Shown in pieces: positions 1 through 64,000 of a stretch of DNA of 64,000 nt. Position numbers and translations under genes: made by a program. Within the stretch, counting starts at the first letter, position 1. Every line of letters starts with the position of its first letter. The DNA comes from Bacteroidales bacterium (GTDB lineage Bacteria; Bacteroidota; Bacteroidia; Bacteroidales; Bacteroidaceae): assembly GCA_015654535.1 (NCBI GenBank), contig JAATGU010000059.1, forward strand, positions 1 through 64,000, read 5' to 3'. The notes beneath the pieces are model-generated. The model was not told where the DNA came from. It did no database searches and saw only the letters and a program-made list of their open reading frames with translations.

Positions 1-193
1 CTATGAACACCTTGTGGCTAACTACTTTCTGATCACTGCAAAAACAGGTATCAGATATACGCCATCAGGACGGTTATTCAGAAAGCAGGACTCTTATGGA
101 GATCCTGTATATAAAATAAGTCCTGATCCGACATTCTATTTCAATATAGGTATATCATTTAATCCGTCCTCATTTATAGGCAAGAAAAAATAA
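1..193 (+). CDS. C-terminal fragment of an outer-membrane protein, 5' end outside window
   Basis: An open frame runs from base 2 to the TAA at 191-193 and encodes about 63 residues ending in FNIGISFNPSSFIGKKK. The alternating hydrophobic pattern and the aromatic final strand followed by a short basic tail are what one sees at the end of Bacteroidetes outer-membrane beta-barrels. The family cannot be named from so short a piece. It runs in the same direction as the broken phospholipase gene that starts 15 bases later, so the two may have formed one operon. Confidence 0.5.
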   Translation, partial: YEHLVANYFLITAKTGIRYTPSGRLFRKQDSYGDPVYKISPDPTFYFNIGISFNPSSFIGKKK

Positions 194-207
194 TACCGTT
201 TCATATT

Positions 208-999
208 ATGAAGGGGCGTAATTTATTTACTCAATACATGCTTTCCTCTCTGTGTCTATTCCAGCCATCTTTGCTGGTCGCACAAACAAATAATGACAGT
301 ATTGTGGAAGCAGGAAGAAAGGAGGTGGACTGGTTATATTTATTCAGGTCCCAAACTATCAGAAGTTCTGAGAAAGAGGTACTAAATGCGATGGACAGGA
401 CTCCTACGTTTGCAGCATACAAAGATAATTTCTTTATAAAAGGAATTCCCTTGGACAGAAAAATAACGAATAGTTATGCAGATGCCCTCTTCCAGGTTAG
501 TATGAGACAATGCTTGACCAAAACTGTCTTACCTTTTAATACATTTACATATACTTAGAAATCATTCTGGGATATATATCGAATCCAGCCCTTTCCGTGA
601 TATGAACTATTCAGGAATAGGTTTTGCCAAAACATTCATCTCTGAAGGATACTTATTGGGTTCTGGAGCTATTCAGGTAATGCGCGGATCTAATGGGAAA
701 CATGAGGAAGATTCCAGAAGTTGGAATTTCCTGAGCCTGACAGCAAAATAATATATCAATCTAACACTTAGATATCTCCAGAGAATTCTGGATTCCTTAC
801 GTAGATAGTGATGAGAATAAAGATTTGCTTGATTATAAAGGATTGGGTGAGGATAAATATAAATTTTATAGATTTTAGCCAGAAATGGTGGTTTAAACTG
901 CAATTGAATCCCTGTAAAGGTTTGGGCAATATAAATACGACTGCTAGCATAAGTTTTAAAGTTTCAAAAAGTTCCGGCAGTGTATTTGGTTTTCGATAA
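208..999 (+). pseudogene. Decayed outer-membrane phospholipase A (OMPLA/PldA-like)
   Basis: The first frame (208-558) starts with a signal peptide (LLVAQ) and continues in an OMPLA-like way (PTFAAYKDNFFIKGIPL) to a premature stop. From about 555 the homology moves to another frame: SPFRDMNYSGIGFAKTFI, then SNGKHEEDSRSWNFLSL, the conserved region around the catalytic His-Ser pair. At about 750 there is a stop, then FWIPYVDSDENKDLLDYKG in a further frame, and after about 870 NINTTASISF in yet another. In E. coli OMPLA the active site reads H-x-S-N-G; here the histidine position is arginine (RGSNG). Several frameshifts and stops plus loss of the catalytic histidine make this a dead gene. The parent enzyme hydrolyses phospholipids in the outer membrane. 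Reading-frame breakpoints are approximate. Confidence 0.75.
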
Positions 1000-1132
1000 A
1001 ATAGTTGTTTGTTTTAGTCATACCAAAAGAAACAGTTTGATAAAAAAAGTAAAAAATAGAAGAATAAAAGTAAGTATGGTATAAAGAGAATAAAGTAAAA
1101 ATAATAATTGTCAAATTAGAAAAACTAGAAAA

Positions 1133-1279
1133 ATGAGAAAGATTGTATAAGTCGTGTTTATGGGATTTGGCTTTACTCAAGTAAATGCACAAAGTTTCAT
1201 GAAGAAGATAACGGAAAAAATATCGGGAGGTTTTAAAACGGAAGCTAATATGTCTGATTTTATCTTGTCAGATATATAA
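1133..1279 (+). pseudogene. Remnant of a secreted beta-barrel protein N-terminus with stop at codon 6
   Basis: ATG at 1133 opens MRKIV, then TAA, then VVFMGFGFTQVNAQ in the same frame, which is a signal peptide ending in a normal cleavage motif. The mature part (SFMKKITEKISGGFKTEAN, then MSDFILSD) stops at 1279. It resembles the start of a PorT-type outer-membrane barrel gene, but only about 35 mature residues remain. The next gene's promoter begins at its end. The identity is a judgement from the pattern; the stop codon and truncation are directly visible. Confidence 0.5.
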
Positions 1280-1284
1280 CTTTG
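1277..1284 (+). promoter_or_regulatory. Bacteroidetes -7 box for the AraC gene
   Basis: TAACTTTG matches the Bacteroidetes -7 consensus TAnnTTTG. It lies only 1 base before an ATG at 1286, so that ATG would be at or before the transcript start. This favours the ATG at 1343 as the start of the AraC gene. Confidence 0.45.
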
Positions 1285-1342
1285 GATGGTTTCCTTTGAA
1301 AGGCGGATGCATCCGAAGTTATCCATTTCATATATAATTTCA

Positions 1343-2263
1343 ATGAAGACGAAAGGTATTACATATTTTTCTTTCGAACAATTTGTTCAATCATATAGAA
1401 CGAATGACGATGTATTATTCGATGGTTGTATGGTGGCACATCGTAATTTACAATCGCATGAGGACATAGACTTGTTCTGTTCTCCTTGCCAAATAAATGC
1501 GTATATAGGATTATTTTGCAGACATGGAGAGATTAGTATATTCTCAAATCTAAAGAAATATACGTTTAGCGACAATGTCCTTTTTATAAATCAGCCCAAC
1601 AATATTATTTATGTTGAAAGTAAGTGTGGCCTTACCATTGATTGTATTGCCATAGCCCCTGACTTTTTATGTAAAAATCGTTTTCATTTGAAACAAGTGA
1701 TGTCACTCATCTTAAAATTAAAAAATGAACCGACGATTAGATTATCACCTACAGATTGTAATGAATATGCTGAAATGTTACATTGCATCCGATGCCGGAT
1801 GGTGTCTGCTGATAGTTCTGATTTCAGTAAAGAAGCCATAAGAAGCAGTATCGGTACACTGTTTTATACAATTTGTAATCATATTAATCGCAGTATATTA
1901 CAGCGGGAAAATATGTTTCCACGAAATCGTAATGAAGAATATTTCATTCGATTTATACAGCTATTGTCACAGCATTACAAATCGGAACGGAATGTAGATT
2001 TTTATGCATCCCAACTGTGTATCACTCCGAAATATCTCTCGTTGCTTATTAAAAATGTCAGTGGTAAAACAGCACATTGTTGGATCGATGAATATGTCTT
2101 GTTGGAAGCAAAAAATTTGTTAAGGTATTCAATAATAAGTGTGCAGGAAATAGCATATCAACTCAATTTTTCTAACCAGTCTTTTTTCGGGAAATATTTC
2201 AAAAAATATACAGGAATGTCTCCGAAGAATTATAGACAATATGATATAACAACACTTCGGTAA
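1343..2263 (+). CDS. AraC family transcriptional regulator
   Basis: The product is 306 residues from the ATG at 1343. The N-terminal two thirds is a cupin-like sensing region (for example ISIFSNLKKYTFSDNVLF). The last 100 residues form the double helix-turn-helix AraC domain: FYASQLCITPKYLSLLIK is the first HTH and ISVQEIAYQLNFSNQSFFGK plus YFKKYTGMSPKNYR the second and the signature end. It is a cytoplasmic DNA-binding protein that would activate or repress nearby genes; its ligand is unknown. An upstream in-frame ATG at 1286 is possible but lies against the -7 box. It sits between dead outer-membrane genes and an integrase fragment, so its original targets may be gone. Confidence 0.85.
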   Translation: MKTKGITYFSFEQFVQSYRTNDDVLFDGCMVAHRNLQSHEDIDLFCSPCQINAYIGLFCRHGEISIFSNLKKYTFSDNVLFINQPNNIIYVESKCGLTIDCIAIAPDFLCKNRFHLKQVMSLILKLKNEPTIRLSPTDCNEYAEMLHCIRCRMVSADSSDFSKEAIRSSIGTLFYTICNHINRSILQRENMFPRNRNEEYFIRFIQLLSQHYKSERNVDFYASQLCITPKYLSLLIKNVSGKTAHCWIDEYVLLEAKNLLRYSIISVQEIAYQLNFSNQSFFGKYFKKYTGMSPKNYRQYDITTLR

Positions 2264-2282
2264 ATAATCAATAAAAGGTCTA

Positions 2283-2495
2283 TTGAGAAAGAAATATAAA
2301 AAATGGGAATTGATAACATCCCATACAGCTAGGAGAACCGCAGCAACTAATATGTATCTTGCCGGAATACCAATATTCCGTATCATGTTGCTGACCGGGC
2401 ATAAAACAGAATCTTCATTTTTTAAGTATATAAGGATAAGAAGAGAGGAAAATGCAAAAATACTCTCCGAACATTCGTTTTTCAAAAACAATTAA
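2283..2495 (+). pseudogene. C-terminal fragment of a tyrosine recombinase
   Basis: Only about 70 residues remain, with no proper start. They carry the catalytic end of a phage-type integrase: HTARRTAATNMYLAGIP holds the H-x-x-R motif, LTGHKTESSF the second histidine, and FFKYI the tyrosine nucleophile. A complete enzyme is around 400 residues, so the N-terminal arm and core-binding domains are missing. It begins 20 bases after the AraC stop. Together with the intact integrase on the other strand it points to repeated integration or deletion in this segment. Confidence 0.7.
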
Positions 2496-2503
2496 TAACT
2501 TTG
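2496..2503 (+). promoter_or_regulatory. Bacteroidetes -7 box for the Xre gene
   Basis: TAACTTTG fits TAnnTTTG. It starts right after the stop of the integrase fragment and lies 15 bases before the ATG at 2519, which supports that start over the TTG at 2501 inside the box. Confidence 0.5.
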
Positions 2504-2518
2504 CAAAATACAAATATT

Positions 2519-2707
2519 ATGAAAGAGATGATTAGAGAAGCAATAAAGGCTAGAATGAAGGAGCTGAAAGTCACACAGCAGCAATTAGCTGATGAACTGA
2601 ACATTTCACGCCCGAATCTTTCAAACTTTATAACTGGAAAAAGATCCTTCCCACTGGATGATATTGAACGTATTTGTGAGTATTTGAAATTAGAATTAAA
2701 ACCCTAA
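2519..2707 (+). CDS. Small Xre/Cro-type helix-turn-helix regulator
   Basis: The product is 62 residues from the ATG at 2519. It is one HTH_3 domain: the recognition region is TQQQLADELNISRPNLSNFI, followed by TGKRSFPLDDIERICEYL, a typical Cro/C1 fold ending. It binds DNA as a dimer in known relatives. It converges on the integrase, whose stop is 25 bases away on the other strand, an arrangement common at the ends of mobile elements. It may be an element-borne regulator or an antitoxin-like orphan; no toxin gene is next to it. Confidence 0.75.
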   Translation: MKEMIREAIKARMKELKVTQQQLADELNISRPNLSNFITGKRSFPLDDIERICEYLKLELKP

Positions 2708-2732
2708 AAATATAGTTGGTTAAACTATAAGT

Positions 2733-3944
2733 TTATCCGAACACTTTTTTGAGGACTTTTTTGTTTATCTTATTGATAACAGAAAAGTCTTTTTTTATGT
2801 ATCTTGATGTTACCGGATCGCTCGATTGATGGACAAGGGCTAATCCTACAGTGCCAATTGATGCGCCCAAATTATTTGCTGCAATCGTGGCCCACGAATG
2901 CCGGAACACATAACTTGAGATTCTTTCTATGTTTGCAAGCTTACATACATCTTCAATGCCTAAATTTATACATTGATTAAAGCCATCGCTGGTGGAGTAG
3001 AAACGATTAAAAGAAAATAAGTAACCTTCTTTAGCCCCTCCCATATATTTTTTAAAAACAGGCCGTATAATTTCAGGTACGGTAATTTCGGTATAAGCCT
3101 TGTCTTTTCTCCTATTTCTTGTTTTCTTCCTATGATAGCATAATAGCCAGTTTTCTTTTAAACAATCTTTTTTTAAATCGTACAAGTCGGCGGTATTTAT
3201 GCCGGCGAGACAAAATACCAACATGCAAACATCCTTGGCACGCTCTGCCCTGGTAGTCCAACTACCTTTAGGGGGAGTGAGTGAAGAAATATCTGTTTTA
3301 AAATAGGCCTTAATATCTCCGATTGTAATTGCCCTTGTCTCCGGTAAGTCTTCGCATGGAATGATAATAGATTTAAATGGATTGTTGGGAATAAGAATTT
3401 TATTTCTATCGTAATCGTTGTATTCTCTTTGTCCTGACGCAAACATAGCTTTTATTGCCTTTGGATAGCTACTTTTCTTTTTCTTACTATCTTTCATACT
3501 TTCAATCCATCTCATTATTAGGTTTGAAGTTATATCAGAAAATAGAAGATTCTTTTTTTCTGAGAATTCCTGCAACCGGTTTATGGCATATTTATAATTC
3601 TTTGCACTACCATCTCTTCCATTATTATAGATCCTTTCATAATAGGTTCTGCAATAATCAGAAAAAGAAATAGCCTTTCTCCCGGATGTGAGAAATTCTT
3701 TTATTTCAGAGGCCGTCATCCCCTCTGTATCTTCATGTACAAGTTTCTCTATATAACCTTTAATCTTGACTGCTGTTTCGATTAGCACTCCCTGGTGAGT
3801 TATTTCGCCTTTCTTAATATGTTTTTCTGCGATGAGCTTGTCAGTCGGGATTAACGAAGAAGTTTTTCCCTGAGTAACACGTATATATACTTTATAATAT
3901 CCATCAGCTCTTTTATTTTTTACTATTGTCTTGAATGTTGCCAT
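2733..3944 (-). CDS. Site-specific tyrosine recombinase (element integrase)
   Basis: The product is 403 residues, normal length for Bacteroides tyrosine recombinases. The N-terminal arm-binding part is about 1-90, the SAM-like core-binding domain about 95-195 and the catalytic domain about 210-400. Visible catalytic residues are the R-H of SYVFRHSWATIA, the histidine of LVHQSSDP and the tyrosine of SRYIKKDF. The first arginine position reads AGINTADLYDLK, as in several Bacteroidetes subfamilies. The start codon lies 172 bases from the 3' end of tRNA-Ser on the same strand, the standard geometry of an element that integrates into a tRNA 3' end. The enzyme probably drives integration and excision of the element lying to the left. 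Confidence 0.85.
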   Translation of the reverse strand: MATFKTIVKNKRADGYYKVYIRVTQGKTSSLIPTDKLIAEKHIKKGEITHQGVLIETAVKIKGYIEKLVHEDTEGMTASEIKEFLTSGRKAISFSDYCRTYYERIYNNGRDGSAKNYKYAINRLQEFSEKKNLLFSDITSNLIMRWIESMKDSKKKKSSYPKAIKAMFASGQREYNDYDRNKILIPNNPFKSIIIPCEDLPETRAITIGDIKAYFKTDISSLTPPKGSWTTRAERAKDVCMLVFCLAGINTADLYDLKKDCLKENWLLCYHRKKTRNRRKDKAYTEITVPEIIRPVFKKYMGGAKEGYLFSFNRFYSTSDGFNQCINLGIEDVCKLANIERISSYVFRHSWATIAANNLGASIGTVGLALVHQSSDPVTSRYIKKDFSVINKINKKVLKKVFG

Positions 3945-4066
3945 ATCCTTCTATTTTTTATTTTAAATTGGTCAATAATCTTATAAATTTAGTCCAACTA
4001 TAGTCAATAAATTGTTCATAATATGCACGTTTTATCATGTATTTGCTCATACTCCTTAAACGCAAA

Positions 4067-4096
4067 CAGGAACATATACTTTCGTATATATTCCTG
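4067..4096 (-). terminator. 13-bp hairpin downstream of tRNA-Ser
   Basis: Arms 4067-4079 and 4084-4096 pair over 13 bp, with one G-U pair on the minus strand and a GAAA loop there. It lies 20 bases past the tRNA 3' end and between it and the integrase gene. There is only a short T run, so it may end the tRNA transcript or be a recombination-related structure. Confidence 0.45.
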
Positions 4097-4115
4097 TAAA
4101 TAGCTGATAATCAGG

Positions 4116-4203
4116 CGGAAGATGAGGGATTCAAACCCCCGGAACGGATGAACCGTTCAGCGGATTTCGAGTCCGCCCCAATCGTTCACTCTGGCAATCT
4201 TCC
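4116..4203 (-). tRNA. tRNA-Ser (anticodon CGA)
   Basis: On the minus strand the 88-base gene starts GGAAGAT and ends ATCTTCC plus discriminator G, giving a perfect 7-bp acceptor stem. The anticodon stem GCGGA/TCCGC encloses the loop CTCGAAA, anticodon CGA, reading UCG serine codons. A long variable arm (AACGG..CCGTT) is typical of class II tRNA-Ser. The T arm carries GGTTTGAATCC. CCA is not fully encoded (GCCT follows). Its 3' end is the likely attachment site of the neighbouring integrase. Confidence 0.95.
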
Positions 4204-4267
4204 TTTATATTATAGGCCGCAAAGTTAATACTTTTTTTGCTTTAGTGTTATTTGATCTTCATTTTTA

Positions 4268-4302
4268 TAAAAAAAGGGAGATGATTTTTCAATCTTCTCC
4301 CC
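4268..4302 (-). terminator. Intrinsic terminator of the first OmpA gene
   Basis: On the minus strand GGGAGAAGA and TCATCTCCC form a 9-bp stem (8 matches) followed by seven T. It is 23 bases past the OmpA stop codon. Confidence 0.8.
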
Positions 4303-4324
4303 TCCTTTTATTTTTCTTTATTTT

Positions 4325-5434
4325 CTATTTAGAACTAAAGATAACTACGCGATTCCAATAGTTGTTACTAGGGAATGGTTGCACTTTATCTCCATTATTA
4401 ATGATAATAAAACGGTCTGAAGAGATTCCGTATTCTTCAGTTAAAACCTTTACCACTGCTGCAGAACGTTTTTCAGAAAGTTGTTGATTAAAGGCGGCAG
4501 TACCTGTTTCCTTGTCACAGTAACTCTCTATAGTTAATTTTGCATCAGGATTTTCTTTTAGATACTGAGATACATTATATAAACTAACTTCTTGACTTGG
4601 ATCGATAATAGCTTTACCAATACGGAAAGTAACCACAGAGTTCAATGGCACTTCTTTTGCTTCAGGAGCTTCTGTTACAACAGGAGTTGGAACAACTTCT
4701 TGTTTTTTCTCGCAACATGTTTTATACTCGTCAATTTGTGCTCTTTGGGTGTTAATTTGATCATTTAATGATTGGATTAATACTGGGTCTGCAGCATCTA
4801 CAGTAGCAAAACCTCTTTCTTTAAATCTGTAAGTAAGTCCAGCTAATACATTTATATAGGCATCATACTTAGTACCCGCTACAATTCCATTAAAGTTATC
4901 AGCAATTAAATTAGCATTTGCTTCAATATTAAAGCTTAAAGCTTTACTCAAGCGGAAGTCTGTTTGCAAACCTATACGAGGAACAATGCTATTGGTCCGG
5001 CCAAGCTTTTCATCAGTATTTTTAAAAGAGTGAACACCTCCAATTCCTACGATCCCAATAAGATTAAAAACTCTGTCTTCCTTGTACTTTAGGAAAATAT
5101 TAGTCAAGTTGAATAAGGCATCGAAGTTTCCTGACAGGTAATTAATGTCGTAAGTGCCGTTGTTACGATAGCTTTTTGATTGCCAACCTGCTAATTGTAA
5201 CCGTGCACCAACTTGAGGGGCAAAATATTTACCTACTGATAACGCAGCATTAGGGCTAAGCAAATCTGTAAATGATGCAGATTTGTAATTTTCACTTAAG
5301 GTATATGAACCGCCAATTTGGCCTTGGATAAACCAGTTATCCCAAAAGCCATATTGTTTTAGAGCTTTTTCTTGCCCTTGAGCAAAACTGATGGTTGCAA
5401 AAAATGCAGCAACTAATAATAAAGTCTTTTTCAT
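4325..5434 (-). CDS. OmpA family outer-membrane protein
   Basis: The product is 369 residues. The signal peptide is MKKTLLLVAAFFATISFAQG. Residues about 30-205 form an eight-stranded barrel region (starts FWDNWFIQGQIGGSY, ends VLAGLTYRFKERGF). A linker with DQINTQRAQIDEYK leads to a C-terminal OmpA domain (about 260-369) that binds peptidoglycan: LTIESYCDKETGTAAF and QQLSEKRSAAVV hold the conserved Asp and Arg. It anchors the outer membrane to the cell wall. A second OmpA protein at 44384-45547 has the same layout. It ends with its own terminator and has a 375-bp upstream region holding a 38-bp direct repeat. Confidence 0.9.
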   Translation of the reverse strand: MKKTLLLVAAFFATISFAQGQEKALKQYGFWDNWFIQGQIGGSYTLSENYKSASFTDLLSPNAALSVGKYFAPQVGARLQLAGWQSKSYRNNGTYDINYLSGNFDALFNLTNIFLKYKEDRVFNLIGIVGIGGVHSFKNTDEKLGRTNSIVPRIGLQTDFRLSKALSFNIEANANLIADNFNGIVAGTKYDAYINVLAGLTYRFKERGFATVDAADPVLIQSLNDQINTQRAQIDEYKTCCEKKQEVVPTPVVTEAPEAKEVPLNSVVTFRIGKAIIDPSQEVSLYNVSQYLKENPDAKLTIESYCDKETGTAAFNQQLSEKRSAAVVKVLTEEYGISSDRFIIINNGDKVQPFPSNNYWNRVVIFSSK

Positions 5435-5551
5435 TTTCTTTTCGTTTTTGTTTGTTAATAATTTAATTCTTTGAAATTATATTTTTAGTCTGTTAGAATG
5501 CTAAATTAAACTTATTTTAAGGATGTTGTTAATTTATACTTTGTTAATTAT

Positions 5552-5589
5552 AAGAATAACACTTCATTCTTGTTTTTTGTTTAAATATT
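5552..5589. repeat. 38-bp direct repeat, copy 1
   Basis: This copy and 5730-5767 differ at about three positions. Each holds an AAGAATA..TATTCTT-type inverted repeat followed by a T-rich run (GTTTTTTGTTTAAA). They lie between the divergent ompA-like gene and ruvX, about 140 bases apart. Confidence 0.8.
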
Positions 5590-5729
5590 CAATGATTCGT
5601 TCAAAATTCATTAATATTTTAATAATTAAATAAATATTACTAGCATCTATCGGCAATGATCCGAAACTTATTATGTTTAAAGCTTTTATTTATCCTTATT
5701 TAATTCTTTTATATTGTGGATATGCTATT

Positions 5730-5767
5730 AAGAATAATACTTTATTCTTGTTTTTTGTTTAAAAATT
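5730..5767. repeat. 38-bp direct repeat, copy 2
   Basis: Second copy of the repeat at 5552-5589. Here the small hairpin arms (AAGAATA / TATTCTT) are perfect and are followed by GTTTTTTGTTT, which on the plus strand looks like a short terminator. It ends 23 bases before the ruvX -7 box. Confidence 0.8.
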
Positions 5768-5790
5768 AGGTGAATAAATTAAATTAGTTG

Positions 5791-5798
5791 TATTTTTG
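5791..5798 (+). promoter_or_regulatory. Bacteroidetes -7 box for ruvX
   Basis: TATTTTTG matches TAnnTTTG exactly and lies 11 bases before the ruvX ATG. No clear -33 TTTG was found at the right spacing. Confidence 0.55.
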
Positions 5799-5809
5799 CA
5801 TACAAAAAG

Positions 5810-6223
5810 ATGGGAAGGATACTTGCACTTGATTATGGAAGAAAGCGAACGGGCGTTGCAGTAACTGATATTCTGCAAATTATAGCGAACGGCTTGATAA
5901 CTGTGCCTAGCAATGCATTGCCTGACTTCCTATTGCAATATGTGGCTAAAGAATCAGTTGATTTAATAGTAATTGGCCTTCCAAAGCAATTAAATAATGA
6001 ATTGTCCGAGAGCATGAGTTATATAAAACCGTTTGTTGAGCGTTTAAAGAAGATTCTTCCTGATATACCTATAGAGTTTGTGGATGAGCGCTTCACTTCT
6101 GTCCTGGCGCATCGTACAATGCTGGAGGCTGGGTTGAAGAAAAAAGATAGGCAGTGCAAAGAACTTGTAGATGAAATCAGTGCGACAATTATTTTGCAAT
6201 CTTATATGGAGAGTAGACGATAA
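5810..6223 (+). CDS. ruvX: Putative pre-16S rRNA nuclease / Holliday junction resolvase RuvX (YqgF)
   Basis: The product is 137 residues, the usual length. It has the RNase H-like fold with the family motif LALDYGRKRTGVAVTD at the N-terminus, VIGLPKQLN in the middle, VDERFTSV near residue 90 and the C-terminal VDEISATIILQSY; the acidic residues in the first, third and last motifs form the metal site. In E. coli the protein is involved in 16S rRNA 5' end processing; a resolvase role is also proposed. It is followed 41 bases later by peptide deformylase, and the two are likely co-transcribed, which fits a translation-related role. Confidence 0.9.
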   Translation: MGRILALDYGRKRTGVAVTDILQIIANGLITVPSNALPDFLLQYVAKESVDLIVIGLPKQLNNELSESMSYIKPFVERLKKILPDIPIEFVDERFTSVLAHRTMLEAGLKKKDRQCKELVDEISATIILQSYMESRR

Positions 6224-6264
6224 TTTAGAAAAAATAATTTTTTTATTAATAATATAGTATTATA

Positions 6265-6819
6265 ATGATTTTACCTGTTTATGTATATGGACAGCCGGTT
6301 TTAAGGAAAGTAGCTGAGGATATTACTCCTGATTACCCTAATTTGAACACGCTGATTGAAAATATGTTTGAAACGATGGATAAAGCTGATGGTGTGGGGC
6401 TTGCCGCTCCACAGATTGGACTTTCCATTCGAGTTGTAGTTATTGATCTTGATGTGCTTTCTGATGATAGACCAGAATATAAAGGTTTTCATAAAGCATA
6501 TATTAATGCTCATGTTTTAGAAGCTGATGGACAAGAAGAAAGCATAGAAGAAGGTTGTCTCAGCCTGCCAGGTATTCATGAATCTGTGAATAGAATGAAT
6601 AGAATTCGTGTGAAATATATGGATGAAAATTTTGTGGAACATGATGAATATGTTGAAGGATACCTTGCTCGCGTAATGCAACATGAATTTGAACATCTTG
6701 ACGGCAAATTGTTTATTGATCATCTTTCGCCTTTACGTAAACAGATGATTAAAGGAAAACTAAATGCATTATTAAAAGGAAAGACACGCTGTTCCTATAA
6801 AATTAGACCTATAAAGTGA
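6265..6819 (+). CDS. def: Peptide deformylase
   Basis: The product is 184 residues. All three family motifs are present: [10 protein letters not shown] (I), EEGCLSLPG (II, with the metal-binding cysteine) and QHEFEHLDG (III, HExxH with two metal-binding histidines and the catalytic glutamate). The enzyme removes the formyl group from the N-terminal methionine of new proteins in the cytoplasm. It follows ruvX in the same direction and has a terminator just downstream, so ruvX-def forms a two-gene unit. Confidence 0.97.
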
Positions 6820-6845
6820 GCTCATGTAATAATGCATTCCTAATA

Positions 6846-6884
6846 TAGTATATTCTTTATTTAAAGAGTATGCTATTTTTTCTT
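6846..6884 (+). terminator. Terminator after def
   Basis: TAGTATATTCTTT and AAAGAGTATGCTA pair over 13 positions (two G-U pairs) around a 4-base loop and are followed by a T-rich run. It closes the ruvX-def unit. Confidence 0.7.
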
Positions 6885-7026
6885 TATATACTCTTTTTAT
6901 TGAAAATACATACACTCTTATTTTTCAATAAAACAAATTGTCTACTTTATCATTATGGAAAATAATCTTCCCTCTATGTTGAGAAATGAAAAAACATCTT
7001 TCATATCTGAAAAAAAAGTTATAAGC

Positions 7027-7057
7027 GTTGTTTCTTCAAACGAAATCACTACTTTTG
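7027..7057 (+). promoter_or_regulatory. -33/-7 promoter of the TPR gene
   Basis: GTTG at 7027-7030 is followed after 19 bases by TACTTTTG at 7050-7057, which fits the Bacteroidetes promoter. The ATG at 7083 lies 25 bases further on. Confidence 0.55.
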
Positions 7058-7082
7058 TTCCTCACACACATGAAAAAATTAG

Positions 7083-9086
7083 ATGATAAAAAAACTTATA
7101 ATATTCCTTTTGCTCTTCCCTACTGTAGTGTTTGCTCAAATAAATACAGAACGGGTAATGGCAATTGGTCGCAACGCTTTATATTTTGAAGACTATGTTC
7201 TTTCTATTCAATACTTTAATCAGGTTGTGAGTGCAAAGCCTTATTTATATGAGCCTTACTTTTTTCGTGCGCTTGCAAAGATAAACTTAGATGATTTTCA
7301 GGGAGCTGAGGAGGATTGTTCAGCAGCAATAGACCGGAACCCTTTTGTTGCAAATGCATATCAAATAAGAGGATTATCCCGGATAAAACAAAATAAATAC
7401 GATGGTGCTATCGCAGACTATACCAAGGCGTTGGAATATGATCCGGAGAATGTTAGTGTTTGGCATAATTTGGCCCTTTGTAAAATTAATAGTGGAGACT
7501 ATACAGGAGCAGAAAAAGATTTATCAAAACTAATTGCGCTCTCTCCTCAATATACAAAAGCCTATTTAATGAGAGCCGATGTTTCTTTAAAGCAAAAGGA
7601 TACAATCCGTGCGATGAAAGATTATGATTTAGCCTTAAGTATTGATAAATATGATGCAGATGTGTGGTCATCGCGTGCTGCCATAAAACTTCAGCAGGAA
7701 AAATATAAAGATGCGGAAGCCGATTATGATCAGGCTACCTATCTTAATACCAAAAACTCTGGAAATTATATTAATAGAGCTTTGGCGCGCTTTCATCAGA
7801 ATAATTACCGCGGAGCTTTGGAAGATTATGATGTAGCGCTGGATATTGATCCCAATAATTTTATAGGCCACTATAATCGTGGACTTTTACGTGCTCAAGT
7901 GGGCGATAATAACCGTGCAATAGAGGATTTTGATTATGTAATCAAAATGGAACGCGACAATATGATGGCAATCTTTAATAGGGGAATTCTTCGTAACCAG
8001 ACCGGAGATTATCGCGGAGCTATTAAAGATTTTACGACAGTAATTAAAGAACATCCTAATTTTTTGGCCGGATATTACAATCGTGCTGAGGCAAAACGAA
8101 AAATAGGTGACTATAAAGGGGCCGATTTGGATGAATTCAAAGTAATGAAAGCTCAGCTTGATAAACGTTTAGGTCTGGATAAGGGAAAAAAGGTGAGTAA
8201 ATCTGATAAAACACGTAAGAAATCTGATAAAGACATGGAGAATTACCAAAAAATTGTCGTGGCGGATGACTCAGAAACTGAACAGAAATATAAGAGTGAC
8301 TATCGTGGCAAAGTACAAGATAAAAATGTGGAAATAAAGTTGGAACCAATGTTTGTTTTAACTTATTATGAAAAAGTGAGTGAGATAAAACGGAATTTGA
8401 ATTATTACAAATATATTGATGAATTGAGTAACACTGGGGCAGTGCCTAGGAGGCTCATTATTACAAATATGGAATCACCGCTTACAGAAAAAGAGGTTAA
8501 GATTCATTTTGCATCTATTGATGATCGCACGTCAGAAATAGTAAAACATCCTAATGACGCTAAAAAACGTTTCTCCCGTTCGTTGGACTTTTATTTGGTG
8601 CAGGACTTTACTAATGCAATTGAAGATTTGACCCAAGCTATTAGTTGTGATGCCTCATTTTTTCCTGCTTACTTTAATCGTTCATTGATTCGCTGGAAAC
8701 AGTTAGAATATCAAAAATCGGAAGAACAAGGTGAATCTTCCGGAGGAGTTTTTGAAGTGAAGAAAATAGAGGTGAAAACACCTGAATATAATTTGGTAAA
8801 ATTAGATTTAGACAAGGTTGTTCAATTGGCTCCTGATTTTGTCTATGGATATTATAATCGAGGCAATGTGCTATGCATGTTAAAAGATTATCGTTCGGCA
8901 ATTGTTGATTACGATAAAGCTATTTCGCTAGATCCTAATTTTGCTGAAGCATATTTTAATAGGGGATTAACTCAACTTTTTTCAGGGAATAATAAAAAAG
9001 GGATCTCAGATCTTAGCAAGGCTGGTGAATTAGGAATTGTCTCTGCCTATAATGTTATTAAGCGATTTACAGAACAAAAACAATAA
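7083..9086 (+). CDS. Large tetratricopeptide-repeat protein, exported
   Basis: The product is 667 residues with a signal peptide (LLLFPTVVFAQ). From about 25 to 345 it is a chain of roughly nine TPR units, each near 34 residues with the Y-x-x-A-x-x-D-Y/F spacing (for example YDGAIADYTKALEYDPENVS). A non-TPR segment from about 350 to 480 is lysine-rich and contains no recognised domain. Two to three more TPRs follow at the C-terminus (SAIVDYDKAISLDPNFAEAY). Such proteins are periplasmic or membrane-associated scaffolds for protein complexes; no partner is apparent. It has its own promoter and lies between def and thrS. Confidence 0.85.
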   Translation: MIKKLIIFLLLFPTVVFAQINTERVMAIGRNALYFEDYVLSIQYFNQVVSAKPYLYEPYFFRALAKINLDDFQGAEEDCSAAIDRNPFVANAYQIRGLSRIKQNKYDGAIADYTKALEYDPENVSVWHNLALCKINSGDYTGAEKDLSKLIALSPQYTKAYLMRADVSLKQKDTIRAMKDYDLALSIDKYDADVWSSRAAIKLQQEKYKDAEADYDQATYLNTKNSGNYINRALARFHQNNYRGALEDYDVALDIDPNNFIGHYNRGLLRAQVGDNNRAIEDFDYVIKMERDNMMAIFNRGILRNQTGDYRGAIKDFTTVIKEHPNFLAGYYNRAEAKRKIGDYKGADLDEFKVMKAQLDKRLGLDKGKKVSKSDKTRKKSDKDMENYQKIVVADDSETEQKYKSDYRGKVQDKNVEIKLEPMFVLTYYEKVSEIKRNLNYYKYIDELSNTGAVPRRLIITNMESPLTEKEVKIHFASIDDRTSEIVKHPNDAKKRFSRSLDFYLVQDFTNAIEDLTQAISCDASFFPAYFNRSLIRWKQLEYQKSEEQGESSGGVFEVKKIEVKTPEYNLVKLDLDKVVQLAPDFVYGYYNRGNVLCMLKDYRSAIVDYDKAISLDPNFAEAYFNRGLTQLFSGNNKKGISDLSKAGELGIVSAYNVIKRFTEQKQ

Positions 9087-9127
9087 TATTATTTACTTAA
9101 AAGGTATTAAAAATAAAAAGAAATAGC

Positions 9128-9135
9128 TACTTTTG
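9128..9135 (+). promoter_or_regulatory. Bacteroidetes -7 box for thrS
   Basis: TACTTTTG matches TAnnTTTG and lies 31 bases before the thrS ATG, leaving a short leader. Confidence 0.55.
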
Positions 9136-9166
9136 CATGCCTAATAAGGAAAATAAATAAACCATT

Positions 9167-11107
9167 ATGATAAAGATAACATTTCCCGATGGCTCTATTC
9201 GTGAATATAACGAAGGAGTAAACGGTCTGCAAATTGCAGAGAGCATCAGTAGTCGATTGGCACAGGATGTTATAGCCTGTGGCGTAAACGGTGAGACCTA
9301 TGATTTAGCTCGTTCGATAGATAGTGACGCGGCTGTAGTCCTTTATAAATGGGATGATGAAGAAGGAAAACATGCCTTTTGGCATACTAGTGCTCACTTA
9401 TTGGCTGAAGCTTTGCAGGAATTATATCCTGGTATTCAATTTGGAATAGGACCAGCTATAGAAAACGGATTCTATTATGATGTAGATCCGGGAGAAGCAG
9501 TCATAAAAGAAGGTGATTTACCTGCTATTGAAGCAAAAATGATTGAGCTTGTAGCAAAGAAAGAAGCGGTTGTCAGAAAAGATATCAAGAAAGAAGATGC
9601 TTTAAAACTATTTGGTGAAAGAGGTGAGACTTATAAATGTGAGCTTATTTCAGAACTAGCCGACGGAACTATAACTACATATACTCAAGGAGCTTTTACA
9701 GACCTTTGTCGTGGTCCTCACTTAATGAATACCGGCGCTATAAAAGCAATAAAACTTACTTCTGTAGCGGGTGCTTATTGGAGAGGAAGAGAAGATCAAA
9801 AGATGCTGACTCGTATTTACGGAATTACTTTCCCTAAAAAGAAAATGTTGGACGAGTATTTGGTGTTGCTTGAAGAGGCTAAAAAAAGAGATCACCGTAA
9901 GATTGGTAAGGAAATGGAACTATTTATGTTCTCAGAAATGGTAGGAAAAGGACTTCCTATCTGGCTTCCCAAAGGAACGGTACTTCGTCTTTGTTTGGAA
10001 GATTTCTTAAAGAAAATACAACGCCGTTTTGGTTATCAGCAAGTAATTACTCCACATATTGGAAATAAGCAATTATACGTTACTTCCGGTCATTATGCTA
10101 AATATGGAAAAGATTCTTTCCAACCGATAAAAACGCCGGAAGATGGAGAAGAATATTTATTGAAACCAATGAATTGCCCTCACCATTGTGAAATATATAA
10201 ATGGAAACCACGGTCTTACAAAGACCTTCCATTAAGATTCGCAGAGTTTGGTACGGTTTATCGTTATGAACAAAGCGGAGAACTTCACGGTTTGACTCGT
10301 GTGCGGAGTTTTACTCAAGATGACGCACACATTTTTTGTAGACCAGATCAGGTAAAAGATGAATTCTTAAAAGTAATGGATATTATTTTCATTATTTTCA
10401 AGGCTTTGGACTTCGAGAACTTTGAGGCACAAATATCTCTTCGCGATCCTAATAATAATGAGAAATATATTGGGAGCGATGAAAATTGGGAACGTTCTGA
10501 ACGGGCAATTGTAGAAGCCTGTGAAGAAAAAGGGTTAAAAGCAAAGGTTGTATTAGGTGAAGCTGCTTTTTATGGCCCTAAACTGGATTTCATGGTTCGC
10601 GATGCGATAGGTCGTAAATGGCAGTTGGGAACTATTCAGGTAGACTATAATTTACCGGAAAGATTTAATTTGGAATATACGGGAGCTGATAATCAAAAAC
10701 ATCGTCCGGTAATGATTCATCGTGCTCCTTTTGGATCAATGGAACGATTCGTAGCAGTCTTAATAGAACACACCGGAGGTAAATTTCCATTATGGCTCAC
10801 ACCAGATCAAGTTGCCATTCTTCCTATTAGCGAGAAATTTAATGAATATGCTGAAAAAGTAAAGCAGTATTTGGATGTACATGATCTTCGAGCTGTGGTA
10901 GATGATAGAAATGAAAAGATTGGTCGTAAAATTCGTGATAACGAATTAAAGCGTATACCTTATATGTTAATTGTCGGTGAAAAAGAAGCTGAAAATGAAG
11001 AAGTTTCTGTCCGTAAACAAGGCGAAGGAGACAAAGGGATAATGAAATTTGAAGTTTTTGCAAATATATTAACTGAAGAAGTTCAAAATATGATAAATAA
11101 GTGGTAA
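9167..11107 (+). CDS. thrS: Threonyl-tRNA synthetase
   Basis: The product is 646 residues, the normal full length. Domains in order: TGS (1-61), the second additional editing domain (about 65-225), the class II catalytic core (about 245-535) and the anticodon-binding domain (about 545-646). [11 protein letters not shown] in the core carries the zinc-binding cysteine; [14 protein letters not shown] is class II motif 2 and [15 protein letters not shown] motif 3. It charges tRNA-Thr in the cytoplasm. It heads the conserved cluster thrS-infC-rpmI-rplT. An extra -7 box overlaps its stop codon and can give infC separate transcription. Confidence 0.98.
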
Positions 11108-11112
11108 CTTTG
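11105..11112 (+). promoter_or_regulatory. Internal -7 box for infC
   Basis: TAACTTTG overlaps the thrS stop codon (TAA 11105-11107) and fits TAnnTTTG. It would start a leader of about 55 bases before infC, so the translation-factor genes can be expressed apart from thrS. Confidence 0.5.
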
Positions 11113-11173
11113 CGACCGCTAACTAAATTGAAAAGAAGAAAACTAATAAAAAAAAGAAACTAATAGTTATTGA

Positions 11174-11812
11174 ATGAAGAATGACAGTTTTAAAGGGCAA
11201 TATAGAATCAATGAACAGATTCGCGCCAAGGAAGTACGCATAGTAGGAGATGAGATAGAACCAAAGGTATACTCAATTTTTCAAGCTTTAAAAATGGCTG
11301 AAGAGAAAGACCTCGATCTTGTAGAGATATCACCAAATGCAGTTCCCCCTGTTTGTCGGATTATCGATTATTCAAAGTTTCTTTATCAATTAAAAAAACG
11401 TCAGAAGGAGCAGAAAGCTAAGCAGATAAAGGTTAATGTAAAAGAAATACGTTTTGGACCTCAAACTGATGATCATGATTATAACTTTAAGTTGAAGCAT
11501 GCAAAAGGATTTCTGGGAGACGGTGATAAAGTGAAAGCGTATGTATTCTTCAAAGGGCGTTCAATTCTTTTTAAAGAGCAGGGAGAAGTTTTATTACTTC
11601 GTTTTGCGAATGATCTTGAAGATTATGCAAAAGTAGAGCAGATGCCTGTACTTGAATGTAAGAGAATGATTATCTTCTTGTCCCCTAAAAAGAAAGAAAC
11701 TCAAGCTCCTAAGAAGCCTACAGTACAGAAAGAGATCAAGGTCGGGAAAGTTGTAGAAAAAGCTATTGAGCCGGTTGTTGAAACACAAGTGGAAGAAAAA
11801 AAAGAAGATTAG
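11174..11812 (+). CDS. infC: Translation initiation factor IF-3
   Basis: The product is 212 residues. The N-terminal domain (about 8-78: [37 protein letters not shown]), a basic linker helix ([11 protein letters not shown]) and the C-terminal ribosome-binding domain ([19 protein letters not shown] to about 170) are complete. A charged tail of about 40 residues follows, longer than in enterobacteria and ending VEEKKED. IF-3 binds the 30S subunit and checks the start codon. The start used here is an ordinary ATG; in many bacteria it is the rare AUU used for autoregulation. Confidence 0.97.
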
Positions 11813-11873
11813 AATGCATAACGCCCTGGTATGGTGCGTTACCATATATTTAAATAATTAAAAAATAATTCAG

Positions 11874-12071
11874 ATGCCAAAGATGAAGACTAACTCCGGT
11901 TCTAAAAAAAGGTTTACCCTTACCGGAACAGGTAAAATCAAAAGAAAGCACGCTTTTCACAGTCATATATTGACAAAAAAGAGCAAGAAGAGAAAAAGAA
12001 ACTTATGTTATTCTACAACAGTGGATGCAACAAATATAAGCCAAGTGAAGTCTCTTTTAGCAATGAAGTAA
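11874..12071 (+). CDS. rpmI: Large ribosomal subunit protein bL35
   Basis: The product is 65 residues, the standard length, and strongly basic. The N-terminus [20 protein letters not shown] and the middle [20 protein letters not shown] match the bL35 pattern. It belongs to the 50S subunit. It lies 61 bases after infC and 99 bases before rplT in the usual order. Confidence 0.97.
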
Positions 12072-12113
12072 TCAAAAGTGTACTATCGTATTATTAAGTA
12101 TTAACCGAATGCA

Positions 12114-12150
12114 TTAGCTTTAAGTTCGCTACATGAAGTTGCGACGCTAA
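12114..12150 (+). promoter_or_regulatory. Hairpin in the rplT leader, possible L20 control site
   Basis: TTAGC (12114-12118) pairs with GCTAA (12146-12150), and inside it GTTCGC pairs with GCGAC with one bulge. The structure sits 21 bases before the rplT start codon. L20 represses its own operon by binding leader RNA in E. coli and B. subtilis; that this hairpin does so is inference. Confidence 0.4.
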
Positions 12151-12170
12151 CATTCAAAAAGATTAAAACA

Positions 12171-12482
12171 ATGCCAAGATCAGTAAATCATGTTGCTTCA
12201 AGAGCAAGAAGAAAGAAAATTTTGAATCTGACCAAAGGTTATTTTGGTGCAAGAAAAAATGTTTGGACGGTAGCAAAGAATACCTGGGAAAAAGGGTTGA
12301 CTTATGCATTCCGTGACCGTAGAAATAAGAAAAGGAACTTCCGTGCCCTTTGGATTCAGCGTATTAACGCTGCAGCTCGTCTTGAAGGAATGTCATATTC
12401 TAGATTGATGGGTGGCTTACACAAAGCAGGTATTGAGATAAACCGTAAAGTCTTAGCTGATTTAGCGATGAATCATCCTTAA
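12171..12482 (+). CDS. rplT: Large ribosomal subunit protein bL20, truncated by an in-frame stop
   Basis: The frame encodes 103 residues and matches bL20 throughout ([58 protein letters not shown]). bL20 is normally 115-118 residues. After MNHP the codon at 12480-12482 is TAA, and the same frame then continues AFKAVLAKAKAA to a second TAA at 12519-12521. That tail is the normal L20 ending, where the family has glutamate at the position of the first stop, so a single G-to-T change would explain it. The intact gene would be 12171-12521, 116 residues. bL20 binds 23S rRNA early in 50S assembly and represses its own mRNA. The change may be real or a sequencing error. Confidence 0.93.
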
Positions 12483-12541
12483 GCTTTTAAAGCAGTACTT
12501 GCTAAGGCTAAAGCTGCTTAAATTCTAAGATCAAGAAATTG

Positions 12542-12583
12542 AAAGCACTAATATTCAGAAAACTCTGATTATTAGTGCTTTTC
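12542..12583 (+). terminator. Terminator of the thrS-rplT operon
   Basis: AAAGCACTAATA..TCAGA and TCTGA..TATTAGTGCTTT pair over about 17 bp around AAAC and are followed by TTCT. It lies just after the natural stop of the full-length rplT frame. Confidence 0.9.
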
Positions 12584-12602
12584 TATTGGTGGTGGATTTA
12601 AT

Positions 12603-12635
12603 ATTGTGTTTCCATGAAACAAATATCTATTTTTG
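12603..12635 (+). promoter_or_regulatory. -33/-7 promoter of the RNA after rplT
   Basis: ATTG (12603-12606), a 21-base spacer and TATTTTTG (12628-12635) fit the Bacteroidetes promoter closely. Transcription should begin near 12642. A 10-bp inverted repeat (ATGAAACAAA / TTTGTTTCAT) overlaps the -7 region. Confidence 0.6.
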
Positions 12636-12641
12636 TTTGTT

Positions 12642-12866
12642 TCATAAAGGTAGAAGTACTACATTTGTTGAAGAATATATTAGCCACATTGGTTTGACTG
12701 GGAAACTCATCAATTATATTAAAAAACCGAGACAGGCTTCGATTCTCAATGGCGGGCCACAAACTTTCGAGTTTGCATTTATGCCAGTGGATTACAAAGA
12801 GGGACGAGCACTCAAATCATGTCATACGGGGTTTCATCACATCACTGATGTGGCTTTTATTATTAA
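12642..12866 (+). ncRNA. Structured small RNA downstream of rplT, candidate Bacteroidales-1 RNA
   Basis: The stretch follows a good promoter, is less AT-rich than its surroundings and folds well. AGCCACAT (12682-12689) pairs with ATGTGGCT (12848-12855) to close the molecule. CAAACT-TTCG-AGTTTG (12760-12775) is a perfect 6-bp hairpin with a UUCG tetraloop, flanked by CCAC/GTGG. At the end CACATC-ACT-GATGTG followed by GCTTTTATT can act as a terminator and competes with the closing stem. The published Bacteroidales-1 motif is described as an RNA often found downstream of the L20 gene, with a Bacteroidetes promoter and a terminator; position and architecture agree. A 116-codon open frame across it is probably accidental. 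Confidence 0.6.
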
Positions 12867-12883
12867 AAAGAAAAATTATCTCT

Positions 12884-12990
12884 CACCTCTCACTTTTTTG
12901 ATTCAAGTAACTTATTTACAGTATAACAGGAGGTGATAGATACTTAATTATCTCTCACAGATCTCTCACTTTCCCTTTTATCTCTCATTT
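12884..12990. repeat. Cluster of TCTCTCAC motifs
   Basis: TCTCTCAC or close variants (CTCTCAC, TCTCTCAT) occur five times in about 100 bases between the small RNA and xpt. Spacing is irregular and the units are too short for a CRISPR. No function is known to me. Confidence 0.5.
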
Positions 12991-13558
12991 ATTCTTTAAT
13001 TTTTATTTGTCTGTGAGATAAACATTCAATAATGGCTAAAGATTCAATCTTTACACCCTTTGATTCTAGCAAAATACGTCCATTTTGAAATTCTTTTTCA
13101 ATTATAAATCCCATTCCTACAAGATTTGCTCCTGCCTGGTCTATTAGATTAATTACTCCGAGTGCTGCATTTCCATAAGCTAAGAAGTCATCAATAAAAA
13201 GAATATTATCTGCAGGAGTGATATAATCTGAACTGATTACTATTTCATAATCACGGTCTTTAGTGAAAGAATGAACAATTGTGGATATAGCATTGGTCAT
13301 TGTTTTAGGTGATTTCTTTTTTGCAAAGACTACTGGTAGATCCATTAGGTAGCCTGTCATAATAGCCGGAGCAATGCCACTGGCTTCAATGGTCATAATC
13401 TTGTTTACGTTGGTCGACGCAAATCGGCGAACAAACTCTACTCCAATGGATTTCATTAGTCTGGGGTCCATTTGGTGATTAATAAAGCTGTCTACTTTTA
13501 AAATTCCCCCTTCAAAACATTTCCCGTCCTGTAAGATTCTTTCTTTTAATAATTTCAT
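12989..13558 (-). CDS. xpt: Xanthine phosphoribosyltransferase
   Basis: The product is 189 residues from the ATG at 13558, which gives the [12 protein letters not shown] start seen in the family. A longer frame to 13615 would overlap the upstream gene and is less likely. The PRPP-binding motif is [16 protein letters not shown], and [16 protein letters not shown] and [13 protein letters not shown] are Xpt hallmarks. It converts xanthine and PRPP to XMP for purine salvage in the cytoplasm. It is the last gene of the iorA-iorB-paaK-xpt unit, 10 bases after paaK. No purine riboswitch precedes it. Confidence 0.95.
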
Positions 13559-13568
13559 GTTTGTTGTT

Positions 13569-14870
13569 TTATTTGTTGTCTCTAATATCTTTAACCCGTA
13601 TGGCCTTACCTTCACTTTGAGGTAGCGTTCCTTTCTTTACTAGTTTTAGTTTTGGAGTCACTAAAATTTCGTCTTTGAGTTGGTGGGTGATTTCTTTCGT
13701 CAGGCTTTGTAGTTCTATATAATTGTCAGTAGAAAGATTTCCTAATTCTACTTCTACAATCATTTCATCCTGATTTTCTTTTGTTTCTAATGTGATGAGA
13801 TAGTTACTTCCTAATTCAGGAAATTGCACCAGAATTTTCTCTATCTGCATAGGGAATATATTTACTCCTTTGATGATGAACATATCATCACTTCTACCTT
13901 TTATGCGATCTATTCGTAGATGGGTTCGTCCGCAAGGACATTTCCCCGGTAATATTCTGGTAAGGTCGCGAGTGCGGTAGCGTAGAAGTGGCATTTGTTC
14001 ACGATTCAATGTTGTCAATACTAGCTCTCCAATTTCTCCGTCGGGAACAGGTTCTTTGGTTTCCGGGTCAATGATCTCCACCAAATAGCAATCTTCCCAG
14101 AAATGCATTCCATTCTGTTCCTGACATTCAAAAGCTACTCCGGGACCATTCATTTCTGTCATGCCAAAACTATTATAAGCTTTTACGCCTAAGAGTTTTT
14201 CAATTTTTTTCCTTTGTTCGTTTGTATGCGGTTCTGCACCGATAACTAAAGTTTTTAGTTTTGTGCTTTTAGGGTCAATCCCTTCTTCCTGAAAGACTTC
14301 TGCCAAGCGAATTGCATAGCTGGGGATGGCATGAAGGGCAGTTGTTCCAAAATCCGTGATAAATTTAATTTGTCGTTTACTATTTCCTGCCGCAGCGGGC
14401 ACAGTCAGTGCACCAAGTTTTTCTGCACCATATTGGAAACCGAGTCCGCCCGTAAACATACCATAACCTGAGCTATTTTGAAAAATATCCGTATTTCTCA
14501 GGCCGACCATGTATAGACAACGGGCAACAAGGTTGGCCCATGAATCAAGATCGTGTTGGGAATGGACTATCACAGTGGGATTTCCTGTTGTTCCACTGGA
14601 AGAATGAATCCGAACCGAATCTTTTATTTCGCCAGCCATTAATCCAAAAGGATAGTTGGCACGCATATCTGCTTTGGTGGTAAAAGGAATCTTTGTAATA
14701 TCTTTCAGTGACTGAATATTGTCTGCACTGATACCATTTTCAGTGAATACCTTCTTATAATAAGGTGAGTTAGCAGCGATCCGAATTGTTTTTTTGAGCC
14801 TTTGTAGTTGGAGTTCTTCCAGTTGTTTTTTGCTCATCGTTTCTATTTCTTCTTCCCAATATTGATTCAT
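13569..14870 (-). CDS. paaK: Phenylacetate-CoA ligase family (aryl/indoleacetate-CoA ligase)
   Basis: The product is 433 residues from the ATG at 14870 ([20 protein letters not shown]), the usual start; an upstream ATG at 14930 would overlap iorB. It is an adenylate-forming enzyme: [15 protein letters not shown] is the phosphate-binding loop, [12 protein letters not shown] the A5 region, and [10 protein letters not shown] with [17 protein letters not shown] the hinge and C-terminal domain. GKCPCGRTH is the PaaK cysteine cluster. It joins an arylacetate to CoA with ATP. Next to iorAB it would act on the aryl-acyl products of aromatic amino acid 2-oxoacids; the direction in vivo, ATP-yielding or consuming, is not shown by sequence. 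Confidence 0.9.
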
Positions 14871-14910
14871 TATTAGTTTTCGTTTTGCAATGCTTTTTTT
14901 TATGTGTGTT

Positions 14911-15492
14911 TTATAATAGTCTTTCAGCAATTTCTTTACCTGCTTCCAACGCTTTTAGATTTAATTCCACAATAGCTTCTCCTTTACGTTCAAATATATC
15001 ACGAATACTTTCCTGAACCTTACTGTATTCAATATCTAAGAAAGGAATTGTGGCTCCAAGTAATACGATGTTTGCAACACGAACAGATCCTAAATCTTTG
15101 GCTACCTTGTCTACGTTAAGTATAATTTTGTGAGGCAACTTATTTATCTCATTCATTATTTCCGTTTCGGCCGGATAGTCAGGAATATTAATGAACGGAG
15201 TCTCATTGGTAACCAACCATCCTTCTGCATTCAGATAGGGGAGATAACGCAGACTTTCCATCGGTTCCAGCGAAATGATTAAGTCACATTTTCCCGTTGG
15301 AATTAAATCCGACGCAATGGGATGGTCGCTGATGCGAAGATTCGATTGAACATCACCGCCCCGTTGGCTCATGCCGTGTACTTCGGCTTGTTTCATGTAA
15401 AGCCCTTCTTTTAAAGCGGCTTTCCCTATTACAGTTGCGATGGAAAGAATTCCCTGCCCCCCTACGCCTGATAAAATAATATCTTTTTTCAT
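14911..15492 (-). CDS. iorB: Indolepyruvate:ferredoxin oxidoreductase, beta subunit
   Basis: The product is 193 residues, normal for IorB. It is a single POR gamma-type domain: ILSGVGGQGILSIATVIGKA at the N-terminus, then EVHGMSQRGGDVQSNLRI. With IorA it oxidatively decarboxylates indolepyruvate, phenylpyruvate or hydroxyphenylpyruvate to the aryl-acyl-CoA, reducing ferredoxin. It starts one base after the iorA stop and is followed after 40 bases by paaK, so the three are one operon for aromatic amino acid fermentation. Confidence 0.95.
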   Translation of the reverse strand: MKKDIILSGVGGQGILSIATVIGKAALKEGLYMKQAEVHGMSQRGGDVQSNLRISDHPIASDLIPTGKCDLIISLEPMESLRYLPYLNAEGWLVTNETPFINIPDYPAETEIMNEINKLPHKIILNVDKVAKDLGSVRVANIVLLGATIPFLDIEYSKVQESIRDIFERKGEAIVELNLKALEAGKEIAERLL

Positions 15493-15493
15493 G

Positions 15494-17089
15494 TTACTTG
15501 CTACTTCTTTTCTTTCTTGATAATGTTTGGATGCACTCTCTGCGGGGAATAATGACAGATACGCCGTGATACTTTATTTCTTCATGGATAATCTGTTTCA
15601 TTTCCTCATAATTTTTTTTCAAAGGAATAACAACTCTGATATGAGCTGGATCAACACCTAGTCCGATGCAGATAGATTCTATCTTGCCTGTTCCGGCAGA
15701 GTCCTGACCACCTGTCATAGCAGTTGTTTCATTGTCGGAAATAACAATAGTGACATCCGCATTCTCATTGACGCAATCTAGTAATCCCGTCATTCCTGAG
15801 TGGGTGAAAGTAGAATCTCCAATTACTGCAACGGAGGGATAAAGTCCTGCGTCGGCGGCCCCTTTTGCCATAGTGATGGATGCTCCCATATCCACACATG
15901 AATCTATGGCATTGAAAGGCGCATTTGCACCTAAAGTGTAACAACCGATATCGCTGAACACTTTATGAGAAGGATAATCTTCCTTTAATACTTCGGTCAA
16001 AGTGGTATACATATCGCGGTGCCCACAGCCTTCGCAAAGTGCGGGTGGGCGCATACTTATGATACTTGGTACATTAAATGTCGCTTTATTTTCTTTTCCT
16101 ATCGCTTTGGCTACGTTATCGGGATTCAATTCTCCGTCACGGGATAGAGTTCCGTCCAGGCGTCCTTTAACTTTAATGCCTATTCCCAGATAACCTTTCA
16201 GCATATTTTCTACGAAAGGTTGTCCGTCTTCCAGCACTAATATTTCTTCGCATTCAGCAACCAACTTTAATAATTGTTTTTTAGGTAGGGGATACTGACC
16301 GATTTTAAGTACAGGATATTCACATTCACCGGCATAGTTCTCCATTAGATAGTTAAAGCCGATACCGCAAGCCACGATACCTAATTTCTTGTTTGCCCCA
16401 TCGATATATTTGTTGTAAGGAGATTCCTCGGACGATTTTACAAAGGCTTCTTGTTTCTCTATCAATGCTTTGTAGCGGTGGCGTGCATTTCCCGGCAAAA
16501 GAATAAACTGGCGGGGAACCTTACTGACAGACATTTCATTCTGAGGCTTGATAGGCTTGTTTTCTACTCCCGAACGGGAGTGCGCCAAGCGTGTAACCAT
16601 CCTCATTAAAATAGGTTCACCTATTTGCTCAGAGAATTCAAACCCATGATAGATCATATCATAAGCTTCTTGCTGATTAGATGGCTCGAACATTGGAATG
16701 AGAGAGAAGTTTCCGTAAAAACGGCTGTCCTGTTCGTTTTGTGAAGAATGCATACTGGGGTCATCGGCAGCCACTACAATTAATCCCCCGTTTACTCCGG
16801 TGATGGCTGAGTTAATAAAGCAATCGGCAGCTACATTCATGCCTACATGCTTCATGCAAACCATGGCGCGCTTGCCGGCAAAAGACATTCCCAAAGCAGT
16901 TTCCATTGCCGTTTTTTCATTGGTACTCCAACGGCTATGGATGTTACGTTCTCGTGCTGTGGAAGATAACTGAATATATTCTGTTATTTCAGTAGAAGGG
17001 GTCCCCGGATAGGCATAAACGCCAGAAAGTCCGGCGTCTATTGCAGCTTGTGCTATGGCTTCATCGCCCAATAAGAGTTGTTTGCTCAT
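15494..17089 (-). CDS. iorA: Indolepyruvate:ferredoxin oxidoreductase, alpha subunit (no ferredoxin domain)
   Basis: The product is 531 residues. The pyrimidine-binding domain is N-terminal (GVYAYPGTPSTEITEYI, WSTNEKTAMETALGMS) and the TPP-binding domain is about 345-520 (LCEGCGHRDMYTTL, then the GDSTFTHSGMTGLLD..SDN TPP motif). Archaeal IorA is about 100 residues longer and ends in two 4Fe-4S clusters; here the protein ends VIIPRRECIQTLSRKKRSSK with no CxxCxxCxxxCP motif. Electrons must therefore leave by another route or via CxxC motifs such as the one in the TPP domain. It has its own -7 box and heads the operon. Confidence 0.95.
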   Translation of the reverse strand: MSKQLLLGDEAIAQAAIDAGLSGVYAYPGTPSTEITEYIQLSSTARERNIHSRWSTNEKTAMETALGMSFAGKRAMVCMKHVGMNVAADCFINSAITGVNGGLIVVAADDPSMHSSQNEQDSRFYGNFSLIPMFEPSNQQEAYDMIYHGFEFSEQIGEPILMRMVTRLAHSRSGVENKPIKPQNEMSVSKVPRQFILLPGNARHRYKALIEKQEAFVKSSEESPYNKYIDGANKKLGIVACGIGFNYLMENYAGECEYPVLKIGQYPLPKKQLLKLVAECEEILVLEDGQPFVENMLKGYLGIGIKVKGRLDGTLSRDGELNPDNVAKAIGKENKATFNVPSIISMRPPALCEGCGHRDMYTTLTEVLKEDYPSHKVFSDIGCYTLGANAPFNAIDSCVDMGASITMAKGAADAGLYPSVAVIGDSTFTHSGMTGLLDCVNENADVTIVISDNETTAMTGGQDSAGTGKIESICIGLGVDPAHIRVVIPLKKNYEEMKQIIHEEIKYHGVSVIIPRRECIQTLSRKKRSSK

Positions 17090-17136
17090 ATCTTTGTATC
17101 TCTTTTAAAAGTGTAATCACAGTTAATAATTGATGG

Positions 17137-17144
17137 CAAAGATA
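17137..17144 (-). promoter_or_regulatory. -7 box for the iorA operon
   Basis: On the minus strand the bases read TATCTTTG, matching TAnnTTTG, 47 bases before the iorA ATG and just after the mltG stop. Confidence 0.55.
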
Positions 17145-17175
17145 GGCAATAATGTAATATTTTAATAGAAAAAGC

Positions 17176-18213
17176 TTAGAAAATCTTCCGTTTGTTCAGT
17201 TCTGCTTGGTATTTTTTAGCATTTGCTTGGTGAGCTTCCCAAGTTGCGGCGAAGTTGTGAGTGCCGGAGAAATCTTCTTTTGCACACATATATATATAGT
17301 TGTGTCTTGTGTAATTTAACACGGCATCCACTCCCTTGATAGAAGGGATTCGGATGGGACCCGGAGGTAATCCCAAGAATTTATAGGTATTATAAGGAGA
17401 ATCTGAACGAAGATATGTGCCCGTGACTCTTTTTAGCGTAAAATCTTGTACGGCAAACTTCACAGTCGGGTCCGCCTGAAGCTTTATCCCTTGATGTAGA
17501 CGGTTGATGTAAAGCCCTGCCACCATAGGCTTTTCGGTATTTGAGTTAGTTTCTTCTTCCACAATGGAAGCGATGGTACATACTTCTGCCGGGGTGAATC
17601 CTATTGCTTTTGCTTTATCCATGCGTTCTTTGTTCCAGAACTGTTTATACTCTTTTTTCATTTTTTTGAAAAGATCGGCAGTGGAAATAGTCCAGTAGAG
17701 CTGGTATGTATTGGGGATAAAGAGGCAGACAATGGTCTGTTTTGTGAAACCAAACTTAGCGCAAAAAGCGGAATCATTGAGCCGGATAGCCACCTCTGCA
17801 GAATCCATCATGAGTTGTTTGCCAATACTTTTAGCCAATTGACCGCTGGTACGGATATCATTAATGGAGAAGTTAAGTGGTTCTTGTTGTCCTCTGGTTA
17901 GTCTGCGGAAAACGCGATAATTTCCATCGTTAGGGCGAATAATGTACCGTCCCGCATGAATATTCTTTGCTTTATCTATATGATTCATCAGCCATCGGAA
18001 TCCTTGCATGCTGCGTGGCTTTCCTGCATGTTCCACTTTCACAGTGATGGAATCCGCAGTATCATCTTTATCAATGTACACGTATGCCGGTTTTTCGTTC
18101 TGAAATTGTGAAGCAAACAGATTGTAATAAACAAAAATTAAGGCAATAAAGAAAATAGAACCTATGCAGATGGCAGCTATAGTCCATTTATTTTGTTTTC
18201 TTATATTCATCAT
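17176..18213 (-). CDS. mltG: Endolytic murein transglycosylase MltG (YceG)
   Basis: The product is 345 residues. One membrane helix lies at about 12-33 (IAAICIGSIFFIALIFVYY), then a LysM-like part and the YceG catalytic domain. ASIVEEETN carries the catalytic glutamate, and LQADPTVKFA, SPYNTYKFLGLPPGPI and FSGTHNFAATWEAH are the conserved substrate-site motifs. It cuts nascent glycan strands in peptidoglycan on the periplasmic face of the inner membrane and releases chains at set length. It is transcribed alone from a -7 box at 18250-18257. MMN gives two possible starts; the second ATG is at 18210. Confidence 0.95.
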   Translation of the reverse strand: MMNIRKQNKWTIAAICIGSIFFIALIFVYYNLFASQFQNEKPAYVYIDKDDTADSITVKVEHAGKPRSMQGFRWLMNHIDKAKNIHAGRYIIRPNDGNYRVFRRLTRGQQEPLNFSINDIRTSGQLAKSIGKQLMMDSAEVAIRLNDSAFCAKFGFTKQTIVCLFIPNTYQLYWTISTADLFKKMKKEYKQFWNKERMDKAKAIGFTPAEVCTIASIVEEETNSNTEKPMVAGLYINRLHQGIKLQADPTVKFAVQDFTLKRVTGTYLRSDSPYNTYKFLGLPPGPIRIPSIKGVDAVLNYTRHNYIYMCAKEDFSGTHNFAATWEAHQANAKKYQAELNKRKIF

Positions 18214-18249
18214 TTTATACGAAATACTTAGTTGTTTTTATTTTCGGCG

Positions 18250-18257
18250 CAAAGATA
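18250..18257 (-). promoter_or_regulatory. -7 box for mltG
   Basis: The minus strand reads TATCTTTG, matching TAnnTTTG, 36 bases before the mltG start. Confidence 0.55.
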
Positions 18258-18423
18258 GTTATTAATCTTTTACGGTGTGCTTAAGCAATCTTATTAATTT
18301 GTTTTATTTTTAAATGTAGAGCTTTTTTATATTAGGTCTAGGTCTAATATATTTTTAGTCTACGCTTTATTTATAGTAGCTTTAGACCTTTGAAAAAAGC
18401 TTTCAAGAGATATTCTATAAGCC

Positions 18424-18570
18424 TCAGGCGGGAGTGGAGTTAACACTCTCAATGCGATTTTCAACATCATCTATAGAGAAATCAGAGATCTGTTTATTAT
18501 CAGTAATAAAATACAGAATGCATTTTAGCGCATACAAACATACTAAGTTTTTTCCTTTTCCGTTAAGTAT
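18424..18570 (-). pseudogene. Orphan C-terminal coding remnant between mltG and the sugar dehydrogenase
   Basis: On the minus strand a frame of 48 codons without a start reads GKGKNLVCLYALKCILYF, then ITDNKQISDFSIDDVENR and IESVNSTPA before TGA. The composition is protein-like rather than random AT-rich sequence, and a stop lies directly upstream. It looks like the last part of a gene whose rest was deleted. I do not recognise the family. Confidence 0.4.
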
Positions 18571-18596
18571 TCAATGTTTTTATCATTTTAAATAGT

Positions 18597-18604
18597 TACA
18601 TTTG
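18597..18604 (+). promoter_or_regulatory. -7 box unusually close to a start codon
   Basis: TACATTTG matches TAnnTTTG but ends 4 bases before the ATG at 18609. If used, transcription would begin at about the start codon and the mRNA would be nearly leaderless. Confidence 0.4.
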
Positions 18605-18608
18605 TCTT

Positions 18609-19892
18609 ATGAAGAATATACAGATAGCTGTCATCGGACTGGGTTATGTAGGCTTACCCTTGGCTCGTCTTTTTGCAACAAAATACCCCGTTATCGGATT
18701 TGACACAAATCTAAATCGGATAGAAGAACTGAATCGCGGTAAGGATTCCACTCTGGAAGTCCCCGACGAGCAGTTACAAGCAGTGCTGACTGGTTCACCT
18801 TCTTCCGCTGCTGGTTTATATTGCACCTCAGACGCTGAATTTCTTCGCGCATGTACCTATTATATTATTGCTGTGCCTACGCCCGTGGACAAAACGAACC
18901 GTCCCGATCTGCATCCACTCCTTTCCGCCAGCGAAACAGTGGGTAAGGTGATAGGACAAAACGATATTGTGATCTATGAATCCACCGTTTCCCCTGGTAT
19001 CACCGAAGACGTTTGCGTCCCAATCGTTGAAAAGTTTTCCGGACTCACGTTCAATCGCGACTTCTTTGCCGGATATTCTCCCGAGCGTATCAATCCGGGC
19101 GACAAGTTACATACGGTGGAAACCATCTTAAAGATAACATCTGGATCAACTCCCCAGACAGCCGACAAAGTGGATCAGCTATATCGTTCTGTCATTGCTG
19201 CGGGAACCTATCTGGCTCCCTCTATTCGGGTGGCTGAAGCTGCCAAAGTAATTGAAAATTCTCAGCGGGATATCAACATCGCTTTTATTAATGAACTGGC
19301 AAAAATATTTAACCGTATGGGGATTGACACCCGCAGTGTTCTTCAGGCGGCAGCTACAAAATGGAACTTTCTCCCTTTTTATCCCGGACTGGTGGGCGGT
19401 CATTGCATTGGAGTAGATCCCTATTATCTGGCGCAACGGGCAAAAGAATACGGCTTTCGTCCGGAAATTATTCTGTCGGGGAGGCGGATGAATGATGGAA
19501 TGGGAGAGTACGTTGCTCAGGAAGTGGTGCGATGCATGATAAAGAAAGAGATCTTGATAAAGCATAGTAAAGTGCTTATTTTGGGCTTCACCTTTAAAGA
19601 AAACTGTCCTGATGTGCGAAATACAAAGGTGATTGATGTGATTCATGAACTTCAGCATTATGATATTAATGTAACCGTCTATGATCCCATTGCCTCTCCT
19701 GTGGATGTAAAACGTGAATATGGCATTGAACTGGTTTCAGAACTACCAATAGATGAATATGATGCAGTGGTGGTTGCGGTGGCACATAAAGAATTTATCT
19801 CTTTGAATATTCGTTCATTAGTTAAAAAAAATGGTATATTATATGATGTAAAAGGCATCTATCCGCTGGAAGTGGTGGACGCGCGCCTTTGA
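18609..19892 (+). CDS. UDP-sugar 6-dehydrogenase of the WecC/TviB/WbpO family
   Basis: The product is 427 residues. The N-terminal Rossmann domain starts [18 protein letters not shown], the central part holds [12 protein letters not shown] and [17 protein letters not shown], the catalytic cysteine is in [16 protein letters not shown], and the C-terminal domain contains [16 protein letters not shown]. The group oxidises UDP-GlcNAc/GalNAc or UDP-ManNAc to the uronate with two NAD for surface polysaccharides. No glycosyltransferase cluster surrounds it, so it acts in trans. The gene is visibly richer in G and C than its neighbours, suggesting acquisition by transfer. The exact sugar cannot be told from sequence alone. 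Confidence 0.9.
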
Positions 19893-19942
19893 TTTTTTAG
19901 AAAAAAAGAAGCCAAACGCTTTATATATCCGGAATAATGGTG

Positions 19943-19950
19943 TAAATTTG
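19943..19950 (+). promoter_or_regulatory. -7 box for tRNA-Thr
   Basis: TAAATTTG matches TAnnTTTG and lies 20 bases before the tRNA 5' end. Confidence 0.55.
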
Positions 19951-19970
19951 CACTCCGTAAAACGAGAAAT

Positions 19971-20043
19971 GCCGCATTAGCTCAGTTGGTAGAGCGTTTC
20001 ACTCGTAATGAAAAGGTCCCCGGTTCAAGTCCGGGTTGCGGCT
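19971..20043 (+). tRNA. tRNA-Thr (anticodon CGT)
   Basis: The 73-base gene has an acceptor stem GCCGCAT/TTGCGGC (last pair T-T), a D arm GCTCAGTTGGTAGAGC, the anticodon stem TTTCA/TGAAA around CTCGTAA giving CGT, and the T arm CCCGGTTCAAGTCCGGG. It reads ACG. CCA is not encoded. A terminator follows about 30 bases later. Confidence 0.95.
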
Positions 20044-20074
20044 CATTTACAAAAAAAACGGTTATTATGACTCT

Positions 20075-20108
20075 AAAAAAGCTTTGCTGTATTCAGTAAA
20101 GCTTTTTT
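20075..20108 (+). terminator. Terminator after tRNA-Thr
   Basis: AAAAAAGCTTT and AAAGCTTTTTT pair perfectly around a 12-base loop. The A and T runs make it usable in both directions. Confidence 0.85.
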
Positions 20109-20201
20109 ATATTATAGCTCTTCTTTTTTAGCTTCAAGTTAGAACCTTTTTATAGTTTAGTTGTTTAATATCATATCTTAATCACCATTAAAAAATTAAA
20201 T

Positions 20202-20702
20202 ATGGCACATACAAAATTTAAAGGACAACCGGTAAAACTGGTTGGAGAGTTTATTCAAATAAATGATTTGGCTCCTCAATTTCATTTGACAAAAAGTGAT
20301 TTAAGCGATTATTATCTGGATTATGCAAAAGGGAAAAATGTTGTTTTAAATATCTTCCCTAGCTTGGATACAAGTGTTTGTGCAACGTCGGTTCGACATT
20401 TTAATAAAATTGCCGCTCAATTACCTAATACAGTTGTATTAGCAATTTCAAAAGATTTACCATTCGCTCATGGTCGTTTTTGTACTACGGAAGGAATTAC
20501 AAATGTAATACCTTTGTCTGATTTTCGTTCACCAGAATTTGCAAAAGAATATGGTTTGCTAATGGAAGATGGTCCGCTAAAAGGCTTATTGGCTCGGGCG
20601 GTAGTTGTGATTAATACTAAAGGGAAAGTAATATATACAGAGCTTGTTCCTGAGATTACAACAGAACCCAATTATGATGCAGTAATAAAAGTACTTAAGT
20701 AA
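20202..20702 (+). CDS. tpx: Thiol peroxidase (Tpx)
   Basis: The product is 166 residues, the standard length. The peroxidatic cysteine is Cys60 in SLDTSVCATSVR and the resolving cysteine Cys94 in HGRFCTTEGI; both are in the positions of atypical two-cysteine Tpx. It reduces hydroperoxides, with a preference for alkyl peroxides in E. coli, using thioredoxin. There is no signal peptide, so it is cytoplasmic or at most weakly exported. It is a single-gene unit with a shared terminator downstream. Confidence 0.96.
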   Translation: MAHTKFKGQPVKLVGEFIQINDLAPQFHLTKSDLSDYYLDYAKGKNVVLNIFPSLDTSVCATSVRHFNKIAAQLPNTVVLAISKDLPFAHGRFCTTEGITNVIPLSDFRSPEFAKEYGLLMEDGPLKGLLARAVVVINTKGKVIYTELVPEITTEPNYDAVIKVLK

Positions 20703-20720
20703 TAGTGTTCTATCTAAAAT

Positions 20721-20757
20721 ATAAATCCGGTCTAAGATCTTCTTAAACCGGATTTAT
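20721..20757. terminator. Bidirectional terminator between tpx and dedA
   Basis: ATAAATCCGGT and ACCGGATTTAT form a perfect 11-bp stem. It lies between the convergent tpx and dedA-like genes and can serve both. Confidence 0.85.
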
Positions 20758-20775
20758 TATATGTGTAACGGGCTG

Positions 20776-21408
20776 TTATTTACTCTTCTTTGAACTTTTG
20801 TATACTAAGTAAGCAACAAGTAATGCACCTGCTGCAATAAAAATATATCCTAATTCATGACTGTATTCTGTAACCTTATTCAATAATTGATCTTCTGGAA
20901 CCACAGATTCTAGATAATAACCTATTGCGGCAAGAATGCTATTCCATAATCCAGCTCCTAAGGTTGTATAGAGTAGAAATGTAGAAAGTTTCATGCGTGC
21001 AAGTCCTGCCGGAATAGAAATTAAGTGGCGGACAGCTGGGATTAATCTTCCAATAAATGTGGACATTGCGCCATGCTGATCAAAATACGCCTCGGCATGT
21101 TCTAGTTTCCCTTGAGTGAGCAAGCACATATGTCCAAAACGGCTGTTAGCCAATTTATATATAATTGGCCGGCCCACTAATTTAGCAAGAGAGTAATTAA
21201 TATAGGCTCCAATATTAGCTCCGACGGTTGCGAAAAAAACTACTAAATAAATATTTAATTCATTTCCGGCTGCGGCCTTATAAGCGGCTGGAGGGACAAT
21301 AATCTCAGAAGGTAAAGGAATAAATGAGCTTTCAATTGCCATTAATAAAGTGATTGTCCAGTAATTAAGGTTATCTAAGCACCATTGTATAAAAGCTACA
21401 GATTCCAT
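20776..21408 (-). CDS. DedA family membrane protein
   Basis: The product is 210 residues with about five hydrophobic segments. Family motifs are IESSFIPLPSEIIVPPA near the N-terminus and TFIGRLIPAVRHLISIPAG in the middle, the latter carrying the conserved G-R-x-x-P-x-x-R. DedA proteins sit in the inner membrane; recent work on relatives links them to undecaprenyl-phosphate or phospholipid flipping. It is the last gene of a glnS-TPR-dedA unit, 29 bases after the TPR gene. Confidence 0.9.
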   Translation of the reverse strand: MESVAFIQWCLDNLNYWTITLLMAIESSFIPLPSEIIVPPAAYKAAAGNELNIYLVVFFATVGANIGAYINYSLAKLVGRPIIYKLANSRFGHMCLLTQGKLEHAEAYFDQHGAMSTFIGRLIPAVRHLISIPAGLARMKLSTFLLYTTLGAGLWNSILAAIGYYLESVVPEDQLLNKVTEYSHELGYIFIAAGALLVAYLVYKSSKKSK

Positions 21409-21437
21409 AATTCTTTTAATATTTTCATTTTATTTTA

Positions 21438-22898
21438 TTAATTAAAGTCGGACTTATGTATATCTATTTTCCCATCTTTTTCAATTTTATTTTCCATATC
21501 GAGAATTAATTGATTAAGATCTTTTGATTCGCCCAACAGGTCGTTTTGTTCATTGAGAAAATTACCTGGATCTTGCTTTGCTGCTTTATTAAAATAGAAT
21601 TTGAAATCTTCTAAATGTCCCATTGCTGCACTTATATATGCCATTGATATATAACAACTTTCATATCCGGGAGAATAAAAATCTACTTTTTTATAGCAAT
21701 TTAAAGCTAATTCATATTCTTCATTTTCAAAATAGATAGCACCCATTTCTGCGTATGTTTCGGGATCTTCCGGGTTTAACTTCAGTGCTTCTTCAAAACA
21801 TTTTGCAGCTTCCTCTGGCTTTTTATGATTTAAGTATATTCGCCCTTTACTCAAGTATAAATTGGCAGACAATTTATCTTCTTCTATCGCCAAGTCTATG
21901 TAATGTATCGCTTCTTCTAAAGATCCAAGTTTATCATAACAGGATGATAAGTAAGAATATACATCTGTTTTTTCAGGTGCTAATTCTTGAGTAGACTTTA
22001 AAGCTTTCTTTAATTCCTGAATGCAATTATCATATTGCTTGAGGTTAAAGTAGCATAATCCTATAAAGAATACAGACATTCCTGATTCAGGATCTAATTG
22101 TTCGTATTTCTGATAAAATTCGCAAGACTTTTCGTAATTTTCCAACTTGAAATAGCAATGAGCGCTCATTAGTATGGCACCCAGATGTTCCTTGTCAATA
22201 GTCAAAACAAAATCATAAGCTTCTAGCGCTTTGTCGAATTTGTCTATACTAAAATATAATTTCCCCGATTCGTACCAATATTCGGTAGAATAAGGATCTT
22301 CATCCAATAATTTGTTGTAAAGATCAATTGCTTTGTCTAATTGATTGCACTGACTATAACAATCGGCTAAATTGACACGTACCTCACTGTTATCAGGATC
22401 TAATTTTAATGCTTTTTCGAACCATGGCATAGCCTTTTCTGGAAGTTCAGAATCCATATAAAGATAAGCTGCATCCTCAAAAAAATCACTGTCATCGTCT
22501 TCATCCTGATTACTCATTCCTTGTAAAAGAGCATCCGCTTTTTCTATCTTGCCTTCCAAAAGAAATATTTCTGCTTTAAGTAACTTTACATCGCGATCAT
22601 ATCTTTCAGAAATAGAAAAAGCTATTTCTTTAGCTTTTTCTATTTCTTTCAGATCAATAAATATATGTGCTTTAATAACTAAAATCTCTGTATTTCCCGG
22701 ATGAATGGATAGTGCATAATCTATTACCTCAAAAGCATCATCGTACTGTTGAGAAGTTGCGTAGAATTCTGCAAAATCAGCTAATTGATCTGAATCAAAA
22801 TAGCCTGTTGCATTTTTAGTTTTCATCTCTTCATATTGAGCAAGTGATTGCATAAATTCATTATCTTGCTCATTATTAGAAGGAGAATAATTACTCAT
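21438..22898 (-). CDS. Cytoplasmic tetratricopeptide-repeat protein
   Basis: The product is 486 residues, acidic and without a signal peptide. About ten TPR units span residues 40-450 (for example PEKAMPWFEKALKLDPDNSE and PEEAAKCFEEALKLNPEDPE). There is no enzymatic domain. It lies 20 bases after glnS and before the DedA gene, probably in one transcript. TPR arrays mediate protein contacts; the partner is unknown. Confidence 0.85.
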   Translation of the reverse strand: MSNYSPSNNEQDNEFMQSLAQYEEMKTKNATGYFDSDQLADFAEFYATSQQYDDAFEVIDYALSIHPGNTEILVIKAHIFIDLKEIEKAKEIAFSISERYDRDVKLLKAEIFLLEGKIEKADALLQGMSNQDEDDDSDFFEDAAYLYMDSELPEKAMPWFEKALKLDPDNSEVRVNLADCYSQCNQLDKAIDLYNKLLDEDPYSTEYWYESGKLYFSIDKFDKALEAYDFVLTIDKEHLGAILMSAHCYFKLENYEKSCEFYQKYEQLDPESGMSVFFIGLCYFNLKQYDNCIQELKKALKSTQELAPEKTDVYSYLSSCYDKLGSLEEAIHYIDLAIEEDKLSANLYLSKGRIYLNHKKPEEAAKCFEEALKLNPEDPETYAEMGAIYFENEEYELALNCYKKVDFYSPGYESCYISMAYISAAMGHLEDFKFYFNKAAKQDPGNFLNEQNDLLGESKDLNQLILDMENKIEKDGKIDIHKSDFN

Positions 22899-22918
22899 AT
22901 TATTGTCTTTTCTATTAT

Positions 22919-24619
22919 TTATTTATTAATCTTACTCCATGTATCTTTTAGTCCTATTGTTCGGTTAAAGATTAATTTATCTGGAGCTGAATTTTTATCT
23001 AGATTGAAATAACCAATCCGTTGGAATTGTAAATAATCCAAAGGCTTCATTTCTGTCAGATATTTTTCTACCATACAATTGGTAAGTACTTTTAGAGAAT
23101 CCGGATTTAAAAGTTCACGGAAATTCCCGTCCTGCTCTTCTAGAGTTGGATTCTCAACTTTGAACAAGCGGTCATATAAGCGTACTTCAGCTGGAAGGCT
23201 GTGTGCTACGCTTACCCAATGAAGAGTGCCTTTTACTTTACGGTTACTTTCGGGCATACCGCTTTTGGTGTTTGGATCATATTCACAGTATACCTCTTCA
23301 ATATCTCCTTCGGCATTCTTTTTACAGCCGGTACATTTTACGATATAAGCATTTTTCAAACGAACTTCCTGCCCAGGTGTCATGCGGAAATACTTTTTAG
23401 GAGCATCTTCCATGAAATCTTCCCGCTCAATATAAAGTTCACGGCTGAATTCTATGATGTGTGATGCTGAATTATGATCTTCCGGATTGTTGATTGCATC
23501 CATTTTTTCTACTTTCCCTTCAGGGTAGTTTGTGATGATACACTTTACCGGATTGATTACTGCCGACACACGGGTGGCGCGTGAATTGAGGTCTTCCCGA
23601 ACTACTGATTCCAGCAATGAAACGTCAATAATACCGTCATATTTGGTATAACCAATTTTATCAATAAATTTATGAATAGACTCTGGTGAATAGCCACGTC
23701 GACGATACCCACAAAGAGTAGGCATGCGAGGATCATCCCATCCGTTTACCAATCCGTCTTTTACCAATGTAAGAAGTTTTCGCTTACTCATTACTGTATA
23801 GGTAAGGTTCAAGCGATTGAACTCCATTTGTCGGGGTTGATACTTGTCACTCTCTTTGATAAGTTCAATAAAATAGTTGTATAATGGACGATGTACTTCA
23901 AATTCCAATGTACAAATGGAGTGAGTCACCCCTTCAATATAGTCGGACTGACCGTGCGCAAAGTCATACATAGGGTAAGCTTTCCAAGTTGTCCCTGTAC
24001 GGTGATGCGAATGATTGATGATGCGGTACATTATAGGATCACGAAAGTGCATGTTAGGGTTTGCCATATCAATTTTGGCACGGAGAACCATCGCACCTTC
24101 GGCTATTTCTCCTGTATTCATTCTTTGGAAAAGGTCCAGATTCTCTTGAATAGGGCGTTCTCTGTATGGGCTATTTATTCCAGCTTGGGTAGGAGTTCCT
24201 TTTTGTTTAGCTATCTCTTCCGCTGATTGTTCGTCTATATATGCTTTTCCTTCTTTAATGATTTTTATGGCAAAGTCCCATAACTGTTGAAAGTAGTCAG
24301 AGGCATAGTAAATGTTTCCCCATTTGTAGCCCAGCCACTCAATATCTTCTTTAATAGCATCTACATATTCCACATCTTCTTTTACGGGATTAGTATCATC
24401 GAAACGAAGATTACAAACTCCGTTGTACTTTTGAGCAATACCAAAGTCGATGCAGACTGCTTTTGCATGACCTATGTGTAGGTAGCCATTGGGCTCCGGG
24501 GGAAATCGAGTTTGTATTTTTCCTCCGTTTTTCCCTTCACTCAAATCTTTTTCTACAGCGATTTCAATAAAGTTTAAACTTTTCTTTTCGCCTTCTTCTT
24601 CTATTTTAATATCTGTCAT
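22919..24619 (-). CDS. glnS: Glutaminyl-tRNA synthetase
   Basis: The product is 566 residues. Class I signatures are present: TRFPPEPNGYLHIGHAKA holds the HIGH motif and YTVMSKRKLLTLV the KMSKS-like motif. FRDPIMYRI and GTTWKAYPMYDFAHGQSDYI belong to the catalytic core, and the C-terminal half (from about 345) is the two-barrel anticodon-binding region. It charges tRNA-Gln directly, so Gln-tRNA need not come from transamidation. The minus-strand -7 box is TACTTTTG at 24649-24656. Confidence 0.98.
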   Translation of the reverse strand: MTDIKIEEEGEKKSLNFIEIAVEKDLSEGKNGGKIQTRFPPEPNGYLHIGHAKAVCIDFGIAQKYNGVCNLRFDDTNPVKEDVEYVDAIKEDIEWLGYKWGNIYYASDYFQQLWDFAIKIIKEGKAYIDEQSAEEIAKQKGTPTQAGINSPYRERPIQENLDLFQRMNTGEIAEGAMVLRAKIDMANPNMHFRDPIMYRIINHSHHRTGTTWKAYPMYDFAHGQSDYIEGVTHSICTLEFEVHRPLYNYFIELIKESDKYQPRQMEFNRLNLTYTVMSKRKLLTLVKDGLVNGWDDPRMPTLCGYRRRGYSPESIHKFIDKIGYTKYDGIIDVSLLESVVREDLNSRATRVSAVINPVKCIITNYPEGKVEKMDAINNPEDHNSASHIIEFSRELYIEREDFMEDAPKKYFRMTPGQEVRLKNAYIVKCTGCKKNAEGDIEEVYCEYDPNTKSGMPESNRKVKGTLHWVSVAHSLPAEVRLYDRLFKVENPTLEEQDGNFRELLNPDSLKVLTNCMVEKYLTEMKPLDYLQFQRIGYFNLDKNSAPDKLIFNRTIGLKDTWSKINK

Positions 24620-24648
24620 AGTGGTACGTAATTACACAGTTAGAACTG

Positions 24649-24656
24649 CAAAAGTA
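24649..24656 (-). promoter_or_regulatory. -7 box for glnS
   Basis: The minus strand reads TACTTTTG, matching TAnnTTTG, 29 bases before the glnS start. Confidence 0.55.
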
Positions 24657-24677
24657 GTTATTCTTTTTTGTATAACC

Positions 24678-25493
24678 TTATTTAAGGGGAATATATCCAC
24701 TCTTTTTTATTATATTTTGACCTTCTGAAGACAGAATATACTGAATAAAAGGAGTTACCTTTCCCTTATCTTTGTTGTTATAGTAGTAATAAAGTGGTCG
24801 TACGATGGGATAAACTTTATTTAATGCGTTTTTTACGGTTGGTTGAGTAAATGTTTTTCCGTTGTAAGAAACGGCGATGGTTTTAATTTTATTATTTAGA
24901 TAGGCTAGTCCCACGTACCCAATGGCACCTTTAGTTTGGCTCACCGATTGAACGATTGCTCCCGTGGCAGGCATTGAAAGGATGCTACTCATATAATTTT
25001 TATTCATTAACACACTTTCTTTAAAGAATTCATACGTGCCCGAAGATGTCTCGCGAGAATAGACAACAATCTTCATATCTCTGCCACCCACTTGGTTCCA
25101 ATTGGTTATTTCACCGCGGAAGATGTGCTCTAATTGCTTGCGGGTAAGTTTGCGTACGGGATTGGTAGGATTGACCACTACAGCTAGCGCATCATATGCA
25201 ATAATTACTTCAGTGACTTCTTGTTTGGCTTTTTTGAGTTTTATTTTTTCTCCAAATTTGATCTTACGGGAAGCCATGGCAATATCACAAGTACCATCCA
25301 TCAAAGCCAGAAATCCTACGCCGGTTCCTCCACCTGTGACAGTGACCCTGGCCGTTGAATTTTTGTTCATATAACTTTCTGCTGTCTTTTGTGACACAGG
25401 AAGTACGGTATCGCTACCCTTAATTCTTTGAGCCTGTAAAGCCGCTGTGCTCAGTAATAACGAGATAAGAAATAGTACGATTGCTTTATTCAT
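24678..25493 (-). CDS. pstS: Phosphate ABC transporter substrate-binding protein PstS
   Basis: The product is 271 residues with a signal peptide (LLLSTAALQAQ). Phosphate-contacting motifs are RIKGSDTVLPVSQ, VTGGGTGVGFLAL, MASRKIKF and YSRETSSGTYEFF. It is of the short PBP-like type common in Bacteroidetes. It binds phosphate in the periplasm and delivers it to PstCAB. It is transcribed away from pstC across a 382-bp gap that holds Pho-box-like repeats; its own -7 box is at 25521-25528 on the minus strand. Confidence 0.95.
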   Translation of the reverse strand: MNKAIVLFLISLLLSTAALQAQRIKGSDTVLPVSQKTAESYMNKNSTARVTVTGGGTGVGFLALMDGTCDIAMASRKIKFGEKIKLKKAKQEVTEVIIAYDALAVVVNPTNPVRKLTRKQLEHIFRGEITNWNQVGGRDMKIVVYSRETSSGTYEFFKESVLMNKNYMSSILSMPATGAIVQSVSQTKGAIGYVGLAYLNNKIKTIAVSYNGKTFTQPTVKNALNKVYPIVRPLYYYYNNKDKGKVTPFIQYILSSEGQNIIKKSGYIPLK

Positions 25494-25520
25494 TTTATTC
25501 TTCTAACTATTATTGAGTTG

Positions 25521-25528
25521 CAAAGTTA
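25521..25528 (-). promoter_or_regulatory. -7 box for pstS
   Basis: The minus strand reads TAACTTTG, matching TAnnTTTG, 27 bases before the pstS start. Confidence 0.55.
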
Positions 25529-25776
25529 TGAAATACATATTACATAGTGGCTACATTTGAGTTACTTACTTGTGATAACTAATATATTTAGTATATTTAA
25601 GCCTTTTATTCCAATAATACTATTTTATAAGTGTACACTATATTATTTTTAACTGTAGAGTTTTTAATATTTAGGTCTACACTATATTTAAATAAGATGT
25701 ACTTTATTATATAAATATCTCTTTAAGTATGAGTTTAATTATTTTGATGTTCATATTAAGCATTCCTTTGTTATTC

Positions 25777-25809
25777 TGTAACACAAATGTAACATGTTTG
25801 AAACATTTC
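25777..25809 (+). promoter_or_regulatory. Three tandem 11-bp Pho-box-like repeats upstream of pstC
   Basis: TGTAACACAAA (25777-25787), TGTAACATGTT (25788-25798) and TGAAACATTTC (25799-25809) repeat the half-site TGWAAC every 11 bp. PhoB binds as a tandem array on 11-bp direct repeats of the TGTCA type, so spacing and position before pstC fit a phosphate-starvation operator. A weak -7 (TTCCTTTG) lies at 25848-25855, 20 bases before the start codon. Confidence 0.65.
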
Positions 25810-25875
25810 TTTCAAATGAATTTCGCGTTTTCTTAATATTAATTTTGTTCCTTTGCACCAGAAAAAAATAAACGC

Positions 25876-27060
25876 ATGAAAAAGTTTTTAGAACGAATAG
25901 TAGAAGGGCTATTTACTTGTAGCGGTTTTGTTACCAGTATAACAATATTGCTTATTGTAGTCTTTCTTTTCAGCCAAGCTTTTGGATTGTTTGGCAGTAA
26001 GGTTATAGAAGATGGTTCTGTGCTTGCTCTTAATAAGAATAATAAAGTAAAAAACCTCAATGCTGCACAGATTAAGAAAGTTTTTGATGCAGAAATTACT
26101 AATTGGTCACAATTGGGTGGATCAAATACTCCCATTATTGTGTTTCGTTTAGGGGATATTTCAAATTACTATACAGACGAACAGTTGGGTGCAAACTTTG
26201 AACACGTTTCAGCTAAGATTAATGAGTTGATAACGGCAAATCCGGGAATGATTGCTTTTATCCCAAAAACCTATGTGGATAAGAACTTTAGCGGTTATTT
26301 AATTGCTGATAAAGTAATTAAAATAAAAGATGTACTTGCCGGGACAGAATGGTTTCCTACAGCCACACCGGCTGCTCAGTTTGGAATAGTTCCACTCATC
26401 GCCGGTACCCTTTGGGTCAGTTTATTTGCTATTCTGTTTGCCCTCCCGTTTGGCCTTTCAGTATCCATATACATGAGTGAAGTTTCTAGTCACCGTGTGC
26501 GGGATCTATTGAAACCGGTGATAGAACTGTTAAGTGGTATCCCCTCGGTTGTTTATGGTTTTTTTGGTTTGATTGTGATTGTTCCTTTGATACAGCGGAC
26601 ATTTAATCTTCCGGTAGGAGAGACTGGGCTTGCGGGAAGTATTGTACTTGCCATTATGGCATTGCCTACAATCATCACAGTGAGTGAAGATGCTATGAGA
26701 AATTGCCCTCGCTCTATGCGTGAAGCAAGTCTGGCTTTGGGAGCATCAAAATGGCAAACTATATATAAGGTAGTAATACCTTATTCTATATCGGGAATAA
26801 CCTCCGGGGTTGTCTTAGGAATAGGACGCGCTATCGGAGAGACCATGGCGGTACTTATGGTAACAGGTAATGCGGCCGTGATTCCTCATACTATCCTTGA
26901 ACCGCTTCGTACGATCCCTGCTACCATTGCGGCGGAACTTGGTGAAGCACCTGCAGGAGGAGCACATTATCAATCGTTGTTCTTGTTAGGAGTCGTGTTG
27001 TTCTTCATCACACTCATTATAAACTTTAGTGTTGAATATATAAGTAGTAAACAAAAATAA
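25876..27060 (+). CDS. pstC: Phosphate ABC transporter permease PstC with a PstS-like periplasmic insert
   Basis: The product is 394 residues, about 80-100 longer than E. coli PstC's core. One membrane helix lies at about 15-38; residues 41-155 are a soluble segment; the permease domain with five or more helices follows (SVSIYMSEV, LLSGIPSVVYGFFGL, and the EAA loop MREASLALGASKWQT). The insert carries LNAAQIKKVFDAEITNWSQL, very close to LTRKQLEHIFRGEITNWNQV in PstS here, and GMIAFIPKTYVD, close to GAIGYVGLAYLN. It thus looks like part of a phosphate-binding protein built into the permease. It shares one base with pstA. Confidence 0.93.
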   Translation: MKKFLERIVEGLFTCSGFVTSITILLIVVFLFSQAFGLFGSKVIEDGSVLALNKNNKVKNLNAAQIKKVFDAEITNWSQLGGSNTPIIVFRLGDISNYYTDEQLGANFEHVSAKINELITANPGMIAFIPKTYVDKNFSGYLIADKVIKIKDVLAGTEWFPTATPAAQFGIVPLIAGTLWVSLFAILFALPFGLSVSIYMSEVSSHRVRDLLKPVIELLSGIPSVVYGFFGLIVIVPLIQRTFNLPVGETGLAGSIVLAIMALPTIITVSEDAMRNCPRSMREASLALGASKWQTIYKVVIPYSISGITSGVVLGIGRAIGETMAVLMVTGNAAVIPHTILEPLRTIPATIAAELGEAPAGGAHYQSLFLLGVVLFFITLIINFSVEYISSKQK

Positions 27061-27947
27061 TGGAAAATAAACTATTCCCTAAATCATATGCCCAACGGAA
27101 GCGTCGTTCTCAGAAGATCGCTTTTGGCATTTTTTCTTTTTTAAGCTATGCCATTGTAGCAATTCTCTTTACAATTCTGGGTTTTATTATCTATAAAGGT
27201 ATTGGTGTTATTAGTTGGGAGTTTCTTACAACTGCTCCTACAAATGGTATGACCTCAGGCGGAATATGGCCTGCCATCGTTGGAACTTTTTATCTAATGG
27301 TAGGCAGTGCGCTTTTTGCTTTTCCTGTGGGAGTGATGAGTGGAATTTATATGAATGAATATGCTCCCAGGGGTAAATTTGTTCGCTTCATCCGGGTAAT
27401 GACTAATAATCTTAGTGGAATTCCTTCCATTGTTTTCGGTCTTTTTGGGATGACACTTTTTGTAAATTATCTCGGATTTGGGGATAGTATATTGGCCGGA
27501 TCACTGACATTAGGTTTTCTCTGTTTGCCATTAGTTATTCGAACTACGGAAGAAGCATTGAAAGCCATTCCCGATACTTTTCGTGAAGGGAGCCGTGCAC
27601 TGGGAGCCACAAAATTACAAACCATCTGGCACATAATCCTCCCTATGGGCGCGCCTAATATTATCACCGGATTAATTTTGGCACTTGGACGCGTGTCCGG
27701 AGAAACAGCCCCTATCCTTTTTACTTGCGCGGCGTATTTTTTGCCTCAACTGCCTTCCAGCATTTTAGATCAATGTATGGCGTTGCCTTATCATCTTTAT
27801 GTGATTTCTACCAGTGGAACAGATATGGCAGCCCAATTACCTATTGCTTATGGCACATCTTTAGTCTTAATCGTTATGATCTTATTCATCAATCTTGTTG
27901 CTAATGCTCTAAGGAAATATTTCTCAAACAAAGTGAAAATGAATTAA
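27060..27947 (+). CDS. pstA: Phosphate ABC transporter permease PstA
   Basis: The product is 295 residues with six predicted helices. Motifs are WEFLTTAPTNGMTSGGIWPA, NNLSGIPSIVFGLFG and the EAA loop FREGSRALGATKLQTIW. It pairs with PstC to form the inner-membrane channel for phosphate. Its ATG overlaps the pstC stop (TAATG), so the two are translationally coupled, and pstB follows after 11 bases. Confidence 0.97.
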   Translation: MENKLFPKSYAQRKRRSQKIAFGIFSFLSYAIVAILFTILGFIIYKGIGVISWEFLTTAPTNGMTSGGIWPAIVGTFYLMVGSALFAFPVGVMSGIYMNEYAPRGKFVRFIRVMTNNLSGIPSIVFGLFGMTLFVNYLGFGDSILAGSLTLGFLCLPLVIRTTEEALKAIPDTFREGSRALGATKLQTIWHIILPMGAPNIITGLILALGRVSGETAPILFTCAAYFLPQLPSSILDQCMALPYHLYVISTSGTDMAAQLPIAYGTSLVLIVMILFINLVANALRKYFSNKVKMN

Positions 27948-27958
27948 TATAGAATAGA

Positions 27959-28711
27959 ATGAATAAAATTGATGTAAAGGACGTATATTTCTATTATGGA
28001 GATTTTCAAGCATTAAAAGGGATTAGCATGCATATAGAAGAGAAATCTGTAGTGGCTTTTATCGGACCATCCGGTTGTGGTAAATCTACCTTTCTTCGCA
28101 TTTTCAACCGAATGAATGAGCTGATACCCGATACACATCTGGAGGGAGAGGTTTTGATAGATAATCAAGATATATATGCAAAAGATATGCCGGTAGATGA
28201 ACTGAGAAAGAATGTGGGGATGGTATTTCAACGTCCAAATCCTTTTCCAAAAACGATCTTTGAAAATGTAGCTTATGGTCTTCGGGTGAATGGAATAAAA
28301 GATAATGACTTCATTCGTCATCGTGTGGAAGAGACACTGAAAAGTGCTGCTCTTTGGGATGAAGTAAAGGATAAATTAAAAGAATCCGCTTTTGCCCTTT
28401 CTGGTGGTCAGCAACAGAGACTTTGCATTGCCCGGGCAATGGCAATCTCTCCTTCTATTCTATTGATGGATGAGCCAGCCTCGGCTCTTGATCCTATTTC
28501 AACCGCCAAAGTAGAAGAGTTAATTCATGAGCTAAAGAAAGATTTTACAATAGTGATTGTTACCCATAATATGCAACAGGCTGCCCGTGTGAGCGATAAA
28601 ACAGCTTATTTCTATATGGGTGAAATGATTGAATTTGATGATACAAAGAAAATATTCACCAATCCAACTCAAATATCTACTCAGAATTATATTACCGGAA
28701 GGTTTGGATAA
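27959..28711 (+). CDS. pstB: Phosphate ABC transporter ATP-binding protein PstB
   Basis: The product is 250 residues. Walker A is [12 protein letters not shown], the ABC signature [15 protein letters not shown], Walker [13 protein letters not shown], and the switch histidine is in [13 protein letters not shown]. It powers the Pst transporter from the cytoplasmic side. It is third in the pstC-pstA-pstB-phoU operon. Confidence 0.98.
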
Positions 28712-28754
28712 TGTTTTTATTTTTAAATTTGTAATTTAAATAAGAAATAACAAT

Positions 28755-29444
28755 ATGGTAAAATTTATCGAATCAGAGCTCGTTCTACTGAGAAAAGAAG
28801 TGGACGAAATGTGGACTTTAGTATATAATCAGTTAGAAAGAGCTGGAGAAGCAGTGTTAACTCTCGATAAAAAACTGGCACAGCAAGTTATTGTTCGTGA
28901 AAAGCGCGTAAACGCCTTTGAACTTAAGATAGATAGTGATGTGGAAGATGTAATTGCTCTTTATAATCCTGTAGCAGTGGATCTACGGTTTGCTCTTGCT
29001 ATGTTAAAGATAAACACGAATTTGGAGCGTATTGGCGACTTTGCAGAAGGCATTGCCCGCTTTGTGTTAAAGTGTGATGAACCTGCCCTTGATGCTGAAC
29101 TTCTAAAGAAACTTAACTTAGAAGAAATGTTTAGGCAAGTGCTTTCAATGCTTGAAACTGCTAAAAGAGCTCTTAATGAAGAAAGTATTGAATTGGCAAC
29201 GTCTGTTTTTGCCAAAGATAATTTGATTGATGATATTAATGCGGAAGTGACTTCCATCTTGGCCGATTATTTAAGCAAAAATCCGGAAAGTATGCTTACA
29301 TGCCTCAATTTGGTGAGCGTGTTTCGTAAGTTAGAGCGTTCGGGAGATCATATTAATAATATGGCGGAAGAAATTGTTTTCTTTATTGATGCAAAAGTGC
29401 TTAAACACCAAGGGAAAACAGATGAACAATATCCTCATCTTTAA
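28755..29444 (+). CDS. phoU: Phosphate transport regulator PhoU
   Basis: The product is 229 residues of two three-helix PhoU repeats. The metal-site motifs E-x-x-x-D are seen in VNAFELKIDSDVEDVI and its second-half counterpart LIDDINAEV; RLGDHI-type sequence appears as LERIGDFAEGIA and LERSGDHINNMAEE. PhoU restrains Pst uptake and PhoR signalling when phosphate is plentiful. It ends the operon; the next sequence is a long structured stretch with a terminator. Confidence 0.97.
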   Translation: MVKFIESELVLLRKEVDEMWTLVYNQLERAGEAVLTLDKKLAQQVIVREKRVNAFELKIDSDVEDVIALYNPVAVDLRFALAMLKINTNLERIGDFAEGIARFVLKCDEPALDAELLKKLNLEEMFRQVLSMLETAKRALNEESIELATSVFAKDNLIDDINAEVTSILADYLSKNPESMLTCLNLVSVFRKLERSGDHINNMAEEIVFFIDAKVLKHQGKTDEQYPHL

Positions 29445-29463
29445 ATAAAAATTAAGGACTTTT

Positions 29464-29655
29464 GGTATTAGAAAAGGTAAAAAAGACTGTTAAAATGCAA
29501 AAACATGTTATATGACATACTATTTTATTTGTATAGTATTAAATTATGCTGCATATTTGCAACCGTTATCCTGAAAACAATCTTTTTACCTTAAAAAAAA
29601 CTAATACCTATTGAAAACTGAAAAGCGGGACTTTGTGAAAAGTCCCGCTTTTTAT
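29464..29655 (+). ncRNA. Candidate structured RNA after phoU (6S-like rod plus terminator)
   Basis: Nested pairings run along 145 bases: GGTATTAG (29464-29471) with CTAATACC (29601-29608); AGGTAAAAAAGA (29475-29486) with TCTTTTTACCT (29581-29591); TGCAAA (29496-29501) with TTTGCA (29556-29561); ATACTAT (29517-29523) with ATAGTAT (29533-29539) at the tip. An asymmetric open region lies between the second and third stems. A strong terminator follows at 29621-29655. Length near 190 and the single long rod with a central bubble are what 6S RNA looks like. An alternative is a MITE-type palindromic element. There is no clear promoter just upstream. Confidence 0.45.
29621..29655 (+). terminator. Strong intrinsic terminator
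   Basis: AAAGCGGGACTT and AAGTCCCGCTTT pair perfectly around a short loop and are followed by TTA. It ends either the phoU transcript or a separate small RNA. Confidence 0.9.
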
Positions 29656-29683
29656 TTGGTGGTTGAACCATAATATCTTCTTT

Positions 29684-29850
29684 TTAAAGTTTACCTCCAA
29701 AAGTATTTGGATACTTATATCTAAATTTTGAAAAGTCTGCACAAGACTTTATATCTGTTACTCCTCTTAATAATTTCCCTTAAAAAAGTTGCAAAACTTT
29801 CTGTGTAAAGTCGTTATCTTCCACAGTAAACCTCTATTCTCTGAGCATCC
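29684..29850 (-). pseudogene. Decayed coding remnant upstream of the fimbrial operon
   Basis: On the minus strand one frame reads RFTVEDNDFTQKVLQLF, stop, GKLLRGVTDIKSCADF, then SKFRYKYPNTFGGKL and TAA at 29684. Another stop precedes it, and protein-like sequence (CNDLYVYLDAQRIEV) continues in a second frame. This is a broken gene end; the family is not recognised. The rest of 29851-30020 shows nothing I can assign. Confidence 0.35.
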
Positions 29851-30023
29851 AGATAAACATATAAATCATTGCAGGATTCTCTATAGAAGGATATCATATT
29901 TTTGTAAGTGAAACATAAGCAGAATAGATAATAAAGAATCTAAGTTTAATATTTATAAATAAATAGGTTGTTTTATATAATTTTTTGTCTATTTTATATA
30001 ATTATATATAAAGAAGATATCTA

Positions 30024-30031
30024 TAAATTTG
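30024..30031 (+). promoter_or_regulatory. -7 box of the fimbrial operon
   Basis: TAAATTTG matches TAnnTTTG; no -33 TTTG at standard spacing. If used, the leader before the first gene is about 195 bases, and it ends in a terminator hairpin. Confidence 0.4.
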
Positions 30032-30198
30032 TGCCAGTATTAGTTCTTATAATTTAGGTTACAATAATATTGAGATATTTTCATTGTTTATGAGTAGATA
30101 GAAACCGATTTAATGATTTATCTCTATAGTCTGTCTCCCCTTAATATAATTTCTCCTCGATTGATAAAAGCCAATATATTTATTACAAAACTAAATTC

Positions 30199-30222
30199 GA
30201 AGAATATAATTCTTCTTTTTTT
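30199..30222 (+). terminator. Intrinsic terminator immediately before the fimbrial operon
   Basis: GAAGAAT-ATA-ATTCTTC is a perfect 7-bp stem followed directly by TTTTTTT. It ends 13 bases before the first start codon at 30236, so RNA polymerase must read through it to express the operon. This is the layout of a leader attenuator. Confidence 0.7.
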
Positions 30223-30235
30223 ACGGACCTAAAAA

Positions 30236-30805
30236 ATGAAAAAAAGACTTTTATCCTTCTTTTTTGTGTTGAAGATTTCTGTTACAATCTGTTCACAAGA
30301 TGTAGCATTAAAGAATAACCTTATTTATGACGCGATCGTCACTCCCAATCTTGCCTTGGAAATAGGAGTGGGAAATAAGACCACATTAGATTTTTATGGT
30401 GGATTCAATCCTTTTACTTTCAGTGACAATAAGAAATTGAAGCATTGGTTGTTTCAACCAGAGCTTCGTTTCTGGACATGTGAACGTTTCAATGGAACAT
30501 TTTTTGGCATTCATGCCCACGGGGGGCTATTTAACGTGGGAGCCATTGATTTGCCTTTCAATGTATTCCCTTCCTTGAAAGATCATCGTTATGAAGGTTT
30601 CTTCTATGGTGGAGGTGCAAGTGTAGGGCATCAATGGGTTCTGGGCAATCGTTGGAACTTGGAGGCAAGTATAGGTGGAGGATACGCTCGCATTCATTAC
30701 GATAAGTACCTTTGCCCTAAGTGCGGTCCTAAAATTAAAACTGGAAACAAAAACTACTGGGGAGTGACCAAAGCAACAATCTCTCTGATTTATATGATTC
30801 ATTAA
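30236..30805 (+). CDS. DUF3575 outer-membrane beta-barrel protein of the fimbrial operon
   Basis: The product is 189 residues with a signal peptide (FVLKISVTICSQ). The rest is a single DUF3575 domain: LKNNLIYDAIVTPNLALEIG, LFQPELRFWTCERFNGTFFG, ASVGHQWVLGNRWNLEASIG and CPKCG near the end. Such proteins are predicted eight-stranded barrels and are typical first genes of Bacteroidetes Mfa-type fimbrial loci (compare PGN_0291-type genes). It is 13 bases after a terminator and 18 bases before the DUF3868 gene. A second DUF3575 domain with clear similarity occurs at 45776-46987. Confidence 0.85.
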   Translation: MKKRLLSFFFVLKISVTICSQDVALKNNLIYDAIVTPNLALEIGVGNKTTLDFYGGFNPFTFSDNKKLKHWLFQPELRFWTCERFNGTFFGIHAHGGLFNVGAIDLPFNVFPSLKDHRYEGFFYGGGASVGHQWVLGNRWNLEASIGGGYARIHYDKYLCPKCGPKIKTGNKNYWGVTKATISLIYMIH

Positions 30806-30823
30806 TATGAAAAAAATCGAAAT

Positions 30824-32293
30824 ATGAAGATAAAAATTTGTACCACCGTATTTATATTATTAATGACTTTTCATGTAGTGAAGATTAATGCACAGCAAAC
30901 TTTATCCAGCGAATCAGTACATGTTTTATCATCAGATATACGTAAGTACGACTCACAATTATTTATAGAAATGGAACTGGATTTGTCCGACTTAAAACTT
31001 CAATCTAACCGTTCGATGTCTATTGTTCCTATTCTTGAAGCAGAAGGCTATAATAAAGTCTTGCCTGAGGTTTTGGTTAACGGTAGAACGAAACATATTA
31101 TGCATCTTCGCGGAAATCAAAAGAGTAGTGATAGAATTTTATTTACGGAAGTACGCCGTCGCAATAATACCCGCCAAGTAGTGAATTACAAAACCAGTGT
31201 CTTTTTTCAAAACTGGATGCGTCGATCAATTTTGGCTTTACACTTGAATTCATGTGGATGTGAAGGAGGGTCTGAAAAAAACTTCAAACTAGCTAAACTG
31301 AACTTAGCTGACATTGATATGAAAGAGAGTAATGCTTATAGTTGGATACCTTCTGTAGCGTATGTAACTCCAAAGATTGAAGCGATCAAGACTCGTACGA
31401 AAAGAGGAACAGCTTATCTAGATTTTCCAGTAAATAAGTCGATTATAAATCCAGAATATAGGCGAAATCCTATTGAATTAGATAAAATAAAGCAAACTAT
31501 TGATGTGGTTCAAAATGATACAAATGTCTATATTACTAATATTATGATCCATGGATATGCTTCACCAGAGGGAAATTATGCAAATAATAAACGTTTAGCG
31601 GAAGAAAGAGCTGAAGCATTAAGGAAATATGTGAGTAGCCTATACCAATTTAATAATCAAATATTTACGGTGAATTCCACTCCGGAAGATTGGGAAGGAC
31701 TATTACGACGTCTTGATGCTTTGGACTTGAAAGGAAAAGATGAAATAAGGTCTATTATAAACCAAAATATAGATTCTGATATCAAAGAACAAAAGTTAAA
31801 ACAATTAAATGCCGGTAGAACATATCAATATATACTGCAGGAATGCTTTCCCGCTTTACGTCATTCGGATTATACGGTGAATTATATTGTTCGTGGATTC
31901 AGTGTAGCTGAGGTGAAGGAAGTTATTGGTAAACATCCGCAACAACTGAGTTTGCAGGAAATGTTCCTTCTTTCGCAAACATATGAAAAGGGAAGCAATG
32001 AGTTCAACGAGGTATTTGATGTAGCTGTACGTATGTTTCCCAATGATCCTATAGCTAATTTGAATGCTTCATCTATTGCTCTAAGTAAGCGTGATGTGTC
32101 TACTGCTAAAAAATATCTGGAAAAGTCGGATAAGAATTTACCTGAAACAGAGAATAATATGGGCGTGCTTGCAGTTCTCGAAGGGCGGATAAAAGAAGCC
32201 GAGGAACTGTTTGCTAAAGCTTCGGTAGCAGGAGTTATCCAAGCGAAAAAGAATCTCAAGGAATTGGAAAAAGAACAAAAAACAAATAAATGA
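30824..32293 (+). CDS. DUF3868 / OmpA-like protein of the fimbrial operon
   Basis: The product is 489 residues with a signal peptide (TFHVVKINAQ). DUF3868 covers about 20-150. Residues about 195-300 resemble an OmpA peptidoglycan-binding domain (AYLDFPVNKSIINPEYRRNP, IMIHGYASPEGNYANNKRLA, EERAEALRKYV). The end has TPR-like helices (NMGVLAVLEGRIKEAEELFA). DUF3868 proteins regularly accompany DUF3575 and Mfa genes. A role in anchoring or assembling fimbriae between cell wall and outer membrane is inferred. It lies 23 bases before the major subunit gene. Confidence 0.85.
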   Translation: MKIKICTTVFILLMTFHVVKINAQQTLSSESVHVLSSDIRKYDSQLFIEMELDLSDLKLQSNRSMSIVPILEAEGYNKVLPEVLVNGRTKHIMHLRGNQKSSDRILFTEVRRRNNTRQVVNYKTSVFFQNWMRRSILALHLNSCGCEGGSEKNFKLAKLNLADIDMKESNAYSWIPSVAYVTPKIEAIKTRTKRGTAYLDFPVNKSIINPEYRRNPIELDKIKQTIDVVQNDTNVYITNIMIHGYASPEGNYANNKRLAEERAEALRKYVSSLYQFNNQIFTVNSTPEDWEGLLRRLDALDLKGKDEIRSIINQNIDSDIKEQKLKQLNAGRTYQYILQECFPALRHSDYTVNYIVRGFSVAEVKEVIGKHPQQLSLQEMFLLSQTYEKGSNEFNEVFDVAVRMFPNDPIANLNASSIALSKRDVSTAKKYLEKSDKNLPETENNMGVLAVLEGRIKEAEELFAKASVAGVIQAKKNLKELEKEQKTNK

Positions 32294-32316
32294 TTATGAA
32301 TATGTTTAATTAATGA

Positions 32317-33849
32317 ATGAAAAGAATGAAAATTAAAAATTTACTTTTGGCAGGGTTGACGTTTTTTACGCTATTTTCCTGCAAAGATGATGGTAACGAT
32401 GTCATCAACAACCTTGAGAATGAAAAGGCGTACTTCTCTTTGAAGCTTGCTTTTCCTGCGTCTTCTGGGACAAAAGCAACTACAAGTGACGAAAATGGTG
32501 ATGGATATCAGGATGGATTGGCCACAGAGCAGCAATTTCAGAAAGTTGCTGTGATTTTGGTTTCTGCGTCTACCAATAAAGTGACCGATTATGTGGAATA
32601 CACAAAATCGGATTTTGCTCCGGAAGGTGATGCGGCAATTGATAACAATTCCACCAGCCCTACGTCCATTTCTAAAAATTATCTCGCAAAATCAGCTAAA
32701 CTGGTTACTAAAGGAGATGCTAAAGTATATGTTTTTTTAAATCCAACAGCTGACGTTGAGGTTTTTAAAACTGTAGGCACAGATGCTGCTAACATTCTGA
32801 TAACAGAGATGACGGCTTTAACCGCTACTGATATTACTGGAGTAGGGAGCATTGCCAATGCTAATAACTTCTTAATGGGAAATACTGAAACTGCTGTTGT
32901 GCAGACTATCGATGGTACTGTGAAGAATCCTACAACTGTTACAATTGATGTAGAACGTGCTGCGGTTAAATTAGTGGAAAATACAGCGACTGCTACTTTT
33001 GCCGTTACTAACACACTTGTGGCTACTTCGGTAGAAGCCACGCTTGTAAAGTATGATTATAACAATCTTAACAAGCGTTCTTTCTTACTTAAAAATACAG
33101 AATCCAGATCAGATGCGGGAGCGATATCAGGGAGTTACGTGGTGGATCCAAACTTTATTACAGCGAATTATAAATCAACTACGTCTTCAACAGCTCCTTG
33201 GTATACAAGTGACTTCTTTACTATGGATAATCAGAATGTTAATAAAACGTTCCCTACAACTCCTGGTGATATTACCTATTGTCTTGAAAACACAATGATT
33301 AGTAACGAACAATATGATAATAAAACAACTTCTATTGTTTATCAAGCAAGTATCAAAGTGAATGGAAATGCAGCGGCTACTTTCTACACTTATAAGAATA
33401 CAATATATACTTCTTATAGTGCTTTGATGGCAGCATATAATAAAGATTATCCAAATCCAATTCAACAGTTGGGTACAGTTTTTACAGAAGCTGATGTAAA
33501 CGCCGTTTATACTAGTGCAAATTATACTACCGACGTTAAAGCTTTCAATACAAAATTAGTCGATAAGGGAATCAAATGTTATTATAATGGCGTGTGTTAC
33601 TATAATTGGATGATTAAACATTGGGATCAAGCGGGTACTGTTTTAGGAAGAATGGAATTCGGTGTGGTACGTAACAATGTGTACTATCTTGCTGTTACAA
33701 AAATATTGAATATTGGCGAACCTTGGGTCCCGGTAGGTCCAGAGGATCCGGATCCCACACCAGATCCAGATGAAACAGAAAAGGCCTCTCTTGTGATATC
33801 AATTAATGTATTACCTTGGACTGTTCGTACTAACGATATTGAGTTTTAA
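32317..33849 (+). CDS. Mfa1-like major fimbrial subunit
   Basis: The product is 510 residues. The signal ends at a lipobox (FFTLFSCKDD), as in type V fimbrial subunits that reach the surface as lipoproteins. Bacteroidetes type V subunits lose an N-terminal peptide and polymerise by strand exchange; the C-terminal strand here is LVISINVLPWTVRTNDIEF. Residues 1-150 form the N-terminal domain (VAVILVSASTNKVTD). Cys421 and Cys427 form a C-x5-C pair in GIKCYYNGVCYY, which recurs in the second Mfa1-like subunit. It is probably the most abundant shaft protein: a hairpin just after it would reduce expression of the genes that follow. Confidence 0.85.
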   Translation: MKRMKIKNLLLAGLTFFTLFSCKDDGNDVINNLENEKAYFSLKLAFPASSGTKATTSDENGDGYQDGLATEQQFQKVAVILVSASTNKVTDYVEYTKSDFAPEGDAAIDNNSTSPTSISKNYLAKSAKLVTKGDAKVYVFLNPTADVEVFKTVGTDAANILITEMTALTATDITGVGSIANANNFLMGNTETAVVQTIDGTVKNPTTVTIDVERAAVKLVENTATATFAVTNTLVATSVEATLVKYDYNNLNKRSFLLKNTESRSDAGAISGSYVVDPNFITANYKSTTSSTAPWYTSDFFTMDNQNVNKTFPTTPGDITYCLENTMISNEQYDNKTTSIVYQASIKVNGNAAATFYTYKNTIYTSYSALMAAYNKDYPNPIQQLGTVFTEADVNAVYTSANYTTDVKAFNTKLVDKGIKCYYNGVCYYNWMIKHWDQAGTVLGRMEFGVVRNNVYYLAVTKILNIGEPWVPVGPEDPDPTPDPDETEKASLVISINVLPWTVRTNDIEF

Positions 33850-33880
33850 TTGAAAACAGACAATTGGATGAATTAGGCAC

Positions 33881-33920
33881 CAGAAGGAAGATTTGCTATC
33901 TTTCCTTCTGATGTTTTTCT
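33881..33920 (+). terminator. Hairpin with T run after the major subunit gene
   Basis: CAGAAGGAAGAT and ATCTTTCCTTCTG pair over about 12 bp with one bulge around TTGCT, followed by ATGTTTTTCT. It lies 31 bases past the major subunit stop and 140 bases before the anchor gene, and probably acts as a partial terminator. Confidence 0.65.
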
Positions 33921-34061
33921 AAAATAAAAATGCATTTGCCTTGTCGATGCAAAGAAAGACAGGCTATTGGAAGAATTTTAAAAACTTTCCCACTAAAGTA
34001 GACAATCATAGTAACCATTTATGTGGTTGCTTCTATTATATATAAAAAAACAATTATAAAT

Positions 34062-35060
34062 ATGAAAGGAATGGATAAATGTTTTTATATGCTACGAAAC
34101 AAAATAGTCTATGCACTACTTATTGTGCTCGTTGGCGTGTTTTCCGCCTGTTCTATCATGGAGGACGACAGAACAGACTGTCCAGAGGAATGTCATATTC
34201 GTTTTAAATATGATTATAACATGAAATTTGCCAACGCATTTGCCAATGAGGTGAAACAGGTAGCTCTTTATATATTTGATGATAAAGGACATTTCGTAAA
34301 ATTTCAAACCGATGAAGGCAAGGCATTGAAGGCTGATGATTATTATATGTCACTTAATGTTGCTCCAGGAAAGTATCATTTAGTGGCTTGGGCTGGGTTG
34401 GACGGTGAATCATTTAATGCGGAGACACTTACCCCTGGTGTATCCACCTTGACAAATTTAAAAGTTGCTTTACAGCATATCAATGGGGAATCAAACAAGG
34501 ATCTTCATCCATTATGGCATGGTGAGGTAAGTGAGATCACCGTAACGGGGCAATATCAAGAACAAATTGTTTCTTTGGTAAAAGACACTCATCGTGTGCG
34601 TGTAATGTTGCAAAATATTAACGGTGTTTCAGTAGATAATGCAGCCTTCCGTTTTGAAATAACCGATGATAACAGTTTGATAAATTATGATAATAGTCTT
34701 ATCCCTAATGGCAGATTAACTTATTATCCATATATAACTGGACAAAATACCGTGGGGGATATTCAATCTGTTACCACAGTTTATGCAGAAATGCATACTT
34801 CTCGCTTAATTGCCGGAAGTCAATCGCGCCTTCGAATCATTAAAGCGGAGGATAGTAGTGTTGTAATAGATATTCCGTTAACAGCCTATCTGATGCTTAC
34901 TGAAATGGAAGGACATAAAGAGGACATGTCTGCACAAGAATATCTTGATCGCCAAGATGAATATTCGTTGGTGTTTTTTCTTGATGATAATCTATCTTGG
35001 TTGAAAATACAGATTATTATCAATGGATGGACGGTACGTTTTAATAGTTCAGAACTTTGA
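34062..35060 (+). CDS. FimB/Mfa2-like fimbrial anchor subunit
   Basis: The product is 332 residues from the ATG at 34062; an upstream GTG start would add 13 residues without a signal. The lipobox is LVGVFSACSIMEDD. Then DCPEECHIRFKYDYNMKFAN and QVALYIFDDKGHFVKF match the FimB/Mfa2 family, which sits in the outer membrane, ends the fibre and fixes its length. It follows the major subunit after a 212-base gap with a hairpin. Its stop is 8 bases before the next start. Confidence 0.85.
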   Translation: MKGMDKCFYMLRNKIVYALLIVLVGVFSACSIMEDDRTDCPEECHIRFKYDYNMKFANAFANEVKQVALYIFDDKGHFVKFQTDEGKALKADDYYMSLNVAPGKYHLVAWAGLDGESFNAETLTPGVSTLTNLKVALQHINGESNKDLHPLWHGEVSEITVTGQYQEQIVSLVKDTHRVRVMLQNINGVSVDNAAFRFEITDDNSLINYDNSLIPNGRLTYYPYITGQNTVGDIQSVTTVYAEMHTSRLIAGSQSRLRIIKAEDSSVVIDIPLTAYLMLTEMEGHKEDMSAQEYLDRQDEYSLVFFLDDNLSWLKIQIIINGWTVRFNSSEL

Positions 35061-35068
35061 TAAGATTT

Positions 35069-36886
35069 ATGATACATATAAAGTTTGTAGTAAATAATAA
35101 GTTAGTATGGGTGATATTTATTCTATTAACTATGCTTGCTTGTAAGAATGATGTTTTTTCTAACGGAGATGGACATACAGAGGATGAAGCAGGTACCTAT
35201 ATTTCAGTTGCTCTCAATGTGCCTATTACCACTCGAGTCAATCCAACAGGAGGAGAAGAAGGAGACATGCAGGAAGATGGGCAAATAAATGAAAATACTA
35301 TTTCCAATATAATGCTTTTTTTTTATCAGAGTGATAATATAAATCAAGCAATTAGGGATAATACTATTGTCTTAGGTTCAGCTTATTTCGGATCTTCCGA
35401 TATCCTTTCCGAAAATATAACCAGACCACGGAAGGTTGAACTCCCTAAAGGAGTGTATCATGTAATTGTGGTTGCTAATGCTGGTAATTTAACTTCCACG
35501 TTTGGCAGTGGCATTAAAGTAAAAGATGTGTGTGACTATTTACAGAAAACAGCCTGGTTAGAGAATGCCGGAGATTATTCTCAATTTGTAATGGCTTCTG
35601 CTAAAGATGCTTCTGTAAATCTTACAGCATCAGCTACAGAAATGAACCCTGCACAGATTTATGTGGATGTGGAAAGATTGGCTGCCCGGGTAGACTTTAT
35701 TCCGAATACAGGAGTGGGAGCCATCGATTTGAATAATTATTTGGTAAAAGATAGAAATAATAACACTATAGCCAAGGTCATTATTAATAAAATAAAGTTA
35801 ATCAATCAACTCACTGCAGGTTCTTATTTATTAAAACGAGTGGCAGCAAGCGCATCTGTTGTTCCTGAATATTTAGGTGATGAGGAACTGGATGCTGGTG
35901 GAGTGCAATCAAATTATGTAATAGACCCATGGAGCCTTTTGAAGACTAAGGACAATTTAACAGGGCAGCATTTTAGCTCGATAAATGGTGGAGCAGGCTC
36001 TGACATAGTCTCTTCGTTATATAGCAATTATTATAGTAACTTCATTTTGAGTGATGTGGATGCAATAAAGACAACAAACCTTACAAAAGACGGAGTAAAT
36101 TATTATATACTTGGCTATACACTTGAAAATACAACTAACAAAGATTACCAATTCAACGGCTATTCTACAGGAGTAATGTTTGAAGCAACATACATTCCGT
36201 ATAAGGTGACTGAGTATAATGTTAAAAGCAGAGCTAATATAGCGATAAACAATTCTAATGTGATTACTTTTTTTGCTTATAATGATGATGTTATCTGCAA
36301 TTCTTTGGAAGCCGTCGAATTTGCCTCACTTAAAAATACTCAACCTGCAGACGATTTTTTTGCAAAGGTATTTACAACCGAAAATACTTGGCAGGAAGTT
36401 CAGGAGTATGTCAATCGGATTAAAGACACTGATTTGCTCGGCTTTAAATCTTATCTATTGGCAAAAATGGAAGGGCAATCAATGACGGCTAACCTTACTG
36501 AAAATGTTTCTTGGAAAAGTTTTATATTGGCTGCTTATGGCTACTCTATAAATGGAGGTATGGTGAGCATTAATCAAGATGATAAAAACACCAGACTACT
36601 ATTAATTGAACAGGGCATAAAATGTTATCAAGATGGACTTTGTTATTATCCTTATTGGATTCGCCACTCGAATAATAATGCTACTGATGCTGGTATTATG
36701 GAGTTTGGCATTGTTCGCAATAATATATATAAGCTGAAAGTAAATTCATTTTCAGGATTAGGAAAACCTCTCCCTTATATTCCGACTACAGACAAACCTG
36801 ATACTCTTGATGAAGAATCATTTGTACAAATATTTGTCACCGTTAAACCTTGGAAGGTAATAGTACATCCCGAAATTGTACTTTGA
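35069..36886 (+). CDS. Second Mfa1-like fimbrial subunit (accessory or tip)
   Basis: The product is 605 residues from the ATG at 35069; a TTG 12 bases earlier overlaps the mfa2 stop. The lipobox is ILLTMLACKNDV. The N-terminal domain contains ISVALNVPITTRVNPTGG, where an arginine cleavage site would fit. The C-terminal part repeats the major subunit pattern: GIKCYQDGLCYYPYWIRHS, MEFGIVRNNIYKLKV, and the final strand VQIFVTVKPWKVIVHPEIVL. Cys519 and Cys525 match the C-x5-C pair of the major subunit. It is probably a minor component placed between shaft and tip. Confidence 0.8.
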   Translation: MIHIKFVVNNKLVWVIFILLTMLACKNDVFSNGDGHTEDEAGTYISVALNVPITTRVNPTGGEEGDMQEDGQINENTISNIMLFFYQSDNINQAIRDNTIVLGSAYFGSSDILSENITRPRKVELPKGVYHVIVVANAGNLTSTFGSGIKVKDVCDYLQKTAWLENAGDYSQFVMASAKDASVNLTASATEMNPAQIYVDVERLAARVDFIPNTGVGAIDLNNYLVKDRNNNTIAKVIINKIKLINQLTAGSYLLKRVAASASVVPEYLGDEELDAGGVQSNYVIDPWSLLKTKDNLTGQHFSSINGGAGSDIVSSLYSNYYSNFILSDVDAIKTTNLTKDGVNYYILGYTLENTTNKDYQFNGYSTGVMFEATYIPYKVTEYNVKSRANIAINNSNVITFFAYNDDVICNSLEAVEFASLKNTQPADDFFAKVFTTENTWQEVQEYVNRIKDTDLLGFKSYLLAKMEGQSMTANLTENVSWKSFILAAYGYSINGGMVSINQDDKNTRLLLIEQGIKCYQDGLCYYPYWIRHSNNNATDAGIMEFGIVRNNIYKLKVNSFSGLGKPLPYIPTTDKPDTLDEESFVQIFVTVKPWKVIVHPEIVL

Positions 36887-36894
36887 TAAAAAAA

Positions 36895-38172
36895 ATGAAT
36901 ATGAAAAAACAGGATTACATCTATATAGTGTTATATCTCTTTTTTATTTTCGTCACCTTATCCTGTACGGAGGAGGACGAACGGAATACAGACAAATCAG
37001 AAAAAATGACTTATACCATAACCTACCATATTAGTACGCGAAGTAGTAGTGATATAAATGCATCAGATGATGAAATGATGAAAACAATTCTTCTTTTTAT
37101 TGTGGATGCAGATAATAAGATTGAAAAGAAAGTAACTGAAACGTTACCAAGCACAGAACAGCAGCACGAAGTAGAGGTTCAATTGACGGCAGGGAAAAAA
37201 AACGTTTACGGATTTTCAAATCTGACGGCGGAGATGATTACTGCCACAGGGCTCAATGTGGAGGAGGGAGAAATGATGCCGAGTCTTGTTAATGCGACTT
37301 GTGCCATAGCTAATGGCTATGAAATCGATTTGAGTGCTAATAAAGGACTTCCTATGAGCAATCAAACGACTTTTTCCGTAATGAAAACCGCTGGTCAAAC
37401 CTTCGGGATGGAACTGATCCGTATGGTATGCAAAATAAAACTGAATTTTAAAAATGAAACCGGACATACAATTACTTTGAAAAATATTATCCTAAGTCCA
37501 GTCACAACTTCAGCTATATATTTGATGCCTCACTTAGACGGGCAAATGTATCCTCAATTGCCAGGAAGCACAGCGTCAGGTGATTATACCTACGCTTTTA
37601 ATGGAAGCTCCACCTTTGCGGATAAAGGAGAATTAAAAGATTACTTATTTTATATTAACGAGTCACAAGTGTCAGGCGATAGTTGGTTTAAGTTTACATT
37701 GAATACTCAACGGGAAGGATTGGTAGATGAAGTACGCATGTCGCTCACTAATCTGTCTTATTTGAATCGGAATGATTATCTTCCTCTTGATATTATTCTG
37801 ACGGACTATAAATTGGAATTAGAAGTGAAATCTTATCCCCCTATTGGAGGCTATCCAGCGGCTGTAGAGAAAGAAGCTGATGGGTACCATTGTATATTTC
37901 CTGGTGGTGGTCCGTTTGTTATTATTCCCAAACTTATAAAACTATCTGACGGTTCCTCAGTGTCTGTGGCTGATGCTGATTGGAATTTTTCTTATGTAGA
38001 TGCCACAACGACGGTTTTTGATAAAGCTCCAATACTGAAAAACGGTGAAATTAAAGGAACGATGAAATCTTCAGCTAGCGATAAAGTTTTGTGTACCGTT
38101 TCGGTAAACGTGCTTGCATCCGGCAACGTAACCCGTATGCTTTCATACAAAGTATATATAAGCCAAAACTAA
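36895..38172 (+). CDS. Fimbrial accessory lipoprotein, Mfa3/4-like
   Basis: The product is 425 residues from the ATG at 36895; 36901 is equally possible. The lipobox is IFVTLSCTEEDE. MTYTITYHISTRSSSDINA and MMKTILLFIVDADNKIEKKV resemble FimB/Mfa-like N-terminal domains, and a second beta domain follows to the end (VSVNVLASGNVTRMLSYKVY). No closer family can be named. It begins 8 bases after the previous stop and ends one base before the giant gene, so it is translationally close to both. It is likely a fibre adapter. Confidence 0.7.
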   Translation: MNMKKQDYIYIVLYLFFIFVTLSCTEEDERNTDKSEKMTYTITYHISTRSSSDINASDDEMMKTILLFIVDADNKIEKKVTETLPSTEQQHEVEVQLTAGKKNVYGFSNLTAEMITATGLNVEEGEMMPSLVNATCAIANGYEIDLSANKGLPMSNQTTFSVMKTAGQTFGMELIRMVCKIKLNFKNETGHTITLKNIILSPVTTSAIYLMPHLDGQMYPQLPGSTASGDYTYAFNGSSTFADKGELKDYLFYINESQVSGDSWFKFTLNTQREGLVDEVRMSLTNLSYLNRNDYLPLDIILTDYKLELEVKSYPPIGGYPAAVEKEADGYHCIFPGGGPFVIIPKLIKLSDGSSVSVADADWNFSYVDATTTVFDKAPILKNGEIKGTMKSSASDKVLCTVSVNVLASGNVTRMLSYKVYISQN

Positions 38173-38173
38173 A

Positions 38174-41100
38174 ATGAAATCATATATGAAAAAATATACT
38201 AATTATCTATCGATTTTTTTTTGTTTACTATTACTCGTCGCTTTTGCAGAAAAAGTGCAAGGACAAAAAACAATTATACATAAAACGGGACCATTTTACA
38301 CAGATTACATGAGCAATGGCATGCAAAAGACACATATTAACCGAACGACGATTTATGCTTTGCCGACTGCTACTTCTGTAGTTTTGACTGTCCCACCAGA
38401 ATTGGGTGGTAATCCCGCGCCGCACGCTTATTATCGATGGTATAATTATATAACTGATGGATTGTCTACGACAATAACTCCTAATGTTACTTATACAAGC
38501 GGGACGAACGGTAGGTATCTTCTTAATAATAATTCTTTAGCAGCACAGCAAGCAAAGTATAATTTTAGTACGGGAGGTGCTTCTGTAGTGGCTTGTGATG
38601 TTTCGGCGTACAATGATTATATTGATGGAAGCACTACTTTTACAGAGCCTACTCTCTCTTATCGTTGTATTTTTGATATCAGGAATGCAAAGGAGATAGC
38701 TGACTCACTGGCAAATTTAGCTACAGGAAGATATTTAGAAGAGCATACAGTTTATATGCCTTCTACAAAAATAGGTTCTGAAAATTCACGGGTATGCCTG
38801 CAATATGATCGGACAAATTATTATGGATATACCACTACTGCAAAATCGACGATGACAAACGGAAATTTTACTATTTCTGGTACAAGTAGTGATAATGGGA
38901 GAAGACTATATGTAGCTCCACAGGCCGCAGGAAACACTCAAATAATAACTGTAACAATGACGTGTGGTAGTGGTAGTACTGCCCAAACGTATCGTATTGC
39001 CAAGTTTACAATTGTTTTTGTGAGCGATTTACCTATGAAATATAGCGCATTGACTGGGGTTAACGAAAAACGTTCCATCAACTATTTAGATAAAAACTAT
39101 GTATTGTTATCTAAACTTGATTTCGATTACAATACGAAGCCAGCTACTGAAGATAATAATATGTGGTCGAAGCCGCTGGAATGGGATATTTGTTCATATG
39201 GATTTGCCTCTCGTGAATTATATCTTGCTGGCAATCGTACGGCACCGGACTATTGTACGGCGGATTGGAATGAGTATGGTTTTTATAAAACTGCGAATAT
39301 TTTCACTAATAAATACACTTGGTGGAATCAATCAGGTCAAAAAGTTTATGATCGTAGATATTATGATAGTAATAAAGCAGAAAACGGTTATTTCTTTTAT
39401 GTGGATGCTTCGGATAAACCTGGCACTATTGCGAAACTCCGATTGGAGGATAAACTTTGTGCCGGAACTAAACTTCTAGTGTCTGCCGGGATCTGTAATA
39501 TGGCTGGAAGTGGTTCGGATGCAGATGTGAATTTTATATTCAAAGGAATAGACGCAGATGGAACAGAAACCGAGTTGCATAGATTTACATCTGGTGATAT
39601 TACTAAAACTACAATCAGCGAAGCGGAATGGTATCAAGTGTATTATTCATTCAGTTACAACACGAATGTGGATTATGATCACTATATTCTGCAAATTGAT
39701 AATAATGCTTCAAGTACTTCGGGAGGTGATTATGCCGTGGATGATATCCGTATATACCGAAGTAAACCGACAGTACAAGCTAACCAAGTAACACTACCTT
39801 GTGGTAGTGAAGATGCAAAAGTTAAGATCAGAGTAGAATATGCTAAACTTCTTTCAACTCTAGGTAAAACGGAGACAACCGTTGGTGCGGGAGAAAATTT
39901 AGAAGTGAATTATAAATTTTTGGATAGTTCAAAAACTCCAATGGTTTACAATTATAATACACTTGTAGATACTGATATAAATTACGGAGTTGTTAAAATT
40001 AGTACGAATTTTAATACAATGACAGTTTTGTCCTCTACATTGGAAGCTCCTGTAACATATAGTAAGAACCCTGTATTGGCTTATACAGAGACGGAAACAA
40101 TTGATGGAGTAACTTACCGTTACATAGTATTTCAAACGCCAAATAATAATTCGTTGAAAGTGAATGGCACTTATTATACCGCTATAGCTAATTCAAGTGG
40201 AATATTCGGGACGGGTACCTGTGATATGATCAGTGATCCTTTTACTATTATACCTCCCTCTGATGTTACTGTAGACGGTGCAAGTTGGAAAAGTGGAAAT
40301 GGTATGTGTTATGGAAATGAAATCATAATCGGCGCAAAATTGCGAGATAGGATTACGCACGAGGATATTGTATGTCGCTTTGACTGGTATTTAGGGTCGA
40401 AAGAGGAATTTTCAGCAATACCCAATGGAGGGATGTCTGTAGGTCTGGCTTTACAAAAATACAGAGAAGCATATCCTAATCCTACTAATGCTGATACAGA
40501 ATTATCTGCTATATCTGGTGACTTTAATCAGGATGCTTATGCAATACTTCAAAATTTGATTATTAAAAAAAGATTAATATTAAACCAAAAGGAAATCATC
40601 CGATTGATTCGGTTAGGTGAATCTCTTTTAGCTATTCCTATAATAGCAACTGCAGAAAAAACTTCAACAACAACGACGCTTGAATTGTGTTCCGACTATA
40701 TTCCGATAGATGCTACAGAACCTCATAAAAATCCAACTATTGAGTTAGGTCGAGTATTGGATAAGCCCATATCTTTGAGAATGGGATTAAAACAGTTTGG
40801 AGATTTGAAAAACAATTTCACAAAGAGTTTAACAATACCAGTACGTGATTTTAAAAATGCTGACCAAAGTAAAACGAGAAATCTCGTCAAGGCAAGTGAT
40901 ACGAATGTGTATTTAATAAGTACGGATGATCCAGCTATTCAGAATGTTGATTCTTTGAATCCTAGCATTCTAGTAGCAAATATAGAAACTATACATGTAA
41001 CTACTGATACTGGAGATACAGATTATTTTGCTCTTAAGATACCTTCTGGATCTATCACCGTAAAAGAAGGATACACTTATAAAATGGAATTTCATTTCAA

Positions 41101-43063
41101 TCAAGAGCGATTGCTTGGTGATGAGGTCTCCTGTGATGGTGTGACAGCCTTTTATATTAAAATAGTACCTGAATACTTGACATGGACTGGGGTATCAGGT
41201 GATAATTGGAATAACGATGTCAATTGGAAACGTTCTGAAAAAAATGAATTGTATAAAAATACTTTAGATACTTATACTGACGATCTCAATAGTCATGGCT
41301 TTGTTCCTATGAATTTCTCGAAAGTAATAATAGCGAATGTCACTACAAAAGCTCCTTGGTTATACCGATTAACCGGTTCACCGGTCCTTGCTATGGAGAA
41401 TACAAACTATACTGATTATGCAGACATAAAGTCCAATTCCGCAACCACTGATATAGCGTATGATCTGGTAGTGACAACAAACGGAACAAATTATGATTGT
41501 AGCCCTTTTTATGGGAATACTTGCGACAAGATTTACTTTAAGCCAGCTGCTGAAATGCGAAACACGAATTATCTGACATACAACAGAGCATGGGTGGATT
41601 TTGAATTGACTTCCGGTCGTTGGTATATGCTGACTTCACCACTAAAAGCAGTCTTTGCAGGAGATATGTATCTTCCTACCATTAGTGGACGGCAAGAGAC
41701 GGAAGCATTTCAACCTATCACATATAGTACAATAACGAACAATCGTTTCAATCCTGCTATTTATCAACGGAGTTGGGATCATAGCAGCTCAACCGTATTT
41801 AATGTAGGCGGAGATACTGATGATTCTTATATTTCTGCTGATTGGAGTCAGGTATATAATAAAGTAGATGAAGCCTACACTCCCGGCAAGGGATTTTCTA
41901 TCCGTCCTGTTTATGGAACAGAGGGAGTTGATGAGGTGTTATTTCGTCTGCCTAAAGAGGATGTAAGTTATGATTATTATTCCTATGATGGAACAGTTTC
42001 TGGCAATAATACTCCAATAAGTCGTACTGATAATGGAAAATTGGTTTTTGAAAGTAATGCTTCGGATGTGGAATTCGGTTTAACAAATACTACAACAACA
42101 AATAATATTTTTTTGATTGGTAATCCTTTTATGGCTACACTGGATATGAAAAAGTTTTTTGATGCTCACTCTGACTTTGAAAGAAGATTCTGGATTTTGA
42201 CTGGAAATGGACAAAATGCCGTCGCGATAGCCGATGACGGAACATTAACAACTACAGGAAATGAAACATTGGCAGGAACTATTGCGCCAATGCAATCGTT
42301 TTTTGTAGAGAAGAAAAGTTATGTGACTGCTGATCCGATCGTGACCTTTACTCCTAATATGACTATTTCTAAGCCGATAGAGGGATCATTAGTCTGGTCC
42401 GTAAATACGAAAAGTGTCTTATTTGATGATATTTCCTGCCTACATATTACCGCTGAACGTCATGGTCAATTCAGTAATATTCTGATTAAACAGCAAGAGA
42501 ATGCATCTGACGATTACGATGCAAAAGAGGATGTACCAGTATTAATGGATTCTAATCTTACAGATGATCCTATACTTTACTCCATGGCTGGAAACCATGC
42601 AGTTATGATAAATGTGATACCGGCGCTGAGGACTATTCCATTAGGTATACACAGCGATAATGACAACGAAGTGACTTTGACTTTCAGTGGATTGGAGAAT
42701 TTTGGCGGGAGTGTGGAACTTTATGATACACTGTTGAATAAAACCATTATACTGGAGGAAACAAATGCTACAATAGCTGTTCCTGGTAACACACATGATC
42801 GATATTTTTTAAACTTAGCTTGTACAGATAGTAAAAACGCTAAAATTACTATTTACTCACCTGAGAATGGAAAAGTGATTGTGGCAACTTCTTCATCAGA
42901 TAAGCTTCAAAAGATTCAAGTGTATAATTTAAATGGTATGTTATTGAAGGTTTTAAATACTTTGAACACGATAAAAACAGAATTTGATTTACCTGGAGGG
43001 GCATACATTATCCGTGTGCAAAGTCAGGATAGCAGTGAGACGAAGAAAATATATTGTCGGTAG
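38174..43063 (+). CDS. Giant secreted fimbria-associated protein with T9SS-like C-terminal tail
   Basis: The product is 1629 residues with a signal peptide (CLLLLVAFAEKVQGQ; an internal start at 38186 also fits). The body is beta-rich with many small or aromatic residues; about 370-530 resembles a jelly-roll carbohydrate- or ligand-binding module (FFYVDASDKPGTIAKLRLED, YAVDDIRIYRS). Residues about 1000-1500 resemble the repeat region of gliding or surface proteins (YLTWTGVSGDNWNNDVNWKR). The last 80 residues look like a type A sorting domain: IQVYNLNGMLLKVL and LPGGAYIIRVQS, then KKIYCR. In P. gingivalis the last mfa gene, mfa5, encodes a large tip protein with such a tail. This is probably a tip adhesin; its binding target is unknown. 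Confidence 0.75.
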   Translation: MKSYMKKYTNYLSIFFCLLLLVAFAEKVQGQKTIIHKTGPFYTDYMSNGMQKTHINRTTIYALPTATSVVLTVPPELGGNPAPHAYYRWYNYITDGLSTTITPNVTYTSGTNGRYLLNNNSLAAQQAKYNFSTGGASVVACDVSAYNDYIDGSTTFTEPTLSYRCIFDIRNAKEIADSLANLATGRYLEEHTVYMPSTKIGSENSRVCLQYDRTNYYGYTTTAKSTMTNGNFTISGTSSDNGRRLYVAPQAAGNTQIITVTMTCGSGSTAQTYRIAKFTIVFVSDLPMKYSALTGVNEKRSINYLDKNYVLLSKLDFDYNTKPATEDNNMWSKPLEWDICSYGFASRELYLAGNRTAPDYCTADWNEYGFYKTANIFTNKYTWWNQSGQKVYDRRYYDSNKAENGYFFYVDASDKPGTIAKLRLEDKLCAGTKLLVSAGICNMAGSGSDADVNFIFKGIDADGTETELHRFTSGDITKTTISEAEWYQVYYSFSYNTNVDYDHYILQIDNNASSTSGGDYAVDDIRIYRSKPTVQANQVTLPCGSEDAKVKIRVEYAKLLSTLGKTETTVGAGENLEVNYKFLDSSKTPMVYNYNTLVDTDINYGVVKISTNFNTMTVLSSTLEAPVTYSKNPVLAYTETETIDGVTYRYIVFQTPNNNSLKVNGTYYTAIANSSGIFGTGTCDMISDPFTIIPPSDVTVDGASWKSGNGMCYGNEIIIGAKLRDRITHEDIVCRFDWYLGSKEEFSAIPNGGMSVGLALQKYREAYPNPTNADTELSAISGDFNQDAYAILQNLIIKKRLILNQKEIIRLIRLGESLLAIPIIATAEKTSTTTTLELCSDYIPIDATEPHKNPTIELGRVLDKPISLRMGLKQFGDLKNNFTKSLTIPVRDFKNADQSKTRNLVKASDTNVYLISTDDPAIQNVDSLNPSILVANIETIHVTTDTGDTDYFALKIPSGSITVKEGYTYKMEFHFNQERLLGDEVSCDGVTAFYIKIVPEYLTWTGVSGDNWNNDVNWKRSEKNELYKNTLDTYTDDLNSHGFVPMNFSKVIIANVTTKAPWLYRLTGSPVLAMENTNYTDYADIKSNSATTDIAYDLVVTTNGTNYDCSPFYGNTCDKIYFKPAAEMRNTNYLTYNRAWVDFELTSGRWYMLTSPLKAVFAGDMYLPTISGRQETEAFQPITYSTITNNRFNPAIYQRSWDHSSSTVFNVGGDTDDSYISADWSQVYNKVDEAYTPGKGFSIRPVYGTEGVDEVLFRLPKEDVSYDYYSYDGTVSGNNTPISRTDNGKLVFESNASDVEFGLTNTTTTNNIFLIGNPFMATLDMKKFFDAHSDFERRFWILTGNGQNAVAIADDGTLTTTGNETLAGTIAPMQSFFVEKKSYVTADPIVTFTPNMTISKPIEGSLVWSVNTKSVLFDDISCLHITAERHGQFSNILIKQQENASDDYDAKEDVPVLMDSNLTDDPILYSMAGNHAVMINVIPALRTIPLGIHSDNDNEVTLTFSGLENFGGSVELYDTLLNKTIILEETNATIAVPGNTHDRYFLNLACTDSKNAKITIYSPENGKVIVATSSSDKLQKIQVYNLNGMLLKVLNTLNTIKTEFDLPGGAYIIRVQSQDSSETKKIYCR

Positions 43064-43076
43064 TGAGAGTACTTTT

Positions 43077-44018
43077 TTATAGATTTTCCAGATAATGTTC
43101 CACTGTTCTGAATGGAACATCCTTGAGGATAATTCTTTTTTTATGGCCCAGAAGATATAAGGTGGGAATGACTTTTAAATCATATTGTTCATGGCTGCGT
43201 ATATTTAGCTTTTTATCATACCCGTTGATCCAAGAGGAGGGATATTCCGGTAGATATTTTCTCCATGTTGCCAGATCTTCGTCTGTATAAATGGAAAGGA
43301 CAACCAGCCTTTTCTTTTTATTCGTTTCCTGTCTCTGAAAGTCTACCAGAATGGGCGAAGCAATAATTTGTTCCTTTATCTCCCGGCAAATTTCACAATC
43401 AGGATTATTGAAAAAAAGTAAGATATATTCATTGTTTATTTTCGAGAGCATTTCGCTTTTTCCAGAAGCAAGGGTAAACATGAAATTAGTGGCTATATTA
43501 CCTGGACGGTTTTTTACAGCTATTTTTAATTGGTGGCTAAAGCGGTTCTTGTGAGTTTCATCCATTACTTTTGATGTAACGATGCATTCCAGAAAAGGAA
43601 TATAGAATTCTTCATTATGCATCGGTGAATTAGGATCATATAGATATTTTTCTGCTAAATTGCTAAAATGAATATATAGGAGAGTATTTGCCTCTGTCCT
43701 TTTCATTAAGTCTTTTATTCCTGCGCAGGCTACCTGATAAGTTGCATGAGATAGGACACCAATAAAATTAGCAAAAATAGGCTCTATAATTTCTGATTTA
43801 TGATTCAGTGAAATATCTGTAAATACAAAGTAATCCCAGTAATGCTTTATGAGATATTCTGCTCGTTCCTGAGGATGAGTCAATCTAATTGGTATTTCTG
43901 GCAAGCGGAATGTGTATCCTTTCGTTTGTAACACTTTAGATTGTTCTTTTTTCTTCTCTTTGCACCCGGAGAATAGAATGATGCAGGCTATACACAGTAG
44001 AAAAATATTTTTCCTCAT
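43077..44018 (-). CDS. DUF5106-type lipoprotein with thioredoxin-like domain
   Basis: The product is 313 residues. The lipobox is CIILFSGCKEK. A helical region (about 40-190: RAEYLIKHYWDYFVFTD) matches DUF5106, and the C-terminal part is thioredoxin-like with the active site Cys208-Glu-Ile-Cys211 (FFNNPDCEICREI) and the cis-proline in DLKVIPTLYLLG. It is an outer-membrane or periplasmic thiol-disulfide protein. It converges on the giant fimbrial gene with 13 bases between stops. A role in forming disulfides in fimbrial subunits is possible but only inferred. No -7 box is obvious. Confidence 0.8.
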   Translation of the reverse strand: MRKNIFLLCIACIILFSGCKEKKKEQSKVLQTKGYTFRLPEIPIRLTHPQERAEYLIKHYWDYFVFTDISLNHKSEIIEPIFANFIGVLSHATYQVACAGIKDLMKRTEANTLLYIHFSNLAEKYLYDPNSPMHNEEFYIPFLECIVTSKVMDETHKNRFSHQLKIAVKNRPGNIATNFMFTLASGKSEMLSKINNEYILLFFNNPDCEICREIKEQIIASPILVDFQRQETNKKKRLVVLSIYTDEDLATWRKYLPEYPSSWINGYDKKLNIRSHEQYDLKVIPTLYLLGHKKRIILKDVPFRTVEHYLENL

Positions 44019-44383
44019 TGTTTTGTCTTTATTTTAAATTGATCCTTTTAACTTCTGCTTGATATAATGAAGAACAGGGAAGAAAAAAATATAAATTAAA
44101 TAATTATCTGATTAAGATAGCTTATTTAATACGCAATATAAGTTATTAGATACATGAAAACACCCCTTATTTAAAGAAATGCTATTATTCGGTAATTGCT
44201 AACAGCTTAAAAACAGTGATATTGAATAATTGTTGTATAAGGAAGGGAGATAATTTTCAAAATTATCTCCCTTAAAAATATTCCTGTGTGGTCCAAAATA
44301 TTTATTTTGTAATTTTATTTTGGTATAACTTATTCCTTTAATGACTTAATTACAAAAAAATATTAAGTGTGAGGAATATAAAT
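44019..44383. other. Intergenic region with a palindromic hairpin
   Basis: At 44243-44273 AAGGGAGATAATTTT and AAAATTATCTCCCTT form a perfect 15-bp stem with one loop base, about 110 bases past the OmpA stop on the minus strand. No T run follows on either strand, so it may be a processing site, a protein site or an atypical terminator. The rest of the region is AT-rich and shows nothing else. Confidence 0.6.
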
Positions 44384-45547
44384 TTACTCAACAATAACAA
44401 CACGGTTTAAAGAATTTCCGTCAAATAGACTATTTGTTCCACCTTTGCCGCTTACAGTTAATTGATTAGGATTGACATTGTACTCTTTTACCAAGATATT
44501 GAATACATTCTGTGCACGTTTTTCGCTCAAGGTCTGATTATATTCGGTAGTACCCGTTGCTTTGTCCGCATATCCTGTGATAGTGTATTTTTTGGAAGGG
44601 CTTTTCTTTATTTGCTCTGCGGTGAATTTCAAATTTATTTTTTCTTTTGCAGAGATTTCAGCTTCATTAAGGTCAAAGAAAACCGTTCTTGTTACGGAAA
44701 TAGTTTCTGTCTTTATTGTCGGTTCTTGTTTCTTGTTCCTTTCATTATTTAACTCATCTTGCAAACGGCGTGTATAAGCTTCCTGTTCTTTCAATTTATC
44801 CGTAATTGCTTGCATTTCACTTACAGAGATGCCAGTGGATATTACTTCAGATGTGCTTACAGATTTAAATCCGCGTGTCTTAAACTTATAAGTAAGTCCT
44901 ACTGTTGCAGTAAGAAAACCCTCACCTCTTCTACCTCCTACTTGTCCATCAAATTCTTGTGGGACCAATGTTCCTCGGACGTCTAAGTTTATATCCAACG
45001 CGCTGGAAAGGCGGAAACGGTTAAGAATACCTACGTTGGTTGCAAATTCATTATCGTGTGTGCCTTCATAAGAATGTACATATCCAAAACCTAAATAGGG
45101 GATTGGTTCGTATATGCGTTTCTCATTATATCCCGCAATCATGGAGACAACATTGAACATTACATCTCCGTGAAGGTTCATATAGTCCCATTTTTGGGTA
45201 TAATTTCCATCAACATCCGGTTGATTACTTAGATACCATCCCTGACCTTTTGAATAACCTTTCAGTTTTAGTCCGCTATATTGCAAGCGCAATCCTAATC
45301 CTGGAGTAAACCATTTGCCTACCGCAATATCAAGGGCAGGTGCGACACGCTTCCCAAATGAGCCAATGTGATCATCTTCACCAAAATAGACCTGACCTCC
45401 TACTCCTGCAGATATGAACCAGTTATCCCAAAAACGGTTAGTAACATACTGATGTCTGGACTGACTAATGGTTGTTTCTTCTTTACTTTGTGCAAATAGT
45501 CCTATCGGTGCTATCGCTAAAAAAATGAATAATAATTTTGCTTTCAT
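44384..45547 (-). CDS. OmpA family outer-membrane protein
   Basis: The product is 387 residues with a signal peptide (IAPIGLFAQS). Residues about 40-235 form the barrel (FWDNWFISAGVGGQVYFG to TVGLTYKFKTRGF). A short coiled segment (TDKLKEQEAYTRRLQDELNN) links to the OmpA domain at about 285-387: YTITGYADKATGTTEY holds the conserved Asp and QTLSEKRAQNVFNIL the conserved Arg. It binds peptidoglycan. It is paralogous to 4325-5434 and transcribed away from the STN-DUF3575 gene from TACTTTTG at 45600-45607. Confidence 0.9.
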   Translation of the reverse strand: MKAKLLFIFLAIAPIGLFAQSKEETTISQSRHQYVTNRFWDNWFISAGVGGQVYFGEDDHIGSFGKRVAPALDIAVGKWFTPGLGLRLQYSGLKLKGYSKGQGWYLSNQPDVDGNYTQKWDYMNLHGDVMFNVVSMIAGYNEKRIYEPIPYLGFGYVHSYEGTHDNEFATNVGILNRFRLSSALDINLDVRGTLVPQEFDGQVGGRRGEGFLTATVGLTYKFKTRGFKSVSTSEVISTGISVSEMQAITDKLKEQEAYTRRLQDELNNERNKKQEPTIKTETISVTRTVFFDLNEAEISAKEKINLKFTAEQIKKSPSKKYTITGYADKATGTTEYNQTLSEKRAQNVFNILVKEYNVNPNQLTVSGKGGTNSLFDGNSLNRVVIVE

Positions 45548-45599
45548 ACTTATTTATAATTTTAAAATATAGTGTAAATTCTTTATTAAAAATCTGATG

Positions 45600-45607
45600 C
45601 AAAAGTA
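45600..45607 (-). promoter_or_regulatory. -7 box of the second OmpA gene
   Basis: The minus strand reads TACTTTTG, matching TAnnTTTG, 52 bases before the start codon. Confidence 0.5.
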
Positions 45608-45726
45608 CTTCTTGACAAAAGATTTTTATTTATATAAAGTTATTTATCTTTTATACATTTTAGATTTACAAGTTTTTTTTGCCATGAAAAGATTAAATTA
45701 TTATTTTATCTATTAATTAAAAGCTG

Positions 45727-45734
45727 TAATTTTG
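45727..45734 (+). promoter_or_regulatory. -7 box of the STN-DUF3575 gene
   Basis: TAATTTTG matches TAnnTTTG and lies 41 bases before the ATG at 45776. No good -33 is seen, which would fit use of an accessory sigma factor or activator. Confidence 0.45.
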
Positions 45735-45775
45735 GACATTATATTTACTTGTTATTTAGCTTTTTATTTTAAAAA

Positions 45776-46987
45776 ATGAAATTTATGTTCAAATCAGTGA
45801 AACGAAAAATAAAAAGGATTAATGTACTTTTTTTACTGTGTGTATTTTTTAGTATAAATGTTCAACCCCATGGAAAGGCTAATCTTATTAAAGGGAAGAA
45901 ATCATTGATAGAGATCTTGCGATTTGTGAGCAAATCTCAAAAGGTATATATTAATTTTAATCCATTGGAAATTAATCATATTTATGTAGATGAAATGCCT
46001 GTCGGCAAAAATTCCATTAAAGACTTGAATAAAGTATTGGCAATCAATAATTTGGAACTTAAACGGATTAGCGGACCTTATTTATATATTCAGCCGATTC
46101 GTAAATTTGTCTTAACAGGAAGTGTGGAGGATAAAGATACAAAACGTCCGATCCCTTTGGTTACCATTGTTGTTGACGAGAAAAACTCTGTTCAAACAGA
46201 CTCCAACGGACAATTTAGCTTTACCCTACGCAAAGGTAAATATAGTATAGTAACGAAAAATAATTTATATTATCTGCAAACAAAAAATATATCATTAACT
46301 GCTTCAAAGAAAATAAAAGTTGAATTGAAAAAAAAACAATTGAAAACAGAGTTACCTGTGTTCCCCAATATAATGGAATTCTATTTTCCTTCCATAAACA
46401 GTTCATGGACTGATTCCTTATTAGTTATTACACCTGACCGTTTAGATTTAATGCAATTGTCTACTCCTTCATTATCAAGAAAATCGGTAGATTTTGTATT
46501 GAAAAGTAACTTGCTTTTGTGGGGAGTAGCTAATCCTAATCTCGCCATAGAGAAAAAAATAGATAATAATTTTACAATTGAATTAATGTTAAGTAGTAGT
46601 TCGTTAGAATATGGATCCCATAAGCAATTTAAGTATCTATTAATTCAGCCAGAAATCCGTTATTGGTTATCTCGAAGTTTTTCTGGAAGTTTTTTTGGCT
46701 TTCATACTCATTACGCTATTTACGATGTCGGAGATAAAGAATATTCATTGGAAAAAATAAAAAAACTTAATAATAATCGATATAAGGGGCATTTATTTGG
46801 AGCAGGATTTTCTTATGGTTATCAATGGGAGATTAATAAGCATTGGAATATTGAAACAGTTATGGGAATTGGATATGCTCACTTAAGTTATGATGAATAT
46901 TCAAATGATTGTTGTAAAAAGAAGAGACGCAATTCCATTTATCTAACCCCTACAAAAGCTTCGTTTAGTTTTGTTTATCTTTTTTAA
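45776..46987 (+). CDS. STN - carboxypeptidase-like - DUF3575 barrel fusion (putative surface sensor)
   Basis: The product is 403 residues with an N-terminal signal (VLFLLCVFFSINVQ). Residues 35-106 resemble an STN domain: LIEILRFVSKSQKVYINFNP, then a repeated IKDLNKVLAINNLELK unit. Residues 111-185 are a CarboxypepD-like beta domain (GSVEDKDTKRPIPLVTIVVD, TDSNGQFSFTLRKGKY). Residues 242-403 are DUF3575, closely matching the fimbrial-operon protein at 30236 (LIQPEIRYWLSRSFSGSFFG, FSYGYQWEINKHWNIET, final SFVYLF). STN domains of TonB receptors touch FecR-type anti-sigma factors. Sigma and FecR genes lie 1 kb downstream. I infer an outer-membrane sensor for that pair. Confidence 0.75.
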   Translation: MKFMFKSVKRKIKRINVLFLLCVFFSINVQPHGKANLIKGKKSLIEILRFVSKSQKVYINFNPLEINHIYVDEMPVGKNSIKDLNKVLAINNLELKRISGPYLYIQPIRKFVLTGSVEDKDTKRPIPLVTIVVDEKNSVQTDSNGQFSFTLRKGKYSIVTKNNLYYLQTKNISLTASKKIKVELKKKQLKTELPVFPNIMEFYFPSINSSWTDSLLVITPDRLDLMQLSTPSLSRKSVDFVLKSNLLLWGVANPNLAIEKKIDNNFTIELMLSSSSLEYGSHKQFKYLLIQPEIRYWLSRSFSGSFFGFHTHYAIYDVGDKEYSLEKIKKLNNNRYKGHLFGAGFSYGYQWEINKHWNIETVMGIGYAHLSYDEYSNDCCKKKRRNSIYLTPTKASFSFVYLF

Positions 46988-47145
46988 TTTGCAAAGTAAA
47001 TATACAAAGGATTAAATACCTTTTTGATAACTAAATACAAACTATTTTTATTGAAAATAATTATTTTCTCTTTAGAAAACCAGTATAATTAGTATAATCT
47101 ATTGTCATAGGAAAAAGAGAAATAATTGTTTAATAGCGGAATAAT

Positions 47146-47964
47146 ATGAATTTAATTTTTGATTCTTCCTATTTTATAAGTTTCAATGTGCAAAAAGATA
47201 GTCCAATTGACATTAAAATGCAGGATGATAGTGTTATCTTATTTATTTTATCTGGAAAAGTTTCAATTTCATGCATTGAATTCATTCATAAGATACTCAT
47301 ATCAGGGGATATGGTATTTTTGCCTCCAAGTGCACTTTATAAATTATTGTCCATTGAAGATGCTGTTGTTATGAAATGTAAAATTACTCGAAATACAAGG
47401 ATACTGATGACCCGATGGCTTAGAAGTTTATCAGGGTACATTGAATCGAATGAAAAACATCATTCAATATTGCCTATTAAATATAATGTAATGCATTTTT
47501 TAGAAATATTCAATTCGGATCATGCACCTTCAGGATTTAATACATCTGAGATGAATGAATGGAAATGTAAGGGATTGATTTTACTTCTTAAGAGTTCTTA
47601 TTCACAGAAAGAATTGATTACTTTTTTTTCGCCTATTTTGGGTGGAAATATAGATTTTAAAGAATTTGTATATGCAAATAGTTCTTCTGTCAATAACTTA
47701 CAGGAATTTGCTGATTTAGCCAAATGTAGTTTAAGTATGTTTTGTAGGGAGTTTAAAAAGAATTTCGGTGAGCCAGCCTATCAATGGATACTAAAACGCA
47801 AGTCTGAACTTGTGTTGGAAGATATACTTTCCACGTCTATTCCTTTTCAGGAATTAGCGGATAAGTATCAATTCTCGTCGCAGGCACACTTTACAAAGTT
47901 TTGTAAACAGAGGTATAATCAGACTCCAAAGGAACTTCGTAATAGTAAACAATTATATGTATGA
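47146..47964 (+). CDS. AraC family transcriptional regulator
   Basis: The product is 272 residues. The N-terminal part is a cupin-like sensing region (VILFILSGKVSISCIEF, ISGDMVFLPPSALYKLL). The C-terminal 95 residues form the AraC HTH pair: LQEFADLAKCSLSMFCREF and IPFQELADKYQFSSQAHFTK, ending KQRYNQTPKELR. It is cytoplasmic. It is 158 bases after the STN-DUF3575 gene and 35 bases before the sigma factor gene and may be in the same transcript. It probably controls fimbrial or sensor genes. Confidence 0.85.
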   Translation: MNLIFDSSYFISFNVQKDSPIDIKMQDDSVILFILSGKVSISCIEFIHKILISGDMVFLPPSALYKLLSIEDAVVMKCKITRNTRILMTRWLRSLSGYIESNEKHHSILPIKYNVMHFLEIFNSDHAPSGFNTSEMNEWKCKGLILLLKSSYSQKELITFFSPILGGNIDFKEFVYANSSSVNNLQEFADLAKCSLSMFCREFKKNFGEPAYQWILKRKSELVLEDILSTSIPFQELADKYQFSSQAHFTKFCKQRYNQTPKELRNSKQLYV

Positions 47965-47999
47965 ATAAAAGGCATTTAATATAATAAATAATAATCTTT

Positions 48000-48557
48000 A
48001 TGTCAATATCTTGGGATAAGTTAAAAAAGGGAGATGAGTTGGAGTGGAAAAATATGTTTCGAAAACATGCTGAATTTCTTTATGCTTATGGAATGAAGTT
48101 TGCTCATAATGAAGATTTAGTAAAAGATTCCATCCAAGAACTTTTTATAGCGATTTATGAAAAACGAAATTCACTCAGTGAACCTTCATTTTTAAGAGCT
48201 TACCTATGTTCCTCACTTAGAAACAGATTGATAAATGAATTGAAAAAAGAAGCAACAATTCCACTGGAAGAAGGAGACTACTCTTTTACCCTATATATTG
48301 ATGATAAGAATGTGGATGAGGAGGAAAAGCAATATGAAAAAATACAGAATATGCTCAACAAACTTACTAATAGACAACGAGAAGTCATTTATCTAAAATA
48401 CTTTAAAGGTTTGTCAAATGAGGAGATAGCATGTACTCTTAACATTAATAAGCAATCTGTGGCTAATCTTCTTTCAGAAGCTATCCGACAGATGAAAAAA
48501 GAGGCTTCTTTTATTCTATTCTTGTTACTTATTTTACGTAGATTATTAGGATTATGA
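48000..48557 (+). CDS. ECF-type RNA polymerase sigma factor
   Basis: The product is 185 residues. Region 2 is at about 20-60 (FLYAYGMKFAHNEDLVKDSI, then QELFIAIYEKR) and region 4 at about 120-165 (LTNRQREVIYLKYFKGLSNE, EIACTLNINKQSVANLLS). It ends in a hydrophobic tail, FILFLLLILRRLLGL, that might touch the membrane or the anti-sigma factor. It directs polymerase to selected promoters when released from FecR. Its stop overlaps the FecR start by four bases (ATGA), showing coupling. Confidence 0.92.
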   Translation: MSISWDKLKKGDELEWKNMFRKHAEFLYAYGMKFAHNEDLVKDSIQELFIAIYEKRNSLSEPSFLRAYLCSSLRNRLINELKKEATIPLEEGDYSFTLYIDDKNVDEEEKQYEKIQNMLNKLTNRQREVIYLKYFKGLSNEEIACTLNINKQSVANLLSEAIRQMKKEASFILFLLLILRRLLGL

Positions 48558-49435
48558 AAGAAGTAGATCTAATAGCATTGCTGGAGAGAATTTCCTCAGA
48601 AGAAGGTGTACCTTTGGTATTGGAAGAAGAAATTCAATTAAAAGAAGCTTTTTCTCACATTCCATTGCTTGATGAGAAACCTGAAAAAAATGTACTAAAC
48701 GAGATGGAAGAAAGATTGTTTAGTAAAGAAATAATATTTGATAGAAGAAGTAAAAATAATCTTCATTGGCTTTTTGTAAGTGTGGCCGCATTGATTGCCA
48801 TATTGTTTGGTTGTGGTTTGTGGATAACGAGTTTGGAGATGAAATATGCTACGGGAAAAGAAGGACAATTGTCTTTTGTGTTACCTGATCAATCAATTGT
48901 GAGATTAAATGAAAATAGTTCTGCAGAATATAATAAATTCCTATTCTTTTTCAGTAAAAAAATATATATGAAAGGTGAGGCTTATTATATAGTTACTAAG
49001 GGAAGACATTTTACGGTTGAAACAGCTTTATATAAAATTTCCGTGTTAGGAACCCGTTTTATGGTTTCAGAAAAGGATAAATTTGATGTTTTCTGTTATG
49101 AAGGTAAGGTTAAGGTGGAAAATTTGAGAACTAATGAAGTAAAGGTCTTGATAAAAGGACAAAGTTTTAGTTCAGATCGGGCTGTGAAAGAAAAACAACC
49201 TGGTTTTGTAACTCATAATTATGAGTTTGATAATGCCCCATTAATTGATGCAATTGGTGCCATCGAGAAAGAATATAAAATAACGATAGGAAATAAGGAC
49301 TTTTGTCGAGGCTTATTCTTTACCGGAGCTTTTCCGATAAAAGATCTGAAATTAACTTTAGATGTTGTTCTGGCGCCCTATAATATGAGATGGGAACAAT
49401 TGTCATCGAATCATTACCGAATTGTTCGTCAATAA
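48554..49435 (+). CDS. FecR family anti-sigma factor
   Basis: The product is 293 residues. The cytoplasmic N-terminus (1-75) binds sigma; one membrane helix is at about 78-97 (FVSVAALIAILFGCGLWI). The FecR domain follows (about 110-200: LSFVLPDQSIVRLNENSSAE, YYIVTKGRHFTVETALYKIS, VLGTRFMVSE) and then the DUF4974 domain (about 225-293: FDNAPLIDAIGAIEKEYKIT). In known systems it relays a signal from an outer-membrane STN domain to sigma. No SusC-type receptor follows, unlike most Bacteroides sigma/FecR pairs; the only STN domain nearby is at 45776. Confidence 0.92.
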   Translation: MKEVDLIALLERISSEEGVPLVLEEEIQLKEAFSHIPLLDEKPEKNVLNEMEERLFSKEIIFDRRSKNNLHWLFVSVAALIAILFGCGLWITSLEMKYATGKEGQLSFVLPDQSIVRLNENSSAEYNKFLFFFSKKIYMKGEAYYIVTKGRHFTVETALYKISVLGTRFMVSEKDKFDVFCYEGKVKVENLRTNEVKVLIKGQSFSSDRAVKEKQPGFVTHNYEFDNAPLIDAIGAIEKEYKITIGNKDFCRGLFFTGAFPIKDLKLTLDVVLAPYNMRWEQLSSNHYRIVRQ

Positions 49436-49655
49436 AATCTAAGAATAATATATTGATTTCATTTTAAATGGATATTAATAAATAAATTATAATCTGGTAT
49501 TAGGCATTTGAACTTATGATTTTCCCTATATATATTACCAATAGGACAAACTTGTAGACTCATGCAAACAATTGGATTAACAAGATTTTATAAGAATAGT
49601 AATTCTGCATCAGAGCTTAGAATTTTAAAGATTAAAACTAATAAAAATGTAAAAT

Positions 49656-50858
49656 ATGACATCTGTAAAAGTTCGTTTGAACACATGTCGTTCCAATAAA
49701 AACGGTACTTATCCACTGGTGATACAATTGATTCACTTGCGGAAGAAAAAGAACGTAAACACTCCTTATCATCTTTCTTTAAAAGATTTTGATAAAAAAA
49801 CTGGTAAGGCTGTTATTCGGAGAAAGAAAAAAAATAATCTGGCAGAAGAGATTAATCGGTATCTTTTTTCCGAAACAAAAGAACTTCTGCAAGTTATTGG
49901 TCGGCTGGAAAAACAGAAAAGAGTCTTTACCGTAGGGGATATTGTACAGCTTTACAGTCCTAATTATAAGAATGAAGTCTTTATGGAATATGCCAACAAG
50001 GTTTTGATAGAACTCAGTGAGAATGGAAAAGGGGGAACGGCCGATCTTTATCGGAGCACGCTCAATAAGATCGCTCTGTTTCAAAGTCAGAAACCAAAGC
50101 TGACATTTAATGATATAAATAGAGAATGGATAGATAGTTTCAGGAACCAACTATTAAACTCTGGCTTGCAGGAAAACTCCGTTTTTTCTTATCTGCGTAT
50201 TTTGCGAAGTATTTATAACCGTGCCGAGAAGGATGGAATTTGTCACAATCTTCGCAATCCATTTTTGTACCAACGCTTTTGTCCGGTACCTACGGTAAAA
50301 CATTTGCTTGACGAACAATCGTTCCGTAGAATAGAGGAAATTGATCTGGATTACGACGAAACACTCTCTTTTTCGCGTGATCTTTTTCTGTTTAGTTATT
50401 ATACTCAGGGAATGTCTTTTATGGATATGGCCTATTTGAAGAGGGAAGATATACATGAAGATGTGATTTGGTACCGTCGTAGTCGTAATAAACAATTTAC
50501 TAGTGTAAAAATAAGTAGACCTTTATATAAATTGATTAATAAATATAATGATGGAAGTGAGTATATTTTTCCCATCTTTCGTTTGGGGAACATATCTTTG
50601 TATAATCAATATCGAGTTGGGCTGAGACGGCATAATTTCCAGCTAAAGAAGCTGGCCTCTTTGTTGAAACTTTCCTGCCCTTTGAATTCTCATGTGGCAT
50701 TGACTACTTGGAATAATAATTCTTCTAGCGGGGAAGTATCCCTCTCTATCTTTTGTGAAGGCAAGAAACGTTCAGTCAAAGTCTCTTATTTTTCTCCCGA
50801 GGAGATTAAGGACTCTGTACTAAATGCGTTGAATAAACTGATAAATAAAGAGAAATAA
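49656..50858 (+). CDS. Tyrosine recombinase fold protein with degenerate active site
   Basis: The product is 400 residues, full length for Bacteroides tyrosine recombinases, with arm-binding (1-100), SAM-like core (105-205) and catalytic-like (215-395) domains. The family motifs are recognisable but catalytic residues are gone: YTQGMSFMDMAYL has Gln where the relatives have Arg (TRGMSF), SHVALTTWNN replaces a HVARHTWA type motif, CEGKKRS replaces the GMGH motif, and the tyrosine is displaced (VSYFSPEE). There are no stops or frameshifts, so it is probably kept as a DNA-binding protein rather than an enzyme. It follows FecR after 220 bases. Confidence 0.8.
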   Translation: MTSVKVRLNTCRSNKNGTYPLVIQLIHLRKKKNVNTPYHLSLKDFDKKTGKAVIRRKKKNNLAEEINRYLFSETKELLQVIGRLEKQKRVFTVGDIVQLYSPNYKNEVFMEYANKVLIELSENGKGGTADLYRSTLNKIALFQSQKPKLTFNDINREWIDSFRNQLLNSGLQENSVFSYLRILRSIYNRAEKDGICHNLRNPFLYQRFCPVPTVKHLLDEQSFRRIEEIDLDYDETLSFSRDLFLFSYYTQGMSFMDMAYLKREDIHEDVIWYRRSRNKQFTSVKISRPLYKLINKYNDGSEYIFPIFRLGNISLYNQYRVGLRRHNFQLKKLASLLKLSCPLNSHVALTTWNNNSSSGEVSLSIFCEGKKRSVKVSYFSPEEIKDSVLNALNKLINKEK

Positions 50859-50979
50859 TAATATTGAGTATTGATAATGATCTATTTGTAAATCTATTAC
50901 CGGTATATGATGGTTTGTAGGTAATCCAACCATCCTTTGCAATGCCGATAAGAAATTCTTAGTGAAGCATATAGAGCAA

Positions 50980-51147
50980 ATGATAGCAGATAAAAAATTA
51001 ATGAATATGTTTATAAAGAAAAAGAAAGAAGGTGGATTTATTAACCCAGCCTATGAACGATTGAACAAGATCCTAGGTATTGCGTCTTTTGTTATTATTG
51101 TTTTGATTTTTATATCCTTACTGGTGATGGCTTTTAGGGATATTTAA
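50980..51147 (+). CDS. Small single-helix membrane protein
   Basis: The product is 55 residues from the ATG at 50980 (a GTG at 50962 would add six). A basic N-terminus (MNMFIKKKKEGGFINPAY) is followed by one membrane helix (IASFVIIVLIFISLLVMAF). It lies 121 bases after the recombinase-like gene and ends before a terminator. The family is unknown. Coding potential is moderate: start, charge pattern and helix are plausible. Confidence 0.5.
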   Translation: MIADKKLMNMFIKKKKEGGFINPAYERLNKILGIASFVIIVLIFISLLVMAFRDI

Positions 51148-51182
51148 GATGTATAGATGATAGAAATAAGTTAAACTAAAAA

Positions 51183-51230
51183 GCGAAATATAAGAATTTG
51201 AATTTTTCTTACGTTTCGCATTTCTATTTT
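51183..51230 (+). terminator. Terminator after the small membrane protein
   Basis: GCGAAA..TAAGAA and TTCTTA..TTTCGC pair with a small internal loop, followed by ATTTCTATTTTT. It separates the plus-strand regulatory block from the convergent beta-propeller gene. Confidence 0.75.
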
Positions 51231-51244
51231 TATAAACTCATATG

Positions 51245-52144
51245 TTAATAAACCAGGACTCTACTATTTGGCAGATCAGGAATGTAAAGCTTTCCTTTGT
51301 GCAAAGTCATATCAGCCGGACCAGCTAATTGCAATGGAAGAGTAAGCATTTCTGTTTTATTGTCTTTCAAATTAATTTTCCCTACATTTCCATTTACCCA
51401 TGTAGTAAAATACAATGATTTGCCATCTTCGGAAAGAGCTAGTCCATCGTATTGGCTCATGCGATTAAAGAGTTTTTTAACTACAGGATGATCAAAGTTA
51501 TTAATAGTATAAATAACATTTGCTGCAACAGTGTTTCCATCCATTGGGCAAGAAGCCACATAAATGATACTGTCTGTTGCGACAATTCCGTTTGCTCCGG
51601 GAACGTTGGCAAAAAGTTTAGGAGTCTGATTCTCTATCTTATCGGGAGCACTAATATCTAATTTATAAATATTCCCTGTGTTTGTAACAGTGATATATAG
51701 ATATTTTCCGTTTACCGAAAGATCATTAACATAATAATCTTTTGCTGAAAAATTTATTTTCTGGCTTTTGTTTATATCTTTAAGATTAAAGACTACTACA
51801 GCATTTACGTCTGCTACAAATAAATAATCATTAACTACGCACATTCCCTTAGGAGCATTCAGCCTGCCGTCTGCAGGAACTAAAATAGATGGTTTTCGAG
51901 AATTAAATTCCATAATATATCCTTTTCCAGCTTTATTAAGAGGATCAAGTTCTTTTCCACCAAAGTTACTGATGTATAATGACTCTCCATTCCAGTAAGT
52001 TGCTTCACAGAAACGTAGACTGTCAGAAATAATAGTAGCAGAATTGGTAATGGGTATCACCTCAACGTTCGCTTTTTTTTGATTCATACAAGATGCAGTC
52101 ATCATTGTGATCAATAAAAGGCTTCCTATAACTTTTTTATTCAT
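51245..52144 (-). CDS. SMP-30/gluconolactonase-like beta-propeller lipoprotein
   Basis: The product is 299 residues. The lipobox is TMMTASCMNQKK. The rest is a six-bladed beta-propeller with repeats such as LNAPKGMCVVNDYLFVADVN, PGANGIVATDSIIYVASCP and MSQYDGLALSEDGKSLYFTT. Metal-binding residues typical of active lactonases are not clear, so it may be a binding or scaffold protein on the outer membrane or in the periplasm. It is transcribed alone from TATCTTTG at 52173-52180 on the minus strand. Confidence 0.75.
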   Translation of the reverse strand: MNKKVIGSLLLITMMTASCMNQKKANVEVIPITNSATIISDSLRFCEATYWNGESLYISNFGGKELDPLNKAGKGYIMEFNSRKPSILVPADGRLNAPKGMCVVNDYLFVADVNAVVVFNLKDINKSQKINFSAKDYYVNDLSVNGKYLYITVTNTGNIYKLDISAPDKIENQTPKLFANVPGANGIVATDSIIYVASCPMDGNTVAANVIYTINNFDHPVVKKLFNRMSQYDGLALSEDGKSLYFTTWVNGNVGKINLKDNKTEMLTLPLQLAGPADMTLHKGKLYIPDLPNSRVLVY

Positions 52145-52172
52145 ATGTTTGTAGTTTGTTAGTATCTGGGAA

Positions 52173-52180
52173 CAAAGATA
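52173..52180 (-). promoter_or_regulatory. -7 box of the beta-propeller gene
   Basis: The minus strand reads TATCTTTG, matching TAnnTTTG, 28 bases before the start codon. Confidence 0.55.
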
Positions 52181-52222
52181 AATAATATAACGATTATTGG
52201 TCTTTGTAACAAGAAAAAAAAT

Positions 52223-52230
52223 TATCTTTG
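52223..52230 (+). promoter_or_regulatory. -7 box of the GNAT-like gene
   Basis: TATCTTTG matches TAnnTTTG. Because it overlaps a TTG at 52228, that codon cannot be the translation start; the first in-frame ATG is at 52312. Confidence 0.55.
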
Positions 52231-52311
52231 TTCGATTTTTCGCAGTATAGATGCTACTTCTCTTTAATTAAAGAGGCTATTTTAGGCAGCAAAGAACTGA
52301 ACTATAGACTA

Positions 52312-53124
52312 ATGGCGAGTAAAGATTACGTATATTATAAAAAAGGAATTATTTTTAGTAAAGCCCCCCATAAAGAGCACCAATTAACAAAAATAATAAG
52401 ATTGAATTTATTAAAAGAACAAAAAGGTTGGTTTTTAAGGAATACTTATGATTTTGATTCTAAAGAGGCTACTTCTTTTTGGTTTATTATAAAGGATACA
52501 TTTGGAGGAATGGAGGCATTAAGCAGGAGAACACGTAACAAAGTACGCCATGCATTGAAATTTTTTGAGATAAGGGAAATTTCTGTAGAACTGATGCGTG
52601 AGCAAGGTTATGATGTTTATTGGGACTCTTTTCAGCGTTATTTTCATACAACGGATACTGTGGCTTCGCGTTCTTTCTTTTTAGCCGAATTAAATCAGCA
52701 AAAAGAAGGTAGAGAGTTTTGGGGAGTTATTGATAAAACAAATGGTACGCTGGTTGCTTATTCTGAGAATTATTGCAAAGAGCAAATGTGTGAGTATTTT
52801 ATGTTAAAGGCTCGTACTAGCTATTTGAGGGGAGGATATTATCCCTTTTATGGCTTATTATATAAAATGGATGAATATTATTTAGCATTGGTGAAGATGC
52901 GCTATGTATCGGCCGGTTCTCGTTCGGCAACTGAACATAGTAATATTCAGCCTTTTTTAATTTCTATTCTTGGCTTTAGAAAAGCTTATACAAAACTATC
53001 ACTTACTTATACTCCATGGTTGAAATGGATTATTTCTGTTTTGTACCCAATGAGGCAACATATCCCTAACTTACAAATGCAAGCGTTATTACGCCTTGAG
53101 GCAATGTCACGTGGGGATATATAA
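52312..53124 (+). CDS. GNAT/FemAB-like protein of unknown substrate
   Basis: The product is 270 residues from the ATG at 52312; a non-ATG start between 52237 and 52312 is possible. RTRNKVRHALKFFEIREIS and GREFWGVIDKTNGTLVAY resemble FemAB-type acyltransferase folds, in which a tRNA- or CoA-linked group is transferred. No catalytic residue can be assigned. It is cytoplasmic. Its stop is one base from the convergent glycosyltransferase stop, and both may act in cell-surface synthesis. Confidence 0.55.
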   Translation: MASKDYVYYKKGIIFSKAPHKEHQLTKIIRLNLLKEQKGWFLRNTYDFDSKEATSFWFIIKDTFGGMEALSRRTRNKVRHALKFFEIREISVELMREQGYDVYWDSFQRYFHTTDTVASRSFFLAELNQQKEGREFWGVIDKTNGTLVAYSENYCKEQMCEYFMLKARTSYLRGGYYPFYGLLYKMDEYYLALVKMRYVSAGSRSATEHSNIQPFLISILGFRKAYTKLSLTYTPWLKWIISVLYPMRQHIPNLQMQALLRLEAMSRGDI

Positions 53125-53125
53125 C

Positions 53126-53998
53126 TTATTTTAGGCTACAAAGATAAGCAAGTTTATAAAGAGCAAAGATTTTTAGATTGGGGTGGGCGCTTAATAGATT
53201 TTTTAGCATAATTTTTTGTCCTATTATAAAAAAAAATGCGATGAATGGACGAAGTCCTAATGATTTAATCATTTTATATACATCAAGTAATTTGACATAT
53301 GATTTTAAGGAATCTGCGTTTTTAATTAAATTTTCTACGCTTTTTTTAGTTTTTTCGATAAATTCAGCATTTGTATCGGGCACATTATGAAATATCGGAT
53401 TCTCAATATGAATCACAGGGATACATGCATCTTCCAGTTCTTTACCAAAGAAAGTATCTTCGTGTCCATATTGAGTAAAGGATTCATTGAATTGGATACT
53501 CATAAAAGTCTTTTTATCTATAAGAAAACTGATACTAGTAAACTGAGCGTAAGGTTTCTTTAGTCTTTTTTCAACTGATTTTTCTTCAATTGAAGTTCCA
53601 TAGTAATATCGCAAAGTCTGATTTGCTTCCGGAATCTTCCGTTTGAATTTTAATCCTCCACAAATAACTGCACTTTTTTGTGCAAAACTCATGTATTTAG
53701 TAAGGAAATCTTTCTTACATGGCATTACATCGGAATCTAAAAATAGTAAAAACTCATATTGTGCTTGTGTGGAGAGATAGTTCCGAATGCAGGAAATTCC
53801 TACATTTTCTTTGAGTTCAATAAACATACAGTTATCTAATTTGTTTATCTTCCTGTTATTGCGTTTCATTTCCTCCTTTGAAGCATCGTCGGCTACCAGT
53901 ATTTCGACGGGGAATGATAAGGTTTGTGTTTGGCGAAGAAGTTCTTCAACCAACTCCAAACAATCATAGTTATAAGTAGGAATAAGGATGGATAGCAT
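53126..53998 (-). CDS. Family 2 glycosyltransferase
   Basis: The product is 290 residues with the GT-A fold. MLSILIPTYNYDCLELVEEL starts the nucleotide-binding half, EILVADDAS is the first acidic motif, and FLLFLDSDVMPCKKDF the DxD-like motif. YGHEDTFFGKELEDACIPVI is the acceptor-side region. A hydrophobic segment near the C-terminus (FIAFFFIIGQKI) may touch the membrane. It adds a sugar to a lipid- or protein-linked acceptor; the sugar is not predictable. Its -7 box is at 54021-54028. Confidence 0.9.
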   Translation of the reverse strand: MLSILIPTYNYDCLELVEELLRQTQTLSFPVEILVADDASKEEMKRNNRKINKLDNCMFIELKENVGISCIRNYLSTQAQYEFLLFLDSDVMPCKKDFLTKYMSFAQKSAVICGGLKFKRKIPEANQTLRYYYGTSIEEKSVEKRLKKPYAQFTSISFLIDKKTFMSIQFNESFTQYGHEDTFFGKELEDACIPVIHIENPIFHNVPDTNAEFIEKTKKSVENLIKNADSLKSYVKLLDVYKMIKSLGLRPFIAFFFIIGQKIMLKNLLSAHPNLKIFALYKLAYLCSLK

Positions 53999-54020
53999 CT
54001 TTTCTTTGTTCTATTTGGTG

Positions 54021-54028
54021 CAAATGTA
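54021..54028 (-). promoter_or_regulatory. -7 box of the glycosyltransferase gene
   Basis: The minus strand reads TACATTTG, matching TAnnTTTG, 22 bases before the start codon. Confidence 0.5.
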
Positions 54029-54082
54029 ATATAAATATTGCTCATTTAGCTTAAAGATAGCCAGTAATTTAAAGTAAAAGTA

Positions 54083-54090
54083 TAACTTTG
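54083..54090 (+). promoter_or_regulatory. -7 box of the DUF5686 gene
   Basis: TAACTTTG matches TAnnTTTG. It overlaps the TTG at 54088, so the ATG at 54112 is the likely start. Confidence 0.55.
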
Positions 54091-54111
54091 CACTCTATTT
54101 ATTTTGAATAT

Positions 54112-56667
54112 ATGAAACAACGATATATCAGACTCGTTTTTGGATTGATTCTCTTTGTCGCTTCTATCACTGCTTCCGCACAGTTGTCAGGTATAGTGCG
54201 GGATTCTCTCACTAATGAACCATTACCCTATGCTTCCGTCTCTTATGAAGGAAAAGGTGTGGGCAGCATTTCAGATGTGAATGGTGCTTATCGTATTACT
54301 ACCCGCAAAGGTTGGAATCAGGTAACCTTTACAGCAGTGGGATACACAAAGAAAACCGTAAATTTTCTTCCTGGAATTACCCAAAAACTTAATGTAAGAT
54401 TACAGCCATCCGATGTGCGGTTACAGGAAATTATAGTAAGGCCTAAAAAGGAAAAGTACTCCCGTAAAAATAATCCGGCGGTGGAATTGATGAGAAAAGT
54501 AATTGCTCATAAATCTAATCAAAGATTGGAGGACAATGATTTTTATCAATATGATAAATATCAAAAGATGACTACTTCTCTTAATGATGTGAAACCAGAA
54601 GACTTTGGTAAAGGAATTTATAAAAAAATGCCTTTCCTAGTTAATCAAGTGGAACCATGTGTGGAGACTAATAAGCTAATTATCCCAATATCTGTGCAGG
54701 AAATTGCTTCTCAAAAAGTCTTTCGAAAAAATCCAAAGGATGAAAAAACACTTATAAAGGGAATGAACTCGTCGGGTATCGATCAATTGTTTTCTACAGG
54801 AGATATAATGGGAACGGTACTCAATGATGTCTTTGCCGATATTAATATTTATGATAATGATATTCGACTGTTGCAAAGTAGATTTATGAGTCCTATTTCC
54901 AATTCAGCAATTTCTTTCTATAAATATTATATCATGGATACGGTTTATGTGAATAAAGACCGCTGCATACATCTTACTTTTGTTCCTAATAACTCTCAGG
55001 ATTTTGGCTTTACCGGTCACCTATATATATTAAATGATTCTAGTTATACCGTAAAGAAGTGTACGATGAACTTGCCTAAGAAGACAGGAGTCAACTTTGT
55101 GCAGAACCTAGACATTATTCAGTCTTATGAGAAGCTTCCGGATGGTGAATGGGTGCTGAAAGACGATGATATGATTGTAGAACTTTATTTGATGAAGCAG
55201 CTTCAAGGTATACAGGTAAGGCGCACCACAAAATATAGTAATTATTCATTTAAAGAGGTTTCACCGCAACTATTCCGACTCAAGGGAAGTACGGTGAAAG
55301 ATGTAGATGCAATGATGAAGGGAAATGATTTTTGGAATCAAGTGCGGCCAGTACCACTTACAGATAAAGAAAACGGGATGGACTCATTTCTCACTCAGTT
55401 GGAGCAAATGCCTGGCTTTAAGTATACTATCATTGTACTCAAAGCATTAATTGAGAACTTTGTGGAGACTGGTAGTAAAGAGCATCCTAGTAAGTTCGAC
55501 TTTGGTCCTATGAATACAGTGATAGGTAGTAACTTTATTGATGGGCTTCGTCTGAGACTTAGCGGACAAACAACGGCTAAATTTAATCCAAATCTTTTCT
55601 TGAGTGGATATTATGCCTATGGTTTCAAAGATAATCGCTCAAAGTATAAAGCTACAGTAGAATATACTTTTGATAAGAAGGAATATCTTCCCAGAGAATT
55701 TCCTAAAAATTCGATATCTGCTTCTTATTTGTATGATGTAATGTCCCCTATGGATAAGTTTTTGAAAACGGATAAAGATAATGTGTTTGTAGGGTTGAAA
55801 GCCACTACTGTGGATCAGATGTCTTATATCCGAGATGTTTCTTTAAAATACGAGCGGGAGACAAACTCAGGTTTTTCGATTGAAATGGATGTAAAAAATC
55901 GGAATGATCAACCAGCGGGTAACCTTTTTTACATTAAAAATGATGATGCAAAAACGATGATTCACGATATCACAACTACCGAAACCTCTTTATTGCTTCG
56001 ATTTGCACCAGGGGAAACTTATATAAACACGAAACAACGCAGATTGCCTATCAATTTTGATGCACCGATATTTACGCTTTCACATACGATGGGTATAAAA
56101 GATGTGATAGGTGGAGATTATACGTTTAATATGACCGAAATTGGCCTTTATAAAAGATTTTGGCTCTCTTCTTGGGGGAGACTGGATGCTTTTGTCAAAG
56201 CAGGTAAGCAATGGGACAAAGTTCCGTTCCCTTTACTGATAATGCCAGCGGCCAATCTTTCATATATAACTCAAAGAGAAACATTCAGCTTGATCAATAA
56301 TATGGAGTTCCTGAATGATCAATATGCTTCGCTTGACTTGACGTATGATATGAATGGAAAGATACTTAATAGAGTTCCTTTAATTAAAGGATTAAAATGG
56401 AGAGAAATATTTAAATTCAAAGCTTTGTATGGAAGCTTGAGTGATAAGAATAATCCCGATAAGAGTGGTGACTTATTTCTTTTCCCGACACGTAATGGAC
56501 AAACTACAAGTTTTGCCATGGGTAAACGACCCTATATGGAATTTAGTGTAGGAGTCTATAATATATTTAAGATAATTAATATAGAATACGTTCGCCGTCT
56601 CAACTATTTGGATCATCCGGGCATTAATAAGGATGGAATTCGTATGGCAATGTTACTTAATTTTTAA
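54112..56667 (+). CDS. DUF5686 outer-membrane protein with carboxypeptidase-like domain
   Basis: The product is 851 residues from the ATG at 54112. The signal peptide ends VASITASAQ. A CarboxypepD_reg domain follows (about 22-105: LSGIVRDSLTNEPLPYASVS, GSISDVNGAYRITTR, QEIIVRP). The remainder is a large predicted barrel of the DUF5686 family, with SKFDFGPMNTVIGSNFIDGL, SASYLYDVMSPMDKF and the C-terminal strand GIRMAMLLNF ending in phenylalanine. It is not a TonB receptor: no plug domain is seen. Function is unknown. A terminator follows. Confidence 0.8.
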   Translation: MKQRYIRLVFGLILFVASITASAQLSGIVRDSLTNEPLPYASVSYEGKGVGSISDVNGAYRITTRKGWNQVTFTAVGYTKKTVNFLPGITQKLNVRLQPSDVRLQEIIVRPKKEKYSRKNNPAVELMRKVIAHKSNQRLEDNDFYQYDKYQKMTTSLNDVKPEDFGKGIYKKMPFLVNQVEPCVETNKLIIPISVQEIASQKVFRKNPKDEKTLIKGMNSSGIDQLFSTGDIMGTVLNDVFADINIYDNDIRLLQSRFMSPISNSAISFYKYYIMDTVYVNKDRCIHLTFVPNNSQDFGFTGHLYILNDSSYTVKKCTMNLPKKTGVNFVQNLDIIQSYEKLPDGEWVLKDDDMIVELYLMKQLQGIQVRRTTKYSNYSFKEVSPQLFRLKGSTVKDVDAMMKGNDFWNQVRPVPLTDKENGMDSFLTQLEQMPGFKYTIIVLKALIENFVETGSKEHPSKFDFGPMNTVIGSNFIDGLRLRLSGQTTAKFNPNLFLSGYYAYGFKDNRSKYKATVEYTFDKKEYLPREFPKNSISASYLYDVMSPMDKFLKTDKDNVFVGLKATTVDQMSYIRDVSLKYERETNSGFSIEMDVKNRNDQPAGNLFYIKNDDAKTMIHDITTTETSLLLRFAPGETYINTKQRRLPINFDAPIFTLSHTMGIKDVIGGDYTFNMTEIGLYKRFWLSSWGRLDAFVKAGKQWDKVPFPLLIMPAANLSYITQRETFSLINNMEFLNDQYASLDLTYDMNGKILNRVPLIKGLKWREIFKFKALYGSLSDKNNPDKSGDLFLFPTRNGQTTSFAMGKRPYMEFSVGVYNIFKIINIEYVRRLNYLDHPGINKDGIRMAMLLNF

Positions 56668-56720
56668 GAGAATTTATGTTCTATTGATCCATCCATGGAA
56701 TATTAAATTCTCCTTTTTTA
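56668..56720 (+). terminator. Terminator after the DUF5686 gene
   Basis: GAGAATTTA and TAAATTCTC form the outer stem with further pairing inside, followed by CTTTTTTA. It begins at the stop codon. Confidence 0.75.
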
Positions 56721-57054
56721 TTAAAAGTTATCTAAATCAAATGCATTGGAATTAATCGGATTTTTTGTCTTTCTCGTTGTATATAACTTTGGGATATTCC
56801 GGTACTTTTGATAGATATAGGAAGGGAAGGTCAGAGTTGCACTCGTTTACATCAGGCTTCAACAAAATCTTTTCAAACGTTCACTCTATAGGATAGGATC
56901 TGTTGAAGAATAACAGGATATTTCTCTGGCTTCTGTATTAATATGGCCGAATTTATATAGACTTTAAATTTCATTTAATCTTTTTTCGCAATGTATATGT
57001 ATATTCTCCAAACGTTTTCCAACCAAATATGGTTCTGCTGATCTTGATTACTTT
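56721..57054. other. Gene-free interval
   Basis: No open frame, RNA or clear promoter stands out. The minus strand has short protein-like pieces (for example INSAILIQKPEKYPVILQQI) broken by stops, which might be an old gene remnant, but the match is too weak to name. Confidence 0.4.
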
Positions 57055-57429
57055 TTATCCTGTTTTAGAACTGGAACCTTTTAGTAGTTCTAATTTGGCC
57101 AATAGCATAGCATTTTCTTTCAGTAACAATTTATTTTCTTCTTTTAGTGATCTGTTTTCTTCTTTTAAGTAAAATGTTAAACTTTCATTATTTATTGAAT
57201 TACGCTCCTCTGAAATGATCATTTCACCCCTACCATCTACTAACCAATAAATATTAAGCTGCGGAAAGTTGAGAATTATATTACGCATAGCCTTTGTGCT
57301 TATTTCGTCTTTTAAAGTACGAATATAAGCTCTGCTCATCCCTATTTTTACAGAGAAATCGTTAGGGTTTGAGTTGATATAGTCAATAAATGAAAGTAGT
57401 CTTTTTTTTATTTCACTCAATTCTTCCAT
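57055..57429 (-). CDS. Small DNA-binding-type regulator with C-terminal coiled coil
   Basis: The product is 124 residues. The first 75 resemble a Bacteroides helix-turn-helix/phage-repressor-like domain: RLLSFIDYINSNPNDFSVKI, GMSRAYIRTLKDEIS and YWLVDGRGEMI. Residues about 88-117 are a leucine-rich coiled coil (FYLKEENRSLKEENKLLLKE). It probably binds DNA as a dimer. It is divergent from the SusC gene with 618 bases between them and may regulate that locus. Confidence 0.7.
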   Translation of the reverse strand: MEELSEIKKRLLSFIDYINSNPNDFSVKIGMSRAYIRTLKDEISTKAMRNIILNFPQLNIYWLVDGRGEMIISEERNSINNESLTFYLKEENRSLKEENKLLLKENAMLLAKLELLKGSSSKTG

Positions 57430-57564
57430 AAAAAAAACATTATTATGGGTAAAATAATTCGCTTTTTATTTTGATTTAAGAAATATATTACTCATATTTG
57501 TATCATGAATAATAAATAACTGCATCAAATGTAATAAATAAATGCAGCTATTGCAATCGTAACC

Positions 57565-57714
57565 ATGATAAATGATGGCAACGAACAAGTTGAGAACAGG
57601 CATTTCGATACTTATTATGCAATTTTTGACAGAGTTAAGAGAATGGTACAAAACAAAAAGTATGGGCCATATTGCTATGGAAAACACAGATACTTATTGA
57701 GTACTATATTATGA
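57565..57714 (+). other. Short protein-like open frame, possible gene remnant
   Basis: A 49-codon frame reads MINDGNEQVENRHFDTYYAI, FDRVKRMVQNKKYGPYCYGK, then HRYLLSTIL. Upstream codons in frame also look protein-like. The composition differs from the AT-rich surroundings. No family is recognised. It could be a small gene or a piece of a deleted one. Confidence 0.35.
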
Positions 57715-57818
57715 TGTGTTTGCATTTCTTTTTTAATTTTATATGTAATAGTTCTGCCTGCGTTAAAAACAATAGATGTTTTGTATAAATTTTATCAATA
57801 TATAAATATCTAACTCAA

Positions 57819-57947
57819 ATGAGGAAAAACATGAACTATCTAAAAATGAGAAGATGCATTTATTCGTTCCCCACTATTATTATAGCTCTTTTTCTATCAA
57901 TGAAACTTATAATTAAAGGATCAAATTTTGGAGTGAACACTTCTTAA
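57819..57947 (+). other. Short frame with signal-peptide-like sequence before SusC
   Basis: A 42-codon frame (MRKNMNYLKMRRCIYSFPTI, then IIALFLSMKLIIKGSNFG) ends 100 bases before the SusC start. It has a basic start and a hydrophobic core like a signal peptide but no mature part. It may be a leader peptide or a truncated gene end. Confidence 0.3.
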
Positions 57948-58047
57948 ATGCAATGTCTATATATAAAAATCGAGGACAATATTTGATAAAATATTTAAGA
58001 TATATAGTTCCGAATTTATTAGTAATTATATTAAAATTGTTAATCTT

Positions 58048-61000
58048 ATGGTCTTGAAAATTAAAAAAATTAAATGGTTGAGGGGTGAATCTTTTACGAG
58101 TTTTTCCCAACAAGTAGTGTTACTTTTATTACTTACTCTACCTTTGACAAGTGTTTTAGCAAGCACTTTTCTTAACACATCATTATCTGATATAGTGCAG
58201 CAGAACAAAACTGTACGGATCTCAGGAACAGTTGTCTCTGAAGGAGATAATGGCCCTATCATAGGTGCAAATATTAAAGAAGTCGGTACTACAAACGGGA
58301 CGATTTCTGATATAGAGGGAAAATTCACCTTATCAGTAAATCCAGAGTCTACATTAGAGATTTCTTTTATTGGCTACGTTAAGCAAGTGATAAAAGTAAC
58401 CAATAGTACTTTACATATTATAATGAAAGAGGATGCACGACAACTTAATGAGGTTGTTGTAACAGGTTTTGGTTTGGCACAAAAGAAAGCAACACTAACG
58501 GGTGCCATTTCTTCTGTCGGAAGTGATGATATTGCAAGAAGTTCTGCTGTAACAACTTCTGGAGCTTTAGCTGGAAAAATTGCGGGCATTAACGTAAGAC
58601 AAGCTGATGGAAGGCCTGGTAATGGAGTCTCCGTTCAAATCAGAAATATGGGTACGCCTCTTTATGTTATCGATGGGGTTATTAAAGATGAAGGACAATT
58701 TAATAATATTGATTTCAATGATATAGAATCAATATCCATATTAAAAGATGCTTCAGCAGCTATTTATGGTATGAGAGCAGCAAACGGTGTAGTTGTTGTT
58801 ACAACAAAAAAAGGTCAACTTAATCAAAAAAACATAGTTTCGGTTAACACCTACTATGGATGGCAAAATTTATCATCTTTCCCAAAACCAGCTGATGCTG
58901 TAACTTATATTACTAACTATATTCAATCAGAGACATTGCAGGGTGTTCAAGATCAAAATAGGAAGTATACAAGAGAAGATTTGGCAAAATGGACGGAAGG
59001 TAAGGAAAAAGGATATGTCCCGTTTGATTGGTATCATTATATTTGGAAAACTGCTCCACAATATTATATCGGAATTAGTACCTCTGGAGGATCAGATAAG
59101 ATAAATTACTATTTAGCTGTTAGCCATATTGATCAAGATGCAATGATACGCAATTATGGTGGATTTAGGAGAACAAACGTACAAATGAATGTTGATGCAA
59201 ATATTACCAAACGTTTTAAAGTAGGTGCCAGTCTTAACGGAAGAATTGAGACAAGAGAAAATCCTGGCGTTCCGGGAGGTGATGATTATTGGGCACCTAT
59301 ATTTGCTACATATAGAAATCTTCCAACAAAAAGACCTTTTGCAAATGATAATCCTAAATATCCCGCATTGACTTCAAATGATGCTTCAACAAACTTTGGT
59401 ATGTTAAATTATAAACTTTCAGGAAAATATAGAAATGTTTGGAGAGTAGCACAATTAAATTTTAACGCTGAATACCAGCTGTTTGATGGTTTAAAGCTAA
59501 AAGGTTTATTGGGATATTATTTGGCACAACAATGGTTGGATAACCAAGAATATACTTACACTTTATATGATTATGATCCTAAGACAGACACATATCCAAT
59601 TGCTTTCCAGAACTTGAATCCATGGAGAGAAAGGAATATTCAAAATGTTGAAGAACTGACCACTAATTTTCAATTATCATATGATAAAAAATTTGGTGTC
59701 CATTCAATAAATGCAGTATTAGGTGCAGAAACAATTAAACGTGACACTCCCAATTTTTGGATACATAGTATTCCGGAAGCGAATTCTATTCACTTAATAG
59801 ATTTTAGCACATTGAAAGAGTTTAATGACTATGGGAATAATACCGAAGCAAGAATCGGATATTTAGGTAGAATAAGTTATAACTATAATGAGAAATACTT
59901 ATTAGATTTATCTGCCCGGTATGATGGCTCTTGGAAGTTTCCACCGAGTCATAGATGGGGGTTCTTTCCTTCAGTTTCTGTAGGTTGGAGAATTTCTCAG
60001 GAAGGTTTTTGGCAAGAAAGCAGTTATTTGAATAAAATTTCAGATCTTAAAATCAGAGCTTCTTATGGTTTAGTCGGTGATGATAATGTGAGTGGGTATT
60101 CTGCATTTGATTATATGAAAGGATATAATTTTAAAAATGGTGGCTCGGTTATAGATAACAGTTATACTATAGGTACAGTACCCAGAGGTTTAGCTGTAAC
60201 AAATTTATCGTGGATAAAAGCAAAAATGCTTGATATAGGATTAGATTATGGCTTTTTCGATCATAAACTATTGGGTACAGTCGATTATTTTCGTCGAATT
60301 CGTACTGGACTACCTGCATCAAGATATGATGTTTTAATTCCATCTGAAGCAGGATTTAGTTTACCTAATGAAAATTTAAACTCTGATGTTGTGAAAGGCT
60401 ATGATTTAGGATTAAAATGGAATAGTAATGTTGGAGATTTGAAATATTCTATTGGAGCTAATGTTACATATTCCAGACTTTTTGATTGGCAACAGTATAA
60501 ACCTCGCTTTGGAAATTCATGGGATTACTATCGTAACTCAATTAATGAACGATTTAGTAATATAACCTGGGGGTATGAAGCGATTGGACAATTTCAAAAT
60601 TGGGAGCAAATTAGTAGTTATCCTGTAGACATTGATGGTAAAGGTAACACAACACTCCGTCCAGGTGATATTATTTATAAAGATGTCAATGGCGATAAAA
60701 CGATTAACGGACTTGATGAGCGTCCTTTAGGTTATAAGCAAGGAGGTACTCCTACTTTCAATTATGGTTTAAATTTTGCTTTCAATTATAAAGATATCAG
60801 TTTATCATTTGACTTAACAGGCGGTGCATTAAATACTTGGAATCAAGATTGGGAACAACGTTTGCCGTTCCATGATGGTGGTAACAATCCGCAATATTAC
60901 TTAAGTGATACATGGAGACTATCCGACATATGGAATGCAAACAGCACACTTATACCGGGTAAATACCCCACTCCACTTGTAGGTAATAGTGGACATAGTG

Positions 61001-61254
61001 ATTATTGGAGCAGTTCATTTTGGTATCATAATGTCTCATATATAAAATTGAGAAATCTTGAATTAAGTTATACAGTACCAACAAAATTATTAAGTAAAGT
61101 GAACATTTCTAATTTACGTGTATATCTATTAGCACAGAATCTATTCATGATTTCAAATACACATTTAGTAATGGATCCTGAGATTGATTCTAGTAATGCT
61201 TTACAATATCCAACAACAAGAGTCTTTAATTTAGGACTTACATTAAAATTCTAA
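58048..61254 (+). CDS. SusC/RagA family TonB-dependent outer-membrane transporter
   Basis: The product is 1068 residues. After the signal (VVLLLLLTLPLTSVLAS) comes a CarboxypepD_reg domain (about 50-125: RISGTVVSEGDNGPIIGANI), the TonB box region LNEVVVTGFG, the plug (about 135-240, with TPLYVIDGVI and SISILKDASAAIYGMRAANG, the SusC signature), and a 22-stranded barrel ending in TRVFNLGLTLKF. It imports a large nutrient, usually a glycan or peptide, with SusD as lid. The substrate is not predictable; no glycoside hydrolase is in view. SusD starts 6 bases later. Confidence 0.95.
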   Translation: MVLKIKKIKWLRGESFTSFSQQVVLLLLLTLPLTSVLASTFLNTSLSDIVQQNKTVRISGTVVSEGDNGPIIGANIKEVGTTNGTISDIEGKFTLSVNPESTLEISFIGYVKQVIKVTNSTLHIIMKEDARQLNEVVVTGFGLAQKKATLTGAISSVGSDDIARSSAVTTSGALAGKIAGINVRQADGRPGNGVSVQIRNMGTPLYVIDGVIKDEGQFNNIDFNDIESISILKDASAAIYGMRAANGVVVVTTKKGQLNQKNIVSVNTYYGWQNLSSFPKPADAVTYITNYIQSETLQGVQDQNRKYTREDLAKWTEGKEKGYVPFDWYHYIWKTAPQYYIGISTSGGSDKINYYLAVSHIDQDAMIRNYGGFRRTNVQMNVDANITKRFKVGASLNGRIETRENPGVPGGDDYWAPIFATYRNLPTKRPFANDNPKYPALTSNDASTNFGMLNYKLSGKYRNVWRVAQLNFNAEYQLFDGLKLKGLLGYYLAQQWLDNQEYTYTLYDYDPKTDTYPIAFQNLNPWRERNIQNVEELTTNFQLSYDKKFGVHSINAVLGAETIKRDTPNFWIHSIPEANSIHLIDFSTLKEFNDYGNNTEARIGYLGRISYNYNEKYLLDLSARYDGSWKFPPSHRWGFFPSVSVGWRISQEGFWQESSYLNKISDLKIRASYGLVGDDNVSGYSAFDYMKGYNFKNGGSVIDNSYTIGTVPRGLAVTNLSWIKAKMLDIGLDYGFFDHKLLGTVDYFRRIRTGLPASRYDVLIPSEAGFSLPNENLNSDVVKGYDLGLKWNSNVGDLKYSIGANVTYSRLFDWQQYKPRFGNSWDYYRNSINERFSNITWGYEAIGQFQNWEQISSYPVDIDGKGNTTLRPGDIIYKDVNGDKTINGLDERPLGYKQGGTPTFNYGLNFAFNYKDISLSFDLTGGALNTWNQDWEQRLPFHDGGNNPQYYLSDTWRLSDIWNANSTLIPGKYPTPLVGNSGHSDYWSSSFWYHNVSYIKLRNLELSYTVPTKLLSKVNISNLRVYLLAQNLFMISNTHLVMDPEIDSSNALQYPTTRVFNLGLTLKF

Positions 61255-61259
61255 TTGAC

Positions 61260-63089
61260 ATGAAAAAGAAGAATTATATATATATACTATTCTATTTGGC
61301 GTTTGCAGGAAGTTTAAATTCTTGTTCCGGTTTTTTAGACAGGGAGCCAAATAATATTTTAACCGAAGATCAAGTATATAGTGATCCTACTATGGTTACA
61401 TCGGTTTTAGCAAACTTTTATGGCAGAGTGAATTGGGGACCAAGTATAACAAACGATTATGATTATATTTATATTGATGAAGCATGCCCTTCAAGTGGTG
61501 GACCTGATAATTTTACTAATTATTCTGATGATTATGATAGGGTTTATGATTATGGATTAATAAGAAACTTCAATCAATTTCTCCAAGGGCTAAAAGCTTC
61601 AAATGTTATTGATGAATCTTTGAAGGAATCAGCGGAAGGCGAAGTTCGGTTTTTGAGAGCTTATACTTATTTTTATATGGCTAAATGTATGGGTGGGATG
61701 CCAATAATGGGAGATACTGTTTTTGAATACAATTCAGGGATGGACGTTACAACATTGCAAATATCTCGCTCTACTGAGACCGAAATATATGATTATGTAA
61801 TAAGCGAATGTGATGCCGCGGCCAAATTACTATCCGATCAACCAACTGTACACGGTGCAAGAGCAAATAAATGGGCTGCATTAGCACTAAAAGCACGTGC
61901 CGCTCTATATGCAGGTTCAATTGCAAAATACAATAATTTGTATACACCACAAATTAAGACAGTTGGCAATGAAGTAGGTATTCCTGCCGAAAAGTCAAGC
62001 GATTATTATAAAATAGCTCTTGATGCAGCTCAACAAGTTATGGATGGTGGAAAATATAATTTGCAAAACAACAATTCGGATAAAGCTCAAAATTTTTATA
62101 ATGCAATTTGTGTTAAAGATAATAATCAGGAGGTTATTTGGGCTTTAGATTTTAAGGTGCCTGATTTGACTCATGCCTTTACAACACGTAACTTACCGGT
62201 ATCTTTGGCAGAAGATATTGATAGATCAATCATTACCCCTGTTTTAAATATTGTCGAAGCATTTGAATACACAAATAATAGGGATGGTTCTATTAAAACT
62301 AAAGATGCAAATGGTGATTATATTTACTACAATAATCCTGAAGATGCATTTAAAAACAAGGATCCGAGACTTGCTGGATCTATCATTTATCCAGGTGGCA
62401 CATTCAGAGGACAAAAAGTTGATTTACAGGCAGGAGTTAAATCTTTGGCAAATGGTATCTGGTCAACGAAAACAGGTATAGGAGGCTCTAAAAATGAGGA
62501 TGGTTCAGTGTTAACTTCAGTAAATGGACCGACTACTACTAACGAGCAATACATTAACAAAAGTGGATTTTTCTTTAAAAAATTTTTAGATGAAACGTCT
62601 CTTTCTGGTACCCGTGGTCGTGGTAGCGATATGTGGTTCCCAAGAATCCGTTATGCGGAGATTGTGATGATTGCTTGTGAAGCATCATTTGAATTAGGAA
62701 ATAGTACAAATGCAGTGAAATATATTAATATGGTTAGAGAAAGAGCTGGCATCTCAGATTTGGAGACTATTACATTTAACGATATTGTTAGAGAGAATAG
62801 AGTAGAATTTGCATTTGAAGCTCATAGATGGTGGGATTTAAAACGTTGGAGAATTGCTGATAAGGTTTTAAACGGTCAAGTTAATGATCCTATTGCCCAA
62901 CAATGGGCTTTATTCCCATATCGTATTGTTGATCCTGATAATCCTCATAATGGCCAATGGGTATACGATAAGATAAAAGAACCGAATTCACCTTTTCCAA
63001 GAAACTTCCAGCTAAGGAACTATTATAATTTCATTGACCAGGGATGGATAAATAATAATCCTAAACTCGTTAAGAATCCGTATCAATAA
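61260..63089 (+). CDS. SusD/RagB family nutrient-binding lipoprotein
   Basis: The product is 609 residues. The lipobox is FAGSLNSCSGFLD, and SGFLDREPNNILTEDQVYS is the usual SusD start. TPR-like helices (EGEVRFLRAYTYFYMAKCMG, ANKWAALALKARAALYAG) and the C-terminal SusD part (YAEIVMIACEASFELGNSTN, FEAHRWWDLKRWRIA) are complete. It lies on the outer face of the outer membrane as the lid of the SusC transporter and binds the substrate. It is 17 bases before the DUF3823 gene. Confidence 0.95.
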   Translation: MKKKNYIYILFYLAFAGSLNSCSGFLDREPNNILTEDQVYSDPTMVTSVLANFYGRVNWGPSITNDYDYIYIDEACPSSGGPDNFTNYSDDYDRVYDYGLIRNFNQFLQGLKASNVIDESLKESAEGEVRFLRAYTYFYMAKCMGGMPIMGDTVFEYNSGMDVTTLQISRSTETEIYDYVISECDAAAKLLSDQPTVHGARANKWAALALKARAALYAGSIAKYNNLYTPQIKTVGNEVGIPAEKSSDYYKIALDAAQQVMDGGKYNLQNNNSDKAQNFYNAICVKDNNQEVIWALDFKVPDLTHAFTTRNLPVSLAEDIDRSIITPVLNIVEAFEYTNNRDGSIKTKDANGDYIYYNNPEDAFKNKDPRLAGSIIYPGGTFRGQKVDLQAGVKSLANGIWSTKTGIGGSKNEDGSVLTSVNGPTTTNEQYINKSGFFFKKFLDETSLSGTRGRGSDMWFPRIRYAEIVMIACEASFELGNSTNAVKYINMVRERAGISDLETITFNDIVRENRVEFAFEAHRWWDLKRWRIADKVLNGQVNDPIAQQWALFPYRIVDPDNPHNGQWVYDKIKEPNSPFPRNFQLRNYYNFIDQGWINNNPKLVKNPYQ

Positions 63090-63106
63090 TATAAAATTAT
63101 AAAGCG

Positions 63107-63793
63107 ATGAATAATAATAAGATTTTTAATATAGTATGCATAGTAATAGTTTTAATTGGTTTTACTAGTTGCGGGCTTGATAACTACGATCCTCCAAAAT
63201 CAAAATTAATAGGTGATGTTATCTATAAGGATTCAACTATAGGACTTAAAGGTTCTTATGGCGCAATTCAATTTCAGCTTTATCAAGATGGTTACCAGTT
63301 AAATACCCCCATTTCAGTATTTGTGGACCAAAACGGTCATTTTGAATCTGATTTATTTGATGGAACTTACAAGTTGGTTACAAGAGATAAAAACGGTCCT
63401 TGGGTAAATTCAAGGGATACAACTGTTATAAAGGTAAAAGGAAATACAGTTATAAAATTTAATGTAACACCTTTTTTCACTGTTTCAGATGCCAACATAG
63501 TTTTGAATGGTAATAATGTGGTAGGATCATGTAATATAGCCCAAATTGTTCCTGATTCAAAAATTGATTGGATTACACTCTTTATTGGTCGAACCTCATT
63601 TGTTGATGAAAACATAAACATTAGCAGTGTAAAGGATGTTAATCCCCAAGTCGGTAACGTAAGTTTATTATTAAATCTTTCAATAATAACGGGTTATGAT
63701 TTAAGCAAAGAGACAGCTTTGTTTGCTAGGATTGGCGTTAAAACGATAAGTGCAGATCAAGCTATTTATTCAAGAGTTGTGCGTCTAAAATAA
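63107..63793 (+). CDS. DUF3823 surface lipoprotein of the SusCD locus
   Basis: The product is 228 residues. The lipobox is IVLIGFTSCGLDNYDPP. The sequence continues as the DUF3823 pattern: KLIGDVIYKDSTIGLKGSYG, QFQLYQDGYQLNTPISVFVD, GTYKLVTRDKNGPWVN, and a second beta domain after residue 120. Proteins of this family follow SusCD pairs and probably bind the imported ligand at the surface. It runs in the same direction, 17 bases after SusD. Confidence 0.88.
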   Translation: MNNNKIFNIVCIVIVLIGFTSCGLDNYDPPKSKLIGDVIYKDSTIGLKGSYGAIQFQLYQDGYQLNTPISVFVDQNGHFESDLFDGTYKLVTRDKNGPWVNSRDTTVIKVKGNTVIKFNVTPFFTVSDANIVLNGNNVVGSCNIAQIVPDSKIDWITLFIGRTSFVDENINISSVKDVNPQVGNVSLLLNLSIITGYDLSKETALFARIGVKTISADQAIYSRVVRLK

Positions 63794-63800
63794 AATAAAG

Positions 63801-63884
63801 ATCCGTTATAACATCTAAGAAAGTTGTTTTTGTATTCATTGCTAAATTATGAGATAAAAAAACAATTTAGATGTGATAACGGAT
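63801..63884 (+). repeat. Long inverted repeat between the DUF3823 gene and the next gene
   Basis: ATCCGTTATAACATCTAA (63801-63818) pairs with TTAGATGTGATAACGGAT (63867-63884) at 17 of 18 positions, and GTTGTTTTT with AAAAAACAAT extends the stem inward. No T run follows, so it is not a standard terminator. It may stabilise the upstream mRNA or regulate the following gene. Confidence 0.7.
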
Positions 63885-63942
63885 TATCATTTAAAATAAT
63901 AAGGAATTTGTTTTTTTATCCTAATAACCAATATTATAAATT

Positions 63943-64000
63943 ATGCAAAAGAATATTTTTGTTTCTTTACTTAGTGTCTTGTTACTATTTTCTTGTCAGC
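63943..64000 (+). CDS. Start of a lipoprotein gene, 3' end outside window
   Basis: ATG at 63943 opens MQKNIFVSLLSVLLLFSCQ, a lipoprotein signal with the cysteine at residue 18. Its position after SusC-SusD-DUF3823 suggests another surface protein or a secreted enzyme of the same locus. No mature sequence is available. Confidence 0.6.
   Translation, partial: MQKNIFVSLLSVLLLFSCQ

Follow-up and report, generated by a model that had tools for sequence, protein, structure and literature searches.

The DNA analysed, hereafter the window, is a 64,000-nucleotide stretch of a Bacteroidales genome (GCA_015654535.1, contig JAATGU010000059.1). It holds a gene for a 403-residue fusion protein, followed by genes for an AraC-family regulator, an ECF sigma factor and a FecR-type anti-sigma factor (Table 1). 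These three downstream genes, named in the original prediction, were all matched by Pfam and lie on the same strand as the fusion gene. The FecR protein has a single hydrophobic stretch at residues 70-91, as judged by eye, and its FecR_C part scores 0.028, under the cut-off; three sister FecR proteins of the same slot have FecR_C above the cut-off (5.3e-7, 1e-7 and 4.3e-6).

Table 1. Positions of the genes, domains and other features considered in the window
Feature	Position	Strand	Evidence or remark
Fimbrial operon, possible target (putative regulation)	30236..43063	+	Pfam
Divergent OmpA-family protein	44384..45547	-	OmpA E 3.5e-19; upstream neighbour in 6/8 loci
403-aa fusion: signal-peptide-like start, STN-like domain, CarbopepD_reg_2, linker, DUF3575 barrel	45776..46987	+	ORF, Pfam, AF2
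STN-like domain (residues 35-107), periplasmic by prediction	45878..46096	+	Topology, profile alignment; without Pfam match
CarbopepD_reg_2 domain (residues 110-190), cf. SusC N-terminal extension	46103..46345	+	
DUF3575 barrel (residues 233-403)	46472..46984	+	
Two-part conserved element AACCAGTATAA ... TTGTC, constant spacing	47075..47110	+	Candidate promoter of araC-sigma-fecR
AraC-family regulator	47146..47964	+	HTH_18 E 4e-14; slot kept at all 7 other Bacteroides loci
ECF sigma factor	48000..48557	+	Sigma70_r4_2 E 6.2e-15, Sigma70_r2 E 5.5e-9, NCBIfam TIGR02937 above cut-off
FecR-type anti-sigma factor	48554..49435	+	FecR E 6.5e-16, 59 bits vs cut-off 24

Both the carboxypeptidase-like domain and the barrel that had been proposed for the fusion were recovered by Pfam, as CarbopepD_reg_2 (PF13715) at residues 113-190 (E 4.6e-11) and DUF3575 (PF12099) at residues 233-403 (E 7.7e-50, 169.1 bits against a cut-off of 21.1), the latter enclosing the residues 242-403 initially assigned to the barrel. 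The AF2 model of the protein (mean pLDDT 72.9) has eight strands within residues 240-402, and its signal peptide was judged by eye. Plug and TonB_dep_Rec gave no Pfam match in the fusion, and NCBIfam returned a weak SusC-head match together with one match at chance level. In structure searches, the CarbopepD domain resembled the N-terminal extensions of SusC in fold; this domain and the barrel filled the resulting lists, which thus bear on these two parts of the protein.

Upstream lies a fimbrial operon encoding DUF3575, DUF3868/OmpA, two Fimbrillin_C and Mfa2 proteins by Pfam, as well as a weak FimA-like protein under the cut-off and a 1629-aa protein whose secretion-tail match is also under the cut-off. 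Its first protein (30236-30805) is a DUF3575 protein (E 1e-70), which bears out the claimed homology with the barrel of the fusion. The distance of 15 kb given for this operon holds for its first gene, but the last one (38174-43063) ends only 2.7 kb from the fusion gene, which sits outside the DUF3868/fimbrillin/Mfa2 run and belongs to a separate gene run. A SusC-type receptor was correctly said to be missing beside the module: the one at 58048-61254 begins 8.6 kb past fecR, with Plug and CarbopepD matches and no STN match at E ≤ 0.01, and was dropped as a FecR partner on account of this lack and of its distance. Phase-variable control was likewise dropped, as the inverted repeats in 42500-51500 are imperfect, 17-30 nt long and mostly A/T-rich (25 of 52 pairs listed).

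The N-terminal domain is the part of the fusion for which the original prediction needs qualifying. Residues 35-106 had been called STN, and Pfam gave no STN match there at E ≤ 1 when the whole protein was searched, nor with the excised domain (E ≤ 10 requested, with HMMER filters dropping most matches above ~0.1); moreover, the Pfam STN model matched none of the 11 proteins of the Bacteroides-type fusion architecture, namely the window protein and 10 close relatives. What stands of the claim is a resemblance. The predicted topology of residues 42-107 comprises two helices and five strands, some of only 2-3 residues, and profile alignment of the domain against 26 STN domains from four genomes gave a probability of 48%, rising to 76% when 18 Dysgonomonas STNs were added to that profile; an earlier comparison against the Dysgonomonas STNs alone had given 1.9%. 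When 719 ORFs and 29 fusion proteins were searched with the N-domain profile, the top non-relative was a Dysgonomonas STN protein, albeit weakly (E 0.028), followed by an unrelated 792-aa ORF (0.33) and three further Dysgonomonas STN proteins (0.43-0.91). The domain is thus likely to be STN-like, on the basis of topology, profile alignment (48-76%, and 1.9% in one comparison) and gene neighbourhood. Overall, the ORFs, the CarbopepD and DUF3575 domains and the AraC/sigma/FecR neighbours were confirmed as first described, and STN as a Pfam match was not.

The full fusion was found in 8 of the 158 Bacteroides genomes searched, and the order fusion-AraC-sigma-FecR on one strand is kept in all eight. 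The two-part element precedes araC in every one of them and is weakest in G383, where its leave-one-out score of 6.7 lies below the best chance-like hit (10.2). It is a candidate promoter of araC-sigma-fecR. As a fimbrial promoter it was dropped, as it was not found before the fimbrial operons at the loci scanned. The classic ECF promoter follows the consensus AAC ... GTC with a shorter spacing; by this consensus the spacing of the element is too long, and its reading as a promoter of that class was dropped as well.

The link of the Bacteroides module to fimbriae is partial. A fimbrial operon lies within ~20 kb of the module in 4/8 fusion genomes, beginning only 0.8 kb past fecR in B. luti, and in G383 it lies ~740 kb away. 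Repeats of the AraC type (TGTYYTTTT) were seen before three of four module-linked fimbrial operons vs one of 19 plain ones and are absent in the window; this pattern was picked post hoc and is a lead only. In G291, a second AraC gene immediately precedes the fimbrial operon.

A second fusion family, combining clear Pfam STN and DUF3575 matches, was found in Dysgonomonas, with a best STN E-value of 3e-15 and a Pfam STN match at E ≤ 1 in 18 of 18 aligned proteins. The order sigma-FecR-STN/DUF3575-DUF3868-fimbrillin-Mfa2 was found in 3/3 fusion genomes, two of them close, drawn from 61 sampled in that family, and the gap between FecR and fusion is 11 bp in D. mossii. The place of DUF3575 in the fimbrial run is therefore taken by the fusion gene itself in Dysgonomonas, and the fimbrial link in this genus is strong. 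CarbopepD was matched in 11 of the 29 fusions, which is the number of Bacteroides-type ones, so that the Dysgonomonas fusions lack this domain. In a tree of 69 DUF3575 domains, the Bacteroides and Dysgonomonas fusions form separate clades, and a single fusion clade was rejected (p-AU 0.018); an STN-type head was thus probably joined to DUF3575 twice, in independently placed fusions.

Co-occurrence with sigma/FecR, proposed earlier as a check, bears out the association. The pair adjoins the fusion in 11/11 genomes examined (eight Bacteroides and three Dysgonomonas), a count to which 19 database fusions (P0002-P0006 and P0011-P0024) are external, copies of examined ones aside. By comparison, none of 96 neighbours at 24 plain DUF3575 loci, where the protein is 184-229 aa long in 23 of 24 cases, matched FecR or sigma in Pfam; our own profiles found no FecR at 33 other DUF3575 loci and one sigma factor without FecR. 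The same profiles placed DUF3868 at 23/33 of these loci and DUF3868 together with Mfa2 at 17/33, which suggests that the DUF3575 barrel family leans towards fimbriae. Of the 39 places with a Pfam STN in four genomes, 38 have a FecR gene at 2 kb or less, one of them being the D. mossii fusion itself. In G291, STN lies within 2 kb of 15 of the 16 FecR genes, and the sixteenth has the Bacteroides-type fusion. The lack of an STN neighbour is not special in itself: in G163, no Pfam STN lies within 2 kb of 4 of the 11 FecR genes, and in the window's genome the same holds for 5 of 12, among them that of the module.

Together, these observations are best explained, at a probability of roughly 0.55, by the window encoding a predicted DUF3575 outer-membrane barrel with an STN-like head which, beside araC, sigma and fecR, would carry out TonB-independent cell-surface signalling. 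Given a barrel of the pilus-cluster type with a predicted signalling domain beside sigma/anti-sigma genes, what the cell senses is likely its pili or some other cue at the surface, with no nutrient receptor of the usual kind involved. The path that we infer, as regards location, FecR contact, signal and regulated genes, would place the barrel in the outer membrane and both the STN-like and the CarbopepD domain in the periplasm, where the former would contact FecR at its C-terminal domain. Depending on what state the barrel is in, the STN-like domain would stabilise FecR or release it; the sigma factor, once let go by FecR, would drive transcription of araC-sigma-fecR at the conserved element, and AraC would in turn tune the target genes. 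What is sensed would most likely be whether fimbriae are assembled or occupied at the cell surface, and genomes that have the fimbrial operon would presumably have it as a target. More tentatively, and at somewhat under even odds, Bacteroidales may twice have made the pilus-operon barrel a TonB-free sensor by adding an STN head that addresses a FecR/sigma pair of its own, through which assembly or surface contact would be reported to pilus transcription.

The idea of fimbrial sensing, already part of the original prediction, fits the Dysgonomonas fusion inside its fimbrial run, but is met less well in Bacteroides, where the operon is near in only half of the genomes. The module is kept in G163, G382 and G384, which have no DUF3868 match, and in G382 and G384, which have no Mfa2 match either (all at E ≤ 0.001). 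Such genomes favour an alternative in which FecR and sigma signal as proposed, but the barrel senses a non-fimbrial cue, which could be a small ligand, the divergently encoded OmpA protein or the condition of the envelope; in Bacteroides, a DUF4382 gene would be an output besides the operon of araC. The OmpA gene is indeed next door in most of the loci, and the gene after fecR encodes DUF4382 in G163 (E 2.4e-27), G291 (2.5e-27) and G384 (2.2e-30) and, with its frame cut short, in G382 (1.9e-5). However, another gene occupies this place in the window, G121, G135 and G383, and both the Dysgonomonas order and the frequency of DUF3868 and Mfa2 at other DUF3575 loci argue for fimbriae; we regard this alternative as unlikely, though the most serious of those considered.

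The claim of a non-TonB system agrees with the missing plug and TonB-barrel matches, but such an arrangement is not unique to DUF3575, since a non-receptor STN-CarbopepD protein of 514-523 aa stands beside sigma/FecR in three genomes. This protein, the SusC-like fold of the CarbopepD domain and the finding that the FoxA signalling domain restrains FoxR even without signal (PMC11637429) would suit a pared-down or decoy SusC, whose STN-CarbopepD head checks FecR and whose barrel is a mere, non-sensing outer-membrane anchor. An arbitrary anchor would not require a DUF3575 barrel in both fusion clades, and the Dysgonomonas fusions lack the CarbopepD half of such a head, which makes this reading improbable. 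Least probable is a reading that denies the N-domain any likeness to STN and takes sigma/FecR for an unrelated neighbouring pair held by general synteny, which the Pfam-negative Bacteroides-type proteins and the 1.9% comparison would allow, and which the pair's constancy in two separate lineages, its absence from plain DUF3575 loci, the topology and the profile alignment all oppose.

In the literature surveyed, as far as its accessible text extends, descriptions of FecR/ECF cell-surface signalling link it to TonB-dependent receptors (including PMC7782687 and PMC11637429), and no description of an STN-DUF3575 protein was found (including PMC7782687, PMC10434189, PMC9249621 and PMC11637429). DUF3575 itself is rarely named in this literature, and the passages of one paper that name it list it without a function. 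If the proposed signalling is true, the union of a fimbrial barrel and an STN head would mean that the signalling head is portable and needs no transporter, that the DUF3575 barrel gains a testable role as the outer-membrane part which registers what state the fimbria is in, and that there is a way into how Bacteroidales regulate their fimbriae.

TonB-dependent transducers, whether FecA/FoxA or STN-SusC, have a plug and a 22-strand barrel. Like FecA/FecR/FecI and FoxA/FoxR/FoxI, the module has an ECF sigma factor, an anti-sigma factor with a FecR part (and, in three sister proteins, FecR_C above the cut-off) and a predicted outer-membrane protein whose likely STN-like head would meet FecR in the periplasm; unlike them, it has a DUF3575 barrel, eight-stranded in the model and with no plug or TonB-barrel match. 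The Mfa/FimA-type fimbriae, or 'type V pili', are encoded by DUF3575-DUF3868-fimbrillin-Mfa2 operons that share this barrel, and the Dysgonomonas fusion fills its slot, whereas the plain DUF3575 genes of such operons have no sigma/FecR alongside. The 514-523 aa proteins share STN(-like) and CarbopepD domains, on a protein that is no TonB receptor, and the sigma/FecR neighbourhood, but in place of the DUF3575 barrel have ~300 extra residues with no notable Pfam match. The Bacteroidetes glycan loci with STN-SusC, ECF sigma and anti-sigma factors likewise have an STN and CarbopepD_reg_2 (NTE) head before a barrel and an adjoining sigma/FecR pair, whereas the module has no SusC barrel or adjoining SusD and includes an AraC gene in the run. 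SusC receptors that are under ECF/anti-sigma pairs and have STN besides an extension of the CarbopepD type are described in PMC7782687, which places the NTE before STN, while in the fusion the STN-like part precedes CarbopepD. Set beside these systems, the module is best read as FecR/ECF cell-surface signalling in a variant form that does without TonB.

In the window, genes for a 403-residue fusion protein, AraC, an ECF sigma factor and FecR form a module, with 35 bp between the AraC and sigma genes and a 4-bp overlap of sigma with FecR. The original prediction, that the fusion and the sigma/FecR pair make up a non-TonB surface signalling system, started from an observation that was largely right: ORF calls and Pfam returned the ORFs, the gene order and the fusion's DUF3575 and CarbopepD domains as described, and a Pfam scan of the whole protein found no match to a plug, a TonB barrel or STN. 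Directly 3′ of fecR, in the slot of a DUF4382 gene in some relatives, lies a gene (49656-50858) whose tyrosine-recombinase-like product has arm and SAM-like domains but no Pfam match for its catalytic domain, and a run of SusC, SusD and DUF3823 genes that gave no STN match occupies 58048-63793. Compared with L110, a locus of the Bacteroides genome G291, the OmpA-to-FecR segment (43077-49435) has the opposite orientation with respect to the fimbrial operon.

Features of the module, the nearby fimbrial operon and related loci (window coordinates unless a locus is named)
Feature	Position	Strand	Basis
Divergent OmpA protein	44384-45547	-	ORF
Fusion, 403 aa	45776-46987	+	ORF; Pfam CarbopepD_reg_2 E 4.6e-11, DUF3575 E 7.7e-50
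AraC	47146-47964	+	ORF
ECF sigma	48000-48557	+	ORF
FecR	48554-49435	+	ORF
Fimbrial operon	30236-43063	+	Pfam: DUF3575, DUF3868/OmpA, two Fimbrillin_C proteins, Mfa2
STN-CarbopepD protein, 514-523 aa	L153:1038-2582	-	sigma/FecR adjacent
STN-CarbopepD protein, 514-523 aa	L154:1414-2985	-	sigma/FecR adjacent
STN-CarbopepD protein, 514-523 aa	L156:2349-3902	+	sigma/FecR adjacent

A signalling role is well supported by comparative genomics. Within the genus Bacteroides, 8/158 genomes encode the full-length fusion (E<=1e-40) and all eight keep the order fusion, AraC, sigma, FecR, genes in the seven non-window loci being identified by similarity to the window's proteins; the divergent neighbour is OmpA at six of the eight. 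A hydrophobic tail of ~16 residues closes the sigma proteins at all eight loci, somewhat diverged in G383. A second and clearer-cut fusion type, that of Dysgonomonas, joins a Pfam STN to DUF3575 in 16 proteins of 350-362 aa found by database searches; with two more read from genomes, STN matches at E<=1 in 18/18. Among 61 sampled genomes of the family to which D. mossii belongs, three, D. mossii included, encode it at full length (E<=1e-60), each with sigma, FecR, STN/DUF3575, DUF3868, fimbrillin and Mfa2 in that order on one strand, led by two sigma genes in G523; Pfam upholds sigma, FecR with FecR_C, STN, DUF3868, fimbrillin and Mfa2 in all three. Here the fusion stands in the plain barrel's slot among the fimbrial genes. 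The expected co-occurrence with sigma/FecR is borne out for both types in the genomes examined (8/8, the window's included, and 3/3).

The STN-DUF3575 join appears to have arisen on two occasions. A tree was built from 69 DUF3575 domains, of which 11 belong to Bacteroides fusions, 18 to Dysgonomonas fusions and 40 to neither, with groups fixed by domain content ahead of tree building. A single branch separates each fusion type from the remaining domains (support 100/99 and 100/95), B. reticulotermitis contributes a plain DUF3575 that groups with the Dysgonomonas type (100/98), and forcing both fusions into one clade is rejected (p-AU 0.018); this evidence is good but not final, because the tree includes several long branches. 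Other DUF3575 fusions have a weak OmpA-like N-terminal part (database proteins P0008 and P0009), an N-terminal part without an OmpA-like match (P0010) or, read by eye, the reverse order of DUF3575 then an OmpA-like part (L121:9158-10543).

Upstream of araC, all eight Bacteroides genomes carry a two-part element, AACCAGTATAA and TTGTC at constant spacing, called by pattern in seven and by eye in G383 (AAGC). In-sample scores are 31-51, the best other match in the 13 loci scanned being 10.2, inside a coding gene; on leave-one-out, seven sites score 21-47 and that of G383 just 6.7. The element is a candidate promoter through which sigma would raise araC-sigma-fecR. The loci scanned showed no copy of it upstream of fimbrial operons; if sigma acts on Bacteroides fimbriae, AraC would therefore be the most likely relay. 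In Dysgonomonas AraC would not be needed, because the D. mossii genes follow one another in a single run, 11-236 bp apart. The module-linked fimbrial operons of L108, L120 and L034 are preceded by TGTYYTTTT repeats, a pattern picked after inspection of the sequences; the first two loci each have a pair spaced 21 bp apart, L034 a single copy.

The proposed link to fimbriae fares differently in the two groups. It is strong in Dysgonomonas, with the fusion inside the fimbrial run in 3/3 genomes, but partial in Bacteroides. In Bacteroides luti, DUF3575, DUF3868, fimbrillin and Mfa2 (Pfam) follow 0.8 kb after FecR; G163, G382 and G384 have no match to DUF3868, nor G382 and G384 to Mfa2 (E<=0.001), and in G383 the fimbrial operon is ~740 kb from the module. 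Because of these gaps, and of a DUF4382 gene after fecR in G163, G291 and G384 (shortened in G382), the Bacteroides module may act on a different output or on an additional one.

Plain DUF3575 genes lack this association. At 33 other DUF3575 loci (named records), our own profiles, built from four seeds each and liable to miss distant members, found FecR at 0/33 and sigma alone at 1/33. In a Pfam scan of 96 neighbouring ORFs (130-380 aa) from 24 of these loci, one FecR and one sigma positive control matched; FecR and sigma families were absent from the families with at least two matching members, and therefore 0/96 neighbours match either (E<=0.01). With 12 FecR genes in the 4.1 Mb of the window's genome, a given gene would have one at most 3 kb away by chance in ~2% of cases, by our arithmetic. 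In four genomes, 38/39 Pfam STN places (the D. mossii fusion among them) have a FecR gene no more than 2 kb away, and in G291 15/16 FecR genes have an STN neighbour, the sixteenth adjoining a Bacteroides-type fusion. This reasoning carries less weight for G163 and the window's genome, since 4/11 and 5/12 FecR genes, among them that of the module, lack a Pfam STN close by. The tabulated STN-CarbopepD proteins, which adjoin sigma/FecR and have no TonB barrel match, form a second non-receptor STN class, with an ispE-like neighbour (by eye) in L153 and L156.

The STN label itself is only indirectly supported for the window's fusion. Predicted for residues 35-106, it failed against the curated Pfam model, which matches 0/11 Bacteroides-type proteins at E<=1, and the N-domain cut out and scanned alone had no Pfam match; topology, profile alignment and gene context nevertheless favour it, and the N-domain is probably STN-like. 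Aligned with 26 STN domains of four genomes, it reaches 48% probability and a score of 25.1, against a maximum of 21.1 (18.5%) when the columns of that alignment were shuffled 60 times; adding the 18 Dysgonomonas STNs gives 76% and 30.6, without matched shuffles. An initial comparison limited to the Dysgonomonas STNs had returned 1.9%; the sigma and FecR N-terminal parts give <1%, and the STN-like C-terminal part of FecR gives 22%. Context is added by its position before the CarbopepD domain and beside the FecR gene. In AlphaFold2 models (mean pLDDT 72.9 over the full fusion and 80.9 over residues 28-192, middling within the N-domain itself), residues 42-107 run strand-helix-strand-strand-helix-strand-strand, some strands having just 2-3 residues. 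This topology agrees with published descriptions of the signalling domain, which give it two helical segments (PMC7782687) and a two-stranded and a three-stranded sheet (PMC11637429).
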